A stretch of 64,000 nt of DNA from an uncultured Tolumonas sp. (lineage in GTDB: Bacteria > Pseudomonadota > Gammaproteobacteria > Enterobacterales > Aeromonadaceae), in NCBI RefSeq assembly GCF_963556105.2, contig NZ_OY829948.1:62001-126000 (forward strand). Direction: 5' to 3'. Positions within the stretch are counted from its first letter, which is position 1, and each line of letters begins with the position of its first letter. Positions 1-64,000 of the stretch are shown piece by piece. Position numbers and translations under genes: made by a program. The notes under the pieces are model-generated. The model was given only the letters and a program-made list of their open reading frames with translations, ran no database searches and had not been told where the DNA came from.

Positions 1-65
1 TGCCAAGCGCAAAACCAGAGCAGCCATAAGACCAGTAACTTTTTCAGCCACATGGTCCAAGTCAT
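1..65 (-). CDS. N-terminus of an unknown exported or membrane protein (cut by window edge)
   Basis: An ATG at 65-63 opens a minus-strand frame that stays open to the window edge. The 21 visible residues run MTWTMWLKKLL and then VLWLLWFCAW: two lysines followed by a strongly hydrophobic stretch, as in a signal peptide or first membrane helix. A weak GAG lies about ten bases before the ATG. It follows the STAS gene on the same strand with a gap of about 110 bases, so the two may be co-transcribed. No family can be named from so little sequence, and the frame could be accidental. Confidence 0.4.
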   Translation of the reverse strand, partial: MTWTMWLKKLLVLWLLWFCAW

Positions 66-175
66 ATTATTAAAGCTCAGGAAATTACGACAAGCAGCCA
101 GCATAAACAGAATTCAGGTGATCCTAAAACGCACAGTTTAACCAAATCGGAAATGCCTGACGAGTCTGCAGTGCA

Positions 176-556
176 CTACATAGCCAATGAAACGTGTGAA
201 CGTAATTCGGATGCTGATTTTTTTGCCGAGAGATCAGCTAAAAAATCGCGAATGCTGGAATAACAAGTGATGGTTCGATCAATATGCAAAATAGAAAGCA
301 AATCGCGAGGTTGACCCTGTTTGCAGATCAAACGCATTCGTCGGTCATTATTTTGCAGTTGTTTGTAGAGGTAAATTAAAGAGCCAATGCCAGCAGCATC
401 AATAAAACCCACCGCACTGATATCAACCAATACATCTGTGTGTTTTTGAATTAATGCATCAATGATTGGCCGGATTTCTTCAACCATATTATTATTGAGT
501 TCGCCATCAACTGTCAGCACGAGTGTGTGATTCATTGTGTAAGTAATGACTGGCAT
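176..556 (-). CDS. STAS-domain protein (anti-sigma-factor-antagonist-like)
   Basis: This 126-residue protein is a single STAS domain like those of SpoIIAA/RsbV-type anti-anti-sigma factors. The signature region reads DISAVGFIDAAGIGSLIYL at about residues 45-63. In SpoIIAA-like proteins this position reads D-S-S-G and the second serine is phosphorylated by a partner kinase. Here both serines are alanine (A54, A55), so phosphorylation there is not possible and the protein may be locked in a partner-binding form or be regulated otherwise. The start is supported by GGAG eight bases before the ATG. No anti-sigma kinase gene is visible next to it, but the left neighbour is cut by the window edge. 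The STAS assignment is firm; the partner is unknown. Confidence 0.85.
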   Translation of the reverse strand: MPVITYTMNHTLVLTVDGELNNNMVEEIRPIIDALIQKHTDVLVDISAVGFIDAAGIGSLIYLYKQLQNNDRRMRLICKQGQPRDLLSILHIDRTITCYSSIRDFLADLSAKKSASELRSHVSLAM

Positions 557-730
557 ATTTGCTCCGAAATAGTTTCAGCCGATCACATCTGGCGAAGTTG
601 GTCTTAGCTGCAATAACTAATTCACATTTGATGCCAATTTTTTTACAAACAAATAAAACACTTCAACCTATTGATATTAAATGATTTTATTTATTACATA
701 CGGAGATATTGCACTGATTAGATGCATATG

Positions 731-776
731 ACTGCAAAATGCAAAATACTTTTCCTATTTTTTCGCATTTTGCAGT
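731..776. repeat. 12-bp perfect inverted repeat downstream of thiH
   Basis: The arms actgcaaaatgc (731-742) and gcattttgcagt (765-776) are exact reverse complements around a 22-base A/T-rich loop. The element sits 15 bases past the end of the thi operon and before the STAS gene, both on the minus strand. No U-tract follows it on either strand, so it is not a textbook terminator. It could be a 3'-end stabilising hairpin for the thi mRNA or an operator. Confidence 0.5.
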
Positions 777-791
777 CTCTGCTTAATGATT

Positions 792-1934
792 TTATTGAGA
801 AATCGGCGCGTTATGCCAATGTTGTGGACTGGACTCTTGCCAGATCACTTCCATACCTTGCTTTTGAATCACTGATGCCACCTGAACGGGGCTGCGCTCA
901 TCACTTACCGCAAATTGTTCCAGTTCGGGATGATCTTCGGCGTAGCCGCCCGGCTGAGTTTTCGAACCTGCGCTCATGGTGGTGATACCGACTTGCATCA
1001 GGAAATCCCTGAACTCCGGCCCTTCGCGGGTGGAAAGCGATAATTCCACTTCCGGATCGAATAACCGATAAGCGCAGATCAGTTGTAATAACTGACGATC
1101 ACTCATTGGGTTTGCCGGTTGGAAACCGCCGGTGCATGGGCGCAAGCGCGGGAATGAGATGGAATAACGGCTCTGCCAATGGGTTTTACGCAGGTATTGC
1201 AGATGACGCGCCACCATTAAGCTGTCAGTACGCCAATCCCCTAACCCCAGTAATGCGCCTAGGCCGATTTTATCCACCCCTGCTTCCCCCAGACGGTCTG
1301 GGGTTTCCAGACGCCAGCGGAAATCTTTCTTCTTGCCGCGCAGATGATGCTCGTCATAGGTCGGCTCATGATAGGTTTCCTGATAGACCATCACGCCATC
1401 AAGCCCCATACTCACCAGTTCTCGGTAATCATCAGTGGAGAGCGGCTGTACTTCCATCATCAGATAAGAAACATACGGTTTGATGACCGGGAAAACCTGC
1501 CGGAAATAATCCATGCCGGATTTGCGTTCATGTTCACCCGTCACTAGTAACAGCGACTTAAAGCCCATCTGACGAATGACCTGACATTCGCGATCAATCT
1601 CTTCCAACGACAGCACTTTGCGTTTGATTTTGTTGCTCATCGAAAAACCGCAATAGGTACAGTCATTGGCGCAAAGGTTAGCCAGATAAAGCGGCAGATA
1701 CATATTGATGGTGTTACCGAAACGCTGGCGGGTCAGTTTTTGCGACAATTCGGTCATGGGCAGGAGATATTTTTCGGCAGCGGGCGAGATTAATGCAGCA
1801 AAATCGGCAAGTTCTCGTTTGCCGGTACGCGCTAATCGGGCCAAAGCGCGTTCCACATCGGCGTCAGTTTGTGCAAGCACCCACGCTTGCTGCTCGCCCC
1901 AATCGAGTTTGGCCCATTCATCGTAGAAACTCAT
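792..1934 (-). CDS. thiH: 2-iminoacetate synthase ThiH (tyrosine lyase)
   Basis: Radical SAM enzyme that splits tyrosine into p-cresol and dehydroglycine (2-iminoacetate), which supplies the C2-N3 unit of the thiamine thiazole ring to ThiG. The 4Fe-4S motif CxxxCxxC is visible at C88, C92 and C95 ([11 protein letters not shown]). At 380 residues it matches the length of the E. coli enzyme. Its ATG overlaps the thiG stop by four bases, so the two are translationally coupled. It is the last gene of the thi operon. Use of ThiH rather than the glycine oxidase ThiO is typical of enteric-type anaerobic or facultative bacteria. Confidence 0.96.
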
Positions 1935-2710
1935 GCCAGTGTCTCCAAAAATGCCGCTAACGGGCTGGAAGCAATGGCTTGCTGATTTACTGCACCGAGA
2001 CCACTTTCGTAAGCGATACGGCCAGCTTCCACTGCCATTTTGAAGGCTTGCGCCATGGCAATCGGATCGCCCGCGACCGCAATTGCGGTATTCACCAACA
2101 CGGCATCAGCCCCCATCTCCAGTGCGGCAGCGGCATGCGATGGCGCACCGATGCCGGCATCCACAATCACCGGTACGCTGGCTTGTTCGATGATAATTTC
2201 CAGCATCGCTTTGGTGGAAAGCCCCTGATTCGAACCAATCGCTGCACCGAGAGGCATGACGGCGGCACAACCGACCTCTTCCAAGCGTTTACACAGCAGC
2301 GGATCCGCGCCGCAGTATGGCAGCACAACAAAACCCTGCTTGCAAAGCTCTTCTGCGGCTTTAAAAGTTTCTATCGGATCAGGCATCAGGTAACGCGGAT
2401 CAGGATGAATTTCTAACTTCAGCCAGTTCGTGCCGAGCGCTTCGCGCGCCAGTTGTGCGGCGAAAATCGCTTCTTTCGCATTACGAGCACCGGAGGTGTT
2501 CGGCAGCAATTGCACGCCCATCGCCCGCAACGGTGCCAGAATTTGCAGGTCGGGCTCATCTAGGCGCACACGTTTCAGTGCCAGCGTAACAATTTGCGTG
2601 GCACTGGCCGTTAATGCCTGTTGCATCACCTGAGCCGAGGCAAATTTGCCAGTGCCGGTGAGTAAACGAGAGCTAAATGTTTTATCGGCGATCTGTAATG
2701 GTAACGTCAT
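1931..2710 (-). CDS. thiG: Thiazole synthase ThiG
   Basis: TIM-barrel enzyme that forms the thiazole phosphate ring from 1-deoxy-D-xylulose 5-phosphate, dehydroglycine from ThiH, and sulfur carried as thiocarboxylate on ThiS. The Schiff-base lysine is expected at K98 in the stretch [10 protein letters not shown]. The N-terminal RLLTGTGKF and the phosphate-binding glycine-rich loops are typical. It has 259 residues, normal for the family. It begins two bases after the thiS stop and overlaps thiH by four bases, in the middle of the thi operon. Confidence 0.97.
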
Positions 2711-2712
2711 GG

Positions 2713-2913
2713 TTAACCTCCAGCGATGGCGCGAAACAGATCCACGTCGTCGTGTTCAGAAAGATAGGTATGGCTCCACTGGCTGCGTGGGATGACCTGT
2801 TGGTTTATCGCCACCGCGACACCGGCTTTAAGCTGATTTTGCGCGGATAACAGCGCTTCAAGGCTGCAAGATGATTCGAGTTGCAGCGACTCGCCGTTTA
2901 AGCGGATTTGCAT
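2713..2913 (-). CDS. thiS: Sulfur carrier protein ThiS
   Basis: Ubiquitin-fold sulfur carrier of 66 residues ending in the required Gly-Gly (AIAGG). ThiF adenylates this C-terminus, which is then converted to a thiocarboxylate that gives sulfur to ThiG. A longer open frame extends upstream, but the start chosen is the ATG at 2913 (MQIRLNGES), which has GGAG eight bases before it and gives the usual family length. The gene overlaps the end of thiF by 16 bases and ends two bases before thiG. Confidence 0.95.
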
Positions 2914-3692
2914 GTCGGAAACTCCATCGAAGAAGATGATAAAGCAGAGGAATGACAAATCGGGCAAGTCGGATCAGCCTGCGTTTTCAGGCGCTGCCAT
3001 TGCAGAGTTCGGCCATCAAAGCGCTGCAAAATGCCGGTTGGTCGTGGCAAATCACAGAGTAATTGCAGAGCCAGCAGTGCTTGCGCCGTGCCCAACATAC
3101 CGACCACCGGGCCTACAATGCCCGCTTCGCGACAGCTCAATCCGGTCTCCTCATTGAGTGGAAACAGACAGTGATAACAGGCGGTTTGTTGCGTTGGCTC
3201 GATCAATAACAGTTGCCCTTCCCAACCCGTTGCTGCAGCCGTGATCAGTGGCTTTTGCGCACGAATACAGGCCACATTCACACGCTGACGGGTGAGCATG
3301 TTGTCTGAACAATCGAGCACTACATCGACTTGCGGCACGATTTCCGCCAATAAAGCTTCGTCCACCGCAAGTAGACTTTGGTATTTAACGGCAGGATTTA
3401 ACGCAGTTAGATGAGCACAAGCCGCTTTAGTTTTCGGTTGATGGCGATCTGCTGTGCGATACAAAACTTGCCGCTGCAGATTACTGCTATCAACCTTGTC
3501 ACCATCCGCCAGCCACAATTCACCGACACCGGCTGCCGCCAGATAAAGTGAAGCCGGAGAACCCAGCCCGCCTAAACCGACAATCAGCACTTTACTTTGT
3601 TTCAGTTTAAGCTGACCTGCTTCGCCGATTTCTGGCAGTAATATCTGCCGCCCGTAACGCAGAAATTCATCATCAGAGAGCATGTCAGTCAT
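2898..3692 (-). CDS. thiF: ThiS adenylyltransferase ThiF
   Basis: E1-like enzyme (264 residues) that adenylates the C-terminal glycine of ThiS. The nucleotide-binding motif [14 protein letters not shown] is near the N-terminus, and two CxxC pairs (CYHC and CPIC) form the structural zinc site. The ATG at 3692 ([16 protein letters not shown]) is chosen because the family begins here, AGAGG lies nine bases upstream, and it overlaps the thiDE stop. A longer open frame to 3779 lacks family similarity. A second in-frame ATG at 3683 is also possible. Confidence 0.95.
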
Positions 3693-5252
3693 AAACAACC
3701 GCCTCTGGTATATTCCCTTCCACCAGCCGTAACAGACGCTCAGTCGCCACGTGTGGATCAGCTGCTTTAGTAATGGCACTCACCAACGCAATACTACCGA
3801 CACCGGAAACTTGCACTTCTGGAACACGAGCTTCAGAAATACCACCGATAGCAACGGTTGGAAAATCACTGGCAAGCGCCACATAACGATCTAACCGCTG
3901 TAAGCCTTGCGGTTGCGATGGCATCTCTTTGGTTTGCGTCGGGAAGATATGGCCTAACGCAATATAGGAAGGTTGTAAGGCAAACGCGCGCGCTAATTCA
4001 AAAAAGCCGTGGGTAGAAATACCCAGTCGTAACCCCGCATCACGGATCGCATTCAGATCGGCGATTTGCAGATCTTCTTGCCCAAGATGCACGCCGTAGG
4101 CGCCATGCTTGACCGCCAATTGCCAGTAATCGTTGATGAACAATCGTGCCTGATACTGTTGACCAAGTTTTATAGCTTGCTGGATCTGCTGTTCCAAATC
4201 GGGAGCTTCTGGATCTTTCACCCGCAATTGCAGTGTTCTGACACCCCATTGCAGTAATTTTTCAATCCACTGCACCGAGTCCACAACCGGATATAACCCT
4301 AATTGGTGATCGGTCGCCGGAAAAGCCGCGACCGCCAGTGATGCGTCTAACTGCCAAACACCATTATTCTGCGTTACCCAGCGCGGTTGCGGAAAATCAA
4401 TCGCCAGCTCAGGCCAGCCAACATGCGCGACCGGCCCCGGACCTTGCCCAAGCGCTTGTGCTTGTCGCAAACCTTGCTGCACATAAGCTTTCGCCACGGC
4501 TAACGCATCAGTGATGTCATAACCTTGAGCCAACAACGCGGCAATTGCAGATGCCAATGTGCAACCCGTGCCATGTCCATGGCGAGTGATAACTCGTTCT
4601 GATTCCAGAACAAAGCACTGAGTGCCGTCAGAGAAATAATCGCGAGTGAGCGCATCGTTAAAATGGCCGCCCTTGCAAAGCACAGCACTGACACCCAATT
4701 CGCGCAGCTTAGCACTGGCTGCTTCAAGTAATGACAACGGATAATCTGCAGATGAAAAATGATCGGCTGGCAGTTTTAGCAGCCACACCAATTCATTCAG
4801 ATTCGGCGTGATCAGATCCAGCTGCGGTAACAATTTCGTCAGCAACGCCTCGCGGATGTCCTGCTCGGCCATGTTGCCGCCCTGACTGGTGATCACCACT
4901 GGATCAAGCACCACAAAACAGCTTTGTTTGGCTTTAAAATCCGCCAGCCAATCGGCCAGTAACGCGACATGTTCAATAGTTGGCAGCAGACCAATTTTGA
5001 TAGCCACTGGCGGCAAATCAACCGCCAATACATCTAACTGATCTCGCAATATTTTTGCTGACACCGCCTCAGCACTACGCAACGTGAGCGAGTTTTGAGC
5101 TGTTACGGAGCTCACCACCGGGCAAGCATGACCACCCAAATCGTGGATGGTCAGCAGATCTGCGGCGAGCCCTGCTCCGCCGCCACAGTCATTGCCAGCG
5201 ATGCTCCAGACAATCGGGCGAGATGCCTGAGTGCGTAAGGAATCGCCATTCA

Positions 5253-5253
<1 letters not shown>
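3685..5253 (-). CDS. thiDE: Fused HMP kinase/HMP-P kinase and thiamine-phosphate synthase (ThiD-ThiE)
   Basis: A 522-residue fusion. Residues up to about 270 are ThiD, a ribokinase-fold enzyme that phosphorylates hydroxymethylpyrimidine twice ([17 protein letters not shown] near the start; [11 protein letters not shown] as the catalytic and anion-hole region). Residues from about 310 are ThiE, a TIM barrel that joins HMP-PP to thiazole phosphate ([32 protein letters not shown]). Both halves keep their signature residues, so both should be active. In E. coli these are separate genes; fusions are known in other gammaproteobacteria. It overlaps thiC by one base and thiF by eight. Confidence 0.94.
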
Positions 5254-7121
<1,868 letters not shown>

Positions 7122-7235
7122 TTAAATAGAATTCGGATGGCTTGCCGGAAGTAGCGTTGAGAGGAGTTTTGCAGCAAAAGATCTTAAGAGATCTGGCGAG
7201 GAAACACTCTAATGAAGATCGATTCCTGAGCGCAA

Positions 7236-7322
7236 CTCTTGTTTCCCTTCGCAGGTTCTAGCCTGATCAGGTTCAACGGATCCCGAATTAACGGTCTCAG
7301 CCCAAAGGGCACTCCGACAAGT
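7236..7322 (-). ncRNA. TPP (thi-box) riboswitch
   Basis: Read on the minus strand, the leader contains CTTGTCGGAGTGCC, then GGCTGAGACCG, then GGATCCGTTGAACCTGATC and a closing CTGCGAAGGGAAACAAG. These are the conserved thi-box segments: the CUGAGA pyrimidine-binding loop, the ACCUGAUC pyrophosphate-helix segment and the closing P1 helix (CTTGT with ACAAG). Its 5' end sits a few bases from the predicted transcription start. The expression platform lies between here and thiC. A short palindromic AGATC/GATCT hairpin followed by TTTT at about 7175-7195 may be part of it, but the switching mechanism cannot be settled by eye. Confidence 0.97.
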
Positions 7323-7329
7323 AGCGGTT

Positions 7330-7358
7330 AGTATGAAACGATGGCGCGAGAATGGCAA
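7330..7358 (-). promoter_or_regulatory. Predicted sigma-70 promoter of the thi operon
   Basis: On the minus strand TTGCCA (-35, 7358-7353) is separated by 17 bases from CATACT (-10, 7335-7330). Transcription would then start at about 7323, exactly at the 5' edge of the riboswitch aptamer. An overlapping TACTAA is an alternative -10. Confidence 0.55.
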
Positions 7359-7398
7359 CAATCAGATAACAATTGGTGATTATTGCCACAAAAAGATT

Positions 7399-7526
7399 TA
7401 TACCCAAAGTAATTGGAGTTGCAGCAAGGCGACAAGCGAACGAATCCCCATGAGCATAGAGATACTATGTGATTGGGGTGAGTCAGCGCCGTCAACGACA
7501 CTGCAACTTCAAGTACAAAGGGTATA
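7399..7526. repeat. ERIC element (intergenic repeat, about 128 bp)
   Basis: The segment starts TATACCC and ends GGGTATA. It contains AGTTGCAG and its partner CTGCAACT near the ends, and a core GAATCCCCATGAGCATAG followed by GTGATTGGGGTGAG. This matches the layout and conserved core of the 127-bp enterobacterial repetitive intergenic consensus, an imperfect palindrome that can form a long hairpin when transcribed. It lies between the thi promoter and yeaY and abuts the yeaY stop codon, so yeaY mRNA would carry it at its 3' end. Confidence 0.88.
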
Positions 7527-8036
7527 TTAGCGCGGAACGATCACGCGATGATGATAATAAAATCCGTCATCAAACAGCGGGCGTTCGTAACGAACTTCGA
7601 CTTCTTTCACGATTGGCCACAGCTTGTGCTCGGTCGCGTTCATGACCGCAAACCGATATGGCATCTCACCAATTTTGCCTTCGCGAGATGGCGCTGTTGC
7701 ACCAGAGACGGTAATGCTACGCCCTTTGGCATACAGCACCGGATCAAGCAACTGCGGGAAGATCGCAATAAAGCGACCCGGTGATTGTTCTGATTGTTGC
7801 GGTGTACCGTTATAGCTTAGTGGTAAATAAACCACTTCTACTTCTGTACCAGTGGCCAGATTACGGGTTTGCGCAATCACCCCGCTCCATTTCACCAACC
7901 AACCTTGCGGATTATTGGGCTGCGCCATTTGGGAGAATTGCTGGCGGATCAGTACAGAGTCATCAGCATAATAGCCAGTGTTGTTATTGGCGCAGGCAGT
8001 GACAAATAAGAGGAAAAACAGCGAGATCCACTTCAT
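7527..8036 (-). CDS. yeaY: Slp/YeaY-family outer-membrane lipoprotein
   Basis: Small lipoprotein of the Slp family. With the ATG at 8036 the protein starts MKWISLFFLLFVTAC, a standard lipoprotein signal with the lipidated cysteine at residue 15, and the mature part is a beta-rich Slp domain. A longer start at 8063 (overlapping the upstream gene by four bases) would add nine residues but has no ribosome-binding site; GAG lies nine bases before the chosen ATG. In E. coli the paralogue yeaY lies beside tsaB and yoaA, and the same neighbourhood is seen here, which supports the name. Function is unclear; slp in E. coli is a starvation and acid-stress gene. Confidence 0.85.
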   Translation of the reverse strand: MKWISLFFLLFVTACANNNTGYYADDSVLIRQQFSQMAQPNNPQGWLVKWSGVIAQTRNLATGTEVEVVYLPLSYNGTPQQSEQSPGRFIAIFPQLLDPVLYAKGRSITVSGATAPSREGKIGEMPYRFAVMNATEHKLWPIVKEVEVRYERPLFDDGFYYHHRVIVPR

Positions 8037-8059
8037 TTTGTTGTTCTCAGAAAGGAGTT

Positions 8060-8341
8060 TCATGCATACATATCGACACGCAGCATTTGTTCAAGCTGAC
8101 TGCGGCGATCTTGAAGGGCAACATCTTTATAAGCATAGATAGCCCGACTTTGTTTCGGGCTAGGTTGGTCGTAAGTTAACTTTTCTGCCGCCTCTTCCGC
8201 CCCGGCAGCAAAAACCACGGAGTCAGACTTGGTACTGCTCTGTTCAGCAGTTTCCTCACTGGCACGATCTTTCCCCGGATAGAGGTAACCATCCGGTCGG
8301 CTTAAACCTGTGATCGAAAGATTGCTAGCAGCTATATTCAT
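8060..8341 (-). CDS. Unknown 93-residue protein between tsaB and yeaY
   Basis: Begins MNIAASNLSITGLSRPDGYL. I do not recognise the family. No signal peptide or membrane segment is visible. The middle is rich in Glu, Ser and Ala and looks disordered; the C-terminal 35 residues (ending LEQMLRVDMYA) look helical and charged. It has an ATG start, though no good ribosome-binding site, and sits 31 bases after tsaB on the same strand, just ahead of yeaY. Position and frame make a real co-transcribed gene likely. Confidence 0.7.
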   Translation of the reverse strand: MNIAASNLSITGLSRPDGYLYPGKDRASEETAEQSSTKSDSVVFAAGAEEAAEKLTYDQPSPKQSRAIYAYKDVALQDRRSQLEQMLRVDMYA

Positions 8342-8372
8342 AGAAAACGGGTTAACTCATCCTGTTCACTAA

Positions 8373-9080
8373 TTATTCACGACCCGGCAGCTTTTTCCAA
8401 GTCACCTTATCACGTAAATATACGGGTGTAGCCAGAGATGGATCACAATACTCACCAGCCTGATACGCGGCAACCGCTTGTGGCAGCATATCCTGAGCCC
8501 ATGGCAGATTTAATTCGACCTGATTCTCTGCTGGTAACAGGTCCAATTTCGCCGCTAATTCAGTATAGCAGGTGAATCCGGTGCCTACGGCAACGCCACC
8601 GGCTATTTTTGCTGTCACTGCGTGCAGAAGTTGGGCAGCTTGTTCCGGCAGAATAACTGCTTCATCAAGTACCGGTTGCATGCGCCCATCTTGCAGTGTA
8701 AACGCGCCAAGATAGATTTCATTCATACGCGCATCTATTGCGGCAATGACCTTTTCCGCTTGCTGTCGACGGTAAGCGCCTTGTGCCAGCATCTGCAGCG
8801 TTGAAATGCCAATCAGTGGCACATTGGCACCATACGCCAAACCTTGTGCCGCACCAATACCGATACGCACACCGGTAAAAGAACCAGGGCCGCGGCCAAA
8901 TGCAATGGCATCCAACCCTTGTAATGATGTGCCCGCTTCTGCCATTAATTCACTCACCATCGGTAGAATTAATCGGGTATGCCCTTGTGGTGCGACTTGT
9001 TCGCGGGTCAATACAGCATCGTTCCATAATAAGGCTGCAGAACAAGCTTCGGTGGCTGTATCAATCGCCAGAATTTTCAT
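8373..9080 (-). CDS. tsaB: tRNA threonylcarbamoyladenosine biosynthesis protein TsaB
   Basis: ASKHA-fold protein that scaffolds TsaD and TsaE in making t6A37 on ANN-decoding tRNAs. It starts MKILAIDTATEACSAAL and contains the conserved GPGSFTGVRIG loop. The 235-residue length matches the family (231 in E. coli). A longer open frame to 9167 is rejected because the family starts at the chosen ATG. It overlaps the end of yoaA by 20 bases, the same pairing as in E. coli. Confidence 0.95.
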   Translation of the reverse strand: MKILAIDTATEACSAALLWNDAVLTREQVAPQGHTRLILPMVSELMAEAGTSLQGLDAIAFGRGPGSFTGVRIGIGAAQGLAYGANVPLIGISTLQMLAQGAYRRQQAEKVIAAIDARMNEIYLGAFTLQDGRMQPVLDEAVILPEQAAQLLHAVTAKIAGGVAVGTGFTCYTELAAKLDLLPAENQVELNLPWAQDMLPQAVAAYQAGEYCDPSLATPVYLRDKVTWKKLPGRE

Positions 9081-11049
9081 CAGTAATCGTCTCTTCTTGT
9101 AATAAGGCCGGTTGTAATAAGGCAGCCGGCTCAACCACCGGCATGTCCGGTATTGTCCAGAATTCACTTAAACGTGTCAGATCCCGACAACGCGGGATCG
9201 GCGGCAAACTTTTCAGGAATGCCGCACCATATGGTTTATTGACCAATCGCGGGTCACAGAGGATCAGGATACCACGATCCTGATAATCGCGGATCAATCG
9301 CCCTACCCCTTGCTTTAACACAATAACGGCTTCGGGTAATTGCAATTGCTGGAACGGATCGCCACCTTGCAGACGGCAATCTTCCATACGCGCTTTCAGT
9401 AATGGTTCGTCCGGTGAAGTAAACGGCAACTTATCAATGATAACGCAGGATAACGCGGCGCCACGCACATCGACCCCTTCCCAGAAGGAGGAAGTCGCCA
9501 CCAACACAGCATGTCCATCTGCCACAAAATCGGCCAAAATGCGCTGTTTATTATCATCACCTTGCACCAGCACTGTACGATCGAGTTTATCGCGTAATAC
9601 TTGTGCTATCTGATTGACACTGTTGTAGCTGGTACACAGGAAAAAACAGCCGCCCGGTACTTGTTCAATCACCGGTAATAAACGCTCCGCCAGTTGCGTG
9701 GCACGCTGATAATTTGACGTATCCGGTAAATTTCGCGGCACACACAGCAATGACTGATGCTCGTAATCAAACGGGCTATCTAACAGACAAGTATCAGCAT
9801 CCTCCACGCCCATACGCTGAGAGAAATAATTAAATTCCTCACCGACGGTGAGCGTCGCGGAAGTGAAAATCCAGCTACAACCGACCCGCATCACCTCTTG
9901 CGCAAAACGTTCCGCGATGGAAAGTGGTGTTACGTTTAAAGTGAAATGGCGTTTGGTGGTTTCATACCAATACGCGGCCCCCACTTCCGTGATCGCCGTG
10001 ACATGATCGACTGCGGTCAGAAAGCCGGTTAAACGCTCAAAACAATTATTGATCTGCTCTCCACGCCCGAGTGCCAATTTACAAACGTCGTAGCAAAATT
10101 TAATGGTTTCTTTCAGGCGTTGTAAATCACGCTGCATGGCTGGTTGCGCCAGAATATCACGCAGATTGCCACGGGAAGGCTCTACACCAAACGACAAGCG
10201 CATTGCCTGACAATCTTGAATCAAACGGTCCGCCGCTTTACCCAGTTGCGCCATATCTTTGGCTTCCAAGCGGTAAGCCAGACGTAATTCTTCAGCGACA
10301 TCAGACAGTTGGCGGCTGGAAAGTGACTCGCCAAAATACTGGCTGGCGATATCCGGTAATTGATGTGCTTCATCGAAGATATAGACGTCGGCATCAGGTA
10401 ACAATTCACCAAACCCCGTGTCTTTGACCGACATATCAGCAAAAAACAGATGATGGTTGATCACCACCACCTGCGCATCGAGTGCTTTACGTCGTGCTTT
10501 GACCAGAAAACAGGTTTCATAATCGGGGCATTCGCGACCTAAACAGTTGTCATTAGTGCTGGTAACAAAAGGTAAAATCGGTGCCTGTTCCTGTAACCCA
10601 GGAATATCAGCGACATCACCACTGAGGGTTCGCGCCTTAAAATTACGCACCTTCGGCAAATCGGCAAACACGTCTGCAGCCAGAAAGTGCATTTCCTGCT
10701 CCAGCAACGCTAAACGATAAGTGCAAAGATAATTCGAACGCCCCTTCAACTGAGCGACCGGTTTACCGTATTGCATGGCTAATAGCAGGGTCGGCAGATC
10801 GCGCTCGTAAAGCTGATCTTGCAGGGCTTTCGAACCGGTACTGATGATGACGCGCTTGCCACTATCTAAGGCGGGCACCAGATAGGCGAACGTTTTCCCG
10901 GTGCCGGTTCCGGCTTCCACCAGCAAACGACCTGCACTCTGGATCGTTTTACTGACCGCATCTGCCATGTGAACCTGAGCTTGGCGCGGCGCAAACCCCG
11001 GTATTGTCTTTGCAAGCAGACCGTTTTCAGCAAAATAATCGATATCCAA
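9061..11049 (-). CDS. yoaA: ATP-dependent DNA helicase YoaA (DinG/XPD-like)
   Basis: Superfamily 2 iron-sulfur helicase. Motif I reads EAGTGTGKT and motif II FDEAH. Four cysteines that can hold the 4Fe-4S cluster are seen: one in NYLCTYR, then CLGRECPDYETC. In E. coli YoaA works with the HolC subunit of DNA polymerase III in damage tolerance; here that is by homology. The start is taken as TTG at 11049 because AGGA lies six bases before it and the resulting N-terminus aligns in length with E. coli YoaA. Another TTG at 11082 is possible. It is first in the yoaA-tsaB-unknown-yeaY group and divergent from glgP. Confidence 0.92.
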   Translation of the reverse strand: MDIDYFAENGLLAKTIPGFAPRQAQVHMADAVSKTIQSAGRLLVEAGTGTGKTFAYLVPALDSGKRVIISTGSKALQDQLYERDLPTLLLAMQYGKPVAQLKGRSNYLCTYRLALLEQEMHFLAADVFADLPKVRNFKARTLSGDVADIPGLQEQAPILPFVTSTNDNCLGRECPDYETCFLVKARRKALDAQVVVINHHLFFADMSVKDTGFGELLPDADVYIFDEAHQLPDIASQYFGESLSSRQLSDVAEELRLAYRLEAKDMAQLGKAADRLIQDCQAMRLSFGVEPSRGNLRDILAQPAMQRDLQRLKETIKFCYDVCKLALGRGEQINNCFERLTGFLTAVDHVTAITEVGAAYWYETTKRHFTLNVTPLSIAERFAQEVMRVGCSWIFTSATLTVGEEFNYFSQRMGVEDADTCLLDSPFDYEHQSLLCVPRNLPDTSNYQRATQLAERLLPVIEQVPGGCFFLCTSYNSVNQIAQVLRDKLDRTVLVQGDDNKQRILADFVADGHAVLVATSSFWEGVDVRGAALSCVIIDKLPFTSPDEPLLKARMEDCRLQGGDPFQQLQLPEAVIVLKQGVGRLIRDYQDRGILILCDPRLVNKPYGAAFLKSLPPIPRCRDLTRLSEFWTIPDMPVVEPAALLQPALLQEETITDENSGD

Positions 11050-11272
11050 CGGGAATCCTGATACGAAATAGTGATGTAACAATTATATGGGAATTACATA
11101 TGTGACAGGAATAACAACTCGAACAATACAGAAGATTCTACAGAGGACATTCGGTCAACATCATGCGAATCTCTAATAGCGCGCGCGATACACGACACAA
11201 AAAATAAGCTAATGTAGTTTACTGTATATTTTGTGGCCAAGACTTAACTGGTTTTAAAAAGAGGTAATCGCT

Positions 11273-13741
11273 ATGGTGAATCCTTTGGAGCAACAGCTGT
11301 TTGCACTGGACAAGGATGAGTTTAAGCAAGAGATCGTTCACCATCTTCGCACCACACTGGGCACCAGTGAAAAGAAAGCAAGCAAACAAGCATGGTGGAT
11401 GGCAACCTGCGCCACTATCAATCAGATGCTGTTCGACCGACTGACCAGCACACAACAGACTCACTTCAAGAAAGACACGCGTGCCGTGCACTACTTTTCA
11501 GCCGAATTCCTGATGGGACGACTGACCGCCAACAACCTGCATAATTTAGGGCTTTATCAAACCTGTGACGCCGCACTGAAAGAACTCGGTCTGGAATTGA
11601 CTGATCTGTGCGAAGAAGAACCGGATATGGCTCTTGGTAACGGCGGTTTGGGTCGTTTGGCTGCTTGTTTTATTGATTCACTGGCAACGCTGGGTTATCC
11701 GGCTCTGGGTTATGGCCTGCATTATGAGCATGGCTTGTTCCGTCAGGAGATCCGCGATGGCCGTCAGGTTGAGCGTCCTGATTCATGGCGTGAATATGGC
11801 AACCCGTGGGAAATTTGCCGTCCGGAATCGGTACAGGAAATTCCACTCTACGGTTATGTCGAAACCGTGTTTGGCGAAGATTGCAAAGTCCGTAAAGTGT
11901 GGCACCCCGGTCGCGTAATCAAAGGTGTACCTTGGGATATTCCGATCGTTGGCTTTGGTGCTCAGACCGTCAACATTCTGCGTTTGTGGGAATCTCGCGC
12001 TTCTGAATTCTTTGATTGGGATGTGTTTAACCACGGTGGTTATATCGACTCTCAGAAAGAAAAAGCCGAAGCAGAAACTATTTCCAAAGTGCTTTATCCG
12101 AATGATGAAACAGAAGCGGGTAAAGAGCTGAGTCTGGTGCAGCAATATTTCTTCTGCGCCTGTTCCTTGAAAGACATTATGCGTCGTTACAAACGCACGC
12201 ATACCGACTTCAAAGACTTTGCTGCGCAAATTGCGGTACAACTGAACGATACGCATCCAACTATCGCGATCCCAGAGCTGATGCGTGAATTGATCGATGA
12301 TGAAGGTCTGGAATGGCTCGATGCGTGGAATATTTGTAAGCAAGTATTCTCTTACACTAACCATACCTTGTTGCCAGAAGCCCTTGAAACCTGGCCGGTT
12401 TACCTGTTTGAAAAAGTACTGCCTCGCCATCTTGAGATCATTTATGAAATCAATGCTTACTTCCTGAAAAATGAAGTCGACGTGAAATGGCCGGGTGACA
12501 ATGATGTGAAACGTAAACTTTCTATCATTGACGAAGGCAACCCACGTCGTGTGCGTATGGCAAATCTGTGTGTTGTGACTTCACACAAAGTAAATGGCGT
12601 GGCGGAAATTCATTCCAAGCTGGTGAAAGAAGATCTGTTCCCAGAATTTAATGCCCTCTGGCCGGATAAATTCTGCAACGTCACTAACGGCGTCACCCCT
12701 CGTCGCTGGTTGCTTTCTTGTAATCAGGAACTGGCTAATCTGTTTACCGAAACCGTTGGTACGAAGTGGCCATTAAATCTGGATGTGTTGCAACAACTGA
12801 CCAAACATGCGGATGATGCGGCATTCCAGAAGAAATTCATGGATATCAAACGCCACAACAAAGAAAAACTGGTTAAAGTCATTAAGGCAGAAACCGGTAT
12901 TGAAGTGAGTGCCGATGCTATTTTTGATATTCAAATCAAACGTCTGCATGAGTACAAACGTCAGCAATTAAACCTGCTGCACATTTTAGTGCTCTACCGT
13001 CGTCTGCTGCTGAACCCGGAATATGACATGCACCCACGTGTATTTATCTTCGGTTCAAAAGCAGCGCCGGGCTATCGGGTGGCCAAAGACATCATTTACG
13101 CCATCAATAAAATTGGTGAGCGCATTAATGCTGATCAGCGGATCAACGGCAAACTGAAAGTCGTGTTTATGCCAAACTATCGCGTCAGTCTGGCAGAAAA
13201 ACTGATCCCGGCAGCCGATGTTTCTGAACAGATCTCAACCGCCGGTTATGAAGCGTCGGGGACTGGTAACATGAAACTGGCGATGAACGGCGCTATCACG
13301 ATTGGTACGTTGGATGGTGCTAACATCGAGATCGCAGAAGAGGTAGGCGATGATAATTGCGTCATCTTCGGTATGAATGTTGAAGAAGTAAAGAACCTAA
13401 AAGCGCATGGTTATAACCCTTGGGATTATTACTATGCAAATCCGGAAATCAAATCGGCTCTCGACTGGTTAGATACAGATTACTTCACGCCAGGACGTCC
13501 GGGTGAACTGCAATCGATCAAAAAATCACTGCTCGATTGGGGCGACACTTATCTGGCACTCGCCGATTTTGCTTCTTACGATGCAGCACATAAACGTATA
13601 GATGCACTGTATCGTGATAAAGCAGGCTGGGCCAAAATGGCGATCATTAATGCTGCATCAGTGGGCAAATTTAACTCAGATCGCTCGATCCAGGATTATG
13701 TCCGCCAGATATGGCATCTGAAACCATGTAACATCGCTTGA
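11273..13741 (+). CDS. glgP: Glycogen/alpha-glucan phosphorylase
   Basis: PLP enzyme that removes glucose 1-phosphate from the non-reducing ends of glycogen or maltodextrin. The PLP-binding lysine lies near residue 668 in [14 protein letters not shown], followed by [14 protein letters not shown], both diagnostic for the family. With 822 residues it is close to E. coli GlgP and MalP. Upstream AGAGG fits the ATG. It stands alone on the plus strand, divergent from yoaA, with glgX some 8 kb downstream but no glgBCA nearby. GlgP and MalP cannot be separated with certainty by eye. Confidence 0.93.
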
Positions 13742-13779
13742 TTGCACCATAATCGTAATCAAACCTCATAATTGCCTAA

Positions 13780-13807
13780 GCCATCGCCCTCTGCGGTGGC
13801 TTTTTTT
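13780..13807 (+). terminator. Rho-independent terminator of glgP
   Basis: Stem gccatcgc (13780-13787) pairs with gcggtggc (13793-13800) allowing one G-U, with a five-base loop and seven Ts directly after. Confidence 0.9.
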
Positions 13808-13918
13808 ATCTTTTCCTATCAAAAATCAGCAGATTATTTGACCTGTTTTCCTCTTCGTTACGTAAATAGCTATTAGTCGTTAAATGTTTGTTTATTTTTT
13901 GACATTCAGTAGCCGGAG

Positions 13919-13934
13919 TGGCACAACAATAGCT
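13919..13934 (+). promoter_or_regulatory. Candidate sigma-54 promoter for yeaG-yeaH-ycgB, within the 13808-14111 gap
   Basis: TGGCAC at 13919-13924 (-24 element) is followed after five bases by TTAGCT-like sequence with GC at 13932-13933 (-12 element). The GG-to-GC spacing is exactly that of sigma-54 promoters, with one mismatch in the -12 TTGC (TAGC). In E. coli yeaGH is known to respond to nitrogen starvation through NtrC and sigma-54, which supports the call. The start site would be near 13945, leaving a leader of about 165 bases. The rest of the 304-base gap is AT-rich and shows no other clear feature; no NtrC site was identified. Confidence 0.5.
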
Positions 13935-14111
13935 ACAGAATATTCGGAATGTGTTTTTTTGTACCAGATGGCACTGCTTAATGGTCGGCAACTACAGGAT
14001 TTATGAAGACTTTCTGACACCATTGGCAAAATGTCGTCTAGGCTTACAAATGAAACAGATGCATGTAGCCCCATCACGAATGGGACTCATCTCAGTATTG
14101 GGGGAGAAGCT

Positions 14112-16037
14112 ATGGGTATTTTTGATCATTATCAGCGCCGTTACGAAGCAGCCAGAGAAGAAGAATACACACTTCAGGAATTTCTGGAGTTGTGCCGTAA
14201 TGACCGTTCTTGCTATGTCTCCGCTGCAGAGCGCCTGTTGCTGGCTATTGGTGAACCAGAAATGGTCGATACGGCACTGGAACCACGCCTCAGCCGGATT
14301 TTTTCTAACCGCATATTGTCACGTTATCCTGCGTTCAAAGATGACTTCTACGGTATGGAAGAAGCCATCGAACAGATCGTGGCCTACCTGAAACATTCAG
14401 CCCAAGGCTTGGAAGAGAAGAAACAGATCCTGTATCTGTTAGGCCCAGTCGGGGGCGGTAAATCATCACTGGCTGAAAAATTAAAATCATTGATGCAAAA
14501 AATACCGATTTATCGCATCAAGGGTTCTCCGGTGAACGATCACCCATTTTGCCTGTTTGACGTCAATGAAGATGGCAAAATTCTCGAACAGGAATATGGC
14601 ATTCCTAAACGCTACCTGAAAAATATCATGTCGCCTTGGGTGGCTAAACGTCTGCATGAATTTGGTGGTGATATCAGCAAATTCAAAGTGGAAAAAGTTT
14701 ACCCATCCATTTTGGATCAGATTGCAATTGCCAAAACTGAACCGGGCGATGAAAACAATCAGGATATTTCCGCGCTGGTCGGTAAAGTCGATATTCGTAA
14801 ACTTGAGCATTATGCCCAGAACGATGCCGATGCTTACGCTTATTCCGGCTCATTATGCCTTGCCAATCAAGGCTTAATGGAATTCGTGGAAATGTTCAAA
14901 GCGCCCATCAAAGTGCTGCATCCGTTACTGACGGCCACTCAAGAAGGCAACTATAACGGCACAGAAGGGCTTTCCGCCCTGCCCTTTGATGGCATTATTT
15001 TGGCGCATTCTAACGAATCAGAATGGCAGCAATTCCGTAACAACAAAAACAATGAAGCCTTCCTTGACCGTGTCTATATCGTCAAAGTGCCTTATTGCTT
15101 GCGCGTCTCTGAAGAGATGCATATTTACGAAAAATTGCTGATGCACAGCGAACTGGTACAAGCCAAATGCGCACCAGGCACACTGGAATATCTGGCACAG
15201 TTCAGCATTCTGTCGCGTCTGAAAGAACCAGAAAACTCCAGCATTTACTCGAAGATGCGGGTGTATAACGGCGAAAGCCTGAAAGACACCGATCCGAAGG
15301 CCAAGTCTTATCAGGAATACCGCGACTATGCTGGTATTGATGAAGGCATGTCCGGCTTGTCGACTCGTTTTGCCTTTAAGATCTTGTCGCGGGTATTTAA
15401 CTTCGACCACACCGAAGTAGCGGCGAACCCGGTGCACTTGTTCTACGTGCTGGAACAACAGATCGAACGTGAGCAATTCCCGCAAGAATTGCACGATCGT
15501 TATCTGGAATTCATTAAAGGCTTCCTGGTTCCGCGTTATGTGGAATTTATCGGTAAAGAAATACAGACCGCCTATCTGGAGTCTTACTCTGAATACGGTC
15601 AGAACATTTTCGATCGCTACGTCACGTATGCTGATTTCTGGATTCAGGATCAGGAATATCGTGACCCTGAAACCGGCCAGCTGTTTGACCGTAGTTCATT
15701 AAACAGCGAGCTGGAAAAAATCGAGAAACCAGCCGGTATCAGCAATCCAAAAGATTTCCGTAACGAGATTGTGAACTTCGTGCTGCGTGCACGCGCGAAC
15801 AATGCCGGTCGGAATCCGAATTGGACCAGCTATGAAAAACTACGTGCTGTGATCGAGAAGAAAATGTTCTCTAACACCGAAGACTTGTTGCCGGTGATCT
15901 CGTTCAACACCAAAACATCGGCTGATGAGATGAAGAAACATGAAAACTTCGTCGAACGAATGATGGAAAAAGGTTACACCCGCAAGCAAGTTCGCCTGCT
16001 CTCCGAGTGGTATCTGCGTGTACGCAAATCCACTTAG
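14112..16037 (+). CDS. yeaG: PrkA-type serine protein kinase YeaG
   Basis: AAA-like kinase of the PrkA family, 641 residues from the ATG at 14112 ([18 protein letters not shown]), which has GGGGGAGAAG upstream and aligns with the E. coli YeaG start. An open frame from 14031 adds 27 residues outside the family. The Walker A motif GPVGGGKSS is near residue 111, and a C-terminal PrkA kinase domain follows. It is the first gene of a conserved trio with yeaH and ycgB. In enterobacteria this kinase acts in nitrogen-starvation and stationary-phase adaptation; its substrates are not evident here. Confidence 0.95.
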
Positions 16038-16057
16038 TGGATGAGGAGATCAAAGCT

Positions 16058-17326
16058 ATGGTCCATTTCATCGACAGACGATTGAATGGTAAAAACAAAA
16101 GTGCGGTGAACCGGCAACGGTTCATCCGCCGCTATAAATCGCAGATCAAAAAGGCCGTATCTGATGCGGTAGCGAAACGCAGCATTCAAGATATTGAAAG
16201 CGGCGAGAACATTCGCATTCCGACCAAAGACATTACTGAACCCACTTTTCATCAAGGAAAAGGTGGACACCGTGAAATGGTACATCCGGGTAATGACCGA
16301 TTTGTGACCGGAGAACATATCGATCGTCCGGAAGGCGGTGGCGGTAAAGGTGGCAGCGGCAGTGGTGATGCCAGTGACAGCGGTGAAGGTGCCGATGAAT
16401 TTACCTTTGAAATTTCGAAAGACGAATATCTTGATCTGCTGTTTGACGATCTGGAACTCCCGAATATGGAGAAAAACCAGATCACCAAACTGGTAGAAAC
16501 CAAAAATGTGCGAGCTGGTTACACCGCCAATGGTGTGCCCACTAACATCAACATCGTGCGCTCATTACAAAACTCTCTGGCCCGTCGCGTGGCGTTGCAG
16601 ACCGGTAAAAAACGCCAATTAGCCGAATTGGAAGAACAGTTAGCCGCGTTGGGCAACACCGAAGAAGATGCCAGCGAACGGCTGTTGCTGGAAAAAGAAA
16701 TTGCTGAATTGAAACGCCGGATCGAGGCAGTTCCTTTCATTGATACCTTCGACCTGCGCTTTAATAATTTCGTAAAACGGCCTGTGCCGTCCAGTCAGGC
16801 GGTCATGTTCTGCCTGATGGATGTCTCCGGCTCTATGGATCAACCAACAAAGGATATGGCAAAACGCTTTTATATCCTGCTCTATCTGTTCTTAACCCGA
16901 ACCTATAAAAACGTTGAGGTGGTGTTTATTCGCCACCACACGCAAGCGAAAGAAGTGAACGAACACGATTTCTTCTATTCCCAAGAAACCGGCGGCACCA
17001 TTGTTTCCAGCGCACTGGAATTGATGAGCGAAATCATGCACAGCCGTTATCCGGCCAGTGAATGGAATATCTACGCGGCTCAGGCTTCCGATGGTGATAA
17101 CTGGGCCGATGACTCACCGCATTGTCGTAAGTTATTGGAAGATCAGATCATGCCGTGGGTTCGTTATTTCTCTTATATCGAAATAACCACGCGAGCCCAT
17201 CAAAGCTTGTGGTTCCAATATGAAGAGCTGGCTAAACAGTTCCCCCATTTTGCTATGGAGAATATTCGCAAACAGGAAGACATCTATCCGGTGTTCCGCG
17301 AACTATTTAAAAAACAAGCCGCCTAG
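16058..17326 (+). CDS. yeaH: UPF0229 family protein YeaH (VWA-like)
   Basis: Partner of YeaG in nearly all genomes. From the ATG at 16058 ([11 protein letters not shown]) it has 422 residues; GGAG lies ten bases upstream. Residues around 85-125 are a glycine/serine-rich low-complexity linker. The C-terminal half is von Willebrand factor A-like with a MIDAS-type DxSxS in [12 protein letters not shown]. It lies 20 bases after yeaG and 13 bases before the SpoVR-like gene. Its molecular role is not established; metal-dependent protein binding is inferred from the MIDAS motif. Confidence 0.93.
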
Positions 17327-17339
17327 AGCAGGAGGGAGC

Positions 17340-18878
17340 ATGAGCGAAGCCGAAGCCATGGTTAAAGAGGCCAGCAGAGTAACCCTGCCCGATGGGCCAG
17401 ACTGGACCTTTGAATTACTGGATATTTACCAGAAAGAAATAGCGCGAGTCGCCAAACATTACCGACTCAGCGCTTACCCGAATCAAATTGAAGTCATTAC
17501 CGCAGAACAGATGATGGATGCGTATTCCAGTGTCGGTATGCCGATTGGTTATCACCACTGGTCTTTTGGTAAAAAATTTATCTCCACGGAACAACATTAC
17601 AAACGCGGTCAGATGGGGTTGGCTTACGAAATTGTCATCAACTCTGACCCCTGTATCGCCTATTTGATGGAAGAAAACAGCATCACCATGCAAGCACTGG
17701 TGATCGCGCATGCCTGTTACGGACACAACTCATTCTTCAAAAATAACTACTTGTTCAAGACCTGGACTGATGCCAGCTCCATCATCGACTATCTGGTGTT
17801 TGCCCGTAATTACATCACTCAGTGTGAAGAAAAATATGGCATTGATGAGGTCGAAAGCCTGCTAGATGCCTGTCATGCGCTCATGAGTTATGGCGTTGAT
17901 CGCTATAAACGCCCGCAAAAATTGTCGTTATCCGAAGAGCGACGCCGGCAAAAGCGTCGTGAAGAATATCTGCAAAGTCAGGTGAATGAACTTTGGCGCA
18001 CACTGCCTAAACGCCGCCAACAGGAAGATGATGCCTTATTAGGGCAACGCTACCCGGCTGAACCGGAAGAAAACATTCTCTATTTTCTGGAAAAAAACTC
18101 TCCATTACTGGAGGGATGGCAGCGCGAGATTATCCGCATCGTGCGTAAAATCAGCCAGTATTTTTACCCGCAAAAACAAACGCAGGTCATGAACGAAGGC
18201 TGGGCAACCTTCTGGCATTACACCATATTGAATCACCTGTATGACGAGGGAAAACTGAGTGACCGATTTATGCTGGAGTTTCTGCATAATCACACTAACG
18301 TGGTTGCTCAACCGCCGTATAACAGCCCTTATTATTCCGGCATCAACCCATATGCATTAGGGTTTGCCATGTTTCAGGATCTACGCCGGATTTGCGAAAA
18401 CCCGACACCAGAAGATCGTGCCTGGTTCCCGGATTACGCAGGCAGTAACTGGTTAGATACCTTGCACTACGCCATGGAAAACTTTAAAGACGAGAGTTTT
18501 ATCAGCCAGTTTTTAAGCCCGAAAGTGATGCGTGATTTCCATCTGTTTGCAATTGAAGATGACGATCAGAAAGACTTCATCGAAGTTGCAGCTATTCACA
18601 ACGAAGAGGGTTATCGCAAGCTACGCCACAAATTATCGGCGCAATATAACCTTGGGGAGCATGAACCCAACATTCAGGTATATAACGTCGATCTGCGAGG
18701 CGATCGCACTCTTACCTTGCGCTATTACGCGAACAACCGCATTCCGTTGGCTGACTCCGCACAGGAAGTGATGAAACACCTGCATCACATCTGGAAATTT
18801 GATGTGGTTTTAGAGCAAGAAAACCCGGATGAACAAGTGCTGCCTATTGCTACAACCAAAAAAACAGCTCACGTCTGA
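17340..18878 (+). CDS. ycgB: SpoVR family protein YcgB
   Basis: A 512-residue SpoVR-family protein, matching E. coli YcgB in length. The start at 17340 (MSEAEAMVKEAS) is preceded by AGGAGGG; a longer open frame runs back into yeaH. Conserved stretches include ACYGHNSFFKNNYLF and MNEGWATFWHYT. In B. subtilis SpoVR is needed for spore cortex formation, but this organism shows no other sporulation gene and the family is common in non-sporulating proteobacteria. Physical linkage to the PrkA kinase and YeaH indicates a shared stress function. Confidence 0.94.
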   Translation: MSEAEAMVKEASRVTLPDGPDWTFELLDIYQKEIARVAKHYRLSAYPNQIEVITAEQMMDAYSSVGMPIGYHHWSFGKKFISTEQHYKRGQMGLAYEIVINSDPCIAYLMEENSITMQALVIAHACYGHNSFFKNNYLFKTWTDASSIIDYLVFARNYITQCEEKYGIDEVESLLDACHALMSYGVDRYKRPQKLSLSEERRRQKRREEYLQSQVNELWRTLPKRRQQEDDALLGQRYPAEPEENILYFLEKNSPLLEGWQREIIRIVRKISQYFYPQKQTQVMNEGWATFWHYTILNHLYDEGKLSDRFMLEFLHNHTNVVAQPPYNSPYYSGINPYALGFAMFQDLRRICENPTPEDRAWFPDYAGSNWLDTLHYAMENFKDESFISQFLSPKVMRDFHLFAIEDDDQKDFIEVAAIHNEEGYRKLRHKLSAQYNLGEHEPNIQVYNVDLRGDRTLTLRYYANNRIPLADSAQEVMKHLHHIWKFDVVLEQENPDEQVLPIATTKKTAHV

Positions 18879-18891
18879 GATCTGCAACTCC

Positions 18892-18931
18892 AACCGTTTA
18901 TGGCGTTTTAACCGCGCCATAAGCGGTTTTT
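18892..18931 (+). terminator. Rho-independent terminator of the yeaG-yeaH-ycgB operon
   Basis: A 14-base stem, aaccgtttatggcg with cgccataagcggtt (one G-U), closes a nine-base loop at 18906-18914 and runs into TTTTT. Confidence 0.93.
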
Positions 18932-19080
18932 GATGTTCATTTCTGCCAGCCTAAGTTTCGCATTACATCACAGTATGAGCTAACTCTGCATTTGTACTAG
19001 CGTTTTTGACTATGCTTATATTGAAAATCGCATTCCTGACCTTATTTTAACATCATCATTTACTGTAACAGGTGCGTGAT

Positions 19081-21471
19081 ATGAGCATTGAAAACGAATC
19101 AACAACAGCAGAAGTACATCCTAAAACGGGACTGATCGTCCCCGGTCAGGAACGGCCAGCACAGCTATACATTCTTCCCATTCAAGGTCGTCCTTTTCTT
19201 CCGGCACAAGTTTTACCGGTACAAATCCAGGCAAACCCTTGGGGCAAAACCATTGAGCGTGTTGCTCATACGGCACATAAAATGGTTGCCCTCTTCCGTA
19301 TTGGCGATGATGTAAGTGACGCCATTCCACTAAAAGATATTGTTCCTAAAACCGGCTGCGCCGTGCGAATTTTGCAAGCCAGCAGTGGTGAAGGCGAGAT
19401 CCAATTCGTGGCAGAAGGGGTTCAGCGAGTTGAAATTGTCAATTGGCTCACGGATAAACCACCCTATCTGGTCGAAGTCCGTTATATGGAAAATGATCAG
19501 GCTGAATCAGAAACTGAAATCAAAGCCTATGCCATGGCATTGATCGGTGCATTGAAAGAGTTACTACCGATCAACCCGTTATACAGCGAAGAGCTGAAAC
19601 ACTATATGAACCGTTTCAGCCCGAATGACCCGTCCCCGCTGGCTGATTTAGCCGCAGCAATCACCACTGCCAGTGCCGAAGAATTACAAGAGGTGCTGGA
19701 CACCTCGCTGTTGATCCCGCGGATGAAAAAGTCGCTGGCGATCCTGAAAAAAGAGATTGAAGTCGCCAAGCTGCAGACGCAGATCCGCGAAGAGGTCAAC
19801 AAAACCATCAGCGAACGGCAACGTGAGTTCTTTTTGCATGAACAGCTGAAAGTGATCCAAAAAGAATTAGGCTTGGAAAAAGACGATAAAACGGCCGAAG
19901 TGGAAGGCTTCAATGCCCGGATGAAAGATAAAAAAATACCGCCCGCCGTACAGAGTCGTTTTGATGAAGAGCTGAAAAAACTGCAAATTCTGGAAACCGG
20001 TTCACCCGAATATGCGGTAACACGGAATTATCTCGACTGGATCAGCCAAGTGCCGTGGGGGGTTGAAAAAGAGCAACGCATCGATTTAAAAAAGGCCCGC
20101 AAAATCTTGGATCAAGACCATGATGGGCTGACTGATGTCAAAGATCGCATTATCGAATTTCTGGCGGTAGGTGCGTATAAAAATGCCATCAGTGGTGCCA
20201 TTATGCTGCTGGTTGGCCCCCCGGGCGTAGGTAAAACGTCAATTGGTCATTCCATTGCCAGCAGCTTAGATCGCCCATTCTTCCGCTTTAGTGTCGGTGG
20301 TATGCGCGATGAGGCTGAGATCAAAGGGCATCGCCGCACCTATATTGGAGCGATGCCGGGGAAAATTGTGCAGGCATTAAAAGAGTGTCAGGTGATGAAC
20401 CCGGTCATTATGCTCGATGAAATCGATAAGATCGGGATCAGTCATCAAGGCGATCCGGCCTCTGCCTTGCTGGAAACGCTCGACCCTGAACAGAATATTA
20501 ACTTCCTCGATCACTATCTTGATTTGCGTCTTGATCTGTCGAAATGCTTATTTATTTGCACGGCCAATACGCTGGATTCGATCCCGACGCCGTTATTAGA
20601 CCGTATGGATACCATCCGTCTATCCGGTTATTTGGCGGAAGAGAAACTGGCGATTGCCCGTCACCATCTCTGGCCACGCCAGTTGGAACACGCAGGTGTA
20701 CCGAATGGTAAATTAAAGATCACCGATGCAGCCATAAAAGGCATCATCAATGGGTATGCCCGTGAGGCCGGCGTGCGTAATCTGGAAAAACAGCTGGCAA
20801 AAATTGTGCGTAAATCCGTTGTTGAGCTGCTGAATGAAGATGCCAAAGAGATCAATGTCAAAGCCAGCGGACTAGAACATTTCTTGGGCAGCCCCCTATT
20901 CCGTAAAGAGAAAAATCTGAGCGGTGTGGGCATTATCACCGGCCTGGCATGGACATCTCTCGGTGGCGCCACCTTGCCGATAGAAGCCAGTGTTGTGCAT
21001 CAGCAAGGTCGTAGTTTCAAACTGACAGGCCAGTTAGGTGATGTAATGAGAGAGTCCGCAGAGCTGGCCTATAGCTTTATCAGCAGCCATTTACGTGAGC
21101 TGGGGGCTGATCCGCAGTTTTATGACCGAGCCGCCATTCATCTGCATGTACCGGAAGGGGCAACCCCCAAAGATGGGCCTAGTGCGGGTATCACCATGGC
21201 CAGTGCTCTGCTCTCTTTAGCTTTAAACCGGCCTCCAGTGAAAGGTTTTGCTATCACTGGCGAATTAACGTTAACAGGACATGTGCTGGCCATTGGCGGG
21301 GTACGCGAAAAAGTCATTGCCGCCAAACGGCTTGGGATCCACCAAATTATTGTGCCGGAAGCAAATCAAGGCGATGTGGAGGAACTGCCGGAATATGTGA
21401 AAGAAGGTGTTACGTTCCACTTTGCCAGTCAGTTCCGTGACGTCGCAAAACTGCTTTTCCCTGTACAATAA
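19081..21471 (+). CDS. lon: Lon-family ATP-dependent protease
   Basis: Bacterial LonA-type protease of 796 residues: N-terminal substrate domain, AAA+ module with Walker A GPPGVGKTS near residue 379, and a peptidase domain with the Ser-Lys dyad at S701 (PKDGPSAG) and K744 (VREKVIAAKR). The ATG at 19081 has AGG eight bases upstream; a GTG nine bases earlier is possible. The gene is alone, not next to clpX or hupB as the housekeeping lon normally is in gammaproteobacteria, and its N-terminal domain reads differently from E. coli Lon. It may therefore be a second Lon copy, which the window cannot prove. Confidence 0.93.
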   Translation: MSIENESTTAEVHPKTGLIVPGQERPAQLYILPIQGRPFLPAQVLPVQIQANPWGKTIERVAHTAHKMVALFRIGDDVSDAIPLKDIVPKTGCAVRILQASSGEGEIQFVAEGVQRVEIVNWLTDKPPYLVEVRYMENDQAESETEIKAYAMALIGALKELLPINPLYSEELKHYMNRFSPNDPSPLADLAAAITTASAEELQEVLDTSLLIPRMKKSLAILKKEIEVAKLQTQIREEVNKTISERQREFFLHEQLKVIQKELGLEKDDKTAEVEGFNARMKDKKIPPAVQSRFDEELKKLQILETGSPEYAVTRNYLDWISQVPWGVEKEQRIDLKKARKILDQDHDGLTDVKDRIIEFLAVGAYKNAISGAIMLLVGPPGVGKTSIGHSIASSLDRPFFRFSVGGMRDEAEIKGHRRTYIGAMPGKIVQALKECQVMNPVIMLDEIDKIGISHQGDPASALLETLDPEQNINFLDHYLDLRLDLSKCLFICTANTLDSIPTPLLDRMDTIRLSGYLAEEKLAIARHHLWPRQLEHAGVPNGKLKITDAAIKGIINGYAREAGVRNLEKQLAKIVRKSVVELLNEDAKEINVKASGLEHFLGSPLFRKEKNLSGVGIITGLAWTSLGGATLPIEASVVHQQGRSFKLTGQLGDVMRESAELAYSFISSHLRELGADPQFYDRAAIHLHVPEGATPKDGPSAGITMASALLSLALNRPPVKGFAITGELTLTGHVLAIGGVREKVIAAKRLGIHQIIVPEANQGDVEELPEYVKEGVTFHFASQFRDVAKLLFPVQ

Positions 21472-21478
21472 TTAACCA

Positions 21479-21506
21479 GAGCAGCGATCGTTATCGCTGC
21501 TCTTTT
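21479..21506 (+). terminator. Rho-independent terminator of lon
   Basis: Perfect ten-base stem gagcagcgat/atcgctgctc with a four-base loop, followed by TTTT, eight bases past the lon stop. Confidence 0.9.
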
Positions 21507-21542
21507 GCCTTAAACAATGTGTCTCGATTCAGCAATGATCCT

Positions 21543-21648
21543 GTTCACAAAACAAACAACTATTTCCCATATAGCTCTGTTTTTTCTCTAGAGTTATTCA
21601 GTAGTACCCTATTGGGACGTTTTTTCTGTTTGTTTAATGAACTTTTTT
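21543..21648 (+). ncRNA. Candidate structured RNA or leader upstream of the 63-residue gene
   Basis: Two segments, 21543-21558 and 21627-21642, are reverse complements at 14 of 16 positions. Inside them a second stem pairs tcccatatag (21565-21574) with ctattggga (21609-21617) with one bulged base. The outer 3' arm is followed directly by six Ts (21643-21648). Together they give an interrupted hairpin of about 100 bases with a terminator-like end, between the lon terminator and a small gene. It could be a small RNA, an attenuator in the leader of the next gene, or chance pairing in AT-rich DNA. No known family was recognised. Confidence 0.35.
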
Positions 21649-21700
21649 ATTTCAAGTATTGTCAAAACTAACGGTACTTACTGCAAGAGGAAGAGCGGCC

Positions 21701-21892
21701 ATGCAAAGAGTTGACTATACCCGGATCAAATCCCACGTATTCGACACCCTCGAAGGCTACAACTCACCTTACCAAGAAGCCAAAAAGATGTGCGTACAAA
21801 GTGGCTATCCGTTTGGTGTAAGGGAAGAGCAGATGGTATCTAACGCCATCAGTGAATTTCACGGCTGGCGCGAGAATTTACCTGAAATCTAG
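21701..21892 (+). CDS. Small conserved-looking protein of unknown function (63 aa)
   Basis: Starts at the ATG at 21701 (MQRVDYTRIKSHVFDTLEG), with AGAGGAAGAG just upstream; a TTG at 21659 would add 14 residues without a good ribosome-binding site. The protein is soluble and charged, with no signal peptide or membrane segment. I do not recognise the family. It has its own terminator and lies 80 bases before glgX on the same strand, so a link to glycogen metabolism is possible but unsupported. Confidence 0.75.
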   Translation: MQRVDYTRIKSHVFDTLEGYNSPYQEAKKMCVQSGYPFGVREEQMVSNAISEFHGWRENLPEI

Positions 21893-21915
21893 AGCCGGAT
21901 TACAATATTTCGTCA

Positions 21916-21944
21916 GCCCGCCTTGTTCGCACGGCGGGCTTTTT
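21916..21944 (+). terminator. Rho-independent terminator of the small gene
   Basis: Stem gcccgcc (21916-21922) pairs with ggcgggc (21933-21939), followed by TTTTT. It lies between the 63-residue gene and glgX, so glgX needs its own promoter or readthrough. Confidence 0.9.
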
Positions 21945-21972
21945 ATTTTAATAGCACATCGCAGGAATACCC

Positions 21973-24048
21973 ATGGTTTCTGCCCCTAAAAAACTCTCCG
22001 CCGGACACTGCCGTCAGCTCGGTGCGACCCCTGAAGGCCATGGCACCAATTTCGCCATCTGGGGGCGGCTTGCCAAATCCATGGAGCTACTGCTGTTCCA
22101 TTCCGAAAAAGATGAACAACCAGACATCATCACCCTGTCGGAAGAGCAATACCGCTCGGGTTATTATTGGCATGTGCATGTCGCAGGCGTCACCGCCGGC
22201 CAGCTATATGCGTGGCGAGTCAAAGAGGCTTTTTCAAACGCACCGGGCACGCACTTTGACCCAGAAAAGGTGCTGTTAGACCCTTACGGGCAACGCATCG
22301 TGTTGTCGGAAAATTATGGTCGCCAGCTCTCTGCAAAACCCGGCAGTAATCTGCACTGTTGCGCCAAAAACGCAGTGGTCGACTTACGGCATTATGATTG
22401 GGAAGATGATCATTATCCCCGCCATCCCCTTTCTCGCTCGGTGATTTATGAAATGCATGTTGGGGGGTTCACCAAAGATCCGTCATCCGGTTTACCTGAT
22501 TTTTTGCGAGGCACCTATGCCGGCGTGATCAGCAAAATCCCCTATTTGCAGGAATTAGGCATTACTGCTGTCGAATTACTACCGATTTTTCAGTTTGACC
22601 CGCAAGATGCCCGGCCGGGAAAAAGTAATTATTGGGGTTACAGCCCGATGGGATTTTTTGCGCCGCATGCAGAATATGCCAGCGTTGGCTCACATCTGGG
22701 TGTGTTAACTGAATTTCGTGACATGGTGAAAGCGCTGCACAAAGCCAATATCGAAGTCATTCTCGATGTTGTCTACAACCATACCGCAGAAGGTGGCGAT
22801 GATGGCCCCGTGATCTGTTTTCGCGGGCTGGATAACGATGCGTTTTATACGCTGGATGAACATTATCGCAGCACCAATTATTCCGGCTGTGGTAACACGT
22901 TAGATGCCTCGCATCCGATGACCAAAAAAATGATCACCGATAGCCTGCGTTTCTGGCGCGAAGAGATGCATGTTGATGGTTTTCGCTTTGACTTAGCCGC
23001 TATTTTATCCCGCGATAGTTATGGGCAACCGATGAGTGATCCACCGACGATACGCACGATTGATAACGCCTACTCACTCGCAGACGCCAAACTCTTTGCT
23101 GAAGCCTGGGATGCTGGCGGACTATATCTGGTTGGGAAAATGGTAGGTGATCGCTGGCGGGAATGGAATGGCCGCTTTCGCGATGACGTACGCCGGTTTA
23201 TTAAAGGCGATGATGGCATGGTTTCAGCTTTCGCTACACGGCTAATTGGTAGCCCTGATATCTATCACCCGCAATATACCGACCCCTATAAAAGCCTGAA
23301 TTTTATTACCTGTCATGATGGTTTTACCTTGTGGGATCTGGTCAGTTACAACCAAAAACACAATGAAGAAAATGGGGAAAATAATCGTGACGGCAATAAT
23401 GATAATTACAGCTGGAATCATGGTGTTGAAGGCCAAACCGATGACCCGCAAATTAATGCGTTACGTTTACGTCAGGTAAAAAACTTTTTTATCATCAATC
23501 TGTTATCGGGAGGCACCCCGATGATACAAATGGGTGATGAAACACTGAGAACTCAGTCTGGTAATAACAATGTCTATTGTCAGGATAACCCAACCAGTTG
23601 GTTAAACTGGCAACCGGGGTTGCACGGTCGTGAAATGCTACGTTTTGTGAAGGAATTAATGCGCTATCGTTCGATCTTAAAAGAAGAACCACGCGCATTT
23701 TTCTCACTGGCAAAAGCACTGGAATACGCCAAGATAGATTGGCATGGCGTGCAACCATTTCAACCAGACTGGAGCGACGCTTCGCATGCGCTGGGCTTAA
23801 CTGCTTATGACCCAGGCAACAAAGCCGATGTTTACGCTTTTTTTAATGCTTGGTGGAAACCACTGACCGTAACCTTGCCTGCGCCACCGCATTATCCACA
23901 AGGGCGCTGGAAACGAGTGTGCGATACCGGGTTGTTGCCACCCGCAGATATTACGCCATTAGGCTGTGAATACACTGAAGTGCTGACGGCTGAATATCAG
24001 ACCGAGCCACACTCGGTGGTGGTATTGGTTTGTGTGCGTAATAGCTAA
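21973..24048 (+). CDS. glgX: Glycogen debranching enzyme GlgX (isoamylase type)
   Basis: GH13 enzyme that hydrolyses alpha-1,6 branches of phosphorylase-limit glycogen. It has an N-terminal CBM48-type domain (about residues 10-100) and a catalytic barrel with the expected nucleophile D340 in DGFRFDL, acid/base E377 in FAEAWDAGG and D449 in TCHDGFTL, followed by the GlgX-typical NEENGENNRDG. At 691 residues it is slightly longer than E. coli GlgX. AGGA precedes the ATG by six bases. It complements glgP upstream for glycogen breakdown. Confidence 0.95.
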   Translation: MVSAPKKLSAGHCRQLGATPEGHGTNFAIWGRLAKSMELLLFHSEKDEQPDIITLSEEQYRSGYYWHVHVAGVTAGQLYAWRVKEAFSNAPGTHFDPEKVLLDPYGQRIVLSENYGRQLSAKPGSNLHCCAKNAVVDLRHYDWEDDHYPRHPLSRSVIYEMHVGGFTKDPSSGLPDFLRGTYAGVISKIPYLQELGITAVELLPIFQFDPQDARPGKSNYWGYSPMGFFAPHAEYASVGSHLGVLTEFRDMVKALHKANIEVILDVVYNHTAEGGDDGPVICFRGLDNDAFYTLDEHYRSTNYSGCGNTLDASHPMTKKMITDSLRFWREEMHVDGFRFDLAAILSRDSYGQPMSDPPTIRTIDNAYSLADAKLFAEAWDAGGLYLVGKMVGDRWREWNGRFRDDVRRFIKGDDGMVSAFATRLIGSPDIYHPQYTDPYKSLNFITCHDGFTLWDLVSYNQKHNEENGENNRDGNNDNYSWNHGVEGQTDDPQINALRLRQVKNFFIINLLSGGTPMIQMGDETLRTQSGNNNVYCQDNPTSWLNWQPGLHGREMLRFVKELMRYRSILKEEPRAFFSLAKALEYAKIDWHGVQPFQPDWSDASHALGLTAYDPGNKADVYAFFNAWWKPLTVTLPAPPHYPQGRWKRVCDTGLLPPADITPLGCEYTEVLTAEYQTEPHSVVVLVCVRNS

Positions 24049-24058
24049 TTTATGCCAT

Positions 24059-24086
24059 AAAAAAAGCGGCCTCAGAAAGAGGCCGC
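24059..24086 (-). terminator. Rho-independent terminator of the efflux operon
   Basis: Perfect eight-base stem gcggcctc (24066-24073)/gaggccgc (24079-24086) with a run of seven Ts on the minus strand. The hairpin also lies 17 bases past the glgX stop, but on the plus strand it is followed by AAAA, so it serves mainly the minus-strand operon. Confidence 0.9.
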
Positions 24087-24115
24087 AAAACATTCCACCA
24101 ATAAAGGAAAGATGA

Positions 24116-25657
24116 CTAATGAACGGCGGATGTATCCACTATTTTGGTTGGCCTTGGTGCCAGCCAGATAGCAAATGCGGCGATAGTAAATAACACGGCG
24201 ATAGCCATAAAAATTTTGTTCGTGGCAACCATGACGCTTTGTCCTTGCAGCATCCAATCCATGATGCCACGAGCTTGATCAACCACCATGCCTGATCCGG
24301 TCATCGCATCGGTCGCCGCACCAGATTGATCGGTTAACCCCGATAACTCAGCATGCACATAACGGGTCTGATTTTCCCATGAAGTGTTTACCATCGAAGT
24401 AGCAAATGCTCCCGATAAGGTTCGGATAAAATTCATCAAACCGGCTGCCGACTCCATTTCCCGATCAAGCACACAACCCAATGCCAATCCGGTCAGGGGA
24501 ACAAAAAACAGCGGCATGCCGATCCCCTGGAATAACATCGGCAAACTGATTTGCCAGAAGGTCATGTCCATGTTGGCGTTGCTGCGATAGAGCGTCCACA
24601 TACCCAGCCAGAGCACGCCCATAAACACCAGTGGCCGCGGATCCATCTTGGTTGCCAGATTGGCAATTGCTGGCGCTAAAAAAACGGCCAGAATCCCCAT
24701 CATTGCTGTTGAGTAACCGGCAATAGTGGCGGTATACCCCATGTAGATCTGTAACCAAAGCGGCGTTAACACGGTAATACCAAAGAAAGCACCAAAGCCC
24801 AGCGAAAGCGTTAACATGCTGGTTGCATAACCACGATGGCGGAACACTTTCAGATCCACCACCGGATTGCGCGCGGTTAGTTCCCAGATCAGAAATGCCG
24901 CAAAACCAATCAGCGCCACAATGCCTAAAATCACAATGCGGTTTGATGCAAACCAGTCATGATCCTTGCCTTCATCCAGCATGATTTGCAGTGCGGCCAC
25001 CCACACCACCAGCAATACCAACCCGACGATATCCATACGTGATTTGGCGGTTTTGGTTTCAAATTGCTGTAGCAATTTCCAGCACAACACACCGGCGACA
25101 ATGGCAAACGGGGCTTTGACAAAGAAGATGTAAGGCCAGCTCAATTGATCACAAAGAATACCACCCAGAATTGGCCCCATGATTGGTGCCACCAGCGTGG
25201 TCATACTCCAGATCCCGATCGCGGCATGTTTTTTCTCTTTCGGAAATATTCGCATCATCAGCGTCTGTGACAATGGCATCAGCGGGCCACCGGAAAAACC
25301 CAGAAAGACGCGGAATAACACCAGCATATTCATGCTGGTTGCCATGCCACACAGGGCAGAAAAAACACCAAACATGATCAGGCAAGTGACAAACACGCGC
25401 ATGGAACCAAAACGCGAAGCCAGCCAGCCCGTTAGCGGTACAGAGATCGCTTCAGCCACCGCATATGAGGTGATGACATAGGTACCCTGACTGGTTGAAG
25501 TGCCCAGACTACCGGCAATATTAGATACCGACACGTTAGCAATGGTGGTATCCAATATCGCCAGGAAATTAGCGGTAGCCAATAAAATGGCCCCCAATGC
25601 TAATTTCCCACCGGATAACGGCTGCGGGAAATTTTCAATCGATGGTGAATGGCTCAT
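24116..25657 (-). CDS. emrB: DHA2-family MFS drug efflux transporter (EmrB-like)
   Basis: Inner-membrane proton-drug antiporter of 513 residues with the 14 hydrophobic segments expected for EmrB/QacA. Conserved family sequences include LDTTIANVSVSNIAGSL in helix 1 and GPILGGILCDQLSWPYIFF in the motif-C region. It is the third gene of a tripartite set, 11 bases after the EmrA-like gene. With the adaptor and outer-membrane channel it should expel hydrophobic toxic compounds directly out of the cell. Substrate unknown; the symbol reflects family only. Confidence 0.9.
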   Translation of the reverse strand: MSHSPSIENFPQPLSGGKLALGAILLATANFLAILDTTIANVSVSNIAGSLGTSTSQGTYVITSYAVAEAISVPLTGWLASRFGSMRVFVTCLIMFGVFSALCGMATSMNMLVLFRVFLGFSGGPLMPLSQTLMMRIFPKEKKHAAIGIWSMTTLVAPIMGPILGGILCDQLSWPYIFFVKAPFAIVAGVLCWKLLQQFETKTAKSRMDIVGLVLLVVWVAALQIMLDEGKDHDWFASNRIVILGIVALIGFAAFLIWELTARNPVVDLKVFRHRGYATSMLTLSLGFGAFFGITVLTPLWLQIYMGYTATIAGYSTAMMGILAVFLAPAIANLATKMDPRPLVFMGVLWLGMWTLYRSNANMDMTFWQISLPMLFQGIGMPLFFVPLTGLALGCVLDREMESAAGLMNFIRTLSGAFATSMVNTSWENQTRYVHAELSGLTDQSGAATDAMTGSGMVVDQARGIMDWMLQGQSVMVATNKIFMAIAVLFTIAAFAIWLAPRPTKIVDTSAVH

Positions 25658-25668
25658 CGCTGACCGCC

Positions 25669-26877
25669 TTAACCCTGAGAATTAGCCGATGGCACTTTGT
25701 GTTCCGCAACAGCCTGTGTCACTTGTGCAGCAGAAGTGTCAATGGTCGCTTCCATCGATAATCCGACCTGCAGTGGGCGATGTTTCATCTCATTGGCATC
25801 GAGCGTGATACGAACCGGCAGACGCTGAACGACTTTGATCCAGTTGCCCGTTGCATTTTGTGCCGGGATCATCGAAAACGCAGAACCAGTCCCCCCCGAC
25901 AAGCCACTCACTGTGCCGTGATACACCACTTTGTCACCATAAATATCAGCAGTAACTTCTACTGGCTGACCAATTTTCACATTGCGTAATTCCACTTCTT
26001 TGAAATTGGCATCAACGTGAATATTTTGTGTCGGCACCACGCTCAGCAAAGGAGCGCCGATCTGCACACGACGGCCAATTTGTACCTGACGTTTTGCAAT
26101 CGTGCCATCGACAGGCGCTTTGATGACGGTACGTTCCAGATCAATTTGTGCCTGTTCATAACGGGCTTTCGCCAACAGCACTTCCGGGTTGGTTTCCACA
26201 GTCGTATCCACTGTCAGCGCTGCATTCGCTTTCTTTGAACCAATGGTGGATAGACGATTCGCGCTGCTTTGTGCCGCTGCCGCACGGGCTGCACTCAGAT
26301 TAGCCTGAGCTTGGGCTAAGCCATTTTTTGCATTCGTCAGCTCTTCACCCGACACGGAACCAGAAGCAGACAATGCCTGACGACGTTGCAGATCAACCTG
26401 GGCACGATTCAAATCAGCTTGTGCAGCTTCCAGTTGGGCCTGCGCTCGTTTTTCATCCGCTTCGCGTGCCTTAACTTGGGCAGACAATCCTTCATCATTA
26501 GCCAGATAACTGTGAACCCGACGTTTTGCCAGCCCCAGATCTGCCGCCGCTTGCGCCAACGCTAAACGTGCATCGGTGTCATCTAACACAACCAATACAT
26601 CGCCTTTTTTCACTTGCTGCGTATCTACCACGTTGACGGCTTTGACGATACCACCAACGGCCGGCGTCACTTCTGCCAACTCAACCGCGGTATAGGCGTT
26701 ATCCGTCGACACGTAACTGGAAGCAAAGAAATACCAATAACAGCCATAACCCGCACCAGCCAATGCAATAGCAGCCGCAAGACCGATAAAGCCTTTTTTA
26801 CGAGATGCCCCCGCACGCGATGCATCAAACTCATCGTCAAATTGGTCCATCGTGGTATCTGAATTCATCTGAGTCAT
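25669..26877 (-). CDS. emrA: HlyD/EmrA-family membrane fusion protein
   Basis: Periplasmic adaptor of 402 residues. One N-terminal membrane helix (about residues 28-50, AAAIALAGAGYGCYWYFF) anchors it. A biotinyl-lipoyl-like half (ELAEVTPAVGGIVKAV), a long alanine/glutamine-rich helical hairpin (about residues 105-215) and the second lipoyl half (ERTVIKAPVDGTIAKR) follow in order. GGAA precedes the ATG. It lies between the outer-membrane channel gene and the emrB-like transporter gene. Confidence 0.92.
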   Translation of the reverse strand: MTQMNSDTTMDQFDDEFDASRAGASRKKGFIGLAAAIALAGAGYGCYWYFFASSYVSTDNAYTAVELAEVTPAVGGIVKAVNVVDTQQVKKGDVLVVLDDTDARLALAQAAADLGLAKRRVHSYLANDEGLSAQVKAREADEKRAQAQLEAAQADLNRAQVDLQRRQALSASGSVSGEELTNAKNGLAQAQANLSAARAAAAQSSANRLSTIGSKKANAALTVDTTVETNPEVLLAKARYEQAQIDLERTVIKAPVDGTIAKRQVQIGRRVQIGAPLLSVVPTQNIHVDANFKEVELRNVKIGQPVEVTADIYGDKVVYHGTVSGLSGGTGSAFSMIPAQNATGNWIKVVQRLPVRITLDANEMKHRPLQVGLSMEATIDTSAAQVTQAVAEHKVPSANSQG

Positions 26878-26897
26878 TTTAAAATTCCTGTATTAAA

Positions 26898-28349
26898 TCA
26901 AGACTGGGCAGCCTGATAACCGCCGCCTAACGCGTGGATCAACGCAACATCAAGAGAGAACGCGCGTGATTGCAAATTCACCAAAGCCCGCTGGCTACCC
27001 AACAACGCATCTTCTGCCGCCAGCACATCAAGGTAAGTGGCTAACCCACCGCGATAACGGTTATTCGCGATCTGATAGGCATCTTGGGCGGCATTTACGG
27101 CATCTTGTGTTTTCTGCAAACGGCCATTTAAGGCTTTAGAGCTGGTCACCACATCAGCAACTTCATGAAACGCTTGCGTCACTGTGGCGTTGTAGTTCGC
27201 CACCGACTCTTCATAGCTGGCTTGTGCTGTAGTGAGCTGCCCTTGCAGACGCCCTCCGGTAAACAACGGCAGATAGATCGCCGGGCCAATACTGCCGGCA
27301 TCGTTACCCGACTTAGTCAGATTGTTCAGGCCAAATGATTGGTAACCGATAAAAGAGGAAATACTGACATCCGGATAAAACTGCGCTTTAGCAATGCCGA
27401 TCCGTTTTGCAGCAGATTCCGCGCGCCAGCGTGATGCAGTGACATCCGGGCGATGACCTAACAGACCAATACCCGCCTCTTTCGGCAAACCAAACGTTTG
27501 TTGTAATTTGACGTTTGGACGTGAAATCGTGATACCACGATCCGGGCCTTTGCCTAACAACGCGGCCAGAGCATTTTTCTGCAAGGCGATAGATTCGTCG
27601 ATATTCAGTAATTCGGCTTCCGCATTGGCAGACAAGGCTTCGGCCTGACGCACCGCGCCTCGTGTTTCCAGCCCATTACTAAAGCGTTGTTGCAGTAACG
27701 AGACTGTTTTTTTACGAATATCTAAGGCGGTAACAGCTGTATCTCTGTTGGCATATAAACGGGCCAGCTCGGCATAACTCTGCACTAATGAGGTTGAAAG
27801 CATTAAATTTGCAGCAGCACTTTCAGCCTGCGCGGCGGCAAAATCCGAAGTCGCCGCCGCAACGGCTGCTTTGTTTTTGCCCCAAAAATCGAAGTCATAA
27901 CTAAAATTCAGCGTGGCAGAGCCGTAATCATTCCAGTTTTGCGGTGGCGCATACGCCTGATATTGATAACTGACCTTGGTTTCCGAAGCCGATAACGCCA
28001 TGCCCGCTTGTATATAACGAGCGGCACCGGCTTGTTGTGCCATCCCTTCTGCGCTTTGCAATCGGGCCGCTGCTGCTTTTAATGAAGGAGAATCATGAAT
28101 GGCTTCATCTACCATCACATTTAACTGAGCGTCGTTATATCGCATCCACCATTTGTTCTCTGGCCAAGCAACTTTATTGTCGGACTGAAAGGCGTGGTCT
28201 GATGAATAAGCGGTTGCCGCTTTAGGGGCAGATAAATTCTGATCCGGAGCATGAGCACAAGCACTTAACACCAGAACACTGATGGGAAGCAAAGAAAACT
28301 GACGCCAATTTTCTACTCTGAGTAATCGTGAAGCGTGTTGTATTTTCAC
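26898..28349 (-). CDS. NodT/TolC-type outer-membrane efflux lipoprotein
   Basis: Outer-membrane factor that completes the efflux pump. A lipobox VLSAC about 30 residues from the start marks it as a lipoprotein, and two OEP repeats follow with long coiled segments rich in Ala and Gln. The start is placed at GTG 28349 (GGGG upstream); a TTG at 28367 is possible. It is the first gene of the operon, divergent from the TetR gene, so regulation by that repressor is likely. Confidence 0.9.
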   Translation of the reverse strand: MKIQHASRLLRVENWRQFSLLPISVLVLSACAHAPDQNLSAPKAATAYSSDHAFQSDNKVAWPENKWWMRYNDAQLNVMVDEAIHDSPSLKAAAARLQSAEGMAQQAGAARYIQAGMALSASETKVSYQYQAYAPPQNWNDYGSATLNFSYDFDFWGKNKAAVAAATSDFAAAQAESAAANLMLSTSLVQSYAELARLYANRDTAVTALDIRKKTVSLLQQRFSNGLETRGAVRQAEALSANAEAELLNIDESIALQKNALAALLGKGPDRGITISRPNVKLQQTFGLPKEAGIGLLGHRPDVTASRWRAESAAKRIGIAKAQFYPDVSISSFIGYQSFGLNNLTKSGNDAGSIGPAIYLPLFTGGRLQGQLTTAQASYEESVANYNATVTQAFHEVADVVTSSKALNGRLQKTQDAVNAAQDAYQIANNRYRGGLATYLDVLAAEDALLGSQRALVNLQSRAFSLDVALIHALGGGYQAAQS

Positions 28350-28376
28350 TCTGGAACCCCATAACAATACCGTACG

Positions 28377-28423
28377 GTTCAGTTATAACCTTGACAGCCT
28401 TCTCTCGTCAAGTAAAACTGAAC
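28377..28423. promoter_or_regulatory. Face-to-face promoters with nested dyad operator (efflux operon / tetR)
   Basis: Minus strand: TTGACG (28411-28406), 17 bases, TTATAA (28388-28383) is a near-consensus promoter for the efflux operon. Plus strand: TTGACA (28391-28396), 16 bases, TAAAAC (28413-28418) fits tetR. Two concentric inverted repeats share a centre near 28400: gttcagtt/aactgaac (28377-28384, 28416-28423) and cttgac/gtcaag (28390-28395, 28407-28412). A TetR dimer bound here would cover both promoters. The promoters and dyads are seen; binding by the neighbouring regulator is inferred. Confidence 0.65.
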
Positions 28424-28450
28424 GGGTAAGTTCATTCATGGTAAGAGCAT

Positions 28451-29071
28451 ATGCGGGTCAAAAGTGAAGCACGTCGGCAAGCCATCATCGATGTTGCTAA
28501 AGAAGCGTTTTGTCGACAGGGGTTTGAAGCTACGTCGATGTCAGAAATTGCCAGTCGGGTTGGTGGCTCGAAAGCCACGCTGTATAACTATTTCCGTTCC
28601 AAAGAAGAAATATTCATTGCTGTGATGGAGTCTTCCGCTACCGAACGAATTGCCGAAGCATTCAAAATACTGGAAGAAAATACCAACATCCGCTTCACCT
28701 TAGTGGACTTTGGTATGCACTATTTGAAGTCCATCATCTCGCCAGACATAGTGGCTATCCGACGGATGGCCATTAATGAAGCTGAACGTTCAGATATCGG
28801 TCGTCATTTCTATGAAAACGGGCCGAAAAAAGGCTGGTTACTGCTCAACCACTATCTGCAAAAACAAGTCGGGCAAAATGTACTGGTACCCTGTGATGTC
28901 TGGGTTTGCGCCATGCATTTAAAAGCACTGCTTGAATCAGAAGTTGTGGAACAACATGCATTGGGTGTTATAAAAGAAATAGACGATACGCAGCTAAAAA
29001 ACGTGGTCACACGGGCTGTTTCTGTTTTTCTCAAAGCCTATCAGGCTCAGGATAAGAACAATGTAGAATAG
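28451..29071 (+). CDS. TetR/AcrR-family transcriptional regulator
   Basis: 206 residues. The N-terminal helix-turn-helix is typical of the family (EATSMSEIASRVGGSKATLYNYF at about residues 26-48, the last part being the recognition helix). The C-terminal ligand-binding domain has no recognisable specificity. It is divergent from the efflux operon across about 100 bases, the standard arrangement for a local repressor released by the pump's substrate. Confidence 0.92.
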   Translation: MRVKSEARRQAIIDVAKEAFCRQGFEATSMSEIASRVGGSKATLYNYFRSKEEIFIAVMESSATERIAEAFKILEENTNIRFTLVDFGMHYLKSIISPDIVAIRRMAINEAERSDIGRHFYENGPKKGWLLLNHYLQKQVGQNVLVPCDVWVCAMHLKALLESEVVEQHALGVIKEIDDTQLKNVVTRAVSVFLKAYQAQDKNNVE

Positions 29072-29133
29072 ATGAAAATCATCAGTACTGTGTTCTAATA
29101 TTATAAAGTGGGACTGATGACAGGAGATCTCTC

Positions 29134-29658
29134 ATGCAATTTCCCTTAAACAAAAAATGGCCGCTGTTCTTGTGCATTGCCGTCTTTATTGCTTCAGGCC
29201 CTGCGTTTGCCGATAAGCCGGACTGGAATGACAAGAAAATGGATAACCCATTGGAGTGGCGCAAGAATAAAAACAAACAGCACAACGATAGAATTGAAAG
29301 AGGCATCGATCGGGATCAAATCCGCGGCGAAGAAAGATCGGTTAATATTTATTTCAATACACATCATCGTGATGTGGTGCGTCGCTATTATGATGACAGC
29401 TTCCATTCAGACCGATGCCCTCCTGGCCTAGCGAAAAAGCACAATGGTTGTGTACCACCAGGGATCGCCAAGAAATGGCATGTAGGCCGCCCATTACCGA
29501 GCGATGTCATTTATTACGATTTACCACCACAGCTTGTTATTAGCCTTGGTGTACCACCCGCAGGGCAAAAATACGTCCGCGTCGCGGGCGACATTCTGTT
29601 GATCACCGTAGGTACCAGTATGGTTCTCGATGCCATACAAGATCTGAATCGTCTGTAA
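29134..29658 (+). CDS. RcnB-like periplasmic protein
   Basis: 174 residues with a clear signal peptide (MQFPLNKKWPLFLCIAVFIA, cleavage after AFA near residue 26). The mature protein is basic and hydrophilic, with two similar segments, CPPGLAKKHNGC and VPPGIAKKW, and then a C-terminal domain with PPAGQKYVRVAGDILLI that matches the RcnB family. RcnB in E. coli helps nickel and cobalt homeostasis, and CigR is a related protein. AGGAG precedes the start. No rcnA exporter or metal regulator is nearby, so metal involvement is only by family. Confidence 0.8.
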   Translation: MQFPLNKKWPLFLCIAVFIASGPAFADKPDWNDKKMDNPLEWRKNKNKQHNDRIERGIDRDQIRGEERSVNIYFNTHHRDVVRRYYDDSFHSDRCPPGLAKKHNGCVPPGIAKKWHVGRPLPSDVIYYDLPPQLVISLGVPPAGQKYVRVAGDILLITVGTSMVLDAIQDLNRL

Positions 29659-29664
29659 ACACAA

Positions 29665-29695
29665 AGCCCGCATCAACTATGGTGCGGGCTTTTTA
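29665..29695 (+). terminator. Rho-independent terminator of the RcnB-like gene
   Basis: Stem agcccgcatc (29665-29674) pairs with ggtgcgggct (29681-29690), with one G-U, followed by TTTTT. Confidence 0.9.
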
Positions 29696-29723
29696 TTTCT
29701 CTCTCGCGATCATCTGATCCGCG

Positions 29724-30599
29724 TTATTTTTTCTTTTTGGGTATCGGCCTAATGGTTAGTGTAGCCCCTACCGACGCTATCATAATCGCGAACATACCAC
29801 CCCATTGTTGCAACGTCAGATGTTCCTGCAAAATGATCAAACCGGAGAAAGCCCCTACTGCAGGCTCTAAACTCATCAACGTGCCAAATGTACGGGAAGG
29901 AATACGCCGTAGTGCCATCATTTCCAGTGAAAAAGGTAACGCGGTTGATAAGATGCCCACACCAAGCGCAATCGGTAAAATCGACCACTGGAATAACGCC
30001 AAACCATTCTGCGCAATGCCGATCGGACAAAAGAAACTCGCCGCAATCAAGGTGCCCATAGCCACAGTTGATTGACCATTTTTGATGCCGGCTTTTTTTC
30101 CGTACACAATATACAAAGCCCAACATGCGCCAGCACTGATCGCAAACAGGGCCCCTTTCAGATTAATATCGGCACTACTTGCGGTGATCGGTAACAACAC
30201 TAATAGCCCGAGCACAGCCAAAACAATCCATAAAAAATCGACCGGACGACGGGAAGACAAAATAGCAACCGATAACGGACCGGTAAACTCCAGCGCAACC
30301 GCAATACCGAGTGGTAAGGTTTTTATCGATTGATAAAACAGGAAATTCATTCCGCCCAACACCAAGCCGTACACCAACAATGGCAATAAGCCACCTCGCG
30401 TCACTGACGTGCGCCAGGGTTGATAAATTAGCGATAAAACTAATGCGCCAAATCCTAAACGCAACGATGTCGCACCTTCCGCGCCAACCAACGGGAACAG
30501 CAATTTCGCCAATGAAGCTCCGCTTTGCACAGAAATCATCGCAATAATAATTAAACAAACAGGCAGTAAAACAGATGATTTATCAGACGTACCAGACAT
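29724..30599 (-). CDS. rhtA: Threonine/homoserine exporter RhtA (EamA family)
   Basis: Inner-membrane exporter of 291 residues with ten hydrophobic segments in two EamA repeats. Long stretches match E. coli RhtA closely, for example GIAVALEFTGPL, SSRRPVDF, GACWALYIVYGK and ILSTALPFSLEM. The length and N-terminus also align with E. coli. It follows carAB on the same strand, but its ATG lies directly at the end of a strong terminator and has no visible Shine-Dalgarno, so how it is transcribed and translated is unclear. Confidence 0.9.
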   Translation of the reverse strand: MSGTSDKSSVLLPVCLIIIAMISVQSGASLAKLLFPLVGAEGATSLRLGFGALVLSLIYQPWRTSVTRGGLLPLLVYGLVLGGMNFLFYQSIKTLPLGIAVALEFTGPLSVAILSSRRPVDFLWIVLAVLGLLVLLPITASSADINLKGALFAISAGACWALYIVYGKKAGIKNGQSTVAMGTLIAASFFCPIGIAQNGLALFQWSILPIALGVGILSTALPFSLEMMALRRIPSRTFGTLMSLEPAVGAFSGLIILQEHLTLQQWGGMFAIMIASVGATLTIRPIPKKKK

Positions 30600-30600
30600 G

Positions 30601-30639
30601 AAAAAAGCCCAAAAAAAGAAACCCGCATAGTGCGGGCTT
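30601..30639 (-). terminator. Compound terminator between carB and rhtA
   Basis: On the minus strand the hairpin cccgca-cta-tgcggg (30636-30622) is followed by TTTCTTTTTTT. An alternative outer stem pairs aagccc (30639-30634) with gggctt (30610-30605) and ends in TTTTTT at 30606-30601. The two share bases, so they are mutually exclusive. The second T-tract ends two bases before the rhtA ATG. Confidence 0.8.
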
Positions 30640-30664
30640 CTATTATTAAGCAGTTACAGCAGAA

Positions 30665-33600
30665 TTACATGCTTTCTTTCACGCGTTGATGCAACTCTTG
30701 TACTGAACTGACATTGGCGGTTTCATCAATCGCCATGCCCAGACAAGAAGCAAAACCAGCATTCAGCGTCGTGGTGTAAGACACTTTGTGCTGCAGTGCG
30801 CCGCGACGCAGTTGTTTAGAGTCTGCAATCGCTACACGACCTTCAACAGTGTTCACGATAAAGGTGTATTCGCCATTCTTGATGCGATCCAGAATGTGCG
30901 GGCGACCTTCAGAGACTTTGTTCACCTTACGGTTCGCAATGCCTGCCGCAGTCAGCGCGTCAGAAGTGCCTGAAGTTGCATCCAGTTCAAAACCCGCGTT
31001 GATCAGTGCAGCGGCTAATTCCACCGCACGTTTCTTATCGCCGCCACGAACTGACAACAATGCACGGCCAGACTTAGGCAAGCCTTTGCCAGTGCCCAAC
31101 TGCGCTTTAGCATACGCTTCGGCGAAAGTCGCACCCACACCCATCACTTCACCGGTCGAGCGCATTTCAGGGCCAAGCAGCGGGTCAACGCCCGGGAACT
31201 TGTTGAAAGGCAGCACAACTTCTTTTACAGAGAAGTAAGGTGGAATGATTTCTTTCGTGAAACCTTGCTGAGTCAGAGACTGACCGGCCATCACACGTGC
31301 CGCGATCTTAGCCAGTGGTGCACCTGTCGCTTTCGACACGAACGGTACAGTACGAGCCGCACGCGGGTTCACCTCAATCAGGTAAACCACACCATCTTTC
31401 ACCGCAAACTGCACGTTCATCAGACCAATAACTTTCAGTTCCATGGCCAGTTTACGTACCTGTTCGCGGATCTCAGCCAACACATCAGCTGGCAGCGAGT
31501 AAGGTGGCAATGAACAGCCTGAGTCACCGGAGTGGATACCACATTGTTCAATGTGTTCCATCACACCACCGATCACGACTTGTTCACCGTCGCAGATTGC
31601 ATCCACATCCAGCTCAATCGCATCGTCAAGGAAGTGATCCAGCAATACTGGTGATTCGTTCGATACGCTTACCGCTTCGTTGAAATAACGACGCAGGTCG
31701 ATTTCGTCAGACACGATTTCCATCGCACGACCACCCAATACATAGGAAGGACGCACTACCAGCGGATAACCGATCTCAGTCGCTTTCTCAACCGCTTGTT
31801 CCAACGCAGTTACAGTCGCGTTTTGTGGTTGTTTCAGGCCCAGACGCTCAACCGCTTGTTGGAAGCGTTCACGGTCTTCGGCACGGTCGATAGAGTCAGG
31901 GCTGGTACCAATGATTGGCACGCCAGCAGCTTCCAGTGCACGCGACAGTTTCAGTGGGGTTTGACCACCGTACTGCACGATCACACCTTTTGGTTGCTCA
32001 ACACGCACGATTTCCAGTACATCTTCCAGTGTAACCGGTTCGAAATACAGACGATCTGAGGTGTCGTAGTCGGTAGAAACGGTTTCAGGGTTACAGTTAA
32101 CCATGATGGTTTCATAACCGTCTTCGCGCAGTGCCAGTGCCGCATGCACACAGCAGTAGTCGAACTCGATACCCTGACCGATACGGTTCGGGCCACCACC
32201 TAAAACAATGATCTTGTCTTTGTTGGTTGGTGCTGCTTCGCACTCTTCCTCATAGGTAGAGTACATATAAGCAGTGTTAGTTGAGAACTCAGCCGCACAC
32301 GTGTCGACACGTTTGTAAACCGGCAGGATCTGGTATTGATAACGCAGTTCACGCACTTGCGCTTCTTTCACGTTCAGCAGTTTTGCCAGACGTGCATCAG
32401 CGAAACCTTTACGTTTCAGCTTACGCATGAAATCTGCATCGATACCAGACAGACCTTTTGCCGCCACTTCTTTTTCAAGATTCAGCAACTCTTCGATCTG
32501 GATCAGGAACCATGGGTCAATCTTGGTGTCATTGAAAATATCTTGCAGTGACATACCCGCACGGAACGCATCGGCTACAAACCACAGACGATCAGCACCC
32601 GGGTTTTGCAGTTCATGACGAATAGTCGCTTTTGCATCAGTTGCAGTCGCATCGATAACCGGATCAAAACCTGTTTTGCCTGTTTCCAGACCACGCATCG
32701 CTTTTTGCAGTGACTCTTGGAAAGTACGACCAATGGCCATCACTTCACCCACAGATTTCATCTGGGTAGTCAGACGGTCGTTAGCACCGGCAAATTTTTC
32801 GAAGTTGAAGCGTGGAACTTTGGTTACTACGTAGTCGATAGATGGTTCGAAAGATGCCGGCGTTTTACCGCCAGTGATGTCATTCATCAGCTCATCTAAG
32901 GTGTAACCAATCGCCAGTTTGGCAGCGATTTTAGCAATCGGGAAACCGGTCGCTTTAGACGCCAGTGCAGATGAACGCGATACACGCGGGTTCATCTCGA
33001 TGATCACCATACGGCCATCAACCGGGTTGATACCGAACTGTACGTTAGAACCGCCGGTTTCAACGCCGATCTCACGCAGGACTGCCATCGAAGCGTTACG
33101 CATCAACTGATATTCTTTATCAGTCAGTGTTTGAGCGGGTGCCACTGTGATCGAGTCACCGGTGTGGACGCCCATCGGGTCAAAGTTTTCGATAGAACAG
33201 ACGATGATGCAGTTATCGTTACGATCACGCACCACTTCCATCTCATACTCTTTCCAACCGATCAGTGATTCGTCGATCAGCAGCTCTTTGGTTGGTGACA
33301 GATCTAAGCCACGCTCACAGATCTCAACGAACTCTTCTGGGTTGTAAGCGATACCGCCACCTGAACCACCCATGGTGAACGATGGACGAATGATACATGG
33401 GAAACCGACTTTCTTCTGAACGTCCCAAGCTTCATCCATGTTATGTGCGATACCGGCACGCGGACATTCCAGACCGATAGAACGCATCGCTAAATCGAAG
33501 CGACGACGGTCTTCCGCTTTATCAATTGCATCAGCGGTGGCACCGATCATTTCTACGCCAAACTCGGCCAATACGCCGTGACGCTCCAGATCCAGTGCAC

Positions 33601-33892
33601 AGTTCAGTGCAGTCTGGCCACCCATAGTTGGCAGCACTGCATCCGGGCGCTCTTTTTCAATAATTTTGCGCACGACTTCCCAAGTGATTGGCTCGATGTA
33701 AGTGGCATCGGCCATTTCAGGGTCAGTCATGATCGTGGCAGGGTTAGAGTTCACCAGAATGACGCGGAAACCCTCTTCACGCAGTGCTTTACACGCTTGT
33801 GCACCAGAATAGTCGAATTCACAAGCCTGACCGATCACGATTGGGCCTGCACCCAGGATCAGAATACTTTTTAAGTCCGTACGTTTTGGCAT
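30665..33892 (-). CDS. carB: Carbamoyl-phosphate synthase large subunit
   Basis: 1075-residue synthetase that makes carbamoyl phosphate from bicarbonate, ammonia and two ATP for arginine and pyrimidine synthesis. Two homologous ATP-grasp halves are visible: [19 protein letters not shown] opens the first and [18 protein letters not shown] the second. The C-terminal 130 residues are the allosteric MGS-like domain ([17 protein letters not shown]). It begins 17 bases after carA on the same strand. Full length, nothing unusual. Confidence 0.98.
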
Positions 33893-33909
33893 GACGCTAC
33901 CTATTCCTG

Positions 33910-35040
33910 TTATGCGCGATATTTTTTGATCAAGTCGATGAAATGGTCGAACAGCGGAGCTGCATCATGCGGACCTGGGCTCGCTTCAGGGTGGCCCTGG
34001 AAGCTGAACGCTGGTTTGTCAGTACGATGAATACCCTGCAAAGAACCGTCGAACAGTGATTTATGTGTCACACGCAGGTTAGCTGGCATATCCGTATCAT
34101 CGGCTGCAAAACCATGGTTCTGGCTGGTGATCATCACCACGTTGCGATCCAGATCTTTCACCGGATGGTTGGCACCATGATGACCAAATTTCATTTTCAT
34201 GGTTTTCGCACCGGAAGCCAGTGCCAGCAACTGATGGCCTAAGCAGATACCAAAAATTGGCAGTTCGGTTTCCAGGAAGGTTTTGATCGCTTTAATTGCG
34301 TAATCACATGGTTCTGGATCACCAGGGCCATTCGACAGGAAAACACCATCCGGATTCATCGCCAGCACGGTTTCTGCTGGTGTTTGGGCCGGAACAACGG
34401 TCACACGACAACCACGATCAACCAACATACGCAGAATATTACGTTTCACACCGAAATCGTAAGCAACGACATGGAATGGGTATTCAGCAGGCTGAGTATG
34501 ACCCTGACCCAATTTCCATGAACCTTCGGTCCATTCATATGCTTCAGTACAGCTCACTACTTTCGCCAGATCCATGCCTTTCAGGCCAGGGAAGGCTTTC
34601 GTTGCCGCCAGTGCTTTCGCTGCATCCAGGTCACCGCCTGCGATGATGCAACCAGACTGAGCGCCTTTTTCACGCAAAATACGAGTCAGTTTGCGGGTAT
34701 CAATTTCAGCAATACCAACCACATTGTGCTTCTTCAGATAGTCAGACAGTGTTGCCTGATTACGGAAGTTAGATGCAACTAATGGCAAATCGCGAATGAT
34801 GAGGCCTTGAGCATGAATGTTGGGGGATTCTTCGTCTTCAGAATTGGTACCAGTGTTACCAATGTGGGGATAAGTCAGCGTTACAATTTGGCGGCAATAA
34901 GAAGGATCAGTGAGAATTTCTTGATAGCCAGTCATCGAGGTATTGAAAACAACTTCCCCGACTGAACAGCCTTCAGCACCAATAGACACACCCTTAAACA
35001 CCGTCCCATCTTCCAACACTAACAGGGCAGAATGAGTCAA
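33910..35040 (-). CDS. carA: Carbamoyl-phosphate synthase small subunit
   Basis: Glutamine amidotransferase subunit (376 residues) that feeds ammonia to CarB. The catalytic cysteine is C266 in FGICLGHQ; the histidine and glutamate of the triad are in [10 protein letters not shown]. The start is taken as TTG at 35040 because GGAGG lies five bases before it and the product ([11 protein letters not shown]) then aligns with E. coli CarA. A TTG at 35052 gives four more residues with no ribosome-binding site. No ATG is available nearby, so an unusual start codon is needed. Confidence 0.96.
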
Positions 35041-35181
35041 GACGACCTCCAAGTCATTAAATTTATGCTTGTACCCCGATCAGTATGTTTCCTGCGCACT
35101 GAAGGGGTGATTTTATTGCCTGTTTAGGTTTGTTTGGCTGAAAACGCCATTTTACAAACTCACATCAGGCAAATTCCGGCT

Positions 35182-35210
35182 ATTCTACCTGAACTAAAAT
35201 AAGAAGCCAA
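35182..35210 (-). promoter_or_regulatory. Predicted carAB promoter, in the 35041-35438 gap
   Basis: On the minus strand TTGGCT (35210-35205), 17 bases, TAGAAT (35187-35182). The 398-base gap between dapB and carA also holds a strongly A-rich stretch on the plus strand (about 35255-35400) with repeated runs of four to seven As at irregular spacing, which would be a T-rich, possibly bent region upstream of the promoter. No ArgR box or PurR site could be picked out with confidence. Confidence 0.5.
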
Positions 35211-35411
35211 TCCCATGTAAATGGCGAATGAAAAATCATGCACACTACAAGCATAAAACAGCACGAAAAATGAAAAAAAGTGAAATCAAAAAAAGAAGTG
35301 ATACAAAAATAAAGATTATCAGCAGAAACAAGAACAAAACCAACATAAAAACAAAAAATAGATAAAACCCCTTTATTTGAAGGGATTGAAGTGGCAGATA
35401 AAAATATCTAT

Positions 35412-35438
35412 ATAAAATAAAACCGCCAAATGGCGGTT

Positions 35439-35440
<2 letters not shown>
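35412..35440 (-). terminator. Rho-independent terminator overlapping the dapB stop
   Basis: Perfect ten-base stem tggcggtttt/aaaaccgcca (35431-35440, 35419-35428) with a two-base plus-strand gap as loop, followed on the minus strand by TTTTATTTT. The TAA stop of dapB (35441-35439) overlaps the base of the stem, so translation ends right at the hairpin. Confidence 0.88.
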
Positions 35441-36305
<865 letters not shown>

Positions 36306-36313
36306 TCAGATAC

Positions 36314-36340
36314 AAAAAAGGCCAGATGTCTGGCCTTTTT
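36314..36340 (-). terminator. Bidirectional-looking terminator between fklB and dapB
   Basis: Stem ggccaga/tctggcc (36320-36326, 36329-36335) flanked by six As on the left and five Ts on the right. On the minus strand it follows the fklB stop by five bases and has a T-run. Confidence 0.9.
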
Positions 36341-36345
36341 CCGGC

Positions 36346-36960
36346 TTACGCCAATACGTTCAGTAATTCTACTTCAAAAACCAGCGTAGAGAACGGAGGA
36401 ATTGAACCTGCGCCACGCTCGCCGTATGCCAGATTGTGCGGAATGAACAATTTCCATTTCGCGCCTTCTGACATCAGTTGCAGTGCTTCAACCCAACCAG
36501 CGATCACGCCGCCAACTGGGAATTCAGCTGGTTGACCACGTTGTACTGAGCTGTCAAACACGTTGCCATCAGTGAAAGTACCGTGGTAGTGCACACGTAC
36601 TTTATCAGAAGCAGCAGGTTGTTTGCCTGAGCCTGGAACCAGAACTTCATATTGCAGACCTGATTCAGTCACTTTTACTTCTGGACGTTTGGCATTTTCA
36701 TTCAGGAACGCGATACCGCCTGCTTGCATGGTTTTAGCACGTTCAGCTTCTTCAGCAGCCATTCTTTCATTCAGAATGCGGAATGCTTCGCCGATTTGCT
36801 CATGCTCAACAGCAAAAGGTGCGTTGTTGATTGCATCTTCAATACCTTGCTGCACAGCAGACAGATCAAAGCCAGCAAAAGATTGTTCAGTTAATTGCTG
36901 GCCTATTTGACGGCCAATACCGTAACAGGCTTGCTGTTCGGTTGTTTGAAACTTAGACAT
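36346..36960 (-). CDS. fklB: FKBP-type peptidyl-prolyl isomerase FklB
   Basis: 204-residue proline isomerase. The N-terminal helical dimerisation part (YGIGRQIGQQL onward) is followed by an FKBP domain with VRVHYHGTFTDGNVFDSS and the C-terminal FSTLVFEVELL. Length and sequence track E. coli FklB, and no signal peptide is present, as expected for the cytoplasmic FklB rather than periplasmic FkpA. The ATG at 36960 has CGGAG five bases upstream. Confidence 0.93.
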   Translation of the reverse strand: MSKFQTTEQQACYGIGRQIGQQLTEQSFAGFDLSAVQQGIEDAINNAPFAVEHEQIGEAFRILNERMAAEEAERAKTMQAGGIAFLNENAKRPEVKVTESGLQYEVLVPGSGKQPAASDKVRVHYHGTFTDGNVFDSSVQRGQPAEFPVGGVIAGWVEALQLMSEGAKWKLFIPHNLAYGERGAGSIPPFSTLVFEVELLNVLA

Positions 36961-37020
36961 AAACACTCCGCGATTATCACAAAGCCCGCATGTTAACAGA
37001 CTGGCAACTTTTTCAGAACC

Positions 37021-37824
37021 CTATCCGGCACATTGAGGATGAACTCCGCCCGCTTGAGCCTGCTGATACACAGGTTGCATTTGTGGCACTAACGATTGTA
37101 ATTGGTTGATTCGGGTTTGATCAGACGGGTGGGTAGACAATATTTCCAGCGGCTCGTTACCTTGGCTGGCGCCAGCCATGTTATACCAAAGGCTAACAGC
37201 TTCCTGAGGATTAAAACCGGCCATCGACATCAATTGTAAACCCAATACATCGGCCTCTGTTTCATGTGCACGGCTATATGGCATTAATACACCATATTGA
37301 ACACCAATGCCTAATGCCGCCATGGCCGGGCCTTTGGTGCTGCTATTTTGCAGAATTTGATCAGCAGCAGCCATACCCATATTGGCCACTTGGCTCTGAG
37401 ATAAACGTTCATTCGAGTGTTGCGCTAATACGTGCGAAACCTCATGGCCAATAACTGCAGCCAGCTGATCCTGATTTTTAGCTACCTTCAGCAAACCGGT
37501 ATACACACCAATCCGACCACCAGGCAGCGCAAAAGCGTTCACTTCTTTAGAATCAAAAACAACAACTTCCCATTGTCCGGGGTTGGTGTTGGCAAACTGT
37601 GCAGGAATGGCCTGAGTGATCGCCTGAGCAACACACTGAACATAGCGAGTTTGTTTTGGATCTGTCGACACACGTTCTTTTTGTTTTATCTGCTGGAAAG
37701 ACGATAACCCCATTTGAGCTACATCGTTATTTCCCATTAATAACAATTGTTTGCGACCAGTAGGCGAAACAGCACAAGCACTCAACACACAAAGAGTTAT
37801 GCCAGCTAACAGGCTTTTTTTCAT
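37021..37824 (-). CDS. M48-family metallopeptidase lipoprotein (LoiP-like)
   Basis: 267 residues. The N-terminus MKKSLLAGITLCVLSAC is a lipoprotein signal with the lipidated cysteine at residue 17. The zinc motif HEXXH appears as GHEVSHVLAQHSNERLS, and the downstream zinc-ligand glutamate fits AHETEADVLGLQLM. The layout is that of LoiP/YggG-type outer-membrane-anchored peptidases, which work in envelope quality control in E. coli. The ATG at 37824 has CCGGAG upstream. It is divergent from the acyltransferase gene. Confidence 0.9.
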   Translation of the reverse strand: MKKSLLAGITLCVLSACAVSPTGRKQLLLMGNNDVAQMGLSSFQQIKQKERVSTDPKQTRYVQCVAQAITQAIPAQFANTNPGQWEVVVFDSKEVNAFALPGGRIGVYTGLLKVAKNQDQLAAVIGHEVSHVLAQHSNERLSQSQVANMGMAAADQILQNSSTKGPAMAALGIGVQYGVLMPYSRAHETEADVLGLQLMSMAGFNPQEAVSLWYNMAGASQGNEPLEILSTHPSDQTRINQLQSLVPQMQPVYQQAQAGGVHPQCAG

Positions 37825-37987
37825 ACACACTCCGGACAGGATGCCCTACAGTAAAATTGTGTAAATCTTAGAGCATTGGTTGCATAACACAACATCTTCC
37901 CTGTCATTAAAATGTCAACCTACTGACACAGAAGCGTCACTCCACAGAGCAAGACTAGCGCAGTCTGGACTAGATGGAGCTTACCTG

Positions 37988-39715
37988 ATGTTTACAGTCG
38001 ACGAATTGCTCGCGACCCATAGTTCAAAACCGGTCCCTCGCTGGTACAAACCCTTTCTGCGCTACTTACTGTGCGAAAAAGAATTCCAACGTTTTGGCGA
38101 AAAATATCCGAATTTGCATGGCTTGGATTTCATTGAACAAGCGCTACGTTATTTATCGTTTGCCTGTGATGTTTGTGAAAATGAATTAGAACATATTCCA
38201 CCCCAAGGGCCGGTCGTGATTGTAGCGAACCATCCGATTGGTTCATTAGACGGGTTGGCTCTGCTGCAGATCATTTCCCGCGTGCGTGGTGATGTGAAAA
38301 TTATCGCCAACCAGCTACTCAGTCAGATCAAACCACTGAATGAATTATTGTTGCCCGTTGACAACATGAATGGAAACACACAACGACAGCAGATCACTGC
38401 AATTAATGAACATCTGGGGAAAGGCGGTGCACTGATCGTGTTTCCCGCCGGAGAAGTATCACGCTTAAACATTCACGGCATTTATGATGGCCGTTGGAAT
38501 AATGGTTTTTTACGCTTGGCAACACAGCACCGCGCGCCGATTGTGCCGATCCATATCTCTGGGCATAACTCATGGCTGTTTTATGGCACGTCATTACTGA
38601 ATAAATCGCTGTCGACGCTGTTGCTGGTGCGCGAAATGTTCCACCAGCGTAAAGGGCATATTAAGATCCGCATTGGGGCCAAAATCCCATTCAGCGAATG
38701 GTCAAAGTTACCCGTCACCGGTAAGGCATTAGCCAAGCTGTTTCGTAAACATCTTTACCGCTTAGGCAAAGGCAAATCTGGCATTCTGACCACCGAAGCT
38801 CCCATCGCCTTAGCTGAAAATCGGGTGACACTGAAAAAAGCCGTTGAAGCTTGCCAGCCATTGGGAAATACGCCGGATGGTAAACACATTTACCTTTATC
38901 GCCGCGGACAAGCCCCCTCCTCCGTGATCTTAAAAGAACTTGGTCGCTTACGCGAAATTTCCTTTCGGGCGGTCGGTGAAGGTACCGGTTTGCGTCGTGA
39001 TCTTGATAGTTTTGATGACGATTATTACCACTTATTGCTCTGGGATAATAAAGAGCTGGAGATCGTCGGTGCTTACCGTTTTATGCCGACTAAAGAACAA
39101 TTAGAACGGAAAGGCCATAAAGGTTTATATAGTTATGGCTTATTTCATTACGACACCGCAATGAGCCATATTCTTGAGCAGGGGATAGAACTTGGCCGTA
39201 GCTTTATTCAGCCACGTTATTGGGGAAAACGCAGCCTCGATTATTTATGGCAAGGTATCGGCGCATTTTTAGCACAGAACCCGCAATATCGCTATTTGTT
39301 CGGGCCGGTGTCGATGTCAGCCAGTTTGCCGACGCCGGCGCGTGATTTACTGGTTTCATTTTACAAACTGCATTTCAGCCCACGCTGGCCATTAGCGCGT
39401 TCACGTCAACCGTATGCGAATGGTTCACTGGATATTGCCAGTCAGTTTATCGGCGAAGATTACCAGCAAGATTTAGGCATATTAAAGTCCATGCTCGATA
39501 ATCTGGGCTGCAGCATTCCCACTTTATATAAGCAATATTCCGAATTATGCGAACCCGGTGGTGTGCAATTTCTGGATTTTGGTATCGATCCAGATTTTGG
39601 TAACTGTGTTGATGGTTTGGTCTTGGTTGATGTACATAAGATGAAGCAGAACAAACGGCAACGTTATATCGATTGCCATTTGATCGATAACACAGTGACA
39701 ACCGCAAGCGCGTAA
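37988..39715 (+). CDS. olsF: Bifunctional acyltransferase, candidate ornithine lipid synthase OlsF
   Basis: 575 residues in two halves. The first (to about residue 270) is a PlsC/OlsA-like acyltransferase with NHPIGSLDG; here histidine and aspartate are H82 and D88, an HX5D spacing rather than HX4D. The second (about 300-510) is OlsB/GNAT-like, with VGEGTGLRRDLDSFDDDYYHL and LGRSFIQPRYWGKRSLDYLW. This order is that of OlsF, which makes phosphorus-free ornithine lipids. The start is the ATG at 37988, with TGGAG eight bases upstream; an open frame from a TTG at 37880 lacks such support. No phosphate-regulation site (Pho box) was identified. The domains are clear; the product is inferred. Confidence 0.78.
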   Translation: MFTVDELLATHSSKPVPRWYKPFLRYLLCEKEFQRFGEKYPNLHGLDFIEQALRYLSFACDVCENELEHIPPQGPVVIVANHPIGSLDGLALLQIISRVRGDVKIIANQLLSQIKPLNELLLPVDNMNGNTQRQQITAINEHLGKGGALIVFPAGEVSRLNIHGIYDGRWNNGFLRLATQHRAPIVPIHISGHNSWLFYGTSLLNKSLSTLLLVREMFHQRKGHIKIRIGAKIPFSEWSKLPVTGKALAKLFRKHLYRLGKGKSGILTTEAPIALAENRVTLKKAVEACQPLGNTPDGKHIYLYRRGQAPSSVILKELGRLREISFRAVGEGTGLRRDLDSFDDDYYHLLLWDNKELEIVGAYRFMPTKEQLERKGHKGLYSYGLFHYDTAMSHILEQGIELGRSFIQPRYWGKRSLDYLWQGIGAFLAQNPQYRYLFGPVSMSASLPTPARDLLVSFYKLHFSPRWPLARSRQPYANGSLDIASQFIGEDYQQDLGILKSMLDNLGCSIPTLYKQYSELCEPGGVQFLDFGIDPDFGNCVDGLVLVDVHKMKQNKRQRYIDCHLIDNTVTTASA

Positions 39716-39731
39716 ATTAATTTGGAAAAAC

Positions 39732-39759
39732 AAAACGCCCAGCATATGCGGGGCGTTTT
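39732..39759. terminator. Bidirectional terminator between olsF and glk
   Basis: Stem aaaacgccc (39732-39740) pairs with gggcgtttt (39751-39759). It lies between convergent genes, and A- and T-runs in the stem serve both directions. Confidence 0.85.
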
Positions 39760-39794
39760 ACTATCTTGATATTCGCGACACGATCATTACTAAA

Positions 39795-40760
39795 TTAGAG
39801 TTTGCAACCCAGTTGTTGGCGTAAATAAGCCCCTGAACCTAACAACCCCGGTTGTTGATGCGTGATCAGGAAAACAGGGATGGATTCCAGATAAGAGTGG
39901 AAACGGCCCTTATCTTCGAATGCAACACGGAAACCAGACGCTTTAAAGAACTCCAGGAAACGAGGAACGATACCGCCCGCAATATAGACACCACCAAAGG
40001 TGCCCAGATTGAGTGCCAAATTACCGCCGAAACGCCCCATCAGCACGCAGAACAAGCTCAGTGCACGACGACAGTCAATATCTTCATCGGCCAATGCCCG
40101 TTCAGTAACATCTTTAGGTTGCAGGTTTTCTGGTACACGATCATCAGACAGCACTAAACCACGGTAAATATTAACTAAACCAGGGCCTGACAGCAGACGC
40201 TCAGCCGATACGTGACCCAGTTCTTCACGGAGCGCTTCCAATACCATCACTTCTTCGGTGCTATTTGGAGCAAAGTCAACGTGACCACCTTCCCCTGGTA
40301 AGCTCATCCACGCATCACCGGTATGCACCAGATGAGCCACGCCCAAACCTGTGCCAGCACCATAGACAGCAATTGGCTTACCAGCTTGCGCCGCTTCACC
40401 ACCAAACTGGATCTTGTCTTCTGCTTTCAATGCCGGAATAGCCATGGAAATCGCGGTAAAGTCATTAATAATAGACAGATGTGTCAGACCCAGATTTTGT
40501 TGCATTTCACTTTGTGAAAATGCCCAAGTGTGGTTGGTCATAGCGACCCAGTCACCGGTGATCGGGCAGGCAATCGCGATACATGCACTACTGACTTTAA
40601 CTGCCGTCTCTTCCAGATAAACGCGGATCACTGCTTCAAGAGATGGGTATTCCGCACCTGAATAGTTTTTGATGTGCGATAAACTACCATCTTGCAAACT
40701 ACACAATGCCAGACGTGCGTTAGTACCACCAACATCGCCCACCAGAACCTGCTCAGCCAT
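39795..40760 (-). CDS. glk: Glucokinase
   Basis: Bacterial glucokinase of 321 residues, identical in length to E. coli Glk. ATP-binding [14 protein letters not shown] is at the N-terminus; sugar-contact and catalytic segments include [14 protein letters not shown] and [16 protein letters not shown] precedes the ATG. It is divergent from hexR, which controls central carbon genes in related bacteria. Confidence 0.96.
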
Positions 40761-40868
40761 TATAATCTCCCCAAAAGTCGCTTATGTTGGAATATCCATA
40801 TAGTTACAATAGTTTACTTTTACGAATCAGAAGTCTACATATTGTCAGAAATAGAAAACGCCAAATAG

Positions 40869-40885
40869 ATCACAGCATCTGTGAT
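40869..40885. promoter_or_regulatory. Perfect palindrome in the glk-hexR intergenic region
   Basis: atcacag-cat-ctgtgat is a perfect seven-base dyad with a three-base centre between the divergent glk and hexR genes. It is not the CRP consensus (the half-sites point the other way) and not the TGTAAT-type HexR box. It may be an operator for an unidentified regulator. The rest of the gap shows no clear HexR box. Confidence 0.4.
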
Positions 40886-41002
40886 TTGATCAACAAATGT
40901 TGTTTTTTTCCTACATTTTGCTGTCTATGCTAACTTTATCTGTTACCTTTAACATTAATAACAACTAACCAACACTATTCGCTGCGAGCTGGATCACTAA
41001 GC

Positions 41003-41854
41003 ATGAATACACTGGAAAAAATCACTAAACATCTGGAACATTTCAGTAAATCAGAGCGCAAAGTCGCCGAAGTGATTCTGCATTCGCCGCAAGTGGCGAT
41101 TCACTCCAGTATTGCTACACTCGCTAAAATGGCTGATGTCAGTGAACCAACAGTAAACCGGTTTTGTCGTCGTCTCGACACAAAAGGTTTCCCCGATTTC
41201 AAGCTGCACTTGGCCCAGAGCCTCGCTAATGGCACACCTTATGTAAATCTGCATGTCGAAGAAAATGACACGCCAGATGAATACACCACCAAGATTTTTG
41301 AATCGACCATCGCTTGTCTGGAAGTTGCCAAAAACAGTCTGGATACAACTGCGGTTAACCGCTGTGTTGATTTACTCACACAAGCCAAAAAAATCTCGTT
41401 CTTCGGTTTGGGCGCTTCGTCAGCGGTTGCCCATGACGCCTTGAATAAATTCTTCCGTTTCAACATTCCAGTTGTTTGTTTTGATGACATCGTCATGATG
41501 CGAATGAGCTGTATTAATAGCAGTGACGGAGATGTTGTTGTGGTGATCTCGCATACCGGTCGCACCAAAGCACTTGTTGAGATTGCCGCATTAGCGCGCC
41601 ACAATGATGCAACTGTGATTGGTATTACAGCACAGGATTCCCCTCTTGCAGCCCAATGCAATCTGGTGTTATCGATGGATGTGCCGGAAGATACTGATGT
41701 TTATTTACCAATGGCATCACGTATCGCACAACTGGCATTAATTGACGTATTAGCGACCGGATTTACATTACGCCGAGGCGTAAAATTCCGCGAAAATTTG
41801 AAGAAGGTCAAAGAAGGGATAAAAGATTCTCGCTTTGAATCACTGCATCAGTGA
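41003..41854 (+). CDS. hexR: RpiR-family regulator HexR
   Basis: 283-residue regulator with an N-terminal RpiR helix-turn-helix (SIATLAKMADVSEPTVNRFCRRL at about residues 34-56) and a C-terminal SIS sugar-phosphate-binding domain (FFGLGASSAVAHDA; VVVVISHTGRTK). The sequence tracks E. coli HexR (YebK) throughout. HexR represses or activates glycolytic and Entner-Doudoroff genes in response to KDPG. It sits between glk and pykA, both plausible targets. Confidence 0.94.
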   Translation: MNTLEKITKHLEHFSKSERKVAEVILHSPQVAIHSSIATLAKMADVSEPTVNRFCRRLDTKGFPDFKLHLAQSLANGTPYVNLHVEENDTPDEYTTKIFESTIACLEVAKNSLDTTAVNRCVDLLTQAKKISFFGLGASSAVAHDALNKFFRFNIPVVCFDDIVMMRMSCINSSDGDVVVVISHTGRTKALVEIAALARHNDATVIGITAQDSPLAAQCNLVLSMDVPEDTDVYLPMASRIAQLALIDVLATGFTLRRGVKFRENLKKVKEGIKDSRFESLHQ

Positions 41855-41899
41855 AATCATTTCCCATATCCCGCATCATGCCCCCATTGTGTATCGAAA

Positions 41900-41929
41900 T
41901 GTGTCGTTTCGTATCATCGAAATGACACA
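41900..41929. promoter_or_regulatory. Inverted repeat upstream of pykA
   Basis: tgtgtcgtttcg (41900-41911) pairs with cgaaatgacaca (41918-41929) at 11 of 12 positions around a six-base centre, 118 bases before the pykA start. The motif atcgaaatg also occurs twice here. No T-run follows, so it is more like an operator or leader hairpin than a terminator of hexR. Confidence 0.5.
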
Positions 41930-42046
41930 ACCGACCTGTAATGTTCCTACAACTTACATTCTCGCACATTTATTGCAGGTCACTTTTTTCATATCAATTT
42001 CCGTTTTCTGTTATTTGCTATTTATAACTAACTCATGGAGCTGAAG

Positions 42047-43486
42047 ATGTTAAGAAGAACTAAAATCGTGACCACACTCGGTCCGGCAACTGATCGCGAA
42101 GGCGTTCTGGAAGGGATTTTGGAAGCCGGTGCCAACATGGTACGCATGAACTTTTCTCACGGCACAGCGGAAGATCATATTGCCCGCGCGAAGCATATTC
42201 GTGAACTGGCGGCTCGTTTAGGTAAATCCATTGCAATTCTGGGCGACCTGCAAGGCCCTAAAATTCGTGTGTCTACATTCAAAGACAACAAGATTATGTT
42301 GAAAGTGGGTGACAAATTCCTGCTGGATGCCGAGCTGGGTAAAGGTGAAGGTACACAGGAACAAGTCGGTATCGACTACAAGAAACTGCCGGAAGATGTG
42401 ATCAGCGGTGATATTCTGTTACTGGATGATGGCCGTGTGCAGTTGAAAGTAGACAGCGTTGATGGCAGCAAAATTTTCACTACCGTGACTGTGGGTGGCC
42501 CACTGTCTAACAACAAAGGGATCAACAAAAAAGGCGGCGGTCTGTCTGCCCCTGCGTTGACTGAAAAAGACAAAGCTGACATCAAAACTGCCGCATTGAT
42601 GCAAGTTGACTATCTGGCTGTTTCTTTCCCACGTAACGGTGCGGATCTGAACTATGCACGTGAACTGGCCCGTGAAGCAGGTTGTAACGCTAAGATCGTG
42701 GCTAAAGTTGAACGTGCAGAAACAGTTGCTACTGACGAAGCGATGGAAGACATCATTCTGGCTTCTGACGTGGTGATGGTTGCTCGTGGTGACTTGGGTG
42801 TGGAAATCGGCGACTCTGAGCTGATGGGTGTGCAGAAAAAACTGATCCGCAGTGCCCGTAAGCTGAATCGTGTTGTTATTACAGCAACCCAGATGATGGA
42901 ATCGATGATCAAAGCACCGATGCCAACACGTGCCGAAGTCATGGACGTTGCCAACGCAGTATTAGATGGTACTGACGCCGTCATGCTGTCAGCTGAAACT
43001 GCTGCAGGCGATTTCCCAATTGAAACTGTAACGGCAATGGCTAACGTATGTCTGGGTGCAGAAAAACACCCAAGCGTTAACGTGTCTAATCACCGTATGA
43101 CTTATACATTCAGTTCGGTTGAAGAAACTATCGCAATGAGCACCATGTATGCAGCTAACCACATGCAGGGTGTTAAAGGTATTGTCGCGATGACCGAATC
43201 AGGCACCACCCCACTGCTGATGTCACGCTTAAGCTCTGGTCTGCCAATTTTTGCTCTGTCTCGTCATCAACAAACATTGAACTGGTGTTCTCTGTATCGT
43301 GGCGTAACGCCAGTTTATTTCGATGCGGATGAATCACAACCAGTGATCCAGAATTGCCGTGACGCAATTTCCGAGCTGAAAAGCCGCGGTTATCTGAAAG
43401 CTGGCGATCTGATCTTGATCACTTACGGCGACAAAATTGAAAGTATTGGCGGTACAAATACTTGTAAGATGATGATTGTAGAATAA
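42047..43486 (+). CDS. pykA: Pyruvate kinase (PykA type)
   Basis: Converts phosphoenolpyruvate and ADP to pyruvate and ATP. The 479-residue protein aligns with E. coli PykA rather than Pyk[39 protein letters not shown] and the catalytic-lysine region [10 protein letters not shown] are all visible. The ATG at 42047 is preferred because GGAG lies six bases upstream; an ATG 12 bases earlier overlaps that site. Same strand as hexR, 192 bases downstream, which matches the hexR-pykA neighbourhood of E. coli in gene content. Confidence 0.95.
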
Positions 43487-43503
43487 TTTCTACAATGCGG
43501 AAC

Positions 43504-43530
43504 AACGCCGGCACTTGCCGGCGTTTTTTT
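43504..43530 (+). terminator. Rho-independent terminator of pykA
   Basis: Nine-base stem aacgccggc/gccggcgtt with a four-base loop, followed by seven Ts. The T-run overlaps the end of the convergent HD-GYP gene by two bases. Confidence 0.93.
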
Positions 43531-44785
43531 ATACCGTTTGAATAATTCGCTGATAAGTTACACTCGCCTTCTGTTGAGCAAGAAACCTGACTTCATCAAT
43601 TTCAATGAGATGTTGGCATAACAATCGATAAACTGTATCAGTGTCTTTTGGTTTTAACATTCCCACTAGCGCCTCCATCGCCTCACTCAGTGGCATTGAT
43701 TTACGATAAGGGCGATCTTCTCTCAGCGCAGTAAATACATCGGCATAAGTTATGATCCGCGCTTCTTCTGAAAGTGAGCGACCATCTAAGCCAAATGGAT
43801 AACCGGAACCGTCTGTTTTTTCATGATGATTACTGGCCCAGGCACAAATATCAGCCAGTACATTTAATTCACTCAAGATTGAATTAGTATAAAAAGCATG
43901 TGCTTTCATGCGGTTAAATTCTTTTGCCGTTAATTTATCCGGTTTGTTTAGAATTTCGCTCGGCACCGCGATTTTGCCAATATCATGTAAATAACCCGCA
44001 ACCCGTAATTTACGGCTTTTTTCCTCTGAAAATGGTTTTAGTTTTGCTAATTCATAAGCAACCGCAGCCACCCCTGCAGAGTGTGTAGAGGTAAATTGAC
44101 TTCGGAAATCGATCACATGAGAAAAGGTAAGAGCTAAAGACTCCAATACATTAATATCGACATGAATAGGTGGTTCATAGGCCAAAGTACGGTGCAATAA
44201 TGTTTCCATTGCACAACCGTCTAGCCGTAGCCAAAAAGCATCATGTAATGATGCCCGCAGAAATGCCTCAACCAATTCTGGTTTAAACACTAAACCAGAT
44301 AAAGCCTGGGTAACGTCTCTAATTCTTTCGGTCTGATCTAAAATCCAAACATTAGGATCAATAGAAATATCAATGCGATCTGCCAGATGTAATAGGAAAC
44401 TTTCTTCTGGAACAATGTCATCGCCAACCAAAACACCGTCGCCGTTGTGCCAATAATGATGATGAAAACGGATCACGGGAACGATATCGGCAAAATAGGC
44501 GAAATCACACAACATGCCAGCCCCTAATGCGGCATGAGGATGATCTTCTTCGACATCCATTTGCAACAATTCTGCTTTTTCAGAAGAAGAAACGGCACCG
44601 ATATCATGTAACACTGCGGCTAATATCAATCGGCGTTTCTGTTCCGCATTCCATCCTGCTTCATCGGCAATCGCTTCAGCTAATATTGCTACTCGGAGAT
44701 GATGTTGATGGACAAACGAACTGACCATATCAATCGAATGTGCCAGTGAAATGATAATGTCTTGAAGCTTAAGTTCTGGGTGCAT
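43529..44785 (-). CDS. Tandem-HD protein with HD-GYP c-di-GMP phosphodiesterase domain
   Basis: 418 residues. The C-terminal domain (about 225-400) is a canonical HD-GYP: HDIGK in YLHDIGKIAVP and HHEKTDGSGYPFGLDG, the GYP signature, which predicts hydrolysis of c-di-GMP. The N-terminal domain (about 20-140) is a second, diverged HD fold with LHDIGA and FHHHYWHNGDGV but no GYP, likely regulatory. No signal peptide or membrane helix is seen. GAGAGGG precedes the ATG. It is the last gene of the signalling locus, about 210 bases after the GGEEF cyclase gene, and may have its own promoter. Confidence 0.92.
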   Translation of the reverse strand: MHPELKLQDIIISLAHSIDMVSSFVHQHHLRVAILAEAIADEAGWNAEQKRRLILAAVLHDIGAVSSSEKAELLQMDVEEDHPHAALGAGMLCDFAYFADIVPVIRFHHHYWHNGDGVLVGDDIVPEESFLLHLADRIDISIDPNVWILDQTERIRDVTQALSGLVFKPELVEAFLRASLHDAFWLRLDGCAMETLLHRTLAYEPPIHVDINVLESLALTFSHVIDFRSQFTSTHSAGVAAVAYELAKLKPFSEEKSRKLRVAGYLHDIGKIAVPSEILNKPDKLTAKEFNRMKAHAFYTNSILSELNVLADICAWASNHHEKTDGSGYPFGLDGRSLSEEARIITYADVFTALREDRPYRKSMPLSEAMEALVGMLKPKDTDTVYRLLCQHLIEIDEVRFLAQQKASVTYQRIIQTV

Positions 44786-44995
44786 GGCAACCCTCTCTTA
44801 TTGTCGGACGTCAATCAAACTCAAGAACTAGCGGTAGCTATTGAAACTATAGTAATCCAAAGCAAAGTCCATTCAATATTTGTGGTTTATTTTATGCTCA
44901 TGAGGCGGTTAAAAAAGCGAATGGTCAAAACGGATATGCAGAAAAGCGGATGATTAAAGTGAAGTTCAATTCATTTCATTAAACGTGTGACTGCT

Positions 44996-46291
44996 TTACG
45001 CGATACAAACCCTATTGCGTCCAGCGTGTTTAGCGCAGTACAGCGCTTCATCCGCCTGACTAAGCAGAGCGTAGAGATTGTAATCAGAGGAAGTTGGCGT
45101 ACTGATGCCTATTGATATGGTAAATCGCATAATTACTTCGCCGTTATGCAGTGGGATCTCGGCCATTTCGACGGAACTTCTAAGACGTTCGGCAACTACC
45201 GCCGCACATTCCTGGCCTGTTTCTGGCAGAAAAATAGCAAACTCTTCCCCACCAATACGCCCTTCAATATCAGCAACACGTAGCGTTTTTTGAAAGATAT
45301 CGGCCAGCGTAATCAACACCTGATCGCCAGATTTATGGCCATAGGTGTCGTTTATAATTTTGAAGTTATCGATATCGATCATTAAGATCGAGAAGTTATG
45401 GCCATAACGTGAAGCTTTTTTTATTTCTCGTTCAGCCAACTCCATGAAATAACCACGATTATTTAATCCGGTCAGATAATCTTGCCGGGCCTGTAATTCC
45501 AGTTTTGTCAGTAACGCTTTGCGTTCCGTCATATCGCGGCTGATTTCCATGATCGCAACAGGCCGATCATTTTCATCCCGTTTTACGGCCCAGCGGCTGG
45601 CAACGACAATGCGGGCACCATTTTTGGTGACATGTTCTAATTCGCCTTCCCATTGCCCAGTGCGAAATAAAATATCTTCGATTTCTGCCAGCGGTTGTGG
45701 AAACTGGGTCTCTAGCAGTTGATGCATATCTTGGTCTCGAACATCCTCCTGTGACCAACCATAAGTGCGCTCCGCACCCTGATTCCAAAAGGTCACAAAA
45801 TGATTCATATCGCGAACAATAATGGCGTCATGAGCCAAATCGAGTAATTCCGCTTGTTCAATGACCTGTCTTTCTGCTTTTTTTCGTTCAGTAATATCAG
45901 TATGCGTACCTGACATCATGAGTGGTGAACCATCCTCAGCCCAGCTAACCACCTTGCCATGCGTAAGAACGTATTTCCATTCACCTGATTTGGTTCGGAT
46001 TCGCAACTCGACCTGATGACAGGGAATTTTTCCGGCTAAATGCAAATTGATCGACTCTATCGCTTTTGCCAAGTCATCGGGATGAACATGTGTAGCCCAG
46101 TTATCAATGGTGAAATCACCTTCACCGGGTTCATAGCATAACATTGTCTCAAAACGGTCACTGACGATGAACTGCCGACTAGGTAGCTTCCAGTCCCAGA
46201 AGCCTTGCTCAGACCCTTCTAAAACACGTTTAAGGCGTGCTTCACTTTCTTGCAACGTTAATGGTTCTTCGCCCATTTTTTTATTTTTCAT
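44996..46291 (-). CDS. PAS-PAS-GGDEF diguanylate cyclase (GGEEF)
   Basis: 431 residues: two PAS domains with PAC tails (about 16-140 and 145-258, each ending in DxTERK), then a GGDEF domain. The active-site motif is GGEEF at 347-351, a functional variant, and the inhibitory I-site RxxD is present at 338-341 (RVAD). This predicts an active, product-inhibited cyclase that makes c-di-GMP. No membrane segment is seen, so sensing is cytoplasmic. Its ATG overlaps the stop of the upstream PAS-GGDEF-EAL gene by four bases, so the two are translationally coupled. Confidence 0.93.
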   Translation of the reverse strand: MKNKKMGEEPLTLQESEARLKRVLEGSEQGFWDWKLPSRQFIVSDRFETMLCYEPGEGDFTIDNWATHVHPDDLAKAIESINLHLAGKIPCHQVELRIRTKSGEWKYVLTHGKVVSWAEDGSPLMMSGTHTDITERKKAERQVIEQAELLDLAHDAIIVRDMNHFVTFWNQGAERTYGWSQEDVRDQDMHQLLETQFPQPLAEIEDILFRTGQWEGELEHVTKNGARIVVASRWAVKRDENDRPVAIMEISRDMTERKALLTKLELQARQDYLTGLNNRGYFMELAEREIKKASRYGHNFSILMIDIDNFKIINDTYGHKSGDQVLITLADIFQKTLRVADIEGRIGGEEFAIFLPETGQECAAVVAERLRSSVEMAEIPLHNGEVIMRFTISIGISTPTSSDYNLYALLSQADEALYCAKHAGRNRVCIA

Positions 46292-48411
46292 ATCACTAAC
46301 TCGGTGGTTATCACTTGGGCGATTAATTGTTCTTGTAACTGTTCGATCGGCAATGGGCGACCGAACAAATATCCTTGATAAGCGTGGCAGCCTAAACTCG
46401 CCAGCAACACGCGTTGTATTTCAGTTTCCACGCCTTCCGCAATCACCGATAACCCCATCGTCTGACTGAGATCGATAATCGTCTGGGCTATTGCAGCGCT
46501 ATTCGGGTCATCCAATAGATCCCGAACGAACGAGCGATCAATTTTTAGCTGATCTAAGGGTAGCCGGCGCAAATAAGCGAGCGATGAATAACCCGTACCA
46601 AAATCATCAAGCGAAAAACCAACGCCATGCGCTTTGAGTGCTGACATTTTGGCAATGACTTCATCCACTTTCTCGACTAACAGACTTTCGGTCAACTCCA
46701 GTTTCAATTGTTGCGCGTTAGCACCCGTTTTATGCAAAATTTCCAGCACTTGTTCAACAAAATCAGCGCAGTTGAACTGAACAGGGCTGACATTCACCGA
46801 TAATGTCAGTGCTGCACTTTCAGGTTTTAATGCCCAATCTGCCAGTTGAGAACAGGCGGTTTCCAACACCCAGAACCCCAGAGGTTTGATCAAACCCGAT
46901 TCTTCTGCCACAGGAATAAATTCGACTGGTGAAACAAGCCCAACGCCAGGGCGCTCCCATCTGACTAACGCTTCAGCACCGGTAATGTGCCCTTCATGAT
47001 TAACCTGAGGTTGGTAATACAACCGGAACTGCTGCTCACGTAATGCCTCTTGCAAACCATTTAACAATTCAGCACGTAATGTGACGGCTTTTTGCATTTC
47101 CAGATCAAAAAATCGCAGCGAATTCCGACCTGATGACTTTGCTTCATACATCGCTAAATCGGCTTGTTTCAGTAATTCATCAACATTAGCCTGCCGGGAA
47201 AATAATGTAATGCCGATACTCACGCTGCCCAGATATTTATGATTATCAATTTGATAAATCTGATTCAACGCCTCCAATATTTTCCGGCCTGCCGCTTCGG
47301 CTTGGGTGGCTGCTTCCGGCTGACTCTGAGAAAGATCTTCCAGCATCACCAGAAATTCATCCCCGCCTAAGCGCGCGACGGTATCATTTTTTCGGATACA
47401 GGCAGTTAAGCGCTCCGCCACCTGTTGCAACAGTCGGTCACCGATATCATGGCCTAACGTGTCATTGAGCGTTTTGAAATTATCTAAATCAATAAACAGT
47501 AAAGCGCCCACGCTTTGATTGCGGGCACTAGCAGCAATGGCTTGCTGTAATCGATCGAGTAATAAGCGACGATTGGGTAATCGGGTCAGCGGGTCATAGA
47601 ACGCCAGATGCATGATCTGTGCTTCGGCATCTTTACGCTGCGTGATATCAATTTGGGAACAGACGTAGTGGGTAATTTCTCCTTTTTCATCCCGTACTGC
47701 AGTTATAGTGATCCAATTAGCATAGACCTCACCACTCTTTCGTCTATTCCATATCTCACCTTGCCAAAAGCCGCTATCCAGTAAACTCTGCCACATCGCT
47801 TCATAATACGCAGCCGGATGATAATCAGAACGAATGAGCCTTGGTGTCTGCCCTACGGCTTCTTCCGCTGAGTACCCCGTCGTCAACGTGAATGCCTGAT
47901 TAACGCGCAGAATGACGCCCTGCGCATCGGTAATAAACATACCTTGCTGGGATTCAAAAGCTGCAGCTGCAATACGTAATTCCGCTTCAGCACGAACAAG
48001 GCTGCTCATATCCGCATCCATACAAAACAGTACGGGCGGATGATTGGGGATTGCAATAACAGTGTGACTGGAATGCACATGAACGGCATGCCCATTCTTG
48101 TGTCTCAATTCTAAGCGACCAGCGGGAATACCCTGCCCTGATTCAAACATCCAGCTCACAGCGCCTTCAACTTCCTGTCGAATATCTGCCGGAATGATGA
48201 GATCTAACAGATTGCCGCCCAGCGCTTCTTCAGCGGTATAACCGTAAATTTTTTCTGATGCTTGGTTCCAGTAAACCACCGTGCCGTTTGGCAAATATCC
48301 TTGAATGGACATGGCATCGGCTTCGTCGAATAGCTTTTTGAAACGAGCTTCGCTGACTTCTCTGGAATGTTTTTCATCCCGAAATGCAGAATAAGGTGTT
48401 ATTTCCGCCAT
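46288..48411 (-). CDS. PAS-PAS-GGDEF-EAL dual-domain c-di-GMP enzyme
   Basis: 707 residues: PAS (about 20-140), PAS/PAC (about 145-265), GGDEF (about 270-430) and EAL (about 440-695). The cyclase motif is intact, GGDEF at 349-353 with RxxD (RKND) at 340-343. The phosphodiesterase motifs are intact too: EALVRW (480-482 for EAL), [25 protein letters not shown] and AEGVE. The net direction cannot be told from sequence. The ATG at 48411 has AGAG upstream; a GTG six bases earlier is also possible. It lies 187 bases after the REC remnant and overlaps the GGEEF cyclase gene by four bases. Confidence 0.93.
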   Translation of the reverse strand: MAEITPYSAFRDEKHSREVSEARFKKLFDEADAMSIQGYLPNGTVVYWNQASEKIYGYTAEEALGGNLLDLIIPADIRQEVEGAVSWMFESGQGIPAGRLELRHKNGHAVHVHSSHTVIAIPNHPPVLFCMDADMSSLVRAEAELRIAAAAFESQQGMFITDAQGVILRVNQAFTLTTGYSAEEAVGQTPRLIRSDYHPAAYYEAMWQSLLDSGFWQGEIWNRRKSGEVYANWITITAVRDEKGEITHYVCSQIDITQRKDAEAQIMHLAFYDPLTRLPNRRLLLDRLQQAIAASARNQSVGALLFIDLDNFKTLNDTLGHDIGDRLLQQVAERLTACIRKNDTVARLGGDEFLVMLEDLSQSQPEAATQAEAAGRKILEALNQIYQIDNHKYLGSVSIGITLFSRQANVDELLKQADLAMYEAKSSGRNSLRFFDLEMQKAVTLRAELLNGLQEALREQQFRLYYQPQVNHEGHITGAEALVRWERPGVGLVSPVEFIPVAEESGLIKPLGFWVLETACSQLADWALKPESAALTLSVNVSPVQFNCADFVEQVLEILHKTGANAQQLKLELTESLLVEKVDEVIAKMSALKAHGVGFSLDDFGTGYSSLAYLRRLPLDQLKIDRSFVRDLLDDPNSAAIAQTIIDLSQTMGLSVIAEGVETEIQRVLLASLGCHAYQGYLFGRPLPIEQLQEQLIAQVITTELVI

Positions 48412-48598
48412 ATACACTCTGCCATGTTTGTTTTAATCGATAGAAAACCTAGTCCGATAACAACAGACATGATCTATTTATATATTAGGAATGTGATTTT
48501 TTCCTCTCTACTTGAGCGCGGTGTGAGCAACTTACTGAAGTAATTGTATTGTGACGGTATTCAGCAATCACAGCGGCTTTTTCTGCCTGAAATGCTAG

Positions 48599-49033
48599 TC
48601 AACTTGTTGATCCAAGCGTTGTTGTGCTTGTTGCCACATATGCGTTTAAAACTGAATATTGCAATATTTTCGACTGTAAGACCTCGTAATAACGAAAGGC
48701 TTCGCGAATAACCTCTTTTAATTCCGTATCATCCCAAGGTTTTGTCAGAAAACGGTATATTTCGCTACGATTGATAGATTCTGCGATGCTATCAACATTA
48801 CTGTAACCACTGAGAACAATCCGAACCACACTAGGGTGGATAACGCGCGCACGAGCTAGGAATTCAATACCCGTCATTCCAGGCATTCGTTGATCGCAAA
48901 TAATCACACCGACCTGATTGTCAGCCAATAGCTGCAATGCTGTTTCCCCATTTGCAGCGGTCAATATACGATAGTTTTCTCGGCGTAATGAACGCATCAA
49001 TGCGGATAACACATTCGGTCCATCATTAACGAA
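48599..49033 (-). pseudogene. REC-domain remnant, in frame behind the EAL gene's stop codon
   Basis: From a GTG at 49012 the frame encodes 137 residues that cover most of a response-regulator receiver: phosphoacceptor aspartate in IICDQRMPGMTG, the T/S position in LSGYS, and lysine in LTKPWDD. The first strand is missing. Reading upstream in the same frame gives FVNDGPN before a TAA, where a normal receiver would read LFVDDEPN, so the acidic pair is damaged and the TAA sits where Leu is expected. No ribosome-binding site precedes the GTG. The C-terminal tail (after YSVLNAYV) looks unlike coding sequence, while another frame there reads HMWQQAQQRLDQQVD and stops, which suggests a second frameshift. 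Confidence 0.7.
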
Positions 49034-51982
49034 TTACACCGTGCAGGAGCCCTCATCATTTATTGGGATCGCTAGTGGTTCATAACTGTTCAAAAACGCC
49101 TCAATTTCATTAACTGGCAAGGGTTTACTAACCAAATAGCCTTGCATAAAATCACATTGCAGGAAGCGCAGATATTTTGCCTGAGCCAATTCCTCTACCC
49201 CTTCCGCAATTATTTCCAGACCTAGGCTATGACCCAACGCAATAACTGCTTGAACGATCGAGGCATCACCACTGTTCACCAATATTTTTCGCACAAACGA
49301 GATATCAATCTTGAGCTTATGCACAGCCAGTTGTTGAAGGTAAGCCAGTGAAGAATAACCTGTTCCAAAATCATCAATTGACAGGCAAACGCCTAATGCC
49401 TTCAACTCACTAAGCGATTTGATAGCGCTCGTCAGATTAGACATGACAGAGCTTTCCGTGATTTCTAGTTCCAAACTTTCGGGTTGAATGCCAGTTTCAA
49501 TAATGATTTTTTTAACCATGGTGGCAAAATCGCCTCGGCCTAATTGAACGGCAGAAACATTAACGGCGATGAACCCAAGAGTTGGTCGGGATAGCGACCA
49601 TGTTTTAATTTGATAACAAGCTGTTTTCAACACCCATTCACCGAGCGGAACAATCAGCCCGCATTCTTCGGCTAAGGGAATAAAGCTAGATGGCGGGATC
49701 ATACCCCGACTAGGGTGCTGCCAGCGGACTAACGCTTCGAACCCAACAATCTGGCCATTAACCAGATCGATTTGTGGCTGATAAAACAACCGCAGTTCAT
49801 TTTCTTTTATTGCTCGTCTTAAATCCGCTTCCAGCGTCAATCGAGCCTTAGCTAGACTGGTCATTTCAGGTGAAAAAAACCGCAGCAGACCACGGCCTTG
49901 TGATTTAGCTTGATGAAGAGCAGCATCGCCATGGGATTGCAAACTTTCTGCATCCAAGCCATCTTCCGGGTACAGCGCAATGCCTATATTCACTCCGCTA
50001 TAAACCTGATGACCATCTACATTGAACGGTTCATTAAATGCGTCAATGATCTGTTGGGCCACCAAATCAGGACCAAGAACATGTTCATTTTGTTCAAGAA
50101 TGATATTAAATACATCGCCACCCACGCGAGCAATGGCATTCACATTTGGTAACAGCTCTCTTAGTCGATGAGCTACTTCAATCAATAACTTATCGCCTAG
50201 ACTCGGCCCCAAGCTTTCGTTGATCATTTTAAAATTAACGAGATCGAAAAATAACAGCGCAAACCGGGTACGGTTTTGCTCGTTTTGCTGAATGGCATGA
50301 AATAATAGTTCATGAAAAAGTACACGATTGGGTAATTCGGTTAACGGATCGCGATGAACGAGAAAATCGAGTTTTTGCTCTGTTCGTTTGATCTGACTCA
50401 GATCTGAAAAAACAGCAATATGGTGTGTGCGTATACCCTGTGCATTGCGGATCACACTGATATTAAACAGCGCAGGGAAAATCGAACCATTTTTATGCCG
50501 GTTCCAGATTTCACCTTGCCATGCACCAGTTGTATCGATAGCTCGCCACATTGTCTGATAAAAATCACGTTCATGCCGACCAGATCTCAGCAAACCAGGG
50601 TTACACCCTATAACTTCTTGCGCACTAAATCCGGTAATTTCGGTAAAGGCATGGTTGACACTCAGGATATGATTTTGCGTATCTGTGATAACGACCCCTT
50701 CCGTCGTGTTTTCAAGCACCGCAGCCGCTAAATGGAGGTTTTCTTCCGCTCGGCGTCGCTCAGTGATATCACGATGAGTACCTCGACATCCGGTATGGTT
50801 CCCCATCGCATCGTAAACAAACAGACATACATGCTCAATCCAGCGTTCAGCACCATCCTGTCGGCGGATGCGAAAAATCAAAGGTGTTTGTTTATTCTTA
50901 TCCGCACAATTTGTTGGGCCACACCTATGCCAAGCAGGAAGATCTTCCGGATAAATAATTTTATCCATCAAATGGGCATCAGCAAAAAAATCTGCCGGGG
51001 TATAGCCGGAAATATCGGCACAGGCGGGTGAAACATAAAGATAACTGCCATCCTGTGCTAACCAGTATTCCCAGTTAGGCGAATAGTCAGCAAGAGTGCG
51101 GTATTTTTCCTCACTTTTCTCCAGCAAGGCGGTACGTTGCGCCACCAGCTGTTCAAGAAAACCTCTTAATCGACTAAGTTCAAGATGGGTGCGAATTCGA
51201 GCCCGGACCTCCTCAATTTCAAACGGTTTGGTGATGTAATCAGCGGCGCCAACGTCGAACCCGTGCACCTTGTCTTCTGAGGAATCAACGACCGTAATGA
51301 AAATGATCGGGATCCGATTGCCCGCTGGCGTCATTTTGATCTGACGACAAACTTCCACACCATCTATATCCGGCATCATGATGTCGAGCAAAATAAGGTC
51401 TGGCGGCATAGCGCCTTGTGCCAGTTCAATCGCTTTACGTCCATTATTAGCGACCATGATCCTATAGTCATCTTTCAGAACTTCTAACAGCGCATGGATA
51501 TTTTCGGGAACATCATCGACGACTAAGAGTGTCGGAACTTCACCAGGCGGAAGACGTCTCATTGCATCCAACAATATAGGCGTTTTGCGATACCTTTTTA
51601 GCTCCAGTTGATTTTGCACACGTAGACGCAATAATTCAGCATTAACCGGCTTGGTAATGTAATCAGCAACACCCAGTTTAAGTCCTCTTTCTTCATCAAT
51701 GGCTTCAGATAGTGCTGTGACAAAAATAACCGGAATATCGGCGGTAGCTGGTTCAGCTTTAAGTCTGGCAAGAACAGAATAACCATCCATGCCGGGCATC
51801 TTTATATCCAGTAAGATCAGTTCCGGTTGTGGCTGGCGTTGTGCTATTTCCAGTGCTTTTTCCCCACTGGTGGCAGCAGAAATAACATAGTCATCTCGCA
51901 GAATATTCATTAATGCATGCAGATTTTCATTAACATCATCCACAATGAGGATCCTGGGGCGTTTATTCGAGTGCTCATTCAT
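49034..51982 (-). CDS. REC-REC-PAS-PAS-GGDEF(degenerate)-EAL response regulator
   Basis: 982 residues. Two receiver domains carry phosphoacceptors D59 (LLDIKMPG) and D200 (LLDIMMPD). Two PAS domains follow (about 290-410 and 415-535). The GGDEF domain has GGDVF at 621-625, a disrupted metal-site region ([12 protein letters not shown]) and no RxxD I-site, so it should not make c-di-GMP. The EAL domain is complete ([33 protein letters not shown]), so the protein is probably a phosphorylation-controlled phosphodiesterase. The ATG at 51982 overlaps the kinase gene's end by eight bases; a GTG at 51991 is possible. The C-terminus may be truncated (see the REC remnant). Confidence 0.92.
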
Positions 51983-54900
51983 ATTTATCACCGCTGTTGT
52001 TTAGCACATCACCCATGTCTTCTGGCTGCAATCGACTACGCAATGTCGTTAACAAGGCCAATGCTTCATCGATCGCAAAAATATCGGTCTTGGCGACAAT
52101 ATCATCAACCAATGATTCAACTTCATAACCAAATAAACTGGTTTGCAGTTCAGTTAATAATGGCTCTGCGGCACCTAAATCATATTCCAGTGCATAGGCT
52201 AATTTATCTAACCGTCTCAGAATCTCATCTCGGCTGAGATTGTTGGTATTTTGAACGGGTATCACTGCTGTCGGTTTAGCTAAACTATCAATGTCCTTCA
52301 TGACTTGCCGTAGCTGTTGTTGCATGACTTTCAGTTGTGAAGGCTCAGGCTGCTGACCTTGTTTGAGTTGGGCATCGATTCGACTTACCGAGTCAAAAAG
52401 ACGTACAGCGCCAATATTGCCAGAAACACCTTTAAGCGCATGGCAATAATCCTCCGCCTTCTGCGTTCCATCAGCAATAAGCTCCTGCAACCGGATATCA
52501 GCATCGGCATAATGTTCCCGAAACCGACTGAGTTGTTTGCGATAGGCCTCTTCTTTACCACCAATGCGACGGATACCCTGCAAGACATCAAGACTCGTTA
52601 CCTGTTGTAAATCATGAGAGTATTTTTGTATAGGATGAGTGACTGAGTTCAAAACGGCTTCAGTTCCGGACGATGAGGCGCTATGCACCCATTTGGCCAA
52701 GGATGACATCAGACGATCTGGATCCATCGGTTTGGTTATATGATCGTTCATACCAGCTGCCAGACTTTTTTCCACATCTTGTGCCATCGCCAATGCGGTC
52801 ATCGCGATAATGGGTAATGAAGCAAAACGCTCACCATTAGGCATTTTAGCCAAAGCCCGGATGTGTTGAGCAGCCTCTAAGCCATCCATGACCGGCATCT
52901 GGATATCCATCAATACACCATCATAGTTCTGGCGTTGAACTTTATATACCGCCTCTTCCCCGTTGAGTGCTTCATCAACCACGATCCCTTGGCTACGTAG
53001 TAATTCAGCTGCAAATTCACGGTTAATATCATTATCCTCAACCAGCAATAAACGAATGCCTGCCAAATTATTACTCATTAATGTGTCTGCTCTTTGCGGT
53101 AGAGGATCTTGGGCTCCCAAAATTCGCCCCCGCCCGAGAACAGACAGAATGGTGTCAAGCAACGTAGACGGTGAAACAGGCTTAATGAGAAAACCATCAA
53201 CACCGGCTTGCTCTGCCAGCCGAATAACATCCTCACGGCCATACGCAGTCACCATGACAATTTTAGGCTGGTGAACTATCTCGCTATGAATACGTTGTGC
53301 CGCTTCATCCCCGTTCATACCGGGCATTTTCCAATCCATTAACACGATATCAAACGGTTTTTCATTCTCAGTCTGCAACACCGCTAATGCGGCAGATCCG
53401 TTATGCGCCACACTAACAATCACACCGAAATAGCTCAGCATACCGGCCAATATGTCCCGCGACATTTCATTGTCATCAACCACTAATACCCGAATGCCGT
53501 TGAGTAATGGGCCTGCTTGTTCCAGTAGTGCATGACGACGCGACTTTACTTGTTGTGCAATTTTAAGTTGAGCGGTAAAACAGATCGTGGTTCCTTTCTG
53601 CAATTGTGAATTTTCGATCCATATTGTCCCGCCCATCAACTCAACCAGATTTTTGCAAATAGCCAAACCTAACCCGGTACCGCCATAGTGACGGGTTGTT
53701 GATTGATCTGCCTGAGTAAATTTCTGGAATAATTTATTTTGTTGTTCAGGCAACATCCCAATGCCCGTATCCCGAACATTGACCTGAATATTTAACTCGG
53801 TATCGGTGATAGAAAGCGCATGAAAAGCCAGCTCTACCTCCCCTTGCTCAGTAAATTTCACCGCATTGCCACATAAATTCAGCAACACCTGACCAAGGCG
53901 GAGTGGATCACCCAGTAAAATCGACGGAATAGCTGTATCGTAGCGAATAAGAAACTCAATCCCCTTATGTTCGGCCTGGTAACTGATTGCATCAGTCAGT
54001 TGCTCCAATACACTATCAAGGCTGAATTCAATACATTCCAATTCAAGCTTACCTGCCTCGATTTTAGAAAAATCGAGAATATCGTTGATAATACCGAGCA
54101 AAGAATGTGCAGCACCTTGTGCTTTTGAAAGGTAGTTATGCAAGCTGGACGGTAAATCGCTCTTCAGGGCAAGATATAGCATGCCCAAAATAGCATTCAT
54201 CGGCGTACGGATTTCATGACTCATATTCGCTAAAAATTGACTTTTTGCGAGATTGGCATGCTCAGCCGAGTCTTTAGCAAGCAGAAGCTCTTGTGTTCGT
54301 TCGGCGACAATTTGCTCAAGATTTAGATTTACCGCATTGAGTTTTTGTATCGACTCAAAAAGTTGTGACTGACTATCATTCAGCACATCAACGAGTGCCC
54401 CCAGTTCATCCTGATATGGATATTCAATCTTTTCGACTCGTATGTCTCTGGGCTTATATTGCCAACCCGCAACGGTTTTAGCCATCTGAGTTACGCTATC
54501 AGATAATCGAAAACGAATTGCCCAGGAAAAAATAAGCCATAGACAGGTGGTGACGATAACGGAACTTAATAGCATCACCGAAAGACTGTATTTGATGCGA
54601 TCCCACAAGACACTCCGGCTGGAGTACAAATCCAAATAACCAATCAAATCTCGAGAACCATTCGATGATTGGTGGAAAAGTGACACTACTTGTTGCCGAT
54701 ATGGACCGGATAATATATTTGTTGATTGTTTTTGTTGTGCGGGAATGTCGCCATCACTGACGAGAATATCGCCCTTATCATTCTGGATAAGTACACCCGT
54801 GACGATCTCGTTTTGTCTCACACCTTTTGCCGATAAAGAGAGTCGTCCTGAATCTAACTCCCATACTGCTTCAGTTATGCCCGGCTCGACGGTACGACCT

Positions 54901-55049
54901 AATGATGCCAAATCGCTACCGATAGCATGATCAACCGTGAAATATTGGATAACAAGCTGTACTCCGGTCACACTGATAGCAAGCAGTAGATACCATGGGA
55001 GCATGGTGTAAAGTAGCCGCCGTGACAGTGTTTGCGTTGAACTCGTCAT
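51975..55049 (-). CDS. Hybrid sensor histidine kinase (HisKA-HATPase-REC-REC-HPt)
   Basis: 1024-residue membrane kinase. Helices at about 14-35 and 155-178 flank a periplasmic sensor region. A HAMP-like linker and coiled coil (to about 262) lead to the dimerisation domain with phosphorylated H278 ([11 protein letters not shown]). The ATPase has [15 protein letters not shown] and GTGLGLAI. Two receivers follow with D572 (LMDWKMPG) and D715 (LMDIQMPV), then an HPt domain with H870 ([13 protein letters not shown]). All phosphorelay residues are present, as in BarA/TorS-like kinases. GGAG precedes the ATG. It overlaps the REC-REC-GGDEF-EAL gene, whose receivers are the natural output, and follows the binding-protein gene by 43 bases. 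Confidence 0.94.
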
Positions 55050-55092
55050 TGTTTCTCCATTTCAAAACATCCCTAATTATGAATGACGAAGA

Positions 55093-55986
55093 TCAGTATT
55101 TGGATTTAGGCCACCACCAACTCGTATCCGGTTTTGCATTACCCGCAGGTAAGATAGTGTTATCCAGCAGGATCACTTTACGCTTCTCTTTTTTTAACGC
55201 TGTGATCTCTGCGGCATGATAACTTTCGAATAATTTACGGAAAGATCCATCAGCTAATGAACGATTTAGCCCAAGTTCTATTCTTTTAGCGAGTGCCACA
55301 TTGTTTTTGTTCACCCAAAAATAAACTGGGTAAGGGAAATAAAGTGCTTTAGATTTCTCAATTGCCAATTGGGGATAATTTTGTTTACGCTCATCTAATT
55401 CTCGTCGCGCCTCATTAAGACCCCGCGGAAATGCATCAAACCGGTTGGCAGCCAACATCACAAATAAATTTTCATAATCAGAAGAGGTAACAACTGAAAA
55501 TCCGTTTGCTCTCATAATGGGAAGGTCTGCCCACTGACTATTAAGACCAAACATCAGTTGTTTCCGCAGGGATATATCATCCATCTGTGTAATACGTTCT
55601 TGATCAGCGGCTCGAATAACTAACAATCTGAAACCGACAATACCCCGTAAAATATCTATCTTTATGGGTAATAACTGTGCCTCGCGTTCTGCGTTCGTCC
55701 CTAATGCGATGACATCAATATCCCCTGCTTCCAACAAAGAGATCCCTCGGTTTTGTGTCACATTCTCGGTGAAAGGCACAAGCTGAAGCGGTTTCGCCAT
55801 ATCGTTGGTATGAGCCAATGCTAATTCCAAAAGTTTCCATCTATATTCGTAGATGGTTCCAGAAGGAAAGTAACGAATTACAGCTTCTGAGGAAAATACG
55901 GGGCTGACACAACCAAAAGCCACACTGACAGCGACGATCAGTTTACTGATCCTATGGAAGTATTTATGGCATTCAGAGAATTTCAT
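55093..55986 (-). CDS. Periplasmic solute-binding-like protein, candidate sensor partner of the kinase
   Basis: 297 residues from the ATG at 55986 (AGGA nine bases upstream). An N-terminal signal peptide ends near VSPVFSSEA (about residue 33). The mature protein has the layout of a type 2 periplasmic binding protein (SBP_bac_3 group), for example LLEAGDIDVIALGTNAERE and NLFVMLAANRFDAFPRG. No ABC permease or ATPase is nearby. It lies directly upstream of the hybrid kinase on the same strand, so it probably binds a ligand and presents it to the kinase's periplasmic domain, as in other binding-protein/kinase pairs. The ligand is unknown. Confidence 0.8.
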   Translation of the reverse strand: MKFSECHKYFHRISKLIVAVSVAFGCVSPVFSSEAVIRYFPSGTIYEYRWKLLELALAHTNDMAKPLQLVPFTENVTQNRGISLLEAGDIDVIALGTNAEREAQLLPIKIDILRGIVGFRLLVIRAADQERITQMDDISLRKQLMFGLNSQWADLPIMRANGFSVVTSSDYENLFVMLAANRFDAFPRGLNEARRELDERKQNYPQLAIEKSKALYFPYPVYFWVNKNNVALAKRIELGLNRSLADGSFRKLFESYHAAEITALKKEKRKVILLDNTILPAGNAKPDTSWWWPKSKY

Positions 55987-56406
55987 CACGACTGTTCCTT
56001 ATTGCTAAGTTAAGTATTTATATCAAATGCATGAGCATGGATAGCCGTTCTAGTTAAAAGCCATTCATATTTGAATTATAGTTATAGTGATCAACTAATA
56101 CCGGACAGAAATTAGGTTGATTTTCTGCTTTGGCAAGTGATGGATAACCTGTCGCGAGAACCCACCCTGTTTTCAGACTTCGAAACAACCTGTGCATTGG
56201 CGCTTTATGCCAAGAATTTCCGCGATGATTCATACTTTACGTTATGCGGTATCGCCATAAGTGTTGTCTAACTTGACGATTGCTGTATTGAACTCCTAAT
56301 AAAACCGCACCCATTTTTTACTTTCTGACAACAATTAAGTGATGTATTCCATTGCCTAAAAAGCTATCATGCGCCGGTTTTCTCAACAGCAGAAATTGAG
56401 CATTAA
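55987..56406. other. 420-base intergenic region between the signalling locus and rimO
   Basis: Divergent promoter region with no clear RNA gene. A 43-codon frame runs on the plus strand from ATG 56140 to TAA 56271 (starts MDNLSREPTLFSDFE), but it has no ribosome-binding site and matches nothing I recognise. It may be a gene fragment or chance. No strong promoter was identified for either flanking gene. Confidence 0.4.
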
Positions 56407-57744
56407 TTGAACGATATGAATCAAAAAGCACTGGCACCTAAAGTCGGTTTTATCTCTCTTGGTTGCCCAAAAAATCTGGTCGATGCCGAACGCATTCTGA
56501 CCCAGTTACGCACTGAAGGTTATGACGTGGTGAATAACTACGACAATGCCGAATTAGTGATTGTGAACACCTGTGGTTTCATCGACAGCGCTGTGCAAGA
56601 GTCATTGGAAGTGATTGGCGAAGCGTTGCAGGAAAACGGCAAGGTGATCGTCACCGGTTGTCTGGGCGCAAAAGAAGATCAGATCCGTGAAGTGCACCCC
56701 AAAGTACTGGAAATTTCCGGCCCGCACGCTTATGAACAAGTATTAAGTCACGTTCATAAATATGCAGCTAAACCTGAACACAACCCGTTCCTGAGCTTAG
56801 TGCCAGAACAAGGTGTTAAGCTGACACCGAAACATTACGCCTATCTGAAAATCTCTGAAGGCTGTAATCACCGCTGTACATTCTGCATCATTCCATCAAT
56901 GCGTGGCGATCTCGACAGCCGAGCGATTGGCGAAGTGCTGGGTGAAGCGAAACGTCTGAAAAATGCCGGCGTGAAAGAAATTCTGGTGATCTCTCAAGAT
57001 ACCTCAGCCTACGGTGCTGATTTGAAACACCGCACTGGCTTTTACGAAGGCTCACCAGTGAAAACCAGCATGCTGGGTCTGTGTGAAGAATTATCAAAAA
57101 TGGGCATGTGGGTACGTCTACATTATGTTTACCCTTATCCGCATGTGGATGATGTGATCCCGTTGATGGCGGAAGGTAAGATCTTGCCGTATCTGGATAT
57201 CCCGCTACAGCATGCCAGCCCACGCATCCTGAAACTGATGAAACGTCCGGGTGCAATTGAACGCACATTAGAGCGTATTCAGGAATGGCGCCGCATCTGC
57301 CCAGATCTGACACTGCGTTCAACCTTCATTGTCGGCTTCCCGGGTGAAACCGAAGAAGACTTCCAGATGCTGCTCGATTTCTTAGAAAAAGCTGAGTTAG
57401 ATCGTGTCGGTTGTTTCAAATACAGCCCAGTCGATGGCGCAAAAGCTAACGAATTGCCCGATCCAGTACCGGAAGAGATTCAGGAAGAACGCTTCCATCG
57501 CTTCATGGAATTACAGCAGAAAATTTCTGCACGCCGATTGGCTGCCAAAGTGGGCCGTCAATTGGATGTGATCGTCGACGAAGTGGATGAAGAAGGCGCT
57601 ATTGGTCGCAGCTTCGCGGATGCACCGGAAATTGATGGTGTAGTTTACTTAAACGGTGAAACCAGCCTGAAACCAGGTGATATCGTGAAAGTGACCATCG
57701 ACAATTCAGATGAATATGATTTATGGGGAACGGTAGTTCGATAA
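56407..57744 (+). CDS. rimO: Ribosomal protein S12 methylthiotransferase RimO
   Basis: Radical SAM enzyme that adds a methylthio group to Asp88 of ribosomal protein S12. It shows the three expected parts: an N-terminal UPF0004 domain ([27 protein letters not shown]), the radical SAM CxxxCxxC in [14 protein letters not shown], and a C-terminal TRAM domain ending [10 protein letters not shown]. Sequence tracks E. coli RimO throughout. The start is TTG at 56407 (GAG six bases upstream) or ATG at 56416, which has a poorly placed site. Both give near-normal length (445 or 442). Confidence 0.96.
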
Positions 57745-57770
57745 GTATCAACTTATCGATTTGCTGGAAG

Positions 57771-57869
57771 GATAACAGGAAAAATTTACCGACCCTCTGC
57801 GCCATGGATGGCGCAGCGGAGCCCTCAGGGATGAGTTTACGGCGTGTCGGGGAAATTATTCCTGTTGTC
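57771..57869. repeat. Imperfect palindromic intergenic repeat (99 bp)
   Basis: gataacaggaa (57771-57781) and ttcctgttgtc (57859-57869) form the outer arms, with tttaccgac and gtcgggga nearby as a second pairing. Inside lie a perfect hairpin ctgcgccat-gg-atggcgcag (57798-57817) and the palindromic cctcaggg with GGATGAGTTTACGGCG. The style is that of dispersed palindromic repeats in gammaproteobacterial intergenic regions, but only one copy is present in this window. Confidence 0.6.
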
Positions 57870-57888
57870 CGCCCCACTGAATCAGCAT

Positions 57889-57922
57889 AAAAAAAGCCCG
57901 TAGTTAACGCTACGGGCTTTTT
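57889..57922. terminator. Bidirectional terminator between rimO and ybiT
   Basis: Nine-base stem agcccgtag/ctacgggct with a six-base loop, flanked by seven As and five Ts, between convergent genes. Confidence 0.93.
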
Positions 57923-57944
57923 GATATCCGATATGCTGGGTTAC

Positions 57945-59537
57945 TTATTCAATACCCTGACTACGCAGATAATCTTCGTAGTTACCACCGAAGTCGATGA
58001 TCTTCTCTGGGGTAATTTCCAAAATACGGCCGGCCAATGAGCTTACAAACTCACGGTCATGCGATACGAAAATCAGCGTGCCCGGATACATTTCCAGCGC
58101 CATGTTCAGTGATTCGATCGATTCCATATCCAAGTGGTTAGTTGGCTCGTCCATCACCAGAATGTTCGGTTTCTGCAACATCAGCTTACCAAACAACATA
58201 CGGCCTTTTTCACCACCCGACAGCACTTTGACTTGCTTACGAATGTCGTCTTGGTTGAACAGCAAACGCCCCAACACGCTACGAATCGCCTGTTCGTCAT
58301 CGTTTTCTTGTTTCCACTGATACATCCAGTCAAATACAGTCAGATCATTGTCAAAATCTTCCGCATGATCCTGCGAATAGTAACCGATCTTGGCATTTTC
58401 AGACCATTTTACCGAACCCGTGTCAGGGGCCAGCTCACCAACCAGTGTTTTGATCAGCGTGGTTTTACCGATACCGTTGGTACCCAGCACCGCGATCTTC
58501 TCACCGACTTCAACCATCAGGTTAAAACCTTTAAACAATGGGCCATTGTCATAGCCTTTGCTCAGGTTTTCGATTTCCAGAATGTTGCGATATAGCTTCT
58601 TATCTTGTTCAAAACGGATGAACGGATTTTGACGGCTGGATGCTTTTACTTCTTCAATCTTGATCTTATCGATCTGCTTCAGACGTGACGTCGCCTGACG
58701 TGATTTAGAGGCGTTGGCACTAAAGCGGCTGACGAATGATTGCAGGTCAGCAATTTGTGCTTTCTTCTTCGCATTATCAGACAACAGACGCTCACGCGCT
58801 TGGGTTGCAGCAGACATGTATTCGTCATAGTTACCCGGATACACGCGCAGTTCGCCGTAATCCAGATCGGCCATGTGGGTACAGACCATGTTCAGGAAGT
58901 GACGGTCATGCGAAATGATAACCATGGTACTTTCACGCGCATTCAACGTATCTTCCAACCAACGGATAGTATTGATATCCAAGTTGTTGGTTGGTTCGTC
59001 GAGCAACAGAATGTCAGGGTTAGAGAACAGGGCTTGCGCCAACAGCACACGCAGTTTCCAGCCTGGAGCAACCGCGTTCATCAGGCCAGTATGCTGTTCA
59101 ACCGGAATACCGACACCCAGCAGCAGCTCGCCAGCGCGCGCTTCGGCAGTGTAACCGTCATATTCAGCCACTTTGCCTTCCAGTTCCGCAGCTCGCATGT
59201 AGTCATCATCGGTGGCTTCCATGTTCGCGTAAATAGCATCGCGCTCACGGATCGCTTCCCACAACTCAGTGTGGCCCATCATGACCACGTCAAGCACGCG
59301 CATATCTTCATACGCAAACTGATCTTGGCGCAACTTACCGATGCGTTCGTTCGGATCAAGCGCTACGTTGCCCGCAGTCGGGTCTAAATCGCCACCCATG
59401 ATTTTCATGAAGGTTGATTTACCGCAACCGTTGGCGCCGATCAGACCGTAGCGATTGCCACCGCCAAATTTGACGGAGATGTTTTCAAACAGTGGCTTAC
59501 TGCCAAACTGCATAGTGATGTTATTGGTACTAAGCAC
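57945..59537 (-). CDS. ybiT: ABC-F family ATPase YbiT
   Basis: Soluble twin ATPase of 530 residues, identical in length to E. coli YbiT and very similar along its whole length. Walker A motifs are GANGCGKST and GTNGIGKTT; both signature and Walker B regions are present ([20 protein letters not shown] with [10 protein letters not shown]). The linker between the domains (about residues 240-310) is the charged P-site tRNA interaction motif. ABC-F proteins act on the ribosome. The start is GTG at 59537 with AAGG upstream. It follows the lysS terminator by about 15 bases, so its promoter is either very close or inside lysS. Confidence 0.95.
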
Positions 59538-59552
59538 TTTTACTTACCTTAT

Positions 59553-59579
59553 AAAAAAACGGCCCCGAAACCGGAGCCG
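59553..59579 (-). terminator. Rho-independent terminator of prfB-lysS
   Basis: On the minus strand the stem cggctccg/cggggccg (one G-U) is followed by TTTTTTT (59559-59553), 16 bases past the lysS stop. Confidence 0.88.
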
Positions 59580-59595
59580 CTTATATTCTTCCGGA

Positions 59596-61140
59596 TTATT
59601 TGTTGTTGTTCGGGCGCAAAGCCGGGAACAAAATGACATCGCGGATAGTGTGGCTGTTGGTGAACAACATCACCAGACGGTCGATACCGATACCCTGACC
59701 CGCTGTTGGTGGCATACCGTGTTCCAGAGCGGTAACGAAGTCAGCGTCGTAGAACATCGCTTCATCATCACCCGCTTCTTTCTGGGCAACCTGTGCCTGG
59801 AAGCGTTCTGCCTGATCTTCCGCATCGTTCAGCTCAGAGAAGCCGTTCGCCAGTTCACGGCCACCGATGAAGAATTCAAAACGGTCGGTCACATCTGGGT
59901 TATTGTCGTTACGACGCGCCAGAGGTGATACCGCTGCCGGGTATTCAGTGATAAAGGTTGGCTGTAACAGCATGTGTTCTGCAGTTTCTTCGAAAATCGC
60001 GGTGATCACATGGCCCAGTTCCCAGCTCTTCATCAGCTCAACATGGTGACGCTTAGCGACTGCAATCGCGCCTTCCAAAGTAGTCAGCTCTTCTGCTTTA
60101 ACGTCGTTGCCGTATTTCAGAATAGACTCAACCATGGTCATGCGCGCAAATGGCTGGCCGAAGTCGATTTCAATGCCTTCTTCGCCTTCTTTCGCATAAC
60201 GGATCTTGGTGGTGCCGTGGATGTCTTGCGCCAGAGTACGCAGCATCTCTTCGGTCAGATCCATCAGATCGTTGTAATCGGCATACGCCATGTAGAATTC
60301 CAGCATGGTGAATTCTGGGTTATGACGAACAGAGATACCTTCGTTACGGAAGTTACGGTTCACTTCGTACACACGCTCGAAGCCACCCACCACCAGACGT
60401 TTCAGATACAGCTCTGGTGCGATACGCAGGTACATATCGATATCCAGTGCATTGTGGTGGGTCACAAACGGACGTGCAGACGCGCCGCCTGGGATCACCT
60501 GCATCATTGGGGTTTCCACTTCCATGAAGTTTTTGTTGTTCAGGAAGTTACGGATACCGTTCATCACCTGATTACGGATCTGAAAGGTACGACGTGATTC
60601 TTCATTGGCGATCAGATCGAGGTAACGCTGACGGCAGCGCGCTTCCTGGTCAGTCAAACCTTTATGTTTTTCTGGCAGTGGGCGCAGGGCTTTGGTCAAC
60701 AGACGAATGCCGGTGGTGTGCACAGACAATTCACCGGTATTGGTGCGGAACATGTAACCTTCCACGCCAACGATATCGCCCAAGTCCCATTTTTTGAACT
60801 GTTCGTTATAGAAACCTTCCGGCAGATCATCACGGGTCACGTAGATCTGAACCTTGCCACCCATATCTTGCAAAGTAGCAAATGCGGCTTTACCCATGAT
60901 ACGGCGCGTCATGATACGGCCCGCAATTTTCACGAAATGTTTTTCAGCTTCTAACTCTTCTTTGGTTTTGTCACCGAAAGCAGAGTGAATATCTGATGCG
61001 ATCTGTTCACGACGGAAATCGTTCGGGAACGGATTACCTTTAGTACGCAGTTCCGCCAATTTTGAACGGCGTTGCGTCATTTCGTTGTTAAATTCTTGAA
61101 CGTCTAGTTCAGTTTCTGGGGTTTGGTTTTGTTCTGACAT
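59596..61140 (-). CDS. lysS: Lysyl-tRNA synthetase, class II
   Basis: 514 residues. An N-terminal OB-fold anticodon-binding domain (about 60-175) leads to the class II catalytic domain: motif 2 in [20 protein letters not shown] and motif 3 in [18 protein letters not shown] precedes the ATG. It starts 17 bases after the prfB stop, the same prfB-lysS operon as in E. coli. Confidence 0.97.
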
Positions 61141-61157
61141 GATGATTCCTGCTTGGA

Positions 61158-62256
61158 TTACAGCCCTGATTTCAGGCTGGCTTCAATAAATTTGTCCAGA
61201 TCGCCATCGAGTACCGATTGGGTGTTGCGTGTTTCCACCCCAGTCCGTAAGTCTTTAATACGCGAATCGTCTAATACATAAGAACGGATCTGACTACCCC
61301 AACCGATGTCGGATTTAGTCTCTTCCAGCGCCTGTTTCTCGGCGTTCTGTTTCATCATTTCCAATTCATACAGTTTGGCTTTGAGCTGTTTCATCGCCTG
61401 ATCTTTATTCTTATGCTGGGAACGATCGTTCTGACACTGAGTCACAGTATTAGTTGGAATGTGGGTAATACGCACCGCAGATTCAGTTCGGTTAACGTGC
61501 TGACCACCCGCACCCGAAGCGCGGTAAACGTCGATACGCAGATCGGCCGGATTGATCTCGATTTCTACATCTTCATCAATTTCTGGATAAACGAAAGCAG
61601 AACAGAATGAAGTATGACGACGACCACCAGAATCGAACGGGCTCTTACGTACCAGACGATGCACGCCAGTTTCAGTACGCAACCAGCCAAACGCATATTC
61701 GCCGGTAAACTTGATGGTGGCCGATTTAATACCCGCGACATCACCATCGGAACATTCGATCAGTTCTGGTTTATAGCCATGTGCTTCGCCCCAACGCAGG
61801 TACATACGCAGCACCATGTCGGCCCAATCTTGCGCTTCCGTACCACCGGAGCCAGATTGAATATCCATGTAACAGTCGGAAGCGTCATGCTGACCAGAAA
61901 ACATGCGACGGAATTCAAGATCGACCAGTTTCTTTTCCAGTGCATCCAGCTCGGTTTCGGCTTCATGGAAGGTTTCTTCATCTTCACCTTCCACCGCCAA
62001 TGAAACGAGCATTTCCACATCTTCTGACCCTTGAGTCAGTGCGTCAATGGTCGCTACTACGCCTTCCAGCGCAGAACGCTCTTTACCCAATGCTTGTGCC
62101 TTCTCTGGCTCATTCCAAACATCAGGTTGTTCTAATTCGGCACTGACTTCTTCTAAACGCTCTTTCTTAGCGTCGTAGTCAAAGGTACCCCCTCAGGAGT
62201 TCAGTCCGTTCAGACAACTCCTTGAGCTTATTTAATACTGGATTCACTTCAAACAT
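61158..62256 (-). CDS. prfB: Peptide chain release factor 2, with programmed +1 frameshift
   Basis: RF2 releases nascent chains at UGA and UAA. Translation starts at ATG 62256 ([19 protein letters not shown]), reads 25 codons to CTT at 62184-62182, and meets an in-frame TGA at 62181-62179. A +1 shift there joins GAC onward and gives 365 residues, the E. coli length. The catalytic GGQ is in [14 protein letters not shown], and the stop-recognition SPF tripeptide in RKSPFDSGG. The frameshift autoregulates RF2 level. It is first in the operon with lysS. The 280-base gap upstream, shared with the divergent chemoreceptor gene, shows no clear promoter. Confidence 0.97.
62179..62193 (-). promoter_or_regulatory. 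prfB programmed +1 frameshift site
   Basis: On the minus strand AGGGGG (62193-62188), acting as an internal Shine-Dalgarno, lies three bases before CTTTGAC (62184-62178). This is the canonical RF2 recoding site: low RF2 lets the ribosome slip from CUU to UUU and continue with GAC. Confidence 0.96.
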
Positions 62257-62536
62257 TGAAGGGATTCTCTCTTTGGTCGGGTTATAGGAAAAACGGCGTA
62301 TTTTAGCGGATAGGTCGCGTAATAAACAGGGTTAATGTGATCAATGCCACGCATCAGATCGATTACTGGTTTCAAAAGCAACGCTTGAGCGCACATCAAC
62401 TAGCTTTATTAATAGGATCAGGTAGATTGCGGCACAACTTTTGATTAGGAAGTATGAATGTAAGCTACAATAGAGCTGGTTTTATAAAACAATAAAAATA
62501 CTAATCCTTTCTTTTTGTCTGGGGGCGTGAAACGCA

Positions 62537-64000
62537 ATGAACACAATGTCGCTGAAAAACAAACTATCCATCGCAGCCAGTGCAGCTATCTTACTGGTGG
62601 GTGTGATATTAACGACTGAAACTTATTTAGCAGCCAAATCGCGTTTAGAAACAAATCTAAGCCAGCAGGTTGATGATTTGGGAAACACCTTTGCAGCCAG
62701 TGTTAATTACTGGTTTAACAGCAAAGGTTCCGCGATAAAAGCATTTCAGGCTGATCCGACCAACGACATTGAAATCGTAAAAGGGCTACAACAAACACGT
62801 CTTTCCGGTGAGTTTGATAACGTGTTTTATGCCCGCCCGGATGGTAGTCAATTAAATGCCAATGGTGTGGTGTTACCGCCAGGCAATGATGACCCACGCA
62901 AGTGGGATTGGTATCAAAAAGCACAAGCCAACCCAGCTGAAGTCTATGTATCGCCACCATCTATTGCCGCTGCAACCGGACAATTTGTGGTATCACTGGG
63001 TAAAGCCGTACAACAAAATGGCAAGACCTCCGCAATTTTGGGGGTTGATGTAACGGTAACTGAACTGCTGAACCAGTTGAGTAAAGTACAATTGCCTGGT
63101 GATGGCAGTGCGTTTTTAATCAATAACAATGGCATCATTCTGGTTCATACTGAGAAAGAACAGTTATCGCAACCAATCAGCAAATTATACCCTGAACTGG
63201 ATTTCGCCAGTCTAAGCAGTATGAAAGCAGGTCAATTCCGTTTGGTTCAACACAATAACCGAACCGAACGCGTTTATGTCTCACCGGTAAGCGGTCAGAA
63301 TCAGCTTTTGGTGTTAGTGCTGGATAACGACAAAGTCACTGCCCCCCTGTATACACAGATGTGGACCAGTATCGGCGTATTGCTGGTTGTTCTGTTAATT
63401 TCCTTAGGTGGCTTTGCACTGATGTGTAATGCCTTGTTCCGTCCGTTAGCCGTCGTTTCACAAGCACTGGCTAAGATAGCCGATGGTAACGGTGATCTGA
63501 CACAGCGTATTCCACTGAGCAACCGTGATGAAGTTGGGCAATTAGCGGCTAACTTCAATAAGTTTGTCGACAGCCTACATCAATTGATCGCGCATGTTCG
63601 TCATCAGGCCAAAGATATTGGTGATGAAGCATCTCAAGGTTTACGTCGCACTAAAACTTCAGTGCAGGAATTAGGTCGTCAGCAGCAAGAAATTGCGATG
63701 GTAGCAACCGCTGTCACTGAAATGGCCTCTGCAACACAGGAAATTGCCAATAATGCCGAACAAACTGCAGCCGCTGCGATTCAATCTGCCGAAAGCAGTG
63801 AAGCAGGTAAATCTTTAGTTAATAAAACTCGTGAATCTATCCGTCATCTGGCAGATGGGGTTTCTGAAGCGACCGATGTTATTGCGCAACTGGATCGCCA
63901 TGCGCAAGAAATCAACGGTATTCTGGCCACAATCAAGGGTATTGCCGAACAAACCAACTTATTGGCACTCAATGCTGCTATTGAAGCGGCTCGTGCCGGT
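62537..64000 (+). CDS. Methyl-accepting chemotaxis protein (cut by window edge)
   Basis: The frame is open from ATG 62537 (MNTMSLKNKLSIAAS) to the window end, 488 codons. A first membrane helix (about 8-28) is followed by a periplasmic dCache-type sensor domain (KWDWYQKA and LGVDVTVTELL are typical), a second helix (about 276-300), a HAMP domain (about 300-352) and the start of the signalling domain, which includes the hairpin-tip sequence EQTNLLALNAAIEAARAG at the very end. The C-terminal half is missing. GGGGG lies about eleven bases before the start. The ligand is unknown; dCache domains often bind amino acids or other small molecules. Confidence 0.95.
   Translation, partial: MNTMSLKNKLSIAASAAILLVGVILTTETYLAAKSRLETNLSQQVDDLGNTFAASVNYWFNSKGSAIKAFQADPTNDIEIVKGLQQTRLSGEFDNVFYARPDGSQLNANGVVLPPGNDDPRKWDWYQKAQANPAEVYVSPPSIAAATGQFVVSLGKAVQQNGKTSAILGVDVTVTELLNQLSKVQLPGDGSAFLINNNGIILVHTEKEQLSQPISKLYPELDFASLSSMKAGQFRLVQHNNRTERVYVSPVSGQNQLLVLVLDNDKVTAPLYTQMWTSIGVLLVVLLISLGGFALMCNALFRPLAVVSQALAKIADGNGDLTQRIPLSNRDEVGQLAANFNKFVDSLHQLIAHVRHQAKDIGDEASQGLRRTKTSVQELGRQQQEIAMVATAVTEMASATQEIANNAEQTAAAAIQSAESSEAGKSLVNKTRESIRHLADGVSEATDVIAQLDRHAQEINGILATIKGIAEQTNLLALNAAIEAARAG

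Follow-up and report, generated by a model that had tools for sequence, protein, structure and literature searches.

Two probably independent c-di-GMP signalling units, one of them a putative ligand-sensing phosphorelay operon, lie side by side between pyk and rimO in an uncultured Tolumonas

The window (the whole 64,000-nt stretch of Tolumonas DNA that was analysed) contains, according to its ORF list, six intact open reading frames on the minus strand between pyk and rimO. The original prediction of six intact genes on one strand, with two overlaps (51975/51982 and 46288/46291), is borne out by the coordinates of these frames. We call unit A the three genes on the rimO side (the trio of binding protein, hybrid kinase and EAL response regulator), and unit B the three on the pyk side (PAS-PAS-GGDEF-EAL, PAS-PAS-GGEEF and HD-GYP). 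The features are the following.

42035..43486, plus strand: pyruvate kinase gene (pyk), flank (NCBIfam)
43529..44785, minus strand: protein with two HD domains (HD/HD_5), the second an HD-GYP, unit B (Pfam, HDIGK, HHEKTDGSGYP; beside pyk in relatives)
44996..46291, minus strand: PAS-PAS-GGEEF protein with an I-site, unit B (Pfam, motifs; same neighbours in G003, G021 and G033)
46288..48417, minus strand: PAS-PAS-GGDEF-EAL protein, unit B (Pfam; 95-97% identity beside pyk/rimO in G003, G021 and G033)
48551..56292, no strand: stretch holding the trio, absent at the same place in G021 and G033 (flanks there about 5 bp apart)
48599..49012, minus strand: third, C-terminal receiver (REC) of the EAL protein, detached from it (same frame, one stop between; single ORF in G007)
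49034..51991, minus strand: REC-REC-PAS-PAS-GGDVF-EAL response regulator, unit A (Pfam, motifs, alignment with four relatives)
51975..55049, minus strand: hybrid histidine kinase, N-terminal sensor region followed by HisKA-HATPase-REC-REC-HPt, unit A (Pfam, motifs)
55093..55989, minus strand: 298-aa periplasmic binding protein, unit A (sub-threshold Pfam SBP_bac_3, relatives, weak PDB matches)
56407..57744, plus strand: rimO, flank (NCBIfam)

By Pfam and motifs, the domains are mostly those that had been predicted. The "REC remnant" is no gene of its own: it is the C-terminal receiver of the EAL protein, in the same frame. The binding protein scores 20.8 bits against SBP_bac_3 (Pfam cut-off 26.4), which is a resemblance only and not membership of this family. 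Its N-terminus resembles a signal peptide (judged by eye), its C-terminal tail PDTxWWWP is kept in relatives of the trio, and three of its relatives share 86, 71 and 69% identity over the alignment. When the protein was compared by profile with solved structures, five weak PDB matches to binding proteins came up (the best at E 0.008, across 54 residues), from which no ligand could be named. The AlphaFold2 model is unusable (mean pLDDT 34.5, from a thin alignment of 2 sequences), as is that of the periplasmic region of the kinase (mean pLDDT 53.1, 3 sequences), and the kinase sensor region has no Pfam match. The kinase retains the H, N, G and D motifs and the HPt histidine; the HPt scores 21.9 bits in a full-length scan, under the Pfam cut-off of 24.6, and reaches 25.0 bits, slightly over it, in a scan restricted to the C-terminal part.

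The third protein of the trio has an EAL domain of 246.7 bits (Pfam) that fits its family, with complete catalytic motifs. Its GGDEF domain reads GGDVF and has no I-site, and is not the intact GG[DE]EF of a diguanylate cyclase. In an alignment with four relatives, the EAL motifs are invariant in all five regulators and the GGDEF signature is degenerate in all five (GGDVF, GGDIF, GGDIF, SGDKF, GGAEF). This protein is therefore likely a c-di-GMP phosphodiesterase with an inactive GGDEF. A single in-frame stop, at codon 986, parts the third receiver from the EAL gene, after which the frame stays open to codon 1131; the G007 counterpart is one ORF of 1117 aa with three REC domains. The identity to G007 is 82 of 117 residues for the detached receiver, compared with 713 of 984 for the body of the protein. 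The predicted "four or five turnover proteins" are thus four, the fifth item being this receiver.

In unit B, the two GGDEF proteins both have an intact signature (GGEEF and GGDEF) and an RxxD I-site, and the EAL motifs of the PAS-PAS-GGDEF-EAL protein are complete; the PAS-PAS-GGEEF protein is likely a diguanylate cyclase. The two-HD protein has HDIGK at 267 and HHEKTDGSGYP at 320, the HD and HHExxDGxGYP signatures of HD-GYP proteins. Its gene is the most widely kept neighbour of pyk (G003, G021, G033, G024, G007 and G027), and in G007 and G027 it adjoins pyk without the PAS genes of unit B. It is the PAS-PAS-GGEEF gene that directly adjoins pyk in G018.

We inspected these loci in 10 genomes of the genus, and the combination of both units is seen in the window genome only. 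The trio genes are absent upstream of the PAS-PAS-GGDEF-EAL gene in all five relatives that have this gene (G003, G021, G033, G018 and G024, the last readable over 1.3 kb), and the 133 bp upstream of it are conserved in G003, G021 and G033, and to within 5 bp in G024. The trio is found at other genomic sites in G021, G033 and G007; its order is kept in G033 and G007, and also in G021, with a broken binding-protein gene. At the break point, about 20 bp common to the window genome and G003 are missing in G021 and G033, and the state of the latter two could therefore be a deletion. The order predicted for one seven-gene locus is thus not conserved, and its genes are scattered in relatives, which the prediction itself had named as an argument against a functional system; nor is there support for placing the three genes of unit B (two PAS genes of cyclase type and one HD-GYP gene) in the same circuit, as in G003, G021 and G033 these stand next to pyk with no trio beside them. 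We consider it quite probable that the stretch consists of two independent units that happen to be adjacent: unit A, a conserved ligand-sensing phosphorelay operon, and unit B, which resides between pyk and rimO and has an upstream region of its own. This reading is drawn from gene content, gene order, motifs and position in relatives; ligand binding, phosphotransfer, enzyme activity and separate transcription are what we infer from them.

The detached receiver lies 181-186 bp from unit B, all genes being on the same strand, and the gap between the units has a single weak terminator-like site of 5 pairs (48468-48452). The promoter scan gave no sigma-70-like minus-strand site in this gap, and none directly upstream of 55989. 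Because no such site was found at either place and the terminator-like site is weak, read-through from unit A into unit B is possible. One could thus imagine that units originally separate have become neighbours and now work together in the window strain, unit B being under read-through from unit A, as their common orientation, the gap of less than 200 bp and the one weak terminator-like site would allow; we nevertheless find this improbable, since unit B retains its own 133 bp upstream. Two independent units may also communicate through a common c-di-GMP pool. Insertion of a mobile element was considered and rejected here: the edges of 48551-56292 carry no long terminal repeats, the stretch has no transposase ORF, and no tRNA lies in the 64,000-nt window. 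Hints of such an element exist in relatives. The 7 bases TGTATTG are present at both edges (by eye), a match too short to count. The binding protein had no match in the phage collection, and the plasmid records that match it do so with less than 60% identity in 30 of 30 cases. No hybrid kinase was seen beside the plasmid match in the three inspected (H3, H4 and H9; annotation is incomplete, and H4, unannotated, was checked by tblastn), nor within the 3.9 kb examined around a binding-protein relative in G270 (E 5e-52).

Outside the genus, the binding protein and the two-receiver/HPt hybrid kinase adjoin in two other classes: in the MAG of an alphaproteobacterium, Telmatospirillum, and in two genomes from a third class. 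The MAG keeps the order of the trio, with 74% identity for the binding protein, 54-62% for the kinase and 67% for the third gene (over REC-REC-PAS); in G464 and G490, binding protein and kinase are 59-64% identical. In each of the six loci with both ends read, there is an overlap of 4-22 nt between the kinase gene and the third gene. The third gene begins with REC-REC-PAS in Tolumonas, Telmatospirillum and the third class, and ends with a degenerate GGDEF and an EAL in the first two and with HisKA-HATPase-REC in the last. We would give about even chances to the idea that unit A is a portable cassette for sensing whose output can be exchanged, in which binding protein and kinase feed a REC-REC-PAS protein ending either in a c-di-GMP phosphodiesterase or in another histidine kinase that carries a receiver, so that the same periplasmic ligand would be wired to different outputs, and in which a third receiver formerly closed the Tolumonas EAL protein and was repeatedly lost. 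The losses in G021, G033 and G018 are due to lesions different from the stop of the window genome. It could be argued from these losses, and from the broken binding-protein gene of G021, that decay has set in within unit A: with the in-frame stop, the HPt would have lost its usual target receiver, and the EAL domain would be cut off from the relay. This seems unlikely to us: both N-terminal receivers keep VDD, LLDxxMP and TKP, the Telmatospirillum protein lacks a third receiver, and the EAL protein, kinase and binding protein are constrained, as 17-21% of nonsynonymous sites differ from G007 versus 76-81% of synonymous sites.

For unit A as a functional operon, tuning of a c-di-GMP phosphodiesterase by a binding protein through a kinase phosphorelay is the most likely role. 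The periplasmic protein would bind a small molecule and contact the periplasmic region of the kinase; once loaded, it would alter autophosphorylation; phosphate would pass along His-Asp-His(HPt) inside the kinase to the receivers of the EAL protein, and their phosphorylation would set the phosphodiesterase activity of the EAL domain, the GGDEF partner being presumably no longer a cyclase. The predicted relay from ligand to kinase to c-di-GMP breakdown thus gains credence, as an inference, from the three-gene order conserved in G033, G007 and the Telmatospirillum MAG.

In LuxP-LuxQ, a binding protein controls the hybrid kinase encoded beside it, and the output is a transcription cascade reached via a separate phosphotransfer protein. 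Unit A resembles it in having a separate periplasmic binding-protein gene adjoining a hybrid kinase; the LuxQ model gives 338 bits with this kinase, far under its curated cut-off of 1200, and by this measure unit A does not qualify as a LuxPQ system. On the output side there is a likeness with VieSAB of Vibrio cholerae, described as a putative operon whose kinase, with periplasmic ligand-binding domains and HK-REC-HPt, phosphorylates a phosphodiesterase response regulator (PMC4352251). Unit A likewise has an HPt-ended hybrid kinase (the HPt scoring at the edge of the cut-off) adjoining a REC-EAL regulator. It differs from that description in its separate binding-protein gene, in the two receivers of its kinase, in a regulator that is REC-REC-PAS-PAS-GGDVF-EAL, with no HTH among the Pfam matches, instead of REC-EAL-HTH, and in that no counterpart was seen of VieB, which inhibits the VieSAB kinase (PMC4352251). 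NspS, which is reported to interact directly with the GGDEF-EAL protein MbaA and to raise its cyclase activity, is also a periplasmic binding protein controlling c-di-GMP turnover, in that account without an intervening phosphorelay (PMC11575326); a homologue of NspS-MbaA is mentioned for Sinorhizobium (PMC9993111). In RmcA, as the cited text has it, an SBP_bac_3 domain with L-arginine as ligand is fused to the enzyme, with no kinase (PMC8846402), the likeness to unit A being an SBP_bac_3-type domain tied to c-di-GMP signalling.

No description of the trio was found by title or shown abstract in searches of open-licence PMC papers. The unit is rare, has its genes in tight order and occurs in three classes. 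It connects a kinase with a soluble binding protein of the periplasm, and its output end has been swapped; this makes unit A a natural test case for exchange of signalling output under unchanged ligand sensing, and a possible lead to a new ligand that controls c-di-GMP.

A compact signalling locus read from a single genome can be an accident of neighbourhood, and comparison settles this quickly. That all seven genes form a single circuit, with ligand sensing, two cyclases, two EAL proteins and HD-GYP acting jointly, is in our opinion very unlikely despite the one strand, the short gaps, the overlaps and the density of c-di-GMP genes, the combination being confined to one of the 10 genomes of the genus that were inspected and the units lying apart in G021, G033, G003 and G007. 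The clustering had been called unusual, which is partly right: in 5000 trials of random placement, four c-di-GMP genes fell within 8 kb in only 3.6% and three in 53%. The whole genome has 60 GGDEF, 29 EAL and 14 HD_5 matches (a few being fragments), or about 77 genes after rough merging. On contig C1, five GGDEF genes that do not all share one strand form a further cluster of about 13 kb.

The c-di-GMP and phosphorelay genes between pyk and rimO in the window (G000, contig C5, 62001-126000) are a composite locus, in which we think it quite probable that two independent units stand side by side: a trio that would be a ligand-sensing phosphorelay, and a downstream set, beside pyk, that would be separate from it.

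42035-43486, + strand, pyruvate kinase gene pyk
43529-44785, HD-GYP protein (downstream set)
44996-46291, PAS-GGEEF protein (downstream set)
46288-48417, PAS-GGDEF-EAL protein (downstream set)
48599-49012, detached receiver
49034-51991, REC-REC-PAS-PAS-GGDVF-EAL protein, here the EAL protein (trio)
51975-55049, hybrid kinase (trio)
55093-55989, binding protein (trio)
56407-57744, + strand, rimO

The six ORFs and the overlaps of the original prediction were all present in our ORF check, and the domains it had named were matched by Pfam, with the HPt of the kinase scoring at the edge of the cut-off and the binding protein below that of SBP_bac_3. By motif, the downstream set has two intact GGDEF domains, the GGDVF of the REC-REC protein is degenerate and lacks an I-site, the EAL motifs are complete in both EAL proteins, and the HD-GYP motif is complete in one copy, in a protein that carries two HD domains.

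That all these genes form a single locus, as had been proposed, was not borne out in the genus, Tolumonas (Gammaproteobacteria, Aeromonadaceae), which was sampled as 11 genomes including this one, with loci read from nine of the other ten (G030 excepted); this is a small set of relatives, several of them fragmentary drafts. Contig C405 of G018, one of the genus genomes, is the exact reverse complement of CALMKU010000405.1, a record of an uncultured Tolumonas sp. The loci of G003, G018, G021, G024 and G033 place no trio beside the PAS-GGDEF-EAL gene in any of the five relatives that have that gene. The order in G021 and G033 is pyk, HD-GYP, PAS-GGEEF, PAS-GGDEF-EAL, rimO, the points matching window positions 48550 and 56293 being about 5 bp apart; their trio is on other contigs, where both genomes show the same genes upstream of it. 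In G003 the downstream set is again present, at 93-97% identity, separated from rimO by about 6.2 kb of other genes; G018 keeps both PAS genes, on two contigs, and a GAF-PAS-GGDEF gene precedes its rimO; on the short contig of G024, the 1.3 kb upstream is other sequence, with no match to the trio. The trio of G007 adjoins purC, and in G007 and G027 HD-GYP lies beside pyk without the two PAS genes of the downstream set. The G027 HD-GYP gene is split into two pieces (L129 2331-3574), and HD-GYP had no match at 1e-60 in G011, G015, G018 or G030. As for the flanks, pyk had a match in all 11 genomes, the one in G030 being only a 37% paralogue, and rimO was matched in 10, its start sitting at a contig end in the eleventh, G033.

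The grouping had also been called unusual, and its density is indeed notable, but it is explained by the meeting of two units. When about 77 c-di-GMP genes are placed at random in 4.0 Mb, four fall within 8 kb in 3.6% of trials, and three do so in 53%. Contig C1 carries a further group of five GGDEF genes, spread over about 13 kb.

A rival explanation, that the downstream set is now under transcription from the trio by read-through in this strain, seems to us unlikely. The scan for transcription signals speaks for neither separate nor joint transcription: it gave 18 promoter-like sites where chance predicts 26, and 24 terminator-like sites where 13 are predicted. Since it found no promoter-like site before either unit, the reading as two units becomes slightly weaker and read-through slightly stronger. 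Two adjoining units remain our preferred reading.

Judged by its sequence relatives, the trio is a true unit. In the six loci with both ends resolved, the kinase gene and the third gene share 4 to 22 nt. A kinase orthologue (at least 67% identical) was found in 5 of 61 family genomes, all of this genus, and the remaining family kinases, among the matches listed, are at most 47% identical. The binding protein is present in 4 of the 11 genus genomes, the G018 contig ending inside the kinase gene, before the place where a binding-protein gene would lie. The G021 copy is broken (L119 5848-6700, pieces in several frames); its kinase and EAL genes stay open. The binding protein is rare in wider samples: with a cut-off of E 1e-60, it occurs in 1 of 369 genomes from the class (this one), in 3 of 398 from the phylum, this one counted, and in 2 of 48 from the class to which G464 belongs. 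A further class genome, matched at 5e-52, has no kinase in the 3.9 kb available.

Among named genomes scanned with the EAL protein, one of the best 80 loci has the binding protein, a Telmatospirillum MAG (Alphaproteobacteria). Its binding protein is 74% identical to the one here; its kinase is 54% identical over the sensor part and 62% over the remainder, which includes an additional PAS domain; and its third gene encodes REC-REC-PAS-GGDEF-EAL. Contamination by Tolumonas is ruled out by its G+C of 0.60, which fits its own contig (0.61) and not Tolumonas (0.44). G464 and G490, of the same phylum and another class (48 genomes sampled, hardly Alphaproteobacteria), have a binding protein and kinase 59-64% identical; the adjoining third gene (L146 4693-7464; L147 about 11580-14360) starts like the EAL protein of the window and ends in another effector, as REC-REC-PAS-PAS then HisKA-HATPase-REC (by Pfam in G464, by alignment and translation in G490). 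Binding proteins encoded alongside the kinase end in a PDTxWWWP tail (window 55096-55131) that is not kept in four more distant aligned relatives.

The gene order, domains and motifs of the trio are plain, and by analogy with the families of its proteins the most likely chain would run from binding of a ligand by the binding protein, through phosphotransfer from the kinase via its HPt to a receiver, to hydrolysis by the EAL phosphodiesterase. Breakdown of c-di-GMP, not synthesis, would be the expected output, because the GGDEF signature is degenerate in all five aligned proteins (GGDVF, GGDIF, GGDIF, SGDKF, GGAEF) and their EAL motifs are invariant. VieSAB is the closest described system that we found.

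The receiver that had been taken for a separate remnant gene belongs to the EAL gene. In this one assembly, codon 986 is a stop and the same frame is then open to codon 1131; the G007 counterpart (L120 9631-12984) is a single ORF of 1117 aa with three receiver domains, the third C-terminal. This genome has thus lost the third receiver through an in-frame stop (window 48599-49036). In G021 and G033 the gene barely enters the receiver and then closes with a short tail of other sequence (L119 12770-12803; L121 11316-11349), and the G018 gene (L040 1-1150) has yet another end. The third receiver has thus disappeared through two separate lesions at the least, and probably three. The detached receiver matches G007 at 82 of 117 residues, and the body of the EAL protein at 713 of 984; synonymous sites are near saturation in the comparison with G007. 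Its acidic pocket is VND here vs VDD in G007, and decay is not obvious from its sequence. At the cut end in G021 and G033, an opposite-strand reading frame (L119 12618-12995; L121 11164-11664) has a weak DUF6538 match, below cut-off; some phage integrases begin with such a domain. A HipA gene follows this frame in G033.

Beyond the break, on one side, this genome and G003 have about 20 bp in common, and the rimO side is common to this genome and G021/G033. Gain of the trio here and its loss in others are both compatible with these shared flanks, and the neighbourhood is non-conserved either way. The pyk-rimO interval (window 43487-56406) measures 5.2 kb in G021, 10.3 in G027, 11.4 in G003, 12.9 here, 32.8 in G015, 39.5 in G011 and 48.0 kb in G007, as if genes turned over often at this site. 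The G021 locus has an IS21-type pair (IstB and transposase) and TniB and Mu-type transposase genes (L119 14363-19617), which start about 1.6 kb beyond the cut end of the trio. In G007, a tRNA-Arg gene (L120 5430-5506), tRNA genes being a common kind of integration site, lies directly upstream of the binding-protein gene of the trio.
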